A stretch of 47,500 nt of DNA, taken from positions 55,001 to 102,500 of the forward strand of contig JACVTC010000015.1 in NCBI GenBank assembly GCA_016946835.1. Direction: 5' to 3'. Below are positions 1-47,500 of the stretch, piece after piece. Origin of the DNA: Neocallimastix lanati (nom. inval.) (Eukaryota > Neocallimastigomycota > Neocallimastigomycetes > Neocallimastigales > Neocallimastigaceae). Position 1 is the first letter of the stretch. Each line of letters starts with the position of its first letter. The notes below the pieces were generated by a model. That model was not told where the DNA came from and did no database searches. It worked only from the letters and a program-made list of their open reading frames with translations. The position numbers and the translations under genes were made by a program.

Positions 1-5
1 TTTAA

Positions 6-36
<31 letters not shown>

Positions 37-39
37 ATA

Positions 40-78
<39 letters not shown>

Positions 79-410
79 ATAATTATTTATAATTATTATT
101 TATTTATATAACTGTTATTAAAGCTTATAATACAATTTTATTTATTTATTATTTATTTAAATATATATTTTTTTTTTGTTAAAAATTTTACTTTTTGTGT
201 AATAACTATATATATATATATATTTATTTAATTAGTTTTAATCTTTTAATAATAATTATATATATATATTTTATTTCTTTTTTTATTAATTATATAGATA
301 TATTTTTATTTTAATTTTTATTTTTATTTTTATTTTTTTGTAAATGTATTATCAATCTTAAATATTTTTTTTCTTTAATTTTTAATCTTATCATTTTTAT
401 ATATAGATAT
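1..410. other. AT-rich flank downstream of the first Cys-rich gene
   Basis: This stretch holds an ATT repeat, a poly(T) run near 50-77, (TA)n tracts and T-rich DNA. On the minus strand it is the 3' flank of the gene ending at 411. I see no coding frame or RNA fold; AATAAA-like words are too common in this composition to call a polyadenylation site. Confidence 0.6.
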
Positions 411-3400
411 TTAATTATAATCATCATTTATATAATTATAATAGTTGTAAATTAAAGCAATGTAAGGATCATTATTTTTTAGTAAATCACTTAGGGTATT
501 TTTATTATTTTCAGGATCATGAATTGAAAAGTCAGAACTCTTCAAATTACTGTAGTCATAATCACCATTGTAACCGTAAACAGTAACCCAGTATTCACGA
601 CCTCCAGATAAACCACAATATGGAACAGCATTACCATTTGCTAAACTCTCTAAAACAACAGATAAATCTGGGTCATTTATAAATACAAATTTTAAATCAT
701 CAAAACTGGAAAAGTCAATATCACATCCATAGAAATTCATTTTCTTAGCCACATCATATGGAGTGTAGTCCATTCCTTGAATTTGGTTCAGAGCCATGGT
801 AATGGAGGTAATACAACTACCTTCCTTACTAATGGTACAACCGGTAGCAAATTCATTTGGGTAATTAGCTTTTTTAAGTGGTGAGACATCAAGTTTAATC
901 TTATTATATTGTGTTTCTTCAGATGGTTCATCAAGACAACATTGAACGTTTTCGCTACCACGGCATACATCATAGGCAACATTATAAGAAGGACATAAAG
1001 TTTTATTAATATCAATACAAGTACCATTTATACCATTGCTAGAACACTTTTTTCCAACGTCTACTTCTTGATTTGATGGAGTTTCTTCTTCCTCTTCAAG
1101 ACAACATTGGACGTTACCATTACCTGAACATATATCATAGGCAACATGATAAGTTTCACATTTAGTTTGATTGATATCAATACAGGTACCATTAATACCG
1201 TTACTAGAACACTTTTCACCGACAGCTGTATTCTCTCCTGATGTATTTTGCTCTTCTAGAGGTTCTTCCTCTTCTTCGAGACAACATTCAACGCTATCGC
1301 CACCAGAGCATAGACCATAGGCAACATGATAAGTTTCACACTTAGTTTGATTTATATCAATACAAGTGCCATTTATACCATTACTAGAACATTTTTTTCC
1401 AACACCACTTGCCTCAAGACAACATCCAATATTATATCCACCTTTACATATATTATAGGCAATATTATTAGACTCACAAGTACTTTGATTAGTATCAATA
1501 CAAGTACCATTTAGACCTTCGTAAGAACACTTTTCTCCAACACCTTCTGGTTTTTCCTCCTCTTCAAGGCAGCATCCAACGTTATCACCTTGACAGGCAT
1601 CAAAATTAACATTAAACGTTTTACAGGGTGTTTCATTGACATCAATACAAATACCATTTATACCTCCACTAGAACATTTTTTTCCAACTTCTGTTGGAGG
1701 TGCTTCCAGACAACATCCAACAAAATCACCTAAACATTGATCATAAGCCATATTATTACTTTCACATGTCGTTTCATTAACATCAATACATGTTCCATTC
1801 AAGCCATTATAAGAACATTTTTTACCAACTTCTGTTGGAGGTGCTTCCAGACAACATCCAACAAAATCACCTAAACATTGATCATAAACCATATTATTAC
1901 TTTCACATGATGTTTCATTAACATCAATGCATGTTCCATTCAAGCCATTGTAAGAACATTTTTTACCAACTTCTGTTGGAGGTGCTTCCAGACAACATCC
2001 AACAAAATCACCTAAACATTGATCATAAGCCATATTATTACTTTCACATGTCGTTTCATTAACATCAATGCATGTTCCATTCAAGCCGTTGTAAGAACAT
2101 TTTTTACCAACTTCTGTTGGAGGTGCTTCCAGACAACATCCAACAAAATCACCTAAACATTGATCATAAACCATATTATTACTTTCACATGATGTTTCAT
2201 TAACATCAATGCATGTTCCATTCAAGCCATTGTAAGAACATTTTTTACCAACATCTGATGGTTCTGATGGTTCTGATGGATCTGATGGTAGGGATTCTAA
2301 GCAACATCGAACGTTATCACCACCTGGACATCTACCAGAAACAACATTACCACTATCACATGTACTCGTAGTAACATCTATACATGTTCCGCTTGAACCT
2401 CCGTAAGTACAGATTGAACCAACACCTGATCCACCTGAAGGTACATCAAGACAACATCTAATATTATTTCCACCTGGACACTTACCACTAACAATATTAC
2501 CACTACTACATTGGCTCTTACTAACATCAATGCAAGTACCATTTGATTTATTGTCAGTACATCTTGTTCCAACACCTGTTGATCCTGATGGTCCATTGTT
2601 TAAACAACATCTGACATTATTTCCACCTGGACAAAGACCAGAAACAAGTTCACCATTGCATTTACTGATATTAGTATTGATACAAGAACCGCTTCTATTT
2701 CCACTGGAGCAGCTTTTTCCAACACCCGATCCATCTCCAACACAACATCTAACATTATCTCCACCTGGACAAAGACCAGAAACAAGTTTTCCATTACAAT
2801 TTTGAACATTAGTATTTATACAAATACCACTGACATTTCCGCTAGAACAGGTTTTTCCAACACCCGATCCATCCCCAACACAACATTTAACGTTATTCGT
2901 ACCTGGACAAAGACCAGTAACAAGACTACCATTACACTTGGTTGTATTGGTATTAATACATTTACCATTTACACCTTTATAATTACAGCTTTTTCCAACG
3001 CCGGTTGAATCATCAGGATCTAGGCAACATCTAACGTTACTAGCCCCTGGGCAAAGACCAGAAACAAGATCGCCACTACATTTTTTAACATTAGTATTTA
3101 TACAGGTACCTCTTCTATTTCCACTTTTACAGCTTGCTCCAACACCTGTTGATCCAGTATTATTGCTGATACAACATCTAACATTACTAGTACCTGGACA
3201 TCTACCAGTTATAAGTTTACCATCACATTTATCCGAATTAGTATCAATACATTTTCCTGTTTCACCTGCGTAGGTGCATATTGTTCCAACTCCTGTGTTG
3301 GAATTTCCTGATGATTTTTTAGGGAGACAACATCTAACGTAGGAAGCACCAGGACATTTATTAGAAACAAGATCACCATCACAACTTTTTTGGTTAGTAT

Positions 3401-5522
3401 TAATACATGTACCAGTTCTACTTCCGTCAGTACACTTTTGACCAACTCCAGTATTGGAATTTCCTGTTGAATCAGTTGTGATACAGCATCTAACATTGGA
3501 AGCACCTGGACATTTATTAGAAATAAGACTACCATCACATTTGGTCACATTAGTATTAATACAAGTACCAGTTCTACTTCCGTCAGTACACTTTTGACCA
3601 ACTCCTGTGTTGGAGTTTCCTGTTGAATCAGTTGTGATACAACATCTAACATTGGAAGCACCAGGACATTTATTAGAAATAAGACTACCATTACATTTGG
3701 TCACATTAGTATTAATACAAGTACCAGTTCTACCTCCATCAGTACACTTTTGACCAACTCCTGTGTTGGAATTTCCTGTTGAATCAGTTGTGATACAACA
3801 TCTAACATTGGAAGCACCAGGACATTTATTAGAAATAAGACTACCATTACATTTGGTCACATTAGTATTAATACAAGTACCAGTTCTACTTCCATCAGAA
3901 CACTTTTGACCAACTCCTGTGTTGGAGTTTCCTGTTGAATCAGTTGTGATACAACATCTAACGTTGGAAGCACCAGGACATTTATTAGAAATAAGACTAC
4001 CATTACATTTGGTCACATTAGTATTAATACAAGTACCAGTTCTACTTCCATCAGAACACTTTTGACCAACTCCTGTGTTGGAATTTCCTGTTGAATCAGT
4101 TGTGATACAACATCTAACATTGGAAGCACCTGAACATTTATTAGAAATAAGACTACCATTACATTTGGTCACATTAGTATTAATACAAGTACCGGTTCTA
4201 CTTCCATCAGAACACTTTTGACCAACTCCTGTGTTGGAGTTTCCTGTTGAATCAGTTGTGATACAACATCTAACATTGGAAGCACCTGGACATTTATTCG
4301 AAATAAGACTACCATTACATTTGGTCACATTAGTATTAATACAAGTACCAGTTCTACTTCCATCAGAACACTTTTGACCAACTCCTGTGTTGGAGTTTCC
4401 TGTTGAATCAGTTGTGATACAACATCTAACGTTGGAAGCACCAGGACATTTATTAGAAATAAGACTACCATTACATTTGGTCACATTAGTATTAATACAA
4501 GTACCAGTTCTACTTCCATCAGAACACTTTTGACCAACTCCTGTGTTGGAGTTTCCTGTTGAATCAGTTGTGATACAACATCTAACATTGGAAGCACCAG
4601 GACATTTATTAGAAATAAGACTACCATTACATTTGGTCACATTAGTATTAATACAAGTACCAGTTCTACTTCCATCAGAACACTTTTGACCAACTCCTGT
4701 GTTGGAGTTTCCTGTTGAATCAGTTGTGATACAACATCTAACATTGGAAGCACCAGGACATTTATTAGAAATAAGACTACCATTACATTTGGTCACATTA
4801 GTATTAATACAAGTACCAGTTCTACTTCCATCAGAACACTTTTGACCAACTCCTGCATCGGAATTTCCTGATGTTTTTTTAGGGAGACAGCATCTAATGT
4901 TGGAAGCCCCTGGACATTTATTAGAAACAAGATCACCATCACAACTTTTTTGGCTAGTATTAATACAAGTACCAGTTCTACTTCCATCAGAACACTTTTG
5001 ACCAACTCCTGCATCGGAATTTCCTGATGTTTTTTTAGGGAGACAGCATCTAATGTTGGAAGCCCCTGGACATTTATTAGAAACAAGATCACCATCACAA
5101 CTTTTTTGGCTAGTATTAATACAAGTACCAGTTCTACTTCCATCAGTACACTTTTGACCAACTCCTGTGTTGGAATTTCCTGAGCTTCCTGAACTTCCTG
5201 AACCTCCTGAGTTTGACTTTTTAATGCAACACTTGAAGTCAGAACCACCTGGGCATTTGCCAGAATAAGGCGTACCTGAACATTCATTAGAGAACATACA
5301 ACTACCAGTTATGCCATCAACAACGCATGAAATATTTTCGCAGCATTTTATATTATTACCATCATTTGGACAATTACCATTACTGGTACTACCTTTATAT
5401 TGACTACAGGTACCAGTTGCAATACAAATACCTTTCCTTCCATTAGCACATTTACCATTAACAGCAAACACAGTTGGTATGGCTGCTAATAATGATAAAA
5501 CAAATCTTGTATTGATATGCAT
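411..5522 (-). CDS. Giant secreted six-cysteine-repeat protein with C-terminal C39-like domain (paralog 1)
   Basis: The protein is 1703 aa from the ATG at 5522; an in-frame TTG two codons upstream (5528) gives a longer but less likely start. Residues 1-20 are a signal peptide ending PTVFA. Two atypical N-terminal Cys modules follow, then about 28 modules of the form C-x7-C-x7-C-x8-9-C-x6-8-CC with signatures VGxxC, GTCI and CPGxxNVRCC. Modules 3-11 are almost identical; the distal ones diverge and gain Glu/Pro linkers. Residues about 1536-1703 resemble the C39-like papain fold (Peptidase_C39_2): a GSCITSITMAL block with the presumptive nucleophile Cys1570, a WVTVYGY strand and HDP with Asp1669. 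The His expected just before the Trp is Tyr1644, so activity is doubtful. Related Cys modules occur in fungal secreted proteins, some with putative bacterial-wall hydrolases (from memory). A role in binding bacterial or fungal wall polymers is inference. No intron is evident; the stop is TAA. Confidence 0.9.
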   Translation of the reverse strand: MHINTRFVLSLLAAIPTVFAVNGKCANGRKGICIATGTCSQYKGSTSNGNCPNDGNNIKCCENISCVVDGITGSCMFSNECSGTPYSGKCPGGSDFKCCIKKSNSGGSGSSGSSGNSNTGVGQKCTDGSRTGTCINTSQKSCDGDLVSNKCPGASNIRCCLPKKTSGNSDAGVGQKCSDGSRTGTCINTSQKSCDGDLVSNKCPGASNIRCCLPKKTSGNSDAGVGQKCSDGSRTGTCINTNVTKCNGSLISNKCPGASNVRCCITTDSTGNSNTGVGQKCSDGSRTGTCINTNVTKCNGSLISNKCPGASNVRCCITTDSTGNSNTGVGQKCSDGSRTGTCINTNVTKCNGSLISNKCPGASNVRCCITTDSTGNSNTGVGQKCSDGSRTGTCINTNVTKCNGSLISNKCPGASNVRCCITTDSTGNSNTGVGQKCSDGSRTGTCINTNVTKCNGSLISNKCSGASNVRCCITTDSTGNSNTGVGQKCSDGSRTGTCINTNVTKCNGSLISNKCPGASNVRCCITTDSTGNSNTGVGQKCSDGSRTGTCINTNVTKCNGSLISNKCPGASNVRCCITTDSTGNSNTGVGQKCTDGGRTGTCINTNVTKCNGSLISNKCPGASNVRCCITTDSTGNSNTGVGQKCTDGSRTGTCINTNVTKCDGSLISNKCPGASNVRCCITTDSTGNSNTGVGQKCTDGSRTGTCINTNQKSCDGDLVSNKCPGASYVRCCLPKKSSGNSNTGVGTICTYAGETGKCIDTNSDKCDGKLITGRCPGTSNVRCCISNNTGSTGVGASCKSGNRRGTCINTNVKKCSGDLVSGLCPGASNVRCCLDPDDSTGVGKSCNYKGVNGKCINTNTTKCNGSLVTGLCPGTNNVKCCVGDGSGVGKTCSSGNVSGICINTNVQNCNGKLVSGLCPGGDNVRCCVGDGSGVGKSCSSGNRSGSCINTNISKCNGELVSGLCPGGNNVRCCLNNGPSGSTGVGTRCTDNKSNGTCIDVSKSQCSSGNIVSGKCPGGNNIRCCLDVPSGGSGVGSICTYGGSSGTCIDVTTSTCDSGNVVSGRCPGGDNVRCCLESLPSDPSEPSEPSDVGKKCSYNGLNGTCIDVNETSCESNNMVYDQCLGDFVGCCLEAPPTEVGKKCSYNGLNGTCIDVNETTCESNNMAYDQCLGDFVGCCLEAPPTEVGKKCSYNGLNGTCIDVNETSCESNNMVYDQCLGDFVGCCLEAPPTEVGKKCSYNGLNGTCIDVNETTCESNNMAYDQCLGDFVGCCLEAPPTEVGKKCSSGGINGICIDVNETPCKTFNVNFDACQGDNVGCCLEEEEKPEGVGEKCSYEGLNGTCIDTNQSTCESNNIAYNICKGGYNIGCCLEASGVGKKCSSNGINGTCIDINQTKCETYHVAYGLCSGGDSVECCLEEEEEPLEEQNTSGENTAVGEKCSSNGINGTCIDINQTKCETYHVAYDICSGNGNVQCCLEEEEETPSNQEVDVGKKCSSNGINGTCIDINKTLCPSYNVAYDVCRGSENVQCCLDEPSEETQYNKIKLDVSPLKKANYPNEFATGCTISKEGSCITSITMALNQIQGMDYTPYDVAKKMNFYGCDIDFSSFDDLKFVFINDPDLSVVLESLANGNAVPYCGLSGGREYWVTVYGYNGDYDYSNLKSSDFSIHDPENNKNTLSDLLKNNDPYIALIYNYYNYINDDYN
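1689..2252 (-). repeat. 4 x 141-bp in-gene tandem array in ABAB order
   Basis: Four consecutive 47-residue Cys modules (VGKKCSYNGLNG...) sit in exact 141-bp register. They alternate between two versions, SCESNNMVYDQC and TCESNNMAYDQC, in the order A-B-A-B. That pattern indicates duplication of a 282-bp dimer rather than step-by-step single-unit copying. Confidence 0.85.
3291..5162 (-). repeat. 12 x 156-bp tandem array encoding 52-aa Cys modules
   Basis: The VGQKC start of each module recurs at exactly 156-bp spacing; 1872 bp equals 12 units. Units 3-11 are nearly identical at the DNA level, differing at scattered single bases (for example one CPG to CSG change near 4130). Units 1, 2 and 12 carry a different centre (QKSCDGDLVSNKC). 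This indicates recent expansion or gene conversion, and copy number is likely to vary between isolates. Confidence 0.9.
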
Positions 5523-5595
5523 TATCAATTTTTTTTTTTTTTTTTTTAATTATTTTTGATTTTGTAAAAAATCAAAAATAAGTGATATATATGAC

Positions 5596-5603
5596 TATTT
5601 ATA
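5596..5603 (-). promoter_or_regulatory. TATA box of paralog 1
   Basis: On the minus strand the sequence reads TATAAATAGTC about 75 nt upstream of the ATG at 5522. The same 11-mer lies 60-70 nt upstream of the paralog at 10726, which supports a conserved core promoter. Confidence 0.6.
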
Positions 5604-6988
5604 TTCTAATATTATCTATAAAATTTTAATTTGTTATAATTTTTTTTTTTTTTTGTTGCAGCCTTAGTTATTACAAATTTAAACTTTATTTATTCATTTA
5701 TTAATTAATATGAATATTTATTTTTAGATTAATTTTTTAAAAAAAAAATATATATATATATATTACATATATATTACAATAAAATAAAAATATAATAAAA
5801 AAAAAAAAAAAAAAAAAAAAAACAATATTAAAAATTATCCAAATTTGACAAAATGTGTTAATTCTTTTTTTCCATACTTAATTTGGATACTTTTTTTTTT
5901 TATATTATATTTTTTATTTATTAATTGGAAATTATTATTATTTATTAATTATTAAAATTTAAAAATAAAATAGCAAAAAAGGGTTTTTTTTTTTTTTTGT
6001 TTCGTAATTTTTTAATATTAATAAATTTATTTAAATTAAATTTTTAATTAAACAATCACTAAAATTTCCAAATAAAATCCTAAATTTTAATTCGTTACCT
6101 AAAGAAATTGTTACATCTTTGTCATTTTAAATTTTAAATTAATCATTTATTAAAATTTAATAAGAAAAAAAAAAAAATTTATTTTGTTACTTAAAGAAAT
6201 GTAACGTCTTAGTCATTATATTAATTATATTATTTTTAATTTATTTAAAATACTATTATAATAAATATATATGATTTTAATTTATTATTATTTTATTATT
6301 ATATATATATTATATTTATTATTATTAATAGTTTTTTTTTATTAAAGAAAAAAAAAAAAAAATAAAAAAATAAAAATTATAAATAAAATGTAAAATAAAT
6401 TATTAAATTATAATACAATTAAGAAATTTTTATAAGCCCTATAAAAGGTGTATTTACTAATTTATCTATTTATCTATTTATTAGTTTTTTTTACTATATT
6501 TATTAATATATTATTTATTATATTTATTAATATATTTATTAATATATTAATTATTTTTTTTTTTATTTTATTTATAATTTTATTTTTTATTTTTTTTATT
6601 ATTTTATTTATTATTTTATAGTTTTATTTATTGTTTTATTTATTTATTATTTATTTATTATTTATTTATTATTTATTTATTAGTTTATATTATAATTATT
6701 AATATTTTATTTAATTATTTATATGGATATAATATAATACATTTTTTTTATAACTTATTGTTTTTTTTTTTTTTTTTTTGTTAAATATTTTTCTTATTGT
6801 GATTATTCTTTTTGTGATTAATTACATATATATTTATATATATCATTTTTTTTATCTTTTTATAATAAATTTATATATATATATATATATATTATTTTTT
6901 AAATTAATTAAATATTAATATTTTTTATTTCTAATATTAAAAAAAAAAATTTTTTTTTTATAAATATTTTTAATTATAATAATATTTA
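5604..6988. other. Intergenic region between the two Cys-rich paralogs
   Basis: This AT-rich spacer is upstream of the gene starting at 5522 and downstream of the gene ending at 6989. Besides the conserved block, it has two copies of a GTTACATCTTTGTCATT / GTAACGTCTTAGTCATT motif near 6110 and 6200. A third copy lies near 11190 upstream of the second gene. On the minus strand two of the three read TGACTAAGA, an AP-1/Gcn4-like half-site. The rest is homopolymer and ATTT repeats with no coding frame. Confidence 0.5.
5822..5890 (-). promoter_or_regulatory. Conserved upstream block of the paralog pair (copy 1)
   Basis: The block contains an inverted pair, ATCCAAATTTGA and, about 35 nt further on, TTAATTTGGATA, preceded by CAATATTAAAAATT. 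A matching block lies at 10917-10980 upstream of the second paralog. It lies 300-370 nt before the ATG. It could be a retained regulatory palindrome or simply undecayed duplicated DNA. Confidence 0.45.
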
Positions 6989-9900
6989 TTAATAATCATT
7001 GTTTATATAATAATAATAATTGTAAATTAAAGCAATGAAAGGTTCATTACTCTTTAAAAGTTCTCTTAGAGTAGTTTTATTAGTTTCTGGATCATAAATT
7101 AAAAAGTCGGAACTCTTTAAACTATTGTAGTCATAATCCCCGGTATAACCGTAAACAGTAACCCAGCGTTCATGACCTCCAGATAAACCACAATATGGTA
7201 CAGAATTACCGTTCACTAAACTTTCTAAAATAACAGATAAATCTGGTTGGTAAATGTTTACAAAATCTAAATCACTGTAGCTTGAATAGTCAGCATCACA
7301 TCCAAAGAAATTCATTTTCTTAGCAACATCATATGGAGTGTAGTTCAAACTGTGAATTTGATTAAGAGCCATGGTAATCGAGGTAATACAACTACCTTCC
7401 TTACTAATGGTACAGCCAGTAGTAAATTCATTTGGGTAATTAGCTTGTTTAAGTAGTGAGGCGTCGAGTATAATCTTATTATATTGTGTTTCTTCGGATG
7501 GTTCATCGAGACAACATTGAACATTACCACTTGAACATATATTATATGCAACATTATAAGTTTCACATCTAGTTTGACTAATATCAATACAAGTACCACT
7601 TACACCGTTACTGGAACACTTTTCTCCAACGCCTATTTCCGTATTTCCTGAAGTTTCTGGAATTTCTTCCTCTTCTTCGAGACAACATTGAACATTATCA
7701 TTTCCTAGGCATTCACCATAAGCAACATTATAAGTTGGACATAAAGTTTGATTAATATCAATACAAGTACCATTTACCCCATCTTTGGAGCACTTGGCTC
7801 CGACACCTTCTTCTGGTTCAGGTTTTTCCTCCTCATCAAGACAACATCCTATATTATCCCCTCCTGAACAGGCATTAAAGTCTACATTATATGTTTTACA
7901 TGGAGTTTCATTAGTATCAATACAAATACCATTGATGCCTTGGCTAGAGCATTTTAATCCAACCACTGTTTCTGGATCTTTTGGGATTTCCGAAGTTTCT
8001 GGAGTTTCTTCCTCTTTTTCGAGACAACATTGAACATTATCATTACCTGGACATTCACCATAAGCAACATTATAAGTTGGACATAAAGTTTGATTAATAT
8101 CAATACAAGTACCATTTACCCCATTTTTAGAGCACTTGGCTCCGACACCTTCTTCTGGTTCAGGTTTTCCCTCCTCATCAAGACAACATCCTATATTATC
8201 CCCTCCTGAACAGGCATTAAAGTCTACATTATATGTTTTACATGGAGTTTCATTCGTATCAATACAAATACCATTTATACCTCGGCTAGAGCAGGTTTTT
8301 CCAATGTCAGATGGAGGTTCTTCCTTTTTTGTGACACAACATTGAATAGCATCACCACCTGGACATAAACCGTAATAAATATTTTCAATATGGCAACTAG
8401 ACGTATTCAAATTAATACAAATACCACTTAAATCTTCAATAGAACATTCTGCACCAATAGCATTGCTATCATCCTCATTTGATAACGTTATATCCTGTCC
8501 TTCTTCCAACATACAGCATTGAATGTTATCACTACCTGGACATAAGTCACTCAAAATGTGATCACTTGGACACCGAGATGATTTATAATTAATACAAACA
8601 CCGTTCTTACTTCCATCGGAACAGTGTTGTCCAATAACATAGTCATCATCATTATTTAATGGTTCTTCTGGTTGTTCCGGTTCTTCCACTTCGAGACAAC
8701 ATCTTACATTATTAGGACCAGGGCATCTACCAGAAATAACATTACTACTCTTACATTGAGTTTTATCCACATCAATACATATTCCGCTTTTACCTCCGTA
8801 ATTACACTTTGTTCCAACGCCTGATTCATTAGTTAATGGGGCATCAAGACAACATTTTACGTTATTACCACCTGGGCATTTTCCAGTAACAATATTACCA
8901 CTACTACATTGACTACTGTTAACATCAATACAAGTACCGTTTGCATTTCCATCAGAACATCTTGTTCCAACACCTTTTGAATCATTTTTGTTGAGACAAC
9001 ATTTAACATTATTACCTCCTGGGCAAAGACCAGAAACAATTTCACCATCATTACATTTATTTGTATTTGTATTTATACAGATACCGCTTCTGGTTCCACT
9101 AGAACAGCTTTTTCCAACACCGACTTGATCATTACCAGAGGATTTAAGACAACATTTAATGTTATTAGCACCGGGACAAAGGCCAGAAACAAGTTCACCA
9201 TCACATTTATTTGCATTAGTGTTTATGCAGGTACCACTTCTTCCTCCACTAGAACAGACTTTTCCGACTCCCGTTCCATCGCCGATACAACATTTAACGT
9301 TATTACCACCTGGACATTTACCAGTAATAAGACTACCACCACATTTAGTTGTGTTAATATTAATACAAGTACCTTCTAAACCTTGGTCACTTTTACATTT
9401 TTCTCCAACGCCTGTTTCCTTTATGCTTCCTTCAAGACAACATTTAACGTTATTACCACCTGGACAGAGACCAGAAGCTAGACTACCATTACATTTAGTA
9501 GCATTTGTATCAATACAAGTACCGCTGACACCCTTGTTATTTTTACATTTTGTTCCAACAGCTGGAGGAAGACAACATTTAACGTTGGTAGATCCTGGAC
9601 ATTTACCAGAAATAAGATCACCACTGCAACTATTCGTTTTAGTATTGATACAAGTACCACTTCTACTGCCATCAGAGCAACTTTTTCCAACACCTGATAA
9701 ATCTTCGGAGGGAAGACAACATTTAACGAAAGAAGCACCTGGACATTTACCAGAAACCAGATTACCATTACAACGACCAGTATTAGTATTGATGCAAGTA
9801 CCACTTCTACTGCCGTCAGAGCAACTTTTTCCTACACCTGATAAATCATGAGGGAGACAACATTTAACCATAGCATCACCTGGGCATTTACCAGTTACAA

Positions 9901-10726
9901 GATCACCGTTACAATTATTAGTACTTGTATTAATACATGTACCACTTCTACTTCCACTAGTACAGCTTTTGCCTACACCGGAGAGATCTGGGCCAGGAGG
10001 AATACAACATTTAACGAAAGAAGCCCCTGGACATTTACCGGAAACAAGATTACCATTACAACCACTACTATTAGTATTGATACAAGTACCACTTTTACTT
10101 CCGTCAGAACAACTCTTTCCAACTCCTGATAAATCATGAGGGAGACAACATTTAACGAAAGAAGCGCCTGGACACTTACCAGAGACAAGATCACCATTAC
10201 AACCACTACTATTAGTATTGATACAAGTACCACTTCTACTTCCATTAGAACAGCTTTTTCCAACACCTGATAAATCATGAGGGAGACAACATTTAATGTT
10301 AGCAGCCCCTGGACATTTTCCAGAAACAAGATCACCATTACAACCACTACTATTAGTATTGATGCAAGTACCATGTCTATTTCCGTCGGAGCAGCTTGTT
10401 CCAACACCAGCGTTTGGATTTTTTTTGATACAACACTTAAAGTCAGAACCACCCGGACATTTGCCAGAATAAGTCGTACCTGAACATTCATTAGCGAACA
10501 TACAACTACCGCTTTCACCATTAACGTTACATGAAATATTTTCACAGCATTTTATATTATTACCATCTCTTGGACAGTTACCATTACTGGTTCTACCTCC
10601 ATAATTACTACAAGTACCAGTTGCAATACAAATACCATTCCTTCCATTGGCACATTTGCCATTAACAGCAAACACAGTAGGTATGGCTGCTAATAATGAT
10701 AAAACAAATCTTGTATTGATATGCAT
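6989..10726 (-). CDS. Secreted six-cysteine-repeat protein with C-terminal C39-like domain (paralog 2)
   Basis: The protein is 1245 aa from the ATG at 10726 (an in-frame TTG lies at 10732). Its N-terminus is almost identical to paralog 1, with a 20-residue signal peptide and two atypical Cys modules. About 19 VGxxC modules follow; they are more diverged from each other than in paralog 1 and use KSCSDGSRSG and CPGASFVKCC variants. Acidic Glu/Pro linkers appear near the C-terminus. Residues about 1079-1245 are the C39-like domain, with Cys1113 in GSCITSITMAL and Asp1212 in YDP. The residue just before the WVTVYGY strand is Arg, and a His sits two positions earlier (GGHERW), so the catalytic triad is not canonical here either. 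The tandem arrangement, shared N- and C-termini and shared promoter blocks show a local gene duplication. The function is not known; wall binding or interaction with bacteria is inference. Confidence 0.9.
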   Translation of the reverse strand: MHINTRFVLSLLAAIPTVFAVNGKCANGRNGICIATGTCSNYGGRTSNGNCPRDGNNIKCCENISCNVNGESGSCMFANECSGTTYSGKCPGGSDFKCCIKKNPNAGVGTSCSDGNRHGTCINTNSSGCNGDLVSGKCPGAANIKCCLPHDLSGVGKSCSNGSRSGTCINTNSSGCNGDLVSGKCPGASFVKCCLPHDLSGVGKSCSDGSKSGTCINTNSSGCNGNLVSGKCPGASFVKCCIPPGPDLSGVGKSCTSGSRSGTCINTSTNNCNGDLVTGKCPGDAMVKCCLPHDLSGVGKSCSDGSRSGTCINTNTGRCNGNLVSGKCPGASFVKCCLPSEDLSGVGKSCSDGSRSGTCINTKTNSCSGDLISGKCPGSTNVKCCLPPAVGTKCKNNKGVSGTCIDTNATKCNGSLASGLCPGGNNVKCCLEGSIKETGVGEKCKSDQGLEGTCININTTKCGGSLITGKCPGGNNVKCCIGDGTGVGKVCSSGGRSGTCINTNANKCDGELVSGLCPGANNIKCCLKSSGNDQVGVGKSCSSGTRSGICINTNTNKCNDGEIVSGLCPGGNNVKCCLNKNDSKGVGTRCSDGNANGTCIDVNSSQCSSGNIVTGKCPGGNNVKCCLDAPLTNESGVGTKCNYGGKSGICIDVDKTQCKSSNVISGRCPGPNNVRCCLEVEEPEQPEEPLNNDDDYVIGQHCSDGSKNGVCINYKSSRCPSDHILSDLCPGSDNIQCCMLEEGQDITLSNEDDSNAIGAECSIEDLSGICINLNTSSCHIENIYYGLCPGGDAIQCCVTKKEEPPSDIGKTCSSRGINGICIDTNETPCKTYNVDFNACSGGDNIGCCLDEEGKPEPEEGVGAKCSKNGVNGTCIDINQTLCPTYNVAYGECPGNDNVQCCLEKEEETPETSEIPKDPETVVGLKCSSQGINGICIDTNETPCKTYNVDFNACSGGDNIGCCLDEEEKPEPEEGVGAKCSKDGVNGTCIDINQTLCPTYNVAYGECLGNDNVQCCLEEEEEIPETSGNTEIGVGEKCSSNGVSGTCIDISQTRCETYNVAYNICSSGNVQCCLDEPSEETQYNKIILDASLLKQANYPNEFTTGCTISKEGSCITSITMALNQIHSLNYTPYDVAKKMNFFGCDADYSSYSDLDFVNIYQPDLSVILESLVNGNSVPYCGLSGGHERWVTVYGYTGDYDYNSLKSSDFLIYDPETNKTTLRELLKSNEPFIALIYNYYYYINNDY
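7631..8305 (-). repeat. Duplicated two-module unit inside paralog 2
   Basis: Two consecutive dimers of 342 and 333 bp each encode a GICIDTNETPCKTYNVDF module followed by a GTCIDINQTLCPTYNVAYG module. The order is again A-B-A-B, as in the array at 1689-2252 of the paralog, so dimer duplication has happened in both genes. Confidence 0.8.
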
Positions 10727-10786
10727 TATCAATTGATTTTAATTTTTGATTTAAGGAATAAAAAAATATATAATGACATGAAGGAC

Positions 10787-10794
10787 TATTTATA
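10787..10794 (-). promoter_or_regulatory. TATA box of paralog 2
   Basis: On the minus strand the sequence reads TATAAATAGTC about 65 nt upstream of the ATG at 10726, matching the element upstream of paralog 1. Confidence 0.6.
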
Positions 10795-10916
10795 CATTTT
10801 ATATTTTTTTATTATCATTTTTAAATTATCAATAAAATCTAAATTTATTTCCATTTAAAAAAAAAAAAAAAAAGAAAAAAAAAAAAAAAAAAAAAAAGAC
10901 GACGAAAAAGAAAAGA

Positions 10917-10980
10917 CAATATTAAAAATTATCCAAATTTGATAAATGTATTTATTTTCCTTAACTTAATTTGGATAATT
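10917..10980 (-). promoter_or_regulatory. Conserved upstream block of the paralog pair (copy 2)
   Basis: CAATATTAAAAATTATCC, AATTTGATAAATG and TTAATTTGGATAATT match the block at 5822-5890 in order and spacing. It is 190-255 nt upstream of the ATG. Confidence 0.45.
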
Positions 10981-11581
10981 TTTGTTATTGTTTTTTTTTT
11001 TTTTTTTAATTGAAAATTAATTATGATTTTCTTTTTCTAATAAAAAATTAAAAAAAAATTTTTTTTTTTTTTTTTTTGTGTTCTATATTAATTTATTTAT
11101 TTTAAATTAAATTTAAATTAATCAATAACCAAAATTATCCATAAAATAAAACTTGAATTCTATTTGTTTTCCTATAAATAATATCTGAAATGTAACTTCT
11201 TAGTCATTTTATTAGCAATTACTATTTTAATTTGAAGTACAAATTTAAGAAAAGATATTTTGACATTAATAATAATATATTATTGTAATTTATTATTATT
11301 CAATTATTATATATATCATATTTATTAATGATTATTGACTATTTTTGTCATTATTAAAAAATATATATATATATATATATATATATTGTTTATTAGTAAG
11401 AACTGCAATATAAAATTCAGTACAATCATTTCACAAGTACTATAATAACTTGTTATAGGGATTTAAAAACTTACATTTCCTATTATTAAAATAGCTACCC
11501 AAAACAAATTTACCATAGTACATCACAAGAAAATTTGAAACCTTTTATAAAATAAAAGAAAAAAATATTTAATTATTCAAA

Positions 11582-11633
<52 letters not shown>

Positions 11634-14517
11634 TATTGAAAAACTAAATTTTAATTTTTATTTTTATTTTTTTTTTTTTATTTATTCTATTTTATTCTAT
11701 TATATGTTTTTTATTTTTTATATCGATTTTGAAATTTATATTATATATTATATTTATAAATATTTAGAATATATTATCTTATTAATTATTTTTATCAAAT
11801 TGTAATAAAATATTTTCCAAAAAAAAAAAAAAAAATAAAAAAAAAAAAAACTGTATATATATACATATAATAATAATTATAATAATTAATAATAATTAAT
11901 AATTAATTTAATTTAATATGACCAATAAATATAGATTTATTAAAAATTTTTAAATTTATTATCATTTTTTGTATTTAAAAAAAAATAATAATAATAATAA
12001 AAATATTAATATTAATATTCTCTAATTTATTATTTATAGGTTTTATTTTACCTTTTTTTTTTTTTTTAATAAATGAAAATGTCCAATAATTTATAATACA
12101 TTAAAATTTAGTAACAATTGTTTAAATTCATTATAAATATATAAAAAATTATTAATTATTATTATTTATTTATTATCTATTTAGTATTTATTATTTATAA
12201 ATATTTATTTATTTATTAATATTTATTTATTTATTATTTTTTTATTTTTTAATATTAATTAATTTATTTATTTATTAATATTTATTTATTATTTATATAT
12301 CTATTTATTTATTAATGAATTAATTGGAAAAATGAAAATAAAAAAAAAAATACATATATATATATATAATTTGTATACTTTTGTTAAAAGTAGTTTACAT
12401 TTATATGATTGATAGTAAAATCTCCATTTATAAAATTTTTTAATTTCATAAATAATTTATAAAAAAATTAAAATTAAAATTAAAATTAATTGTTGAGAAT
12501 ATTTTATTATTATATTATATCATATATTATATTACATTATATCATATATTATTTATTAAATCATATATTATATTATTTCATATATTATTTCTTATATTAT
12601 TTTAAATAGGAATCCATATTTTCCAATTAATATAATAAAAATGAATTATACATTATGTTTTAAAATTTTTAAAAATAAATAAATAAATAAATTTCCATTA
12701 CTCATAACACAAAAAAATTGTTTTTAAATATTATTTTTTATTAAATTAAGTTTTTATAATTTTTAAAATTAAAATTTTAATAATAAAAAAAAAAACATTT
12801 TTAATTATTAATTATATTAATATATTCTATATCCATATATTAAACTTTAATTATTAATTAAATTATTTTTTATTGGTTTTATAATTTTTTTTAATTTATT
12901 TTAAATTAAATTTTAATTATTAATTAAATTATTTTTATTGGATTTCAAATTTTTTTAATTTATTTTATATTAAAATATAAAATATGGATAATTTTAATTC
13001 TCAAATTAAAATTAAAATTATTTTGTTATAAATGGAATTAACCAATAAAAAAAAGTTTAATTATTAATATTATTTAATTATTATTTATTTATATTATGAA
13101 TATTATTTAATTATTATTTATTTATATTGTGAATCTTATTTATATTATGAATCTTATTTATTATGAATATTATTTATATTATGAATCCTATTTATTTTAT
13201 TAAATATTGTTTATTATTTATTTATTTATTTATTTATTATATAATTTTAAGTTAATAAAAATATTTATTTAGTATATCATTTTAAATTCATTACACATAT
13301 TAATATTCGGTTAGTTAGGTCATAATAAAGAATATTATTCACATTCATTGTTAAATACATAAAGAAAGAAAAAAGAAAATTATTGATATATATATTCTAT
13401 ATAAGATCTTATCTAAAGAATTTTTAATTGTGAATAGTGTAATTATAATAAATTTAATCATCTTATTGTTAATAAAAATATATAAAAATATATAATATAT
13501 ATAAAAATAATATATATCAAATTTATTATATTGTATTATTATTAATATTATTGAATTATTATTTATATTATTATTTATTATTATTATTATTATGGAATTA
13601 TTGTTATTATTATGGAATTATTATTTATTATTTTTTAATTCTATTTTTGAATAAAAAAAGAAAATTTTTTAATATTGTTAAAATAGATTTTTTTTTTTTT
13701 AGAGTATAATTTATTTTTACAATAAATTGCATATTATGTTATTTGTCATATAAGATATGTAAATTATAAATAATAACTAAATGTATTTTATTCTGAACAA
13801 AAATAAAAAGAAAATAAAGAAAATAGAGAAAATGAAAAATGAAAAATGAAATAAAATAGAAATGGTTTAACTATCAAACCTTGTGTTTATTATTTATTTT
13901 TATTTTTTTTTTTATTGATATAATTATATATATTAATGAATATTTATGAATATTTATGAATATTTATGTATATTAATAAATATTTATGTATATTAATGAA
14001 TATTTATGTATAGTAACAGATAATTATAATAAGTTTAGAGAATTAAGTCCACATAATTAATTAAATATAAATTTATTTATGATTAATAAAAAAAAAATAA
14101 TAATCATAATCATAATAATCATTTTTATTGGTTTAATTATTCATTAAATTTTTATTAAATATTTTTTATTTAATATGTCTTAAAAAGAAAAAAAAATTTA
14201 TTTATTTGTTTATTTATTTATTATTTATTATTTATTTATTATTTATTTATTTTATTTATTTATTATCTATTATTTAATTATTTATTTAAAAAAAATTTTT
14301 TTTTTCTTTTTTTTTTTTTTTTTATAATTTAAAAAGGGACCATATAAATTTTTTTTTAATAAAATTTAAATAATAACTAATCCCCATAATTTTAAAGAAA
14401 CATTACAATATATTATATATATTATATATATATAATTTTTAAATCATTAAATAAATAAATAATAAATACATAAATACCTAAAACTTTTTTTCTATGTATA
14501 ATAATTATAAATAGAAC
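10981..14517. other. Gene-poor AT-rich region
   Basis: No sustained coding frame is visible on either strand. The content is poly(A)/poly(T) runs, (TA)n near 11360 and 11605, and ATTT-type repeats. It also has a short direct-repeat cluster at about 13075-13230 (TTATTTATATTATGAAT units) and another at about 13930-14010 (GAATATTTATG units). The first few hundred bases are the upstream region of paralog 2. Confidence 0.6.
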
Positions 14518-14734
14518 ATAATAGATAAATAATAAATAAATCATAATAAATTATAATGATATTAAATATTAAATAATAATAATAAACCTATTTATTAATA
14601 TTAATAATAATTAAGAGAAATTAATAATAGATAAATAATAAATAAATCACAAAAATTATAATGATATTAAATATTAAATAATAATAAAACATTTTATTAA
14701 TGTACACTATGATAATAATATTAAAGAGAAATTA
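14518..14734. repeat. About 105-bp direct tandem duplication
   Basis: Two adjacent copies begin ATAATAGATAAATAATAAAT and share TTATAATGATATTAAATATTAAATAATAATA and a terminal AGAGAAATTA. They start at about 14518 and 14622. The duplication lies immediately upstream of the NRPS-like relic. Confidence 0.7.
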
Positions 14735-14761
14735 ATTATATATAATCATTTAATGGTTTCA

Positions 14762-15155
14762 TATTTATGTGGAAATGCTTCAATTCCTCTGGATTCTAAT
14801 CTTGATATTGAAACTTTAGTTTATTGTATTGATCATACTTAAATTGATATTTTGAAAGAAAAATGACCAAAGGAAAGAGATGTTTAATTTAATGAATGAA
14901 GAAAAGGATAAAAACATTGAAAAGTTGGATGTTATTTTAATTAAAGATAAAGAAATAATAATAAAAAAAAAAAAAAAAAAAAAATAAGATCAAAAATTTT
15001 CATCCAATGATAATGCTCTTAACAATTTGTAACCTCAGGAAAGAAAAAAGCAATGGTTCTTACCTAAAAAATTTTACTCAATAAAAGTATTTCGACAATT
15101 AAAACTCCAAAAGAAAAATCTCCGGAAATATTTTTAAATATTTTCCCATTTTATC

Positions 15156-15191
<36 letters not shown>

Positions 15192-16270
15192 TTCGTGACT
15201 ATTTGCATTCTCTTTGATTCGATGATACAGTATATATCTACTCAGAAATATAAAAAATAATTGAAAGTATACTATGATATCAACTAACTAGAATTATAAT
15301 TATATTCTAATATTGCCAAAAAAAAAATTCTTATTAAATTGAATTAACATAATCAAAAGTCAAAATCCAAATATTTCACATGAAAACGAAAATCAGTGGT
15401 TATTGAAAAAAAAAATTATAAAAGATAAATACTGGAGGTAGCTATCTTTTCATCTGAATTAGCAAAAGGCTATTTATGAATTAGGAATTTTCAATTGGAC
15501 AAGGCTTGGGATAAACTGAAACCGTATAGAAATTAACCAATTTCACTATTAAAAAAGTTTCAACTGTTGAATTTTGTGGCTCCCTTCTTTAAAATGAGAG
15601 TTTTTAGATGAAGAAAATTTAAATAAAAGATAATTCAACTATGAAATAATATTATAAAGATCTCGAAAGGATAAAAGAGGTCTTCACAAGCAATGGTTGG
15701 TTGCATGTAGGTGATATGGATTATATTGATAGGGAGAATTAGATGTAATTTAATTGGTCTTAAAATGAAATTTAATTATTTTAAGTAATAGTAAGGCTAT
15801 TTCACCATTAAAACCTTATAATACATTAATAAATCTTTAATTCAAGAAATGGCTATATATGACGATGAAGATGTCCACTTTGCAAAAAGTTTATCTCAAC
15901 TTTGAAAAATTAACCATTAGAAGTAATCCCTTCCTTAAAACTATTTCAAATCAAAAAAAGTTATAAATAGAAAATTTATGGAAGTATTAAAAAAAAAAAA
16001 AAAAAAAAAGGATTCTAAAAAAGAAAAATATAATACCAATATAAATATTAAAAAGCCTACCTTGCCAATGAAATTCAAGAGAAATTATATAACATCGTTA
16101 AGTCATCCTTAGGTAGTTCATCCTTTGATATCGATTTCAGATTTATATGAGTATGACCTGGATTCCTTTTCTTATATTGTTATTGTAAATGAAATACATA
16201 ATGAATTTAAAAAATCTGTTACTTTAAACAATATTATTTAAAATGTTTCTATTTTTGAAATTCAAAAAAA
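14762..16270 (+). pseudogene. NRPS-like pseudogene, module 1: adenylation domain plus carrier domain
   Basis: Motifs of an AMP-forming adenylation domain occur in the right order in three frames with many stops. At 14762 is LCGNASIPLDSN (A2-like). At 15429 is SSELAKGYL (A5-like, where families have LARGYLN). At 15676-15740 is NGWLHVGDMDYIDREN (A7/A8-like, family consensus GWxxTGDxxxxDxxG). At 15840 is IQEMAIYDDEDVHFA (the V/IYGDEDx strand of the C-terminal subdomain). At 16070-16265 a carrier domain follows, EIQEKLYNIVKSSLG then, after a frameshift, LYEYDLDSFSYIVIVNEI with the DS phosphopantetheine site. The VYGDED wording is closer to fatty-acid-type ligases than to typical amino-acid A domains. 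Stops often fall where Gln or Trp would be expected. The gene is certainly dead. Confidence 0.72.
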
Positions 16271-16289
16271 AAAACATAAGTAGATGAAT

Positions 16290-16870
16290 TTAATGTAAAA
16301 TCTAACAATGATGAAATTGATTATAGTATTCGTGACCTCTATACAACTAGTTTTTCTCAAAATTTTAGTATTAATGTTTACAAGAGATTTACTCTAGGTA
16401 AATATTTCAGATTTAGTTCCATTTTATATATAAATCAATCGATTTAGTTTATTTAAAGAAATCATATTAAAGCATGAATTGATATCAATTCTGAACTTAA
16501 GGCTACTATTCATTTAAATGAGGAAGATGAATACAGATATTATTGTCATGATGATCCTAAAGCTGATATACAAATTATAAAAATAAATAATAAAGAATAG
16601 GAAGAAACTAAAAAAAAAGGATTAATTCATCCTTATTATTTAAATAAAAGTGAACCATTTGATTACTGTGCACCGAAAGAAAGAAAGAAAGAAAGAAAGT
16701 GGTGATATTCTCACTCATAGAGATAAAGTTAATAAAAAAAAAAAGGAAATTTTTTTTTTAATATTTAGTTATATAATACTAATAAGTTTGGATGTTACCT
16801 TAATATCCTACTACTTTATTATATATTTTTCAATTATTGATTTCTTTCTTTCTTGCTTGCTTTAAGACTT
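16290..16870 (+). pseudogene. NRPS-like pseudogene: possible condensation-domain remnant
   Basis: Between the first carrier domain and the next adenylation fragment is a mostly open stretch. It contains DLYTTSFSQNFSINVYKRF near 16340 and KATIHLNEEDEYRYYCHDD near 16500, followed by GLIHPYYLNKSEPF near 16620. The order and spacing resemble the N-terminal half of a condensation domain (LRTxF, then a Phe/Asp-Leu-Ser-Lys-Ala-Pro segment). The catalytic HHxxxD motif is not visible, so this is a positional and weak sequence inference. Confidence 0.35.
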
Positions 16871-17029
16871 TATATAATTGTTTATTTTGGATAAGATATA
16901 ACTATATTAATATCTAATTTCCAAATCTTTCAAATCAACTATTTATTCCTTTGTTCCACTTATTTATTAAAATCTTTTAAACTATGTCACTCAAATTCAA
17001 AAAAAAAAAAAAATCCTAATATTAAGGCT

Positions 17030-17645
17030 TAGAAAATGCCAAATAAAGAACTTTACTTTTTTTAATTGTTTTAAGTAGCGATGAAAATGGTTTCACCGGA
17101 AGCAATTGAAATCTTAAATATTAACATACTTATAAATTCAAGAAATGGAAGTCTATGGAGACGAAGATGCTTTTTGTACTGAAGTTTTTTCCTCTTCTTT
17201 TTTGTTTTTCTAACACTGAAAAAGAAAAACATAGCAAAAGGAAATCCATTAAAATGAAAAAATTTTGGATATCATTTCTTCGACATAATTAGAATCCTTC
17301 TTTCTTATGAAAATATTGTTAAATTGTAAATGAGAAGTTAAACCATCTATTGATTCTATTTCCAGAAAAATTGTTCTCAATAAATTTATTGAAAGATTGG
17401 AAGAAAGAAATAAAAAAGAGACAGGAAGAAAATTAAAAAAAAAAAGAAAAAAAATTTAAAAACCTACTAACTAATGAACTTCAAAATCGATTATATGAAA
17501 TTTTTTCAAAAAAACGCTTAATGGATGAAAAATAATTTGAAATTGATTCAGATATATATGAATATATGAATATGGATTAAATTTTATAATGCTTTATAAA
17601 ATTTGGTTTATGAAATCCAAAAAATAATATTAAATATTCTAATAT
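17030..17645 (+). pseudogene. NRPS-like pseudogene, module 2: adenylation C-terminus plus second carrier domain
   Basis: At 17092 the frame reads MVSPEAIEILN, and at about 17137, after a frameshift, IQEMEVYGDEDAFCTEVF. These are the C-terminal subdomain of an acyl-adenylating enzyme and closely parallel the copy at 15780-15905. A second carrier domain follows at 17473-17640: NELQNRLYEIF, then FEIDSDIYEY and MD-stop-IL, where the stop replaces the phosphopantetheine-bearing Ser. The front part of this adenylation domain is missing or unrecognisable. It is on the same strand and in order with module 1 and with the reductase downstream. Confidence 0.65.
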
Positions 17646-17959
17646 ACTTTTACCTTTTATCATTTATAATCTATTCATTTTAAAATTAGAGAACTATATA
17701 AAAGGTTGTGTGAAAAAGTGAAAACTCTAATAAAGATTTAAAGACTATGAAATTATATATTGAAGAAAAAGAGATGTTAACTTCTTCTGTTGATCATCAA
17801 AATACCACTGAAACTGAAAGTCAACACAAAAAAAACGAATGGATGAATGGATAAATGAATGAATGGATGAACTATTAATCAAAAAAAAAAAAAAAGAAGT
17901 TGAATTTCATAATGATCCTTTACTTTCTAATGATCCTTTACTTTCTTCTTCATCTTTTT

Positions 17960-18535
17960 CAAAATAAAAAAAAAATAAAATTCCAAAGTCCAAATTCTAT
18001 TCTTTGTCAAGAAATAGATATAATTATTCATAGTGGAGCCAGGGTTCCATTGGCTTTCATCCATACAGTCAAATTAAAAATCTACTAAGATATTAAGTAA
18101 TATAAAATGTTTGATGATAGCTTCAACTCTCACCATCTTAAAACCTTTTTTTTTTCATTTTTGTTCTATCTATTAGTGTTTTAAGTAATAAAGCTTATTA
18201 TTGAAAAATAAATCCACAATTAAGGAAGATGATAACTTAGAAGATTTATACACCTGATTAATTACTATTTAATCAATGGATAAGGACAATTTAGATGGGT
18301 ATCAGAAAAAGTGACTATAAAAAAAAAAGATATCTCTGTTGGTATCATTCTTCCTAGTTTCTTCTTTTGTTATTCGAAAAATAGTATATATATTAAATTT
18401 GAATGATTTCATTATTAGAATGATAATAGATGGTTCTAAATTAAAAGTATTCCCCTATTTTTTTTTCTCTAGACATATTGAATGCTTGTACTGTGGATGA
18501 TATTGTAGAAATTATTATTCAATTCAATATCAAAT
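17960..18535 (+). pseudogene. NRPS-like pseudogene: thioester reductase (NAD_binding_4-type) domain remnant
   Basis: Collinear motifs of a terminal reductase, as in Lys2/NRPS reductases, are visible. They are EIDIIIHSGARV at 18011 (family: DxIIHNGAxV), KPFFFIFVLSISVLSN at about 18140 (family: FVSSISV), GYQKK at about 18298 (SKWxxE region), DISVGIILPSFF at about 18329 (xxIIRPG), NDFIIRMIIDGSKLKVFP at about 18401, and LNACTVDDIVEIII at about 18478 (family: xxPVDYV). Frames change several times and stops are frequent. The domain is cut at 18535 by an A-rich repeat. A reductase end implies the ancestral enzyme released an aldehyde or alcohol; this is known chemistry for the family and applies only to the ancestor. 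Confidence 0.68.
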
Positions 18536-18825
18536 ATAAAATAAAAAATAAAAAATAAAAAATAAAAAATAAAAAATAAAAAATAAAAAATAAAAAATAA
18601 AAAATAAAAAATATAAAAAATATAAAAAATATAAAATATAAAATATAAAAAATTGAAAATAAAAATAAAGAAATAAAAATATAAAATAATAAAAATGATA
18701 AAATAATAAAATAATAAAATATAATAATAAAATAATAAAATATATAAAATATATAAAATTAAAAATAAAAAATTAAATAATAAAAATTAAATAATAAAAA
18801 TTAAAAATTAAAAAAATAAAAATAA
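18536..18825. repeat. A-rich (AAAAAAT)n / (ATAAA)n satellite interrupting the reductase relic
   Basis: Pure AAAAAAT heptamers at about 18540-18612 grade into ATATAAAA and AATAATAAAAT units. The tract separates the reductase body from what looks like its C-terminal end at 18930. Confidence 0.8.
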
Positions 18826-19272
18826 GAATATATTAAATAATAATAATAGTAATATTTAAAAAATATTAAATAAATTTTTATATAATTAAAAATAGAATTA
18901 TGTATTATAAATAAAGAAAAATAATCATTTCACCACTTAAACTACTGAAGAAAATAGATGAAATTTATTGGAGAAAATCTACAGAAGTATTACCTTCGGA
19001 GAATGGAATAATTCAAATTAATTTTGAAAATATTAGAGACCCTAAATATAAAAAAAAAAAAATAAAAATAAAAAATAAAAAAAAAAAAAAAAAAAAAAAA
19101 ACAGTAGGTTTTCTGAAAAATCTAGAAAAAAAATGTGATTTTCATTGATCTTAATACTAATAAATTGGAATCACTTTTCATAATGTATAAATATTTTATA
19201 AAAAATAATAAATTATAAAATAATTTATAAATAATTATCTTAAAAAATTAAAAAAAAATTAAAAAGTAATAA
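18826..19272 (+). repeat. First copy of a duplicated reductase-tail segment
   Basis: This segment and 19823-20231 share the same order of words: TATTAAATAATAATAATAGT, ACTACTGAAGAAAATAGATG, TATTGGAGAAA, CCTTAAATATAA or its equivalent, AAATTGGAATCA and AAAAAGTAATAAATAT. In frame it reads SPLKLLKKIDEIYWRKSTE and then FENIRDPKY, plausible as the C-terminus of the reductase domain. The spacing between copies is about 1 kb. Confidence 0.65.
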
Positions 19273-19565
19273 ATATGAAATATAAAATATAATATATAAA
19301 ATTAAAAATATAAAATATAAAATAAAGAAATAAAAAATTAAAAATTAATAATAAAAAAAAATAAAAAAATAAAAAATAAAAAAATAAAAAAAAATAAAAA
19401 AAAATAAAAAATTAATAAATAAAAATTAGAAAATAAAAATAAAGAAATAAAATAAATAAAAATTAAAAAAAAAATAAAAATTAGAAAATAAAAAATAAAA
19501 AATAAAAAAAAAATTAAAAAAAAAAAAATTATAAAATTATAAAAAAATTAAAAAAAAAAAATTAA

Positions 19566-19596
<31 letters not shown>

Positions 19597-19822
19597 GAAA
19601 TAAAAAAAATAAAAAAATAAAAAAATAAAAATAGAAATTAGAAAATGAAAATAAAAAAAAATAAAAAATATAAATTATAAAATATAAAAATATAAAATTT
19701 AAAATAAAAAATAAAAAATAAAATATAATAATAAAAAAATAAAATAAAGAAATAAAAAATAAAAGATAAAAAATAAAAATAAGAAATAAAAAATAAAAAA
19801 AAAAATAATAAATAAATAAAAT
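19273..19822. repeat. A-rich degenerate repeat between the duplicated tails
   Basis: The sequence is almost entirely A with scattered T and rare G (AAAAATAAAAAAT, AAAATTAGAAAATAAAA). No coding capacity is seen. Confidence 0.75.
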
Positions 19823-20231
19823 GAATATATTAAATAATAATAATAGTAATATTTAAAAAAAAATATTAAATAAAATTTTATTTAATTGTAAATAGAATTA
19901 TAAATTAAAAAAATAAAAAAAAAAATTCATTTTACCACTTATACTACTGAAGAAAATAGATGAAACATATTGGAGAAATGCAACAGAAGAATCGCTTTCA
20001 GAGTATAGAGGTGGAACTCGTCATAATAATTTTGATAATAATAAAAGCCTTAAATATAATTAAAACAACAGGCTTTATGAATTATCTAGAAAAAAAAAGT
20101 GTACTTCATTGGTCTGAATACTATTAAATTGGAATCAAATTTAATAATTTATAAATATTTTAAAAAAAAATAATATATAAAATAATTTATAATTAATAAT
20201 CTTAAAAAATTAAAAAACTAAAAAGTAATAA
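19823..20231 (+). repeat. Second copy of the duplicated reductase-tail segment
   Basis: Homologous to 18826-19272. This copy keeps more of the reading frame: LILLKKIDETYWRNATEE, then FDNNKSLKYN and NRLYELSRKKKCTSL. It contains its own base differences, so the duplication is not recent. Confidence 0.65.
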
Positions 20232-21300
20232 ATATATAAAAATAAAAATATAAAAATATAAAAATATAAAAATATAAAAAATAAAGAAATAAAAATATAT
20301 AAATATAAAATATAAAAAATAAAAAAATATAAAAAATAAAAAAATATAAAAAATAAAAAAATATAAAAAAAATAAAAATATAAAAATATAAAAAAATAAA
20401 AAAATATAAAAATATAAAAAAATACAAAAATATAAAAAATATAAAAAATATAAAAATATAAAAAATATAAAAATATAAAAAATATAAAAATATAAAAAAA
20501 AAAGTATAAGATAAAAAAAAATAAAAAGATAAAAAAAAAAAAAAAAGATAAAAAGATAATAAAAAAGTATTAAAGATAAAAAAATAAACAAATAAAATAA
20601 AAAATAAAAAATAAAAAATATAAGATAAAAAAAATAAATAATATAAAATAAATAAAAATATAAAAAATAAAAAAAAAAGTATAGGATAAAAAAAAATAAA
20701 AAGATAAAAAAAAATAAAAAGATAAAAAAAAAAAATATATATATAAAAAGATAATAAAAAAGTATTAAAGATAAAAAAATAAACAAATAAAATAAAAAAT
20801 AAAAAATATAAGATAAAAAAATAAATAATATAAAATAAATAAAAAGTAAAGAAATGAAAAAAAAAATAAAAGATAAAAAAAAATATAAAATATAAAATAA
20901 AAAACAAAAAAAAATAATAAAGAAATAAAAAATTAAAAAATAAAAAAAAAAAAAAAAAAAAAAAAATAAAGAAATAAAAAATAAAAAAAATTGCAAATTA
21001 AAAAATAAAAAATATATAAATAAAAAAAATAAAATATATAATAAAAATAAAATATAAAAATATAAAATATAAAAATATAAAATATAAAATATAAAATATA
21101 AAATATAAAATATAAAATATAAAATATAAAATATAAAATATAAAATATAAGATATAAGAAATAAAAAATAAAGAATAAAGAATAAAGAATAAAGAATAAA
21201 AAAAATAAAAACATAAAAATAAAAAAAATAAAAAATATAAAAATAAAAAATAAAAATTAAAAAATTAAAAAAATGAAAATGAAAAAAGAATAAAAAACAA
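20232..21300. repeat. A-rich satellite, (ATATAAAA)n and (AAAATATAAA)n
   Basis: About 1.07 kb has an A-rich top strand, with blocks near 20500-20620 and 20670-20830 that repeat each other (AGTATAAGATAAAAAAA, AAAAGTATTAAAGATAAAA). The complementary strand is open only because T-rich DNA reads as Phe/Ile/Leu/Tyr; it is not a gene. Confidence 0.85.
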
Positions 21301-21324
21301 TAATATTTTTAAATTAAAAGTATA

Positions 21325-21398
21325 CACCCACAGCGGGACATAAATCCGCAATCTTCAGATAACAAGTCTGACGTCCTATCCGATTAGGATACGCGAGC
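21325..21398 (-). pseudogene. Decayed tRNA-like sequence (or tRNA-derived SINE head)
   Basis: The minus strand folds as a cloverleaf. The acceptor GCTCGCG pairs with TGTGGGT using four wobbles. The D arm is TCCT-AATCGGAT-AGGA and the anticodon stem is TCAGA/TCTGA around the loop CTTGTTA (anticodon TGT, Thr if intact). The variable loop is AGATT. The T arm is GCGGA-TTTATGT-CCCGC with a broken pair and no TTC. The body resembles eukaryotic tRNA-Arg more than tRNA-Thr. Most departures fit C-to-T change on the tRNA strand. A TTTT lies just downstream. It is probably non-functional. Confidence 0.55.
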
Positions 21399-21717
21399 TC
21401 ACATGCTTTTTGTGATACGTGTCCTATAGAAATAGTATAAAATAGTAAAAAAAAATACTATTTAAAAAAAATATTAATATGTATATTTATTATTAAAAAA
21501 ATTTTTTTTTATTAAATATAGTTTATTATTAATAATTATTAAAATATATAATTATATAATAATATTAAAGTTATTAAAAAGAATTTATGATGATATAGTA
21601 AAATTAGTTATACGAATTAGAATATATGTTGAAAATTTAATTAATATTATGAGTGTTGTTATTAATATAGTTTTAAATAATATTAATTAATATGAATTAA
21701 TAGTTATAAGTGAAAAG

Positions 21718-21966
21718 TTATGAATATTTATATTTATTAATTAGTTTAGTATTTCGAGAAATAATATTTATAGAATTAATATGAGGTGGAATGAGTAATA
21801 CTAGTCGACGCTTGAGCATTCCCTTTAGGTCCCCCAAGCTATTTGACCTAATCTCTCGATTTCTTTCTGTTGGATTTGATTTAACGGTGATTAATTTCTC
21901 AATCTTTTCTTCTAATTCCTTGTGGTATCTCTTATCTTTTGTTCTTGGTTCGCATCCAAGAATTCT
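21718..21966 (-). CDS. Unassigned charged open frame, possible last exon or relic
   Basis: The minus strand is open for about 82 codons, ending in TAA at 21718. It encodes a charged stretch (CEPRTKDKRYHKELEEKIEKL, then SNSLGDLKGMLKRRLVLLI) in DNA of distinctly higher GC than its surroundings. There is no in-frame ATG near its 5' end; a GATTGAAG just upstream could be a 3' splice site. The Lys/Glu/Leu-rich part could form a coiled coil. I do not recognise the family. It lies between the tRNA-like sequence and a copia integrase relic on the other strand. The overlapping plus-strand frame looks like its shadow. Confidence 0.3.
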   Translation of the reverse strand, partial: RILGCEPRTKDKRYHKELEEKIEKLITVKSNPTERNREIRSNSLGDLKGMLKRRLVLLIPPHINSINIISRNTKLINKYKYS

Positions 21967-22029
21967 TCAATCTTATTATTTTTATCTTTTTTTTTTTTTT
22001 TTTTTTTTGTTAAACCACCAAACCTAGTA

Positions 22030-22500
22030 TTTGTTCATGGTTTCAGAATAGGATAATACGAAAATTTTTTAAACTATTGCAAGGAAAACCGAAATAATAA
22101 AAAAAAAAAAAAAAACATTTTCTCCTCCACACCATCCACAAAACAATGGAATAGTGGGGAACGTTTCAATTATCCATTCAATTAATTTAATTGCACCAAA
22201 AAGGTTGCATCAATAGAGTAAAAAGTCTATAAGATTTTTTTTTTATTTTTTTTTTTTTTTTTTTTTTTGAGATTATAATGTAAAATATGTAACCTTATTA
22301 TACAACATAACAGCCCCCATATAGAAAAATTGACGATAAAATTCCAAATGAAATATTATTTTTTTTTTCATAAAAAAGGTTGACTTCAAATATAGATAAA
22401 AATATATGGTTTGCATTGTATATTATAAGGATTTTTTCTCAAAATAAATAAAAAAAAATAATAATAAATTTAGAAAGTAATGCTATCAAAGGTACCTTTT
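22030..22500 (+). pseudogene. Ty1/copia integrase relic
   Basis: Around 22048 the frame gives DNTKIF, matching the SDNGxEF block that carries the second catalytic Asp of copia integrases. At 22118-22213 it reads FSPPHHPQNNGIVGN and on to INLIAPKRL, matching the PPYxPQQNGxxERxNRT block. The catalytic Glu of that block is Gly here. At about 22320-22365 QPPYRKIDDKIPNEI matches the NxxPxxxLxxKTPYE segment. Several frameshifts and stops are present. It is followed on the same strand by a linker and the copia RT relic. Confidence 0.7.
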
Positions 22501-22679
22501 ATTGGTTTTTTATATGGAATCCAAATTGTTATATGATTATAGACAACAAAGAATTTAACGTTCATTTAGTTTAGCGAAATTGTTTTTTTTTTTTTTGATG
22601 AAGAAACACCTTCTGAACTAACGCATGCAAGTATCAAACTTAAAAGTTACCAACAAATACTTTCAACAATAGTAATTAT

Positions 22680-23600
22680 ATATTTTTTTGAAACATCAAT
22701 TATGAAGGATCACTCAAATAGTTTTACATGATTCTGATTCTGATATCCCTGAATCTAATGAATTGGCATCTGATAATATTAATAAGTACTCTACTAATAA
22801 TAATCCAATCTCTACGAAAGAAATGAATTCAAAAAATAAAATTCTACTAATATATCAGATAAACTTGACGATTCAGTTAAAACGCCCTTATTAAACCAAA
22901 ATCTAAAAGGAAAGAAACCTTGCATTGATACTGAATACATTGAAAATATTAATATTGATAAATCTGTAAGTAATAAAGATAAAGGTTCTACCAATAAAGT
23001 AAATAATAGCACACTAATTAATAGTTCTGATAACTCAGTTAATCAACATGTTTCTTATCAGTGTATAAAGTAATGAAGAGATAATTCCTATTTAATGGAT
23101 GATGCTTCAGTTAATAACAAATCAATTAAAAGTAAATTCTCTTCAACTGAAGAATCTAACTCACAAAAAGGAGAACTATAAATAATAAACAATCTTTAAG
23201 CTTCTAATTCCTTATTAAACATAAGTTGAAGAATATTAAAGATTCATCTACTAAGAAAAAAAATTTTTTTTTTAATTTCTCTACGTTTAAAGAACCCATT
23301 TAAAAGACCAAGGAGGTCCTATACTTTCTGAAGAATATATAAATAAAAAAAAAAAAAAAAAAAAAGAAAAGAAAAAAGGAGAAGATAACATTAGACAATA
23401 TTGAATCGTCTGTTAATAACCATTACTACTGATACTCTATTTACATATAAATAAACAATCAATTGATTATAAAACCAAGAGAAAAATTTTTTTTGGATAA
23501 AAAAGTAAAAAATTAATTCTGAACTTAATAATTTCTATGATAGTAAATCAATGACCTTTGTTAAACATTTACCTGATGAGTGAAAAAAAAAAAAAAAATT
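22680..23600 (+). pseudogene. Linker of the copia relic (Ser/Asn-rich)
   Basis: Short open pieces in changing frames are rich in Ser, Asn, Asp and Lys (for example DSDIPESNELASDNINKYS near 22740). They lie between the integrase and RT relics, where Ty1/copia polyproteins have a poorly conserved linker. Assignment rests on position and composition. The long-looking frame on the opposite strand (22812-23012) is a shadow. Confidence 0.45.
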
Positions 23601-23782
23601 CTATTTCCACTAAATGTGATATTTACTATTAAAAAAAAATAAAATAAAAAATAAAATAAATTTGTAAATATTTACAAAATATAAAACTCCTCTTGTAAAA
23701 AAAAAAAAAAGTATAGATTTTGAATTAACTAATTTTTCTCCTACTTTAAATTTTAGAAAGTATAAAAATAAAATTAATTATT

Positions 23783-24180
23783 ATTGCGTTCGCTTCGTTT
23801 CTAAATTTCATTGGAATATTAGGGTAACTCGATATACAAGCTGAATATCTAAACGCTCCTCTTGATAAAGAAATATAATACATAAATATACCACTTTTGA
23901 GATATAAATTTAAGGAAAAAGGTTACTAGCGTCCTAATAAAGCTCTTTATGAACTTAAAAAAAAATAACAATTTGATCGCCAAAGGAATTTGCTTTTTTC
24001 TTTATATATATATATATTTTCTAACTTTCTTGAAAATAACAACTTCATTCAATTAATTTCAGAACCTTGTATTTTTAAGATCATTGGTAGGAGGATTTAT
24101 GGTATGTATAATAAAAGCATATACCTACACGATTTATTAATCATTAGAATTGATAGGAATATATCTATAGCATTATAATA
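23783..24180 (+). pseudogene. Ty1/copia reverse transcriptase relic
   Basis: One frame with four stops reads LDIQAEYLNAPLDKEI, then RPNKALYELKK, then NFLENNNFIQLISEPCIFK, then YLHDLLIIRIDRNI. These match, in order, copia RT blocks QLDVKxAFLNxxLxExIYM, KLxKALYGLKQ, FLxxxGFxxxxxEPCxF and YVDDLLIxG. The first stop sits exactly where the Gln of QLD belongs. The YVDD polymerase box is degraded to YLHD, so at least one catalytic Asp is gone. RNase H is not convincingly visible downstream. Confidence 0.78.
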
Positions 24181-27100
24181 AAAATAAAAGAAATCATTTT
24201 AAATATCAAAAAATGCTATACCATTTACATTAGGTTAATAATAAAATTTTAACTTTCTATAGTAATATATCTCAAAACAAATATATCTTCTTTTAAAATA
24301 AATATTTAAACCATTATTTATTTAATGTAATTATTATATCGCATAAATATTAATATTTACTTTTTTCTTTATTTCTTTATTTAGAGATAATATATTAAAA
24401 ATTATCTTTTTTACATATATTTATTTATATATATGTATATTTATATCCAATTTATTTCATGCTATTTATAATTTATTTGTTGTATTTAAAACTATAATTA
24501 TTTATAATAATATAATTGAGAAAATGAACTCTTATTTTCAAATCTTACTTTATTCTATTTAATAAATAACAATGAAAATAAAGTAATGTTATTAGTAAAA
24601 TATTATTAAATTTAATAGTAAAACATTGGTAGTAATATGTGTAGGTTAATATTCCTCAGATTCTGATTTAAAATTTTTATTATTTCAATTTTTTTTTTTA
24701 TATCTTAATACGGCTGGATTCCAAGTGTTTTCACTTTTCATTGTAGATAGGATCCTTAAACCCTTATCATGTCGTAGAAAATTTTTGAATTAATGTTATC
24801 ATTGAACTTTTTTGATTTTTTAATAATTAGTTTTAGACGATAATGGAATAGAAATTATTACCATAACTGATAATGCTAATAATGATGAAAGTTTTAATAG
24901 ACTCATTTTTATTATTATTAATTTTGTTCAAGCGCTTAATAAAACTCTGATTTTAAAAAATTTAATATTATATTATAAATTCTTCTTAAAGCAATAGTTA
25001 ACATAGATGTTTAAAGTAAATTTATTATTTTTATGTGTCTTAGTTTTATTGATTAAATTAAAATTTTAATTTATTTACATAAGATTTATCAATTATAAAA
25101 TTATTAGAAATCATATATATTTATTGTCGTATAATTATAAGAGAATATCTACATTTATTTAAATTCTCATTTAGACTATATAACCGATATTTAAAATTGG
25201 AACTAATGTAATTTATATTAAATTATTTAAAATTTCGGTATTTAGTAATTAAAATCAAAGTATTCTTTTACATATTAAACAATTAAATAATAAATAATAT
25301 ATTTATGTTAAAGATTAATAGTTGAGTTGTAATCAAATTACATTAATAATTAAATAAAACAAAAATAAAAAAAATAGTAACATTAAAATAGCTACTATAT
25401 GAGCATAGAACTTTTATCGAATAAAATAATCAAATATATTTGGATAAATAATAATTATATCATTGGTTTCATGATAAGATATTAAATTGAAATACATAAA
25501 ATGTTGTTAAAGCTTATGGCTCAGAAAGTATTTGATAAAGATTTTATTAACAATCCACTTAATAGATAAATTATCTAATACAAACGATAGATTAATTATT
25601 ATCTATACTGGAGCAGTAGTAGATTTTCTAGGTAATATTAATTTAATTAAAATAATACTATTTATATTTATTCAAAAAATAAACATTTTTATAATATAAA
25701 TATAAACATAATAAAACTTCATGATGTTTTAAAAAACTTTTTTTTTTCAATTAAATAAATGGAATAATAATTCACAAAAAAATTAAATATTATAAAACTT
25801 TTAAAACTTTTAAAAATAATAAAAGAAACACTACTATAAATTTATTTAGAGCTAAAAGTCATTTGATATATTTGGTTGATATATAATTGATAGACTTTTA
25901 TTTAGAATTAGTATTTAAAATAAATATTATTTATACGATTGTAACAATGATAAATTTATATATATTTTATTTAATGAATTTATTATTATATTTCTATATT
26001 TCTATATAATAAAATTATTTATATATTAAATAGTCTATATTAATCTATAAAAGTAGGCGCTTTGAAACCTGAATTAATATTTGTATTATTTGAATATTTT
26101 TTGACACAGTAATATTAATATTAACAAAAATTTTTTATTTAATTTTAATTTATTATAAATATTATAAAAATTATGATAACCTATATTATAATCTAAAAGA
26201 AATCGAGCAGTAATGGTATTGGTAATAAAAATTAATAAAAGAATAATACTTAATGTTGATAGTAACTTTTTTTTAATGGTAGCTTGTGAAGATTTTCACT
26301 TGACAGATTCTAACAAAGCAATCATGTTTTTTTTTTTTTTTTTTTTTTTTTTATTGAATATAGTTCTTCATAAAAGAAAGATCCAATAGTGAAAGATAAA
26401 TTTTTCATTAGAAGATCTATCCAACTATTTCTTCTTGAAATAAGGGAATGGATAATTAAAATCAGCATGTGTTCATCCTACAAAAAAAAAGTAATTAATA
26501 AAAATAGACTTATCAATTTAATTATTAAAATATTAATTTATTATTTAGTAAAAACTTTACTAATATAATATTGTTATTTTTAAAAAAAAAATCTATCTAA
26601 ATTTTATATGGTATAACTAAAAAGATATATTATTAAAAAGTAGTACAAAATTATTTAAAATATGTTTAATACTTAATAAATAATATAATTTTCAATATAA
26701 TTATAGTAATTATAAATAGGGACCTATTTTAATTAATAATAAATAATTTATAATACTCTACTTAAATAAGTTGTAATAAGATTATGTGCAAAAGCTTTAT
26801 ACAATGTTATTTATTCTGTATAATACTGATACATAATAAAATAATACAATACATTAAAATAAATCTTAGGTTCATGTATAGATAGGTACGTATAACTACT
26901 TTTTTTAACATTACAATGTATTTCTCTTACTTAAAATATTAAAAAATGAAGTATTAAAAATTAGATTTTTAACATTAATTTCATTAGTACACAAAAAAAA
27001 AAATTGTCCATATTTGAACATAATAACTTTTTAAATATTAATATGAAATAAAGATAATATTCAAAATAAAATCTATTAATAATTAAATTAAAAAAAAATC

Positions 27101-28740
27101 CACAATTAAAAATATTGAAAATCGAAACTTATTATTTAATGAATAAGTAAATTACAAATTTTTTGAAAAATTCAACTTTGGTTTGATTTAAGTGTATTCA
27201 GGAAATCCATTGCACTTTCTTAATTCTTCTTAAAACTTACATAATTTGTTGTAGAAAATATTTAAATTTCCTTAATCTAAAGTAATTTGGCTGTCCTAAA
27301 TAGTAAAAATATTTCAAAGCCTTTTACTTCATATTTAAGAATAAATTATATATTAATTTTATCAAATTTAATTAAAATATAATATTAGTGTAACATGTTT
27401 ACTATAATACATTTTAAATTCAATATTAATGTATAGATAATTTAAATTTATTCTTTTAAAATTATTTAGGGTACAATATAATAAAATAAACTTATATAGA
27501 AATAAATTTTCTATATCATGTAAATTAACATTGTTTTATTTTATATCAAGTAGTTGTTTTAAAAAGTTCATTCACTAATAATTATCTGTTATATTGATAT
27601 TTATATAAATAATAATAGTAATAATAATATTTATAATTTATAAATATGATAAATAAACATACTTTTATAATTTTATGTTTTAATAGATCAAATTCTTGTG
27701 ATTTATATTTTCTGAATAAATTTATTCTACACCACAAGTCTATTCGATTTTTATTACTTTTAGATATCTGCTACATCATTTTGTGTTACACTTTGCTCCT
27801 ATTTAATTCTATAATAATTAAAGTCATTGATGAATTTTAAAATAAAAAATAGAAAAGTTATTTAATATTAATTTTAAAACAGCGGAAAATTAATATTAAA
27901 TTAAAATTATGAAATAATTAAAATTTAAGCTTTTTAAAGTTTAATATATTGTTAATAATTTAAATAAATTATTTATTATTTATTGAATTTAATTCTAATA
28001 AATAGAATAATATATATAATATAGTTTTCATTGTAAATTAATAATATGGAAAAATAAATTTTAGGTTGATCAAAATTAATAATTTAATTAATCAATAATT
28101 TTAATGTATAATAATACATTAAACTTTGGTTAATTATAATATCCAACAATAATTAAAGAAAGGTTTAATATATATTAACATGGATATTTTATTAAAATAT
28201 AAATTAATTTAATAATTTATATTTATTTATTATCAATACATTGAATACTTAATTTTATTAATTTTATCCGTACTATATATATATATATTTATTTAATTTA
28301 TTCGTATTTCATATTAATTTATTTATTTATTTTATCTATCAATATTTTAGTTCTTTACACTATTTCATTATCTATTTTATTTTTTTAAAAATCTGAAATT
28401 TTACGTTTACATATATATATAATATTTATTTCAAAGGAATGATAATATTTCTAAAAATAAATTTGAAAACATATTTATTATTTCTGAATAATTTGCATTT
28501 TGTAATCAATAAATCATATTCTATAATTTTCTATATTTCTATAAGAGAAATTTGTCTATGAAGAAAATTAAATATAAAGTTTAAATATGTAGTCTTCTTC
28601 TTGTAGTTTGAAAAAGGCATATAATTAAGTACTTATTTTTAAATATTTTAAACTTAAATTATTTTATTTTTGTATTCGTGATAAAAGTTTTAATTTCTTT
28701 TTGAATCCATATTTATCTTCAAGAGCTTATAATTTTTTTT
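24181..28740. other. AT-rich region with no supportable gene
   Basis: I see only short open pieces. One at about 24832-25000 (+) reads VLDDNGIEIITITDNANND and could be remaining copia RNase H, but no catalytic pattern is clear. Another at about 25570-25625 (+) reads NDRLIIIYTGAVVDFL, and one at about 26265-26325 reads MVACEDFHLTDSNKAI. None is long or conserved enough to name. No RNA gene is seen. Confidence 0.5.
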
Positions 28741-28768
28741 TTATTCCTGACGTATTTAAAACAAGTTT

Positions 28769-28923
28769 GATATTCATTGTTGAGTTCATTAAGGGTGTCC
28801 TCTTTCTCTAATTTTATTTAATTTATTTATCGATACTATTTTAGATAACAGTGATAAACATTTTGTCCTTATTGAAAAAGAAATAAAACTTTTTAAGATT
28901 AATTTACTGAAGATACTATTTTA
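28769..28923 (+). pseudogene. Non-LTR (LINE-type) reverse transcriptase fragment
   Basis: One frame reads VH-stop-GCPLSLILFNLFIDTILDN, matching the non-LTR RT block (G)VxQGCPLSPxLFNLxIxxIL. The stop stands at the Gln of QGCPLS. About 30 further codons stay open (KHFVLIEKEIKLFKIN), but the FADD box expected downstream is not recognisable. Confidence 0.65.
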
Positions 28924-29159
28924 AAAGTTTAAATTAAAAGAAATGAACCCATTTCTTCCTAAAATTTATAATATTATATATGATGAAAAAAAAAATATCT
29001 TTGAATAAAGATATTTAAAAAAAAGTGTATGTAGATCAATTTACTTATCGTCAATACTAATGAAAAATTGACTATTTCAAACTTAAATAATTCGTTAATT
29101 GATCGTATTCTAGTTATTCCATATATTCAACCATATGTAAATAAAATGAATATTTCTAT

Positions 29160-29395
29160 TCTAATTTTCACTCAAAACATCAACAACGCTTCCATAATGC
29201 ATGCATGTTCAACGTGATAAGGCCTGAAAATTCAAGCTTATGATGAGGCTCTTGTCCGTTTGTTAATTCAAAATTATAAGGAAGATTACGCTTCCCAATA
29301 AATTCCTTCATTGGTCATTTGAAGCTACCAAGGTATTTATTATACGTAGAGATCATATAACCAGATTTCTAGAAAGAAAATATAACATAACATAT
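29160..29395 (+). pseudogene. Unidentified relic reading frame
   Basis: One plus frame reads FHSKHQQRFHNACMFNVIRP, then PINSFIGHLKLPRYLLY, interrupted by two adjacent TGA codons and several TAA/TAG. The GC content is higher than that of the flanks. A second frame is open over IQAYDEALVRLLIQNYKEDY. I do not recognise the protein. It may belong to the LINE fragment just upstream or to an unrelated dead gene. Confidence 0.3.
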
Positions 29396-30303
29396 CTAAT
29401 ATTAAAAATCATAATAAAAAATTTTAAAAATGATAATCCTAATTAAAAACTTCAAAATTATATAATTAATAATAAAAATAAATTAATAATAAAAATTCAT
29501 ATAAAAGATTTTAAAAATAATAATACTAAATAATAATTATTAAAATAAAAGTACTAATAAAAATGCTTAAAAATAATGGTACTAATAAAAGTTTTTAAGA
29601 AATATTAATATTAATAAAAACTATTAAAATTAAAAATATTAAAACTTTCTAAAAATATTTATTTTATTATTTAATTCTTTTAATTCTTTTTATTTCCTCT
29701 TCCCTTTATTATTATTAATATTATTATTATTATTTTTTTTTAACTATTTTTTTTTTCTAAAAAAAATTTATTTGCTTTGTTTGCTTGTTAGTTTTTTAAA
29801 TATAATTTTTTTTTATTATTATTATTATGGATAATTCTTATTAATTACTATGGAAAAATAATAAATTAATAGTAATAATAATTATAATAATAACAGTAAT
29901 TAATACATTTATTTTTTATTGCATTATTACTTTAATACTTTTATACTTTTGTGTTTTATTTATTTATATATTTGTTTATTTATTATAGTCTTTATAATAA
30001 TTTATTTATTTACTTAAAAAGATGTATTAATTCTTATTATTTATATTTTAATTTTATATTATTTATTGATTTTTGTTATTTCTATTTTAATCGATATTAT
30101 TTATTAATTTTTAAATAAAGTATATATTTTATAATTAAATATATACTTTATTAAAATATATACTTTAAGAAACATTTTACATAAAGGTAGCTTAAACTAC
30201 ATTAATTAAACAAATATTCAATAAAGTTATATAATAATATTAAATATTAAATAATATTTAATTTTAAATATATATTTCAAATTTCTATTGTGTAAAATTT
30301 AAA

Positions 30304-30345
<42 letters not shown>

Positions 30346-30470
30346 ACCCATCAATATTTATTTCTAGTTTTATTTATTTATTTATTTTATAATCATTTAA
30401 AAAAAAAAAAAAAAAAAAAATTAAAAATTAAAAATGTGAGGTGTTTAATTACGAATTAAATTTTTATTTA
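29396..30470. other. AT-rich region with no gene seen
   Basis: The sequence consists of AATAATAAAA-type repeats, ATT repeats near 29710-29830, and poly(A) runs at 30307-30343 and 30400-30420. No coding frame or RNA fold is supportable. Confidence 0.6.
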
Positions 30471-30853
30471 TTAAAACACGTTCCGAGTTGTAGCATTCTG
30501 ATGTGCAAATATATATTCCTTCCTAGGCAAATACATAAGTGTCAAAAAAAAAAAAAAAAAAAAAAAATTGCAATTTTAGTAGAATAGTTCCTACATCACC
30601 TAAGTAGAATATAGATCTAAATAGACACAATGATGTGTACCCAAATGCTAGTAATTCCCTTGTAAATATATTGAATGAGAGTACTTGCACAATCCAACCT
30701 CTCAGCCTCCACTGTTTGGACAGTATCTTGTTTTTATTAATTAGTAAATTTAGAATAATAATAATAACATATATATATATATATATATAAGGGAGAAATA
30801 CTTACCTGCAACCCTAACAGCCATATTCCGTAAAGACCTCTTGTGAGGAAAAC
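30471..30853 (-). CDS. Candidate multi-exon gene fragment in a GC-rich island (unassigned)
   Basis: On the minus strand a pyrimidine-rich tract ends in TTTTCTAG just before an exon at 30853-30806 (48 nt). That exon ends CAG and is followed by GTAAGTATTT, a good 5' splice site. A 79-nt intron (30805-30727) ends in AG. The joined frame reads FPHKRSLRNMAVRVAD, then TVEAERLDCASTLIQYIYKG, up to a stop near 30617. A further candidate exon (30522-30471, preceded by TTGCCTAG) ends NATTRNVF-stop. LIQYIYKG is reminiscent of the MKYIYKG segment of Arp2/3 subunit 5, but the rest does not clearly match. A second frame across the same junction is also open, so the frame is not certain. Confidence 0.35.
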
Positions 30854-31733
30854 CTAGAAAATGGTCAAAGAGAAGAAGGAAAAAAAAAAAAAAAAAAATA
30901 GGACATTAATTTTTCTAAATTTGTTTATCTATTTTTTTTTTTTTTTTTAAAAAAATGTTTATTACTCATTAGAAGATTTAAATAAAAATTTTTAAAGGAA
31001 ATTCATTTAAAAAAAAAAAAATGATGAAATAAATGTTTAATTTAGAACTTCGTAAATAACAATTTACCTAAAAATATTATTTAACAATAAAGAAAAGTAA
31101 TTCATATAGCTTGGTTCTATTTCCTTTTTTAGAAAGGGAAATTTACCAATTATTTAATAATATATATATTTTTTATTTTATGTTAAATAAGTAAACAAAG
31201 TTAGCAAAAAGTACTTAAATAAAATTTTTATAAATACTTTATTGTATTGTTTTAAGACGAATTAAATGTATAAAAAATTATTTGTATTTCTTTATTTAAC
31301 TATTTAAAATATTTATTATTAAAGGTATCCTAAATATCATGTTATATATTCATGTGTATTAATATAAAACAAATAGGTGTAGTAACCTATTTGTTATATT
31401 TAATAATAATTATTAAGTATTAAATTTATATCTTTGGTCAATAATAATTTATTTTATTTCAATATGTTATTATAATTATAATAATTTATAATACTTTAAT
31501 TTATATAAAATTTATATAGTTCTATATATTAGAATATATAATTAATATATTACCTATTTCTTATATATAAATAGATTAAATTATTTAATAGAGGGTTTGT
31601 AAAATTTTAAGTAGTAATAATTTATTATTTTAGTTTGATATAAAACTCAAATAAAAAAATTTAATTATTAATAAACTATTTTATTAATAATTACATAAAA
31701 AAAAATTAATAAATCATTTGCAATTTCGTGATA

Positions 31734-31744
31734 CAAAGTTAACG
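31734..31744. repeat. Left target-site duplication CAAAGTTAACG of the outer CATTTCG element
   Basis: The 11-mer is identical to 32964-32974, and the two copies flank exactly the CATTTCG-rich inverted termini. Confidence 0.7.
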
Positions 31745-31799
31745 GAGTGTGTGGCATTTCGCCAAAGTTTCATTTCGCAAAATTTTAATAAATAGATAA

Positions 31800-32095
31800 A
31801 TAAATAATAAAATATAAAATAAAAAATATAAAATATAAAATATAAAATATAAAATATAAAGTATAAAAATATAAAATATAAAATATAAAATATAAAGTAT
31901 AAAAATATAAAATATAAAATATAAAGTATAAAAATATAAAATATAAAATATAAAATATAGAAATATAAAAAAATTAAAAAATAAAATATAAAATAAAAAA
32001 ATATAAAAAATAAAAAATATAAAAAAATTAAAAAATAAAATATAAAATAAAAAAATATAAAAAATATAAAATATAAAAAAAAAAAAATAAATAAA
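31800..32095. repeat. (AAAATAT)n-type tract
   Basis: AAAATATAAAATAT units carry periodic AAAGTATAAAAATAT variants. The open frame on the opposite strand is Phe/Ile/Tyr low complexity and not a gene. Confidence 0.8.
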
Positions 32096-32293
32096 TATCA
32101 TCTAAAATCATCCTAACTTTGTGCTATATTTAACTCTCTTTATTTTTTTTTTTTTTTTTTTTTTTACTAGATTTTTTATAAATATTTCTTTAATTAAAAA
32201 AATTTATTAGTAATTTAAGATTTTTTTAAAATACTGCGCAAAGACTTAAAAGGTGTAAAAATGATCAATTAAATTATTTAGATATTATTTTAT

Positions 32294-32418
32294 GTAAAGG
32301 ATTATAATTTAAAATATAACTATTAAAAATAAAATATAATTATTAAAAAGATTAAAAAACAATATCTAAATAATTTATTTTAATTTTAATAGTTATATTT
32401 TAAATTATAATCCTTTAC
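32294..32418. repeat. Perfect 35-bp inverted repeat
   Basis: The arms at 32294-32328 (GTAAAGGATTATAATTTAAA...) and 32384-32418 are exact reverse complements with a 55-nt spacer. A second exact inverted pair (32271-32286 with 32361-32376) interleaves with it. Confidence 0.85.
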
Positions 32419-32604
32419 ATCTTTTAAATTATTAATACTTATTTCTTTATATATATATATATAAAATTATTATTAATTATATATATTTATTGAAATATTA
32501 TAAATCGTTTAAAATGTATAATAAAATATTTTATTTTTTTAAAGCTTTAATTCTAATGAATATTTATTATTATTATAATGTATATTTTATTATATATATG
32601 TAAT

Positions 32605-32747
32605 GAGAGAGGTGCATTTCGAAAAATTTCATTTCGAAAAATTTCATTTCGGAAAATTTACATAAAAAGTTTCATTTCGCAAATGAAAATTTTCCGAAAT
32701 AAAATTTTGCGAAATGACACAAAAATTTTGTGAAATGACATACACTC
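32605..32747. mobile_element. Nested 143-bp MITE with CATTTCG-type TIRs
   Basis: The left end is GAGAGAGGTGCATTTCG. The right end, inverted, is GAGTGTATGTCATTTCAC, which resembles the left end of the surrounding element (GAGTGTGTGGCATTTCG). It is flanked by the perfect 9-bp direct repeat ATATGTAAT at 32596-32604 and 32748-32756. Its left arm is also inverted relative to the outer right end (32610-32683 against 32902-32960, one extra 15-bp unit on the left). Confidence 0.65.
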
Positions 32748-32963
32748 ATATGTAATATATATTTTTCTTTTTTTTTAAAAAAAATTCAATTTTAAATTTA
32801 TTTATTTATTTATTATAATTTTATTTATTTAGTTATTTATTTAAATTATATATATTATTTATTTGTTTTATTATTTATTTATTTATTAACTTTAAAAAAA
32901 ATTTGCGAAATGAAACTTTTTATGTAAATTTTCCGAAATGAAACTTTCCGAAATGCACCTCCC

Positions 32964-32974
32964 CAAAGTTAACG
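32964..32974. repeat. Right target-site duplication CAAAGTTAACG
   Basis: Identical to 31734-31744, directly abutting the outer element's right end. Confidence 0.7.
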
Positions 32975-34560
32975 TGATCAGAAATAACGTGATAAAAGTA
33001 AAATTATGTAAAAACATAAAATTATGCAAGAGCATAAAAATTAATGTAAACATAAATTTAAAACATAAATTTTATGTTATAAAAATTGAAATAATTTATA
33101 AATTTTTTTTTTATTATTTTTATATTATTTTATAATTGATATTTATTTTATTTGATTTTTAATTATTTAAATAATTATTAATTATAGTAAATTTACTATT
33201 ATTATTATTATTTTATGAATAATATTTTATTTTAATATTTTTATATTTTATTTTATACTTTTATATGAAATACTTCAAATACTTTATAATTATCATAAAA
33301 ATTAATTGAATAGTTTATTATGAATTATAAATTTATTAAATTGTAATTACGAATATTATAGTTTTATTAATAATTTTTTACTAAACCACCCAACCATTAT
33401 TTTTAAAAATGCTTACAAAGAATTGAACAAAAAAGTCCTGCATAGCATCATTAATAAATTTATTTTATTAATCATTAAGATTATATTTGTGTTTTAATTT
33501 TAATTTTAATAATAATTAATCATAATGAATCATATTTAACAAACTTTAATATTTTATTATTTTATTACCTATAAAATTAATTATTTTTTTTTTTTTATTA
33601 GAAAACTGAAAAACATTTTTTTAATGATGGCTAACAAAAAAAAAAAAAATGTTTAAAATACAAATAAAAAAAAAAAAAGAAAAAGAAAAAAAAGGAAAAA
33701 AGGAAAGAAATAATAATAATAAAAATAATAATAAAAATATTTAGAGATGTGTTAAAAGAAATTTTAACAGAGTAACGGCTAATAGTAAACTATAGAAATA
33801 ATACTATTTTGTGGCATTATAAATTAAATTAAATTTCAACTTATAATTTTAATAAGTGAAATTTATTAACTACTTCAAAATTCAACACCGCCTCTAATAC
33901 TCTATACATAAAAAAAATAATAATAATAATTAAAAAAATAATAATAATAATAATAATAACATTAAGTTTTATTAAATTAATGTATAAATTTAACTATTTC
34001 ATTATTAAATGTGTTTCTTATTATTTCATTATTTGTGTTCTTTTATTTCATTAATAAATACTTTTTTAGTAATATATATCTATTTCATAATTATTTATTT
34101 GTTATTTATTTATTATTTATTTATTTATTTATCTATTTCATAATTATTTATTTATTTATGTATTCATTAAAAAATTTTCTTATTTTTTTTTTTTTTTTGA
34201 TATTAAATTTTATACTTTTTAAAAGAAAAATTATATTTCAGATAGGCAAATCTTCCCTATAAATAATAAGAGCCTTATAATATATAAATACAAATAATAG
34301 AAATAAAAAAAAATTAATTATCAAAAACAATTTAATAATAAAAATAAAAATTAGAAAATAGAAAATAGTTTTTTAATTAATTTTATTATCATTAAATTAA
34401 AAATAACCGTAGAGAAAAGTCAATTAATTGATTATTTTTATTTAATAATAGAAATTTAATTATATAATAATATATATAATAATACTACTTTATATTTTTA
34501 TCTTCCTATTTCTCTTCTTATTTCTCTTCCTATTTCTCTTCCTATTTATATTTATAACCT
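32975..34560. other. AT-rich region with no gene seen
   Basis: The content is ATTT and AAT repeats, poly(A) runs near 33640-33720, and (TTATTTAT)n near 34090-34165. Slightly GC-richer words near 33765-33780 (AACAGAGTAACGGC) and 33885 (CAACACCGCCTC) are unexplained. Short frames here are low-complexity Phe/Ile/Leu. Confidence 0.55.
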
Positions 34561-34674
34561 TATCCATCAAATTCAAAAATTCAAATTTAGTTTTTTTTTT
34601 AGGACCTAAGGAGGAAAAAAAAAAAAGAATATTCTAAATAAAAAATTTATAAAAAAAAATTTCATCAACAAATT

Positions 34675-34800
34675 GAATGAATTTGTTGCCTAAATTCTTC
34701 AAATTTGAGGACATAAAAAAACATCCAATGATGTAAAACTAGTTATGCTATTACTTTCACCACAACATGAGCAAACATATTGGGCAATCTTCTGATACAA
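34675..34800 (-). pseudogene. Possible zinc-finger (RING-like) relic
   Basis: On the minus strand one frame gives KFVSEDCPICLLMLW and the next gives QYVCSCCGESNSITSFTSLD and then VFLCPQ. With a frameshift this would give a CPIC...C-C pattern, as in RING-like zinc ribbons. The region is short, GC-richer than its flanks and has stops just after. It could be coincidence. Confidence 0.22.
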
Positions 34801-34975
34801 ATTTACTTTTAACCTAACATTTCACATCATATAAAAATTAAATGTGAATTCATTCAATCCAAAAAAAAAAAAAAAAAAAAAAAAAAATTATTTATATATA
34901 TATACAATAGAAATAAAAGATTGAATAAAATCATATAAAATAAAATAAAAACAGATAGTAGAAAAATAATACAAT

Positions 34976-35455
34976 TAAAATAAAATAAAGTAAAATATAA
35001 TATAATATATTAAAATAAAATAAAGTAAAATATAATATATTAAAATAAAATAAAGTAAAATATAATATAATATATTAAAATAAAATAAAGTAAAATATAA
35101 TATAATATATTAAAATAAAATAAAGTAAAATATAATATAATATATTAAAATAAAATAAAGTAAAATATAATATAATATATTAAAATAAAATAAAGTAAAA
35201 TATAATATAATATATTAAAATAAAATAAAGTAAAATATAATATAATATATTAAAATAAAATAAAGTAAAATATAATATAATATATTAAAATAAAATAAAG
35301 TAAAATATAATATAATATATTAAAATAAAATAAAATATAATATAATATATTAAAATAAAATAAAGTAAAATATAATATAATATATTAAAATAAAATAAAG
35401 TAAAATATAATATAATATATTAAAATAAAATAAAGTAAAATATAATATAATAATA
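34976..35455. repeat. 35-bp minisatellite, about 14 units
   Basis: The unit is TAAAATAAAATAAAGTAAAA followed by TATAATATAATATAT. Starts are at 34976, 35011, 35041, 35076 and then every 35 bp to 35286, then 35321, 35351, 35386 and 35421. Units 2 and 11 are 30 bp, each lacking 5 bp. The array is nearly perfect, which suggests recent expansion. Confidence 0.92.
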
Positions 35456-35566
35456 TGATATAATAATAAAATGAAATAAATAATAGAAAATTAAATTTTA
35501 CAATTAAAATAAAGATTAAATAAAATAAAATAAAATAAAATAAAAGGTTTAATTTATTATAATAAA

Positions 35567-35597
<31 letters not shown>

Positions 35598-37170
35598 GTT
35601 TGAAATTTTTAGATCCTTAAAATCTTTTGCCAATTTTTATTTTTCTCCATATTAATTTTTATTTTATAGTTTAATTTTATATTTTTATTTTCTTCATTGC
35701 TATTACTTTTATCATTATGTTCATTTATCTGATTAGGAATAATAATTTTCATTATTTCATTTTCTATTTCAGAAAAAAAATAAATCTATTCCAATAACAT
35801 AACTCTAATCTTCTCAGCACAACCATCCATTCTAATTATCTTCTTTCAACTTTATATACGTATCCGAACATTTTATTAATAAAAATTTATTAATTTATAT
35901 ATATATATATATATTTCTTTTTTTTTTTTTCAATATTATATTAATCCCTTTCAAAATAAATTAAAATTTAATATGAAATATTAATACTCTTTCTTCCCTC
36001 TAACCTTTTTGAAAAAAACCAATATTCTTCACCAGTGTTAAGGCAAGACTCCGCTTAATAATTACTTTTGGGAGAAAATTTTACTTATTTTCATAATCTT
36101 TAAACCTTTATTTAAAATTTTATTTGTTAATATCTCTTTCTAGTTATTCTTTTCAATACATTTAATTATTAAATTCTAAAACTACCTGCTAATTTCTTTT
36201 ACAATAAATATTCTTATATAAAAAATAATTTCTAATAATAAATGATATATAACTCAAGTTCGAGGTATTATCGTCGTTGGGAAATTTATTTCATTAAATT
36301 TATTAAAATAAATTATTATTACATAGTTTTATTCGAGTAAAAAATAAATAGTTTTAAATGTGTAGTCAAATATAATTAACAACTTTCTCACACACTTTCT
36401 TTTAATTCATAGAAAATGTTTGTATTTTTATGTTATTTAATTAAAATTAACTAATTAAATAGTTGTTCATGTGATTATAATTAAAGTTTAAGTATTTCTT
36501 TAAATAATAATTATTAATATTTAATATCTATATAAATATAAAATATAAAAAATAAATATAAATATAAAAAGAATATTAATATAAAATATAAAAATATAAA
36601 ATATAAAATATAAATATAAATATAAGTTTAAATATAAATATAAATATAAATATAAAAAGAATATTAATATAAAATATAAAATATAAAATATAAAATATAA
36701 AATATAAAATATAAAAAGAATATTAATAAAATCTTTGATTTATGTTATAAAATAATTAATCTATAAAATCAAGCCACATATTAAAACTATTATAAAATTT
36801 GATTTATAATAATTAATTTATGCTTGAATGATAAAAACTTTTTATAATTAAAGATTTGAATATTTTATTTTATATTATTAAGTTATTTAAATATAAAATC
36901 AGGAAATAATAATTTAATTGTAGACAGTAAGAAAAGGTATAATATAAATAATAAAATAACTATTTAATTAGTATCTTTCATAATTTTATGTAGTAGTGTG
37001 ATTTCATATTTATCATATGTTTATATTATCAGCCATAATTATAAATTATGTTTGATTTAACATAAATATTAAATAAATTTATGCTCTATATAAAATAATT
37101 ATGTAATAGTTATTTGAAGATTTTATCCAAAAATTTAAGAACCAATATAAAATTAATTATTATTACTAAT
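35456..37170. other. AT-rich region with no gene seen
   Basis: It contains a poly(T) run at 35570-35597 and a GC-richer snippet at about 36030-36060 (CACCAGTGTTAAGGCAAGACTCCGC) that I cannot assign. It also has a tandem pair of ATATAAAATATAAA blocks each ending AAAAAGAATATTAAT (36540-36725). No supportable coding frame is seen. Confidence 0.55.
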
Positions 37171-37310
37171 AAACTTTTTTTTATTTAATTTTTTTTAATA
37201 TTTTTTTAATATTTTTTTAATATTTTTTTTTTAATATTTTTTTAATATTTTTTTTTTAATATTTTTTTAATATTTTTTTTTTAATATTTTTTTAAATAAT
37301 TTTTAATTTA
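37171..37310. repeat. (TTTTTTTAATAT)n microsatellite
   Basis: TAATATTTTTTT units alternate between 7 and 9 T residues, roughly nine copies. Confidence 0.8.
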
Positions 37311-37689
37311 TTATTATTATTTAATACATCTTTTAATATTATTCAATAAATAAATTTTATTTTTTATTTTTTTTTTTTTTTAAGAAAAGGAGTATTGTAT
37401 AGTTTTAATTAAACTAAAAATTGATGATTGAACATTTTCTCTTTAATTTCTATATTAATAATAATGTTCATAATCAATTGCAATTAATATAAAGAATTAA
37501 AAATATACAAAATTTAATTAACGCTTTTATTCTTAATTCCTAAAATGATTTCTGCAAAAAAAAAAAAACAATTCAAAAAATAGTTAACATGCTATTTAAA
37601 AAAAAAAAAAATTAAATAATAATATAACAAAATATGGTTTCTTTTCTTCATACCTACAAAAACATATTTATAAAAAAAATTTGATTAAT

Positions 37690-38140
37690 TATCTTAATAA
37701 ATTTTAAATAATTGAATAATAAATAATTAAATAATAAATAATAAATAATTGAATAATAAATAATATTATTGAATATTAAATAATAAATAATAAATAATAA
37801 ATAATTGGATAATAAATAATAAATAATAAATAATAAATAATAAATAATAAATAATAAATAATAAATAATGAATAATAAATAATAAATATTAAATAATAAA
37901 TAATAAATAATAAATAATAAATAATAAATAATAAATAATAAATAATAAATAATAAATAATAAATAATAAATAATAAATAATAAATAATAAATAATAAATA
38001 ATAAATAATTGAATAATTAAATAATAAATAATAATAAGTAATAAATAAATAATAAGTAATAAATAATAAATAATTGAATAATAAATAATAAATAATAATT
38101 AATAAATAATTAATTAATAATTAATAATTAATAATTGAAT
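37690..38140. repeat. (AATAAAT)n satellite
   Basis: AATAAAT heptamers run almost without interruption at 37800-38010 and are flanked by diverged AATAATTG-containing versions. Confidence 0.88.
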
Positions 38141-38785
38141 AACAATCATATATTATTAATATTGGTCAATATATATATAAATATTTTTAAATAATATTAA
38201 AAAACTGGACTTTTTATGAAATTTAATATATCTTATATTGTAAATCTCTTTATTTATATCCCACCTTTTTTGTTTTTTAAAACTTTATTTATTTAGTTAT
38301 TTTTTTAATATTAATTTAGGTTTATATTTAAAAATTAGGTTAGGTTATTTATTTTTTTTTTTATTTTTTCATTCTTTTGACTATTCCAAAAATGGTTAAA
38401 TATGATTTTTATTTTATTTTTCTTTTTATCTTTTTTTATTTTTATTTTTTTTTTTTTTTTTTTTTATTTTATTTTAGTGGTTATTCAAAAAATATTTTGG
38501 ATATTTATTAAGATTTACACTGTCTAATGAAAAATAAATTAACCTTTTTTTAAAAAAAATATATTAAATTAATTTTATTTTATTTATTAATTAATTTTAT
38601 TAAAGTAAAAATGTTAAAAATATTGAATATTAATTAATAATAATTTAATATAAATTAATTTAATATAAACTATAGTTATATTGTTTTCTTGTTTCTTTTT
38701 TTTTTTTATATATATATATTTTTATTTATATATATATATTATTCTATAGTAAAACATTACTATAATAATTATTAAAAATAAAAAG

Positions 38786-38794
38786 TATATAAAG
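38786..38794 (+). promoter_or_regulatory. Possible TATA box of the mucin-like gene
   Basis: TATATAAAG lies about 185 nt upstream of the ATG at 38975. In this AT-rich DNA such a word is weak evidence; it is reported because it includes a G and is followed by a purine-rich leader. Confidence 0.25.
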
Positions 38795-38974
38795 AAAAAA
38801 AAAACATCTTATTTTTGAATATCAAAAAAAAAAAAGAAAAAAAAAATTATATATATTATAATATATATAATAATAATAATAATAAAATTAAACAATAGAT
38901 AATAATAACATAATAAAAAAAATTTCAAATAAAATTAATTATATTTTAGATTGATATAAATCAATAAATACAAA

Positions 38975-40531
38975 ATGAAGATTACTGGTAAGTTTATGAC
39001 TTTACTTTCAGTTGCTGTTGCTACAGCTCTTCCATTAGAAAAAAGAAGTTTTATAGAACTCCCAAAAGCATGTACTGACAAAATCAATGATTTATTTATG
39101 CATTATTCATTAAATGGTTGTGAAGCTACATCTATTATTGATAGTGCGAATGATGATCAAATGAATTTATTTGCTTGTAGTTCATTAAAAATTGAAAAAT
39201 GTTCAGAATTTTATAGTATTGATTATTTTGATCTTCCAGAATGTGAAGGTGCTAATTTATTAAATTTAGCTCAAGTTATGCATTATAAGGGTATTCAAAT
39301 TCAAACCGCTGTTCATAGATGTACAAAAGATGAAAAGAAAAGAAATTGTCCATTGAATGTTAATGATAGCATAAATAAAGGATTAAGTGATGAAAGAGTT
39401 TTAAGAACTTGTGAATCAGAAATTTGTACATCAGCTGCAATCAATTATTTGGATTCCATTATTAGTTTAAATAACCAATTATTGGACTACTTTGATAACT
39501 ATAATAAAAAATATGGTACAGATTCAGAAATTAGTTTTGATTCTAGTTACAACCCACAAGAACAAATAATTGTTAGAGACTACTTAAGTTCTAAAAAGTG
39601 TGATGCCATCAGAAAGCCAATACAAAATACAACCACTAGAAAAACTACTACCACTACTACTACCACTACAACTAAAAAGCGTACCACTACCACTACTACC
39701 ACTACTACCACCACTACTACCACTACCACCACTACCACCACTAGTGAAAAGCCAACTACTACCACTACTACCACTACCACTACTACTACTTCTGTTGCTG
39801 AAAAACCAGAACCAACTACCTCTGTTGCTGAAAAATCAGAACCAACTACCTCTGTTGCTGAAAAACCAGAACCAACTACTTCTGTAGCTGATGTACCAGA
39901 ACCAACTACTTCTGTTGCTGAAAAACCAGAACCAACTACTTCTGTTGCTGAAAAACCAGAACCAACTACTTCTGTTGCTGAAAAACCAGAACCAACTACT
40001 TCTGTTGCTGAAAAACCAGAACCAACTACCTCTGTTGCTGAAAAACCAGAACCAACTACCTCTGTTGCTGAAAAACCAGAACCAACTACTTCTGTTGCTG
40101 AAAAACCAGAACCAACTACTTCTGTTGCTGAAAAACCAGAACCAACTACCTCTGTTGCTGAAAAACCAGAACCAACTACTTCTGTTGCTGAAAAACCAGA
40201 ACCAACTACTTCTGTTGCTGAAAAACCAGAACCAACTACCTCTGTAGCTGAAGAACCAGAACCAACTACTTCTGTTGCTGAAAAACCAGAACCAACTACT
40301 TCTGTTGCTGAAAAACCAGAACCAACTACTTCTGTTGCTGAAAAACCAGAACCAACTACTTCTGTTGCTGAAGAACCAGAACCAACTACCTCTGTAGCTG
40401 AAGAACCAGAACCAACTGGTTCTTTAGGTGGTGAAAAAAGTGGTGAAAAAAGTGGTGAAGAAACAAGTGGTGATGAAAAAGATGATATTAAGCCACGTCG
40501 TAAGTGTTTTGTTAAACACAGAAAGAACTAA
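38975..40531 (+). CDS. Secreted Cys-rich protein with Thr-rich stalk and 21 decapeptide repeats (mucin-like)
   Basis: The protein is 518 aa, from an ATG preceded by ACAAA. Residues 1-18 form a signal peptide (VAVATA); LPLEKR follows, a likely Kex2 cleavage site after residue 24. Residues 25-210 are an all-helical-looking domain with ten Cys (33, 49, 68, 76, 90, 116, 125, 146, 151, 209), which suggests five disulfides; I do not recognise the family. Residues 219-272 are almost all Thr, a likely O-glycosylated stalk. Residues 273-482 are 21 copies of SVAEKPEPTT, with variants in units 2, 4, 16, 20 and 21. The tail is Gly/Glu/Lys-rich and ends basic with one Cys (RRKCFVKH). There is no GPI signal or membrane segment. 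This architecture fits an extracellular or wall-associated glycoprotein. No intron is apparent; the stop is TAA. Confidence 0.9.
   Translation: MKITGKFMTLLSVAVATALPLEKRSFIELPKACTDKINDLFMHYSLNGCEATSIIDSANDDQMNLFACSSLKIEKCSEFYSIDYFDLPECEGANLLNLAQVMHYKGIQIQTAVHRCTKDEKKRNCPLNVNDSINKGLSDERVLRTCESEICTSAAINYLDSIISLNNQLLDYFDNYNKKYGTDSEISFDSSYNPQEQIIVRDYLSSKKCDAIRKPIQNTTTRKTTTTTTTTTTKKRTTTTTTTTTTTTTTTTTTTTSEKPTTTTTTTTTTTTSVAEKPEPTTSVAEKSEPTTSVAEKPEPTTSVADVPEPTTSVAEKPEPTTSVAEKPEPTTSVAEKPEPTTSVAEKPEPTTSVAEKPEPTTSVAEKPEPTTSVAEKPEPTTSVAEKPEPTTSVAEKPEPTTSVAEKPEPTTSVAEKPEPTTSVAEEPEPTTSVAEKPEPTTSVAEKPEPTTSVAEKPEPTTSVAEEPEPTTSVAEEPEPTGSLGGEKSGEKSGEETSGDEKDDIKPRRKCFVKHRKN
39629..39790 (+). repeat. (ACN)n Thr-codon tract
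   Basis: A run of ACT/ACC/ACA codons encodes the poly-Thr stalk, broken only by a few Lys/Arg codons and SEKP. The same tract makes spurious open frames on the other strand. Confidence 0.85.
39791..40420 (+). repeat. 30-bp coding minisatellite, 21 units
   Basis: TCTGTTGCTGAAAAACCAGA plus ACCAACTAC(T/C) is repeated in perfect 30-bp register 21 times (630 bp). Third-position differences (ACT/ACC, GTT/GTA) recur in groups, suggesting multi-unit duplications. Confidence 0.95.
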
Positions 40532-40561
40532 ATAGTATTATAATTATTTTGTTATACCCAA

Positions 40562-40567
40562 AATAAA
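40562..40567 (+). terminator. Possible polyadenylation signal of the mucin-like gene
   Basis: AATAAA lies 31 nt after the TAA stop and is followed by a GTATTTATTGTTTCTC T-rich segment. AATAAA is common here by chance. Confidence 0.3.
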
Positions 40568-41879
40568 TATTAAAGTTACTATTCATTTTGTATTTATTGT
40601 TTCTCATTAAAATAAATAATTGAAATAATTTCAAAAGTTTTATAACAAATAATTATATATTTTCATATTATAAATAAATTTTGTAATTTGAATTTATTAT
40701 ATATAAAACGAAGAAATAAATACAATAATAGAAAATTCAAAAGAATTTATTATTTATTTTAAAAAAGAAACATATAGTATTAATTTTAGAAATTATTCAA
40801 ATAAATGAATATTTTAAAAATTAATACAAAATTTACATTAAATAAATAATGTAAAAAAAAAAATGTTTTTTAATTATTATATAATTAATTAGTAAATGTT
40901 TTAATAAAATAAAAAAATAAATAAAAATAAGAGATTTTTAAAAAGGAATTTTGTATTACTATGCTAAAGTTTACATTTGAACCTTTTAATCATTTACTTA
41001 TTAAATTAAATAATTAAAAATATAAATATAAATATAAAATATTATTAATTATTAATAAAAATTGTAATAAATAAAATAGAATAAAATTCTATTTGTACCA
41101 TTACAATAATATAAAATTAATATATATATAATAATATAAAATCAATATCTTTAAAATTATTATAATATAATATTTCATTTATCAATAAAATAATAAATGA
41201 AAGCTATACAATATGAATATTAAAACATATAATTAATATATAATTAATAAATAAATAAATAATTATAACACGCAAAATACAATGATTAATTAATTAAAAA
41301 TAAATAAGTAAATAAAAATAATGAAATTTTAATTATAAAAAATAAAATATTAATAATAAAAAAGCAAATAGAAATAAATAAATAGAAATAATGCTTTTAA
41401 TTTCAATTTTAACCATTTTATATCTATTATTTGTCCAATTCGAATATAATAATATTTATATATTATTATTTTTTTTTATTAATAATATGTATTATATATT
41501 TAATATATATATTCATGTAATTAATAATTGAATATATAAAGTTTTAAAAAGTTCACTATAATTACAGCTGTTTTTTTAAAAAAAAAAAAAATAGAGTATT
41601 TCATTCTGAACCCCTCCTCTCTCACTAAAATATCTTATAATTTTCACTTGGATTTTTTTTATTTTTTTTTATTTTTTTTTTTTTTTTTTTTGGGTTTGAA
41701 TGTATTATACGTTATTTCAAATTTAATTAGAAAATTTTTGTTAAAAAGCAAATTAGTATCAGAAGATGGAGAGGATGGCCCCCAACCTATGGATCCCCTT
41801 GGGATGGAGAAAGTCTAATAGCCTACCTACCTACCAAGTTTTACCTATCGGACTAAATAACTTTTTTAATGTCCTAAAA

Positions 41880-41911
<32 letters not shown>

Positions 41912-41936
41912 TTTTTTTTTTGTTTATTTTTTTTTA

Positions 41937-41970
<34 letters not shown>

Positions 41971-42140
41971 CTATTATTATTATTATATGTATTTTATCAA
42001 ATATTTAATTAATAAAGATGAATCAAATTTGCTGCCGTTAAAATAAAAAAAAAAATAAAAAAATAATAAAAAAAAATTTTAGGCAACCATTCCGAAATCG
42101 TCGAGCATTCATGATGATTAAAATAAAGAGGAAAGATTTT
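40568..42140. other. AT-rich region with a GC-richer unexplained island
   Basis: Most is AAATAA-type DNA. At about 41605-41640 and 41755-41870 the GC content rises sharply (GAACCCCTCCTCTCTC; GGATGGCCCCCAACCTATGG; CCTACCTACCTACC). A frame on the plus strand reads EDGEDGPQPMDPLGMEKV before stops. I cannot assign it. Poly(A)/poly(T) runs follow at 41888-41970. Confidence 0.45.
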
Positions 42141-42149
42141 GATGATAAT

Positions 42150-42152
42150 ACT

Positions 42153-42195
<43 letters not shown>

Positions 42196-42291
42196 CATGT
42201 AATTTGTCTCCTTCTTGACAGAAATGTAATATATGAAATATTTCATAAAGAACGGTTCAAAAGAAAAAAAAAAAAAAAATTAAAAAATGAA

Positions 42292-42390
<99 letters not shown>

Positions 42391-42398
42391 TAAAAATG

Positions 42399-42458
<60 letters not shown>

Positions 42459-42600
42459 AAAAATAAATATTATTAAATAAAATTTATTCCCAATCCAAAA
42501 AAAAAAATTTAATAAATGAAAATAATAATAATAATGATAATAATAATAATAATAATAACTAAAAATAAATTTTTTTTTTGTAGTATTTTGATTTCAACAT
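42150..42600. repeat. Poly(T), (AAT)n and poly(T) simple repeats
   Basis: A T40 run at 42156-42195 is followed by a long (AAT)n array at about 42293-42390, poly(T) at 42402-42454 and a second, shorter (AAT)n array near 42522-42558. The poly-Asn frame over the AAT array has no credible gene context. Confidence 0.9.
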
Positions 42601-42989
42601 TTTAACATTTTCTTAACATTACCATAAGAAATATTATTATATATTTTTTTTTTTTTTGAATTTTTATATTTCCCCTATTATTAAAAAAAATTTTTTTTTT
42701 TTTTTTTGAAAGTACTTTACTTGGTATCTTTGCTCGAAACAAACAATTTTTATAAGCATATAATGCCAAACCTATTAATATCATATCCTATTTTTTTTTT
42801 TTTTATTTAATTTATTATAAATTTAATATATCTATAATTTTATTTTTTATTTTTATTTTTTTTTTATTTTTTATTTTTTATTTTTTTTAATTTTTTAATT
42901 TTTATTTTTATTTTTATTTTCTAGATTTAATTATCATGGAAATATAGAAATGACTTAATAATTAAAATTTAACTTTGAAATATACTTTG

Positions 42990-43070
42990 CTTCCTATGCA
43001 TGAAATGTAGTGCATTTCGTAACGTTGTATTTCGAAATGTGGCTTTATATGAAATGCGGCGTACTTTAAT
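42990..43070. repeat. Degenerate CATTTCG element
   Basis: TGCATTTCG at 43011, ATTTCGAAAT at 43029 and GAAATGCGGCG at 43051 form an imperfect inverted arrangement. They resemble the termini of the elements at 31745-32963. No target duplication is clear. Confidence 0.4.
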
Positions 43071-43494
43071 AAACCGTTGATATCAAGGGGATGATTATAA
43101 ATAATGAAGGTGTTTATGAGGAAAAATAAAATTCTTTTTTTTTTTTTTTTTTTTTTTGATTGTTTAAAATTTAAATAAAAAAAAAAAAAAAAAAAAAATT
43201 AAAAAGAAAACATTTATCCCATATTTACATTTATTTCTATATTAAAAAAAAAAAAAAATGTGGTAAATTAAATTAAGAATCAAAATTTAATTTAAAAGCC
43301 ACGTTCCGAAATTCACGATTCACCTTCAAATTATTTTATAATTCTAACCTTATTCATTATAAAAAAAAAATTTTTTTTTATTAAAATTTTTTATATTTAT
43401 GTGGAATTTGTTTATTAAAATTTATTAAAAAAACTAAAAATACTAATTTTATAACAAAATTCATATAAATTAATATTTTTTTTGTTTACAACTT
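43071..43494. other. AT-rich spacer before the LTR element
   Basis: Poly(T)/poly(A) runs are present. A CCACGTTCCGAAATTCACG stretch near 43303 resembles AACACGTTCCGAG near 30476, with similar AT-rich sequence before both. The true 5' end of the LTR may lie within the last 100 bases. Confidence 0.4.
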
Positions 43495-43823
43495 TAATTA
43501 ATATTTTTATTTTATTGCAAAACTTTTATTATAATTTTAAATATTAAATCGTTTATTATAAATAAATAGGATAGGATATATTATATTAATATATAGTTTA
43601 TGAATATAGTTATAAAAAATTTTTTTTATATGTATAAGCCTCTTTTATATAGGCAATATGATAACATGTATTTATAATGTATTGAAATAGGTTTGATCCA
43701 TCCAATGTACTTTGTATGCGTGAATTTCATTAAATTAAATTATGTATTCTTTAAAAAATAAGTCTTTAACTTCAAATAAATAAAGTTAGTAAATTAAACA
43801 AATCTTGTGATTTTTATCAGATT
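43495..43823 (+). mobile_element. 5' LTR of a decayed LTR retrotransposon
   Basis: It aligns along its length with 46458-46813. Shared words are AAAACTTTTATTATAATTTTAAATATTAAAT, AATAAATAGGATAGG, TAATATATAGTTTATGAATATAGTT, TATATAGGCAATATGA, TGTATGCGT, AAATTAAATTATGTATTCTT and TTTTTATCAGATT. The outer ~90 bp seen in the 3' copy could not be aligned, so the 5' boundary is uncertain. AAAATAAGTC and AAATAAATAAAG near the end are the same in both. Confidence 0.82.
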
Positions 43824-44108
43824 AAGAGTCTCATTTAACCCTGTGACTTAGAAATTTAGAATACTTAATTAGGAAATTTAATAATATAGTAATATAATAA
43901 TTTAGTAATTTAGTAATTTAGTAATTTAGTAATTTAGCAACTTAGTATAATTAGGAGATTCAAGATTAACGACACTTGAATACACACAAATATAAATAAG
44001 GAACATATTATAATTAAGAAATTAGTAATTAGAAATAGTAAAGTATTTTTTGTAATAAATAAACAAATTCATTATATAACATTAGCAATATATAAATACA
44101 TTTGTAAG

Positions 44109-44232
44109 ATGACCGAAACAATTAAACCAATTCTTAATAGGATGGAATATGTCCTAACTGAAGACAACTATGATGAATGGTAGGAAGACTTTATCCTAGA
44201 ATTCTAAGGTGCTGGATTAAGTAAGTACGTAG

Positions 44233-44275
<43 letters not shown>

Positions 44276-44715
44276 ATAGATGATATTATAAAAGAAGTAA
44301 ATGAGAAATATGTAACCAAAGATAAAAAAAAAAAAAAAAAAAAGGGAAATGATATTTTATCAAAAGAAGAAGAAAATAAAATTTAAGGAACATAAATAAA
44401 ATGAACAACTTCATAAAGTTTTGAGCATTTTAAGAAAATCTGGTTGATCCAAAAAAATAAAAAAAAAAAAAAAAAATAAAATCCTTTATTAGAACTAAAA
44501 ATAGGAAGAGAAAAATTCAGTATACTTAATATTGAAGGTATTCAAGAAGAAAAAACATGAAAAAGAATTCAATGAAGCACCAAAATTCTACAGAAGATTA
44601 GAAAATAGGAGGGCCTGAAAGTGATAAAGAAACTTTGGAGTACATCGAAGAATTTTTTAGAGATCACTCTAAAGCTTGGAAAACTAAAATAATAAACTTA
44701 GTAACAGGGTAAAAA
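44109..44715 (+). pseudogene. gag-like relic of the LTR retrotransposon
   Basis: From the ATG at 44109 the frame reads METIK-type N-terminal residues, then MEYVLTEDNYDEW-stop-EDF and ILEF-stop-GAGLSKYVD, followed by a poly(A) run that breaks the frame. The pattern (EDNYDxW...F...GLSKYV) is typical of retroelement gag N-termini. Further in, 44611-44709 is clean: GPESDKETLEYIEEFF and DHSKAWKTKIINLVTG. Both early stops are at plausible Gln codons. Confidence 0.6.
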
Positions 44716-45057
44716 AAAAAAAAAAATTAAAACTACTTGTTTAAAGAGCTGGCTACCAGAGAAACAATTAAACTTCTTAGAAATAAAATAACAGTATCTC
44801 AGAAGAAGATGTTGATAAAATATTAGAGGACACTGAAAAAAGCAGATTAGAAATCGTGGAGTGGAATCTTTATCCCAGGAAAAAAATATAAAAAAAAAAA
44901 AAAAAGAAGAAGAAATATCAAATATATCTATAAAAAAAGAAAAAAAAAACAAAAAAAAACAAAAACTGTAATTTCGAAAGTTATGATCAAGATGATTTTT
45001 TGCGAGAGATACAATAACAAAGGAAGAATGGATAATAAGAAAAAAAAAAAAAACGTC

Positions 45058-45102
<45 letters not shown>

Positions 45103-46398
45103 TGGTGATAGTGAAAAACATTTAGTTTTACGACTACACCTTTAATCCTAAAAATACTCATAATAACATTAAACACAGAACAGAACAATTCAAAAAAAAA
45201 TTAAATATTTTTAGTAGATGAAATAAACGATATTGATTTTATATTACGATAGTGATTCGGATAGTGAAAGTAATATAGTTAAAATAAAAAAAAAATAAAT
45301 TTAATTGAACCTGAAAATAGTATCAAAGAAATAAATTTATGCAATATAAACACTACTTCAGAAGATAATAAAGATAAACAATACTTAGAAAATTTGAAAC
45401 AATAGATGATACAAGACAAATCAATTATAATACAAATTATTGTAATAATAGTAGTGGAAATAACAAGCTTAAAAACAATAACCCACTGAATAAAACGGAA
45501 AACAAGAAATATTTTTTTAAAAAGAAAACAATATTAATTATGATTTAAATAAATTTATTTTAATTAACAATACTTATGATAGTAATAAATATAAATATAA
45601 TAGTAACTATATGAATTTAAATATGAATAATACTATACACAATAACGAAATAGCAAGTATGAAATAATAATAACGGTTTAAATAGTTACCAAAAATAATG
45701 AAAATGAGAAACCTGTTATGATAGATAAAATATATAGTTGAATCATTTCTAGATAAAATAAATAAAAACAAATTATAAACTGAATAAATTATTAAAAAAA
45801 AAAGTTTGAATGAAATCAACCAAAAAGAACAACAACATCCAAAAAATTATTTAAAGATTATTTATCTTTTATGAATTTTGATACTACTTATTATGAAAAT
45901 TATCAAAAAAAAAAATAAATATATATATATATGAAAATAATTACTCAATCTAATAATATTTTAAATGTTGATTACTATAGTCCAGGAAATAAATATTGAT
46001 AAAAATGTAAACAAAAAAATAATTTAGGCTGATGAAAATTATAAAAAAATAGGATGTAAAAATATTTTTTCAGAGAAAAAAAAATTTTTTTTTTTTTAAT
46101 AATAAAAATTCGTTCAAAAAATTGGTCAAAAAAATCAAAAAAACAAAACAAAAAAAAAAAAAAAAAATGAATACGAATATACAAAAATTTGAAATTTCAT
46201 TTCTAATGTTAACATACATTTCGATTCAAATCGGATTCGTATTGCTGAAAAAATTTAGGTTGTACAACGACAGATCACCTTTAAGAATTATTAGAAAATT
46301 AATCAATGTTATCAAAATATTAAAAAAAAAAAAAAAAAAATAGCAAATTTTATTAGTAAACAAAGTTTTTTTTACAATACTTTTGTTTAAGGGGGGAA
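44716..46398 (+). mobile_element. Rest of the LTR element's internal region, no recognisable pol core
   Basis: Asn/Lys/Ser-rich open pieces occur, for example EPENSIKEINLCNINTTSED near 45310. A fragment near 46274 (SPLRIIRKLINVIKI) recalls the GPFRIxRKINxxxYxL region of some integrase C-termini. Protease, RT and RNase H motifs are not found, and 2.6 kb of internal sequence is too short for a full gag-pol. At 46391-46398 is a polypurine tract, GGGGGGAA. Poly(A)/poly(T) runs at 44240, 44325, 44460, 45040 and 45062-45101 interrupt it. Confidence 0.55.
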
Positions 46399-46813
46399 TG
46401 TTAGAAAATTAGTATTTTTTTTTTTTTTTTTTTTTTTTTTAGTTTATAAATTTAATTAACATTTTAATTAATATTTTTTTTTGTTTTGTTTTATTATAAA
46501 ACTTTTATTATAATTTTAAATATTAAATAGTTTATTATAAATAAATAGGATAGGTTATATCATATTAATATATAGTTTATATAGTTTATGAATATAGTTT
46601 TTAAAAATTTTTAATGTTTATAAGCTTCTCTTATATAGGCAATATGAAAAACATGTATTTATTTAATGTATTGAAATAGGTATGATTCATCCGTTGTATT
46701 TTGTATGCGTAAATATTATTAAATTAAATTATGTATTCTTAAAAAAAAATAAGCCTTTTGCCTCTATAAATAAACTTAGTAAATTAAATAAAATTTGAGA
46801 TTTTTATCAGATT
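46399..46813 (+). mobile_element. 3' LTR of the decayed LTR retrotransposon
   Basis: It begins TGTTAGAAAATTAGTA directly after the polypurine tract, contains a poly(T) run at 46415-46440, and is homologous to the 5' LTR from 46458 to TTTTTATCAGATT at 46813. A 12-bp internal duplication (TATAGTTTATATAGTTTATG) is present only here. The two LTRs differ at many sites, so the insertion is old. Confidence 0.82.
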
Positions 46814-46826
46814 TAAATATATAAAT

Positions 46827-46884
46827 ATTTTTTTAATATTTTGTAGATACTTATTTTTTTCATATCTACAAAATATTAAAAAAA
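46827..46884. repeat. Perfect 22-bp inverted repeat just after the 3' LTR
   Basis: Arms ATTTTTTTAATATTTTGTAGAT (46827-46848) and its exact reverse complement (46863-46884) are separated by 14 nt. Transcribed, it would form a strong hairpin. Confidence 0.85.
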
Positions 46885-46960
46885 TAAATTCTTTTTTTTT
46901 TTTTTTGTGTGTGTGTTATATATTATATTATATTAAATTAATTAAATTAATATTATTTTT

Positions 46961-47010
<50 letters not shown>

Positions 47011-47382
47011 TAATATATTTTATTTTCTTTTTTCCCTTGCTCATTTATATATATAAATTTAATATATATATAAATTTAAATATATTTGTTTTATTATTAT
47101 CATCATATTCATATTATGAAAACATTTAAAATTTTATTTATTACTTAATAATTTTATATATGAATATAAATATCTATATTTTATTTTTTAATTTAATAGC
47201 TTCATACAATTTATTTTTTTTTTTTAAAGTAATAAACTTAACATATATTATAAATATATTTCTATTAGGGGTTTACATAGTATTCATTCATATTCTTGAA
47301 GAATAAGGCAGTAAAAAGAATGGTTTTATAATAAAATTCAGTTAAACAGAGAATATCAATTTTATTTTATTTTATTTTTTAT

Positions 47383-47424
<42 letters not shown>

Positions 47425-47500
47425 TTATCTTGCTATTATTTAAATAAGAAATTTGCCTAGATCATGACTCATTTCTTTTTTATTTATTAAAGTTTAATAC
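46885..47500. other. AT-rich end of the window
   Basis: It holds a short (GT)n, poly(T) at 46967-47003, (TA)n and another poly(T) at 47383-47423. A slightly more complex stretch at 47270-47365 (GGGGTTTACATAGTATTCATTC; GAATAAGGCAGTAAAAAGAATGG) has no long frame. A gene could begin beyond the edge. Confidence 0.5.

Follow-up and report, generated by a model that had tools for sequence, protein, structure and literature searches.

Two neighboring genes in a 47,500-nucleotide stretch of the Neocallimastix lanati genome (called the window here) encode large proteins in which a predicted signal peptide precedes a long array of six-cysteine modules and a C-terminal domain resembling bacterial C39 peptidases (Table 1). 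We tentatively propose, with a confidence just short of an even chance, that these paralogs are secreted, unanchored, multivalent binders of bacterial walls carrying a non-catalytic, C39-derived head. The 30 and 21 disulphide-rich modules would constitute the binding array. The head would derive from an acquired bacterial wall-type peptidase of SH3-SH3-C39 layout that lost catalysis and was retained for recognition or structure. Secretion, absence of an anchor, and lateral acquisition are steps that we infer, as are the target, a bacterial rather than a fungal or plant wall, and the outcome, agglutination or sticking of bacteria.

Table 1. Features of the two paralogs in window coordinates. 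Domain residues are numbered from the Q of QYNKI, residue 1 of the structural model.
Feature	Position	Strand	Basis or remark
Paralog 1 coding sequence	411..5522	minus	Open frame, ATG at 5522, end at 411 including stop; 1703 aa
Paralog 1 predicted signal peptide	5463..5522	minus	Recognized and bounded by eye
Paralog 1, 30 six-Cys modules	936..5450	minus	Pattern count and module alignment
Paralog 1 C39-like papain-fold domain	411..911	minus	hhalign 97%; AlphaFold; Foldseek and VIA
Paralog 1 Lys14 (AAA)	870..872	minus	Gln at this site in 12/12 close bacterial relatives
Paralog 1 Ser32 (AGT), apparent nucleophile position	816..818	minus	Alignment with bacterial relatives
Paralog 1 Cys33, directly after Ser32	813-815	minus	
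Paralog 1 Tyr107 (TAC), where catalytic His is expected	591..593	minus	
Paralog 1 Asp132 of DP motif, retained	516..518	minus	His131 just before
Paralog 2 coding sequence	6989..10726	minus	Open frame, ATG at 10726, end at 6989 including stop; 1245 aa
Paralog 2 predicted signal peptide	10667..10726	minus	By eye; same letters as paralog 1
Paralog 2, 21 six-Cys modules	7511..10654	minus	Pattern count and module alignment
Paralog 2 C39-like domain	6989..7486	minus	78% identity to paralog 1 domain
Paralog 2 Ser32 (AGT), apparent nucleophile position	7391..7393	minus	Alignment
Paralog 2 Arg107 (CGC), where catalytic His is expected	7166..7168	minus	
Paralog 2 shifted His105 (CAT)	7172-7174	minus	

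Both reading frames are uninterrupted from end to end, with computed products of ~175 kDa (pI 5.5) for paralog 1 and ~129 kDa (pI 4.8) for paralog 2. The table-11 ORF listing starts at a TTG two codons 5' of the ATG. GC content is 34-39% inside the genes (1-kb intervals, 1001-5000 and 7001-10000) and 7-11% beside them (1-kb intervals, 6001-7000 and 11001-14000). Between the paralogs, dN/dS in the C-terminal domain is 0.111/0.419, a ratio of 0.27 (NG86) or 0.22 (YN00); the N-terminal 99 codons give 0.27 (NG86) and 0.24 (YN00). The GC contrast and the dN/dS of the C-terminal domain thus argue that the frames are not due to chance, and the domain is under purifying selection. The first-pass annotation had described a signal peptide common to both proteins; indeed, residues 1-29 from the ATG, a stretch that includes MHINTRFVLSLLAAIPTVFA, are identical. 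No membrane anchor was seen by eye in either paralog.

A script count reproduces the 30 and 21 modules that were originally reported. Specifically, paralog 1 contains 184 cysteines (30x6 + 4) and paralog 2 contains 130 (21x6 + 4), and the four extra cysteines of each lie within the C-terminal domain. All 51 modules keep their six cysteines, and the linkers harbor no stray ones. Cysteine spacing is mostly 8-7-8/9-7-0 or 8-7-9-6-0, with three closely similar spacings covering 45/51 modules; G-x-C is universal, and C-P occurs in 37/51. Alignment of the modules reveals that paralog 1 has an N-terminal pair (modules 1-2) and near-identical tandem expansions (modules 3-14 and 22-25). Modules 17-20 of paralog 2 are a separate expansion, in which 17 matches 19 at 97% and 18 matches 20 at 95%. 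Only modules 1-2 and some inner ones can be matched one-to-one between the paralogs. PF00187 (hevein, Chitin_bind_1) has no match at E 1 in either window protein. A search of plasmids with a late-array module pair gave no match, and neither did one of viral contigs with the N-terminal module pair of paralog 2.

The module also occurs in other proteins of this genome. Among 12 scanned, three possess a wall-hydrolase domain (NlpC/P60, Glucosaminidase, or GH25), seven have no Pfam family over the cut-off, and the remainder are one with hevein alone and one with a phospholipase-like match just under the cut-off. Because most of the 12 have other partners or none, wall-hydrolase domains accompany the module in a minority of cases in this genome. 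L009 and L013 showed no Pfam family above cut-off and no clear solved relative, and the Pfam scan of L014 and L016 returned no family. A guess by eye that L013 is a glucosaminidase found no support, the Pfam and solved-structure searches having given nothing clear. The original suggestion of a multivalent wall binder gains some support from the three wall-hydrolase proteins; the binding itself we infer.

The papain-like fold anticipated for the C-terminal domain, whose absence would have refuted the original reading, is supported by an AlphaFold model, Foldseek, and VIA. The model of the paralog 1 domain has a pLDDT of 88.1 and a pTM of 0.87; a model built from only the three fungal domains (pLDDT 33.7) was discarded, and a profile of those three alone retrieved no solved structure that could credibly be called related (best E 0.57). 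A search of the genome found three C39-like copies, namely the window pair and the C13 copy, whose layout is signal-SH3-SH3-C39. The domain is related to bacterial SH3-SH3-C39 proteins. PF13529 (Peptidase_C39_2; Pfam cut-off 24 bits) exceeds its cut-off in 6/7 close bacterial relatives scanned. The C13 copy reaches 13.4 bits (E 0.11), below the cut-off, both window domains lack a match at E 10, and a whole-genome search with this family yielded nothing at E 0.01. No C39 family in NCBIfam or PHROGs matched the domain, and the matches of the C13 protein in those collections fall on its SH3 part.

An initial search for domain relatives gave a match at E 1 in only 2/6 genomes, both weak. Pattern-based scans found 87 stretches in viral_contigs and 108 in genome_contigs, with none confirmed. 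In tblastn, the C13 domain retrieved nothing from phages at E 0.01 and, at E 10, weak partial matches in two plasmid records and one phage record. A DNA pattern for a GCAITS-like motif identified five viral stretches and at least 118 genome stretches. Among the matches listed, 29 passed a filter that also required His, and 21 of these entered alignment A3 and 12 entered A5; because the filter selected for both residues, Cys and His are present by construction in these rows. Some aligned rows are archaeal or viral besides bacterial. Left out of A5 were L214-L217 and L231 (different, short, or partial) and L205, L206, L218-L222, L226, and L227 (repeats of loci already included). L215 and L216, short stretches with stops, were rejected as relatives, as was L217, which sits in a long frame of no apparent relationship. 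In the tree, the fungal clade is supported at 100/100, but its connection to the bacterial group at only 83/31, and the tree does not single out a donor.

The GSCITSITMAL, WVTVYGY, and DP blocks are present in the domain as first described. The Cys of GSC, however, which had been taken as the nucleophile, lines up one position beyond the catalytic Cys in the bacterial relatives. The nucleophile position, occupied by Cys in C39-like peptidases, appears to be Ser in all three fungal copies. This Cys-to-Ser register rests on alignment, and the AlphaFold input alignment already carried it. The ungapped register, which places Ser in the nucleophile column, is better in 36/36 pairs. At a total gap cost of 22, its margin is just 5-19 points, and at a cost below 17, some pairs would prefer the slid register. 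G-to-P spacing is 20 in 3/3 fungal and 12/12 close bacterial rows. This Ser is encoded by AGT in the window pair and by TCT in C13, each one step from Cys TGT; the AGT/TCT pattern could alternatively have arisen via Thr or a double change. The catalytic His before the W/F-V strand is missing from the window pair and retained in the C13 copy. As the first-pass annotation reported, the residue preceding WV is Tyr in paralog 1 and Arg in paralog 2, and only paralog 2 has a His shifted by two. The sole His of the paralog 1 domain is His131, adjoining Asp132. All three fungal copies retain the Asp of the DP motif, and C13 retains Gln, His, and Asp beside its Ser. Of the two options that were raised, a pseudo-peptidase or a rewired active site, the former is better supported than was claimed, because Ser apparently occupies the nucleophile column in 3/3 fungal copies, Gln is lost in paralog 1, and the third copy keeps His; rewiring retains a chance. 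The C-terminal peptidase domain seems to have lost its catalytic residues and is now probably binding only. A Cys25-Cys33 disulphide is a guess; with three Cys in its aligned domain, C13 cannot pair them all.

A more specific version of the proposal is conceivable, if doubtful. In it, an acquired bacterial wall peptidase became the non-catalytic recognition head on a 20-30-valent string, and the product is a soluble protein that would catch rumen bacteria in the manner of an agglutinin. The nucleophile would have changed from Cys to Ser twice, independently in the lineages of the window pair and C13, and the fungal-specific Cys at +1 would be free to form a disulphide across the former active site.

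The module string could instead bind chitin or other fungal wall glycans, in which case the pair would serve to build or protect the surface of the fungus itself. GlcNAc is common to peptidoglycan and chitin. Chitin stays a possible ligand because hevein-type Chitin_bind_1 domains adjoin the module in L011 and L081. L012, L015, and L018 contain a putative membrane-spanning stretch, judged by eye, and the seven scanned proteins without a wall-hydrolase or other family fit an own-wall role as well. We nonetheless consider that role unlikely: of the four proteins with a recognized catalytic partner, three carry hydrolases of the bacterial wall (NlpC/P60, FlgJ-like glucosaminidase, GH25) and one is phospholipase-like, with no chitinase among them, and the array is fused to a relative of bacterial C39. 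In L011 and L081, moreover, the hevein domain could itself supply chitin binding. It is more improbable still that the C-terminal domain remains an active hydrolase, in which either Cys33, moved into the nucleophile site, or Ser32 would attack and His105 of paralog 2 or His131 of paralog 1 would serve as an alternative base. The three fungal copies do not vary at Cys33 or across CITS, CITS slid onto bacterial CLTT is a good local match, and the conserved Asp and the Gln, His, and Asp beside Ser in C13 point the same way. Against this idea stand the preference of every pair for the ungapped register at standard cost, the constant G-to-P spacing, the loss of Gln from paralog 1, whose only His is His131 beside Asp132, and the different changes at the His position (TAC, CGC).

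Anaerobic fungi make large, repeat-rich scaffoldins of >500 kDa, which lack homology to bacterial cellulosome components and whose cohesin has not been identified (PMC8262932). The arrays might form such a scaffoldin of a cellulosome, in which the six-Cys modules would be the cohesins that receive dockerin enzymes. We find this very unlikely, given that the window proteins are only 129 and 175 kDa with no anchor seen by eye, and that some short proteins have the module joined straight to a wall hydrolase, which is unexpected for a cohesin. Least credible of all is that the pair are decaying, drifting duplicates without present function. While the stepwise change of catalytic residues and the unequal module numbers suit decay, frames open over 1703 and 1245 codons, the low dN/dS at both ends, and the uniform cysteine pattern across modules and linkers do not.

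Anaerobic fungi inhabit surroundings dense with bacteria. We found little literature on their proteins that act on bacteria: the word peptidoglycan is absent from the main text of two lateral-transfer papers on anaerobic fungi (PMC6712302, PMC11291939), and two Neocallimastix proteins acting on the bacterial wall are named in PMC7379824. If our proposal of a bacterial-wall binder is true, the existence of a long array with a pseudo-enzyme would indicate that fungi, besides lysing bacteria, also retain or tag them. Three paralogs in one genome, with graded change of catalytic residues and intact bacterial relatives, would form a clear series from enzyme to binding protein.

Among known systems, the rusticalin-type cysteine-rich repeat, as the text of PMC7379824 describes it, is short, has invariant Cys along with conserved Gly and Pro, and usually occurs in several copies. 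Judged against that text, the window modules, with their six Cys, G-x-C, and frequent C-P, may belong to this repeat. Of the rusticalin-repeat proteins, 301/382 are fungal, and 63/124 with known domains carry bacterial-wall-hydrolyzing ones (PMC7379824), company that the module of this genome also keeps in 3/12 scanned proteins. In Neocallimastix californiae, the repeat accompanies a glucosaminidase plus an NlpC-type endopeptidase, to which L081 is comparable, or GH25, to which L020 is comparable (PMC7379824). Thus, the earlier designation of an undescribed functional system was too strong, because the module seems to fit a repeat known beside bacterial-wall-lytic domains in fungi, Neocallimastix included (PMC7379824); the C-terminal domain, too, has bacterial relatives. 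What appears to distinguish the window pair is a C39-like head without intact catalytic positions; the main text of PMC7379824 does not contain the term C39, and its available part describes no pseudo-enzyme head and no copy numbers. Relatives of the pair may be among the 258 rusticalin-repeat proteins without annotated domains that its authors left unstudied.

Trichomonas is a mucosal eukaryote that uses wall enzymes of bacterial type, namely NlpC/P60 and GH19 hydrolases that it gained by lateral transfer and some of which have SH3 domains (PMC6299479, PMC12612818). The activity of those enzymes is demonstrated or predicted, whereas the window pair has altered catalytic positions and a long array in place of SH3. 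Similarly, Aspergillus fumigatus secretes CwhA, which resembles bacterial wall hydrolases in type and acts on peptidoglycan; unlike the window pair, it is a single short protein composed of SH3 and an active NlpC/P60 (PMC12332128). The bacterial Peptidase_C39_2 proteins of SH3-SH3-C39 layout (L207-L213, L223-L225, L228, L229) differ from the fungal copies, whose nucleophile residue is apparently Ser and whose Pfam scores do not reach the cut-off, and from the window pair in particular, which lacks the catalytic His and carries the six-Cys array instead of the SH3 pair. The fungal copies nevertheless share with them the fold, the DP motif, the WV strand, and the overall spacing, and C13 shares their entire domain layout.

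The window spans positions 55001-102500 of contig C57, in a genome of 199 Mb and 762 contigs. Set among very AT-rich spacers are two long frames, both on the minus strand, that encode arrays of six-Cys modules joined to a C-terminal C39-like domain, the head. By pattern counting, paralog 1 has 30 modules and paralog 2 has 21, as the first-pass annotation had proposed. The Cys totals (184 and 130, respectively) agree, leaving exactly four Cys per C-terminal domain. Across the 51 modules, the Cys spacing is 8-7-8-7-0 in 24, 8-7-9-7-0 in 15, and 8-7-9-6-0 in 6; three other spacings share the last 6. Modules 1 and 2 find their best matches in their counterparts in the other paralog (86% and 82%), and inner modules 17, 19, 20, and 21 of paralog 1 match modules 9, 12, 13, and 14 of paralog 2. 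Two blocks of paralog 1 (modules 3-14 and 22-25) and one of paralog 2 (17-20) consist of modules nearly identical to one another; these blocks multiplied separately in each paralog. The likeness of the two upstream regions suggests that duplication may have included the promoter region.

Coordinates of the window pair and of other features in the window and the same genome (G000)
Feature	Location	Strand	Description
Paralog 1	411..5522	-	1703 aa
Paralog 2	6989..10726	-	1245 aa
Regions upstream of the two genes	5529-6100 and 10733-11300		77% alike over 309 bases, with the low-complexity filter off and the DNA very AT-rich
Low-complexity stretch	19000-21300		Very A-rich; GC ~7% and AT skew ~0.5 in 19001-21000; reverse strand open up to 368 codons, chiefly Phe, Tyr, Leu, Ile, a frame judged not gene-like
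Secreted-looking protein	38975-40531	+	518 aa; Cys-bearing N-terminal part and long TTSVAEKPEP repeat; no Pfam match at E 1
C13 copy	G000:C13:391052-391474 (L004:4052-4975)		Fungal SH3-SH3-C39 protein; triad positions read Ser-His-Asp
L012, L018, L015	G000:C334:560309-568688		Three adjacent genes; products with signal-like start, tandem six-Cys pair, membrane-spanning-like stretch (by eye), long Asn-rich tail
L081	G000:C710:328700-331000		Two six-Cys modules by pattern within a glucosaminidase/hevein/NlpC/P60 protein; 5' end missing from the stretch

Four positions of the head were compared in an alignment of C39-like domains (A5): Gln, which we take to be the oxyanion residue, Cys, His, and Asp. 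The close bacterial rows read Q-C-H-D in 12/12. The other prokaryotic and viral rows, 12/14 of which were chosen for having Cys and His, carry Cys, His, and Asp in 14/14 and Gln in 12/14. Paralog 1 reads K-S-Y-D, paralog 2 Q-S-R-D, and a further fungal copy, encoded on contig C13, Q-S-H-D. The Tyr and Arg earlier assigned to the catalytic His position are borne out. The sole His of the paralog 1 domain is His131, adjoining Asp132 (residue 1 being the Q of QYNKI). The Ser-for-Cys reading hinges on alignment register. Invariant Gly to invariant Pro spans 20 positions, ungapped, in 3/3 fungal and 12/12 close bacterial rows, and the ungapped register beats Cys-on-Cys sliding in 36/36 pairs, by 5-19 points, when two gaps cost 22; at a total gap cost below 17, some pairs would flip to the Cys-on-Cys register. 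MAFFT, BLASTP, and hhalign alike pick the ungapped register. Ser is encoded by AGT in both window paralogs and by TCT in the C13 copy, either codon being a single step away from TGT (Cys). The His-position codons are TAC (paralog 1), CGC (paralog 2), and CAT (C13 copy). Together, these codons hint at separate losses. The C13 copy may be an enzyme with Ser in place of Cys, or may represent a less advanced stage of the loss.

When the two paralogs are compared, the C-terminal domain has a dN/dS of 0.111/0.419 (NG86) and 0.111/0.497 (YN00), and the N-terminal 99 codons have 0.072/0.264 (NG86) and 0.073/0.298 (YN00). Comparison of the pair with the C13 copy gives 0.36-0.38/1.19-1.44 (NG86 only), with dS near saturation. 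Judging from these rates, the pair is still under selection. Combined with the module comparison, they suggest a head that was kept, catalytic residues that were lost, and an array whose length changes fast.

Pfam C39_2 finds no match in the window pair and scores the C13 copy at 13.4 bits vs a cut-off of 24. Combined into a profile, the three fungal copies align with 21 prokaryotic and viral C39_2 domains (hhalign 97%, E 3.6e-11). Searching 391 genomes in the class of an Oscillospiraceae genome, by inference Clostridia, with a profile yielded 11 matches at E <=0.01. Seven of these (L207-L213) are frames 329-373 codons long that begin with a signal-like sequence; two SH3_3 matches occur in 7/7, and C39_2 exceeds its cut-off in 6/7. 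The other four are not counted as close relatives. The genomes of these seven all belong to one order, within which 12/31 genomes match at 1e-12 or better. Across a phylum sample, 4/398 genomes match at 1e-10, one of them from the same order through choice of center. The C13 protein (308 residues) has the same SH3-SH3-C39 layout as the bacterial relatives (SH3_3 E 1.5e-7) and is 27% identical to L208 across 292 residues. The tree unites the three fungal copies in a single clade (100/100), with the window pair inside it (99/99). Support is weak (83/31) for the branch linking that clade to the bacterial SH3-SH3-C39 group, and thus the tree does not fix the donor. A lateral origin of the fungal domain is likely on these comparisons.

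The module itself recurs in the genome. An HMM built on the 51 modules scores in 8/8 other module proteins tested, all first found using window modules, and in 0/180 shuffled sequences at E 10; it detects no six-Cys module in the C13 C39 protein. The N-terminal module pair, whole or in part, occurs at 14 places, two being the window genes, and more matches lie on C710 and C500. Twelve module proteins beyond the window pair, L019 and the C500 frame not among them, were scanned with Pfam. Three carry wall-hydrolase domains: L010 (NlpC/P60), L020 (GH25), and L081 (Glucosaminidase, hevein, and NlpC/P60), whose best match among solved structures is FlgJ, a peptidoglycan hydrolase. L081 is a predicted multi-domain bacterial-wall hydrolase. 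L011 has a hevein domain only, and L017 has a PLA2G12-like match just below cut-off (32.4 vs 34 bits). L009, L012, L013, L014, L015, L016, and L018 show no Pfam family above cut-off; L009 and L013 have no clear solved relative either. L012, L015, and L018 are, by eye, membrane-protein-like with long tails, and could be surface receptors or anchors for the module's ligand.

We take the window module, matched to the text of PMC7379824, to be the rusticalin-type repeat. In the text available, that paper describes cysteine-rich repeats, first found in ascidian rusticalin, in 382 proteins, of which 301 come from fungi. Among 124 with known domains, 98 have prokaryote-type and 63 bacterial-wall-hydrolyzing ones; 258 lack an annotated domain. 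The authors propose a possible joint action of the repeats and lytic enzymes on bacterial walls.

From the module's company, here and in print, and from the head's descent, we infer that multivalent bacterial-wall binding is the likeliest function of the window pair. The protein would be secreted, without an anchor, and its array would bind bacterial walls at many points; the one-time peptidase would serve as an additional binding or capping domain. Rival readings of the array are that it binds chitin or the fungus's own wall, or that it is a scaffoldin; for the head, the rival is residual or rewired catalysis.

The first-pass annotation had called the pair the strongest candidate for an undescribed functional system. 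The module, taken as the rusticalin-type repeat, is in print already (PMC7379824). Long module arrays joined to a C39-like pseudo-enzyme were not found described in the literature searched, mostly papers outside subscription and without supplementary tables. Among known proteins, L081 has the make-up of the Neocallimastix californiae protein, with Glucosaminidase and an NlpC-type endopeptidase, named in the available text of PMC7379824. This likeness and the very AT-rich spacers suggest that the genome is that of an anaerobic gut fungus. Further analogues appear, in the accessible portions of the reports, in Trichomonas (PMC6299479, PMC12612818) and Aspergillus (PMC12332128).
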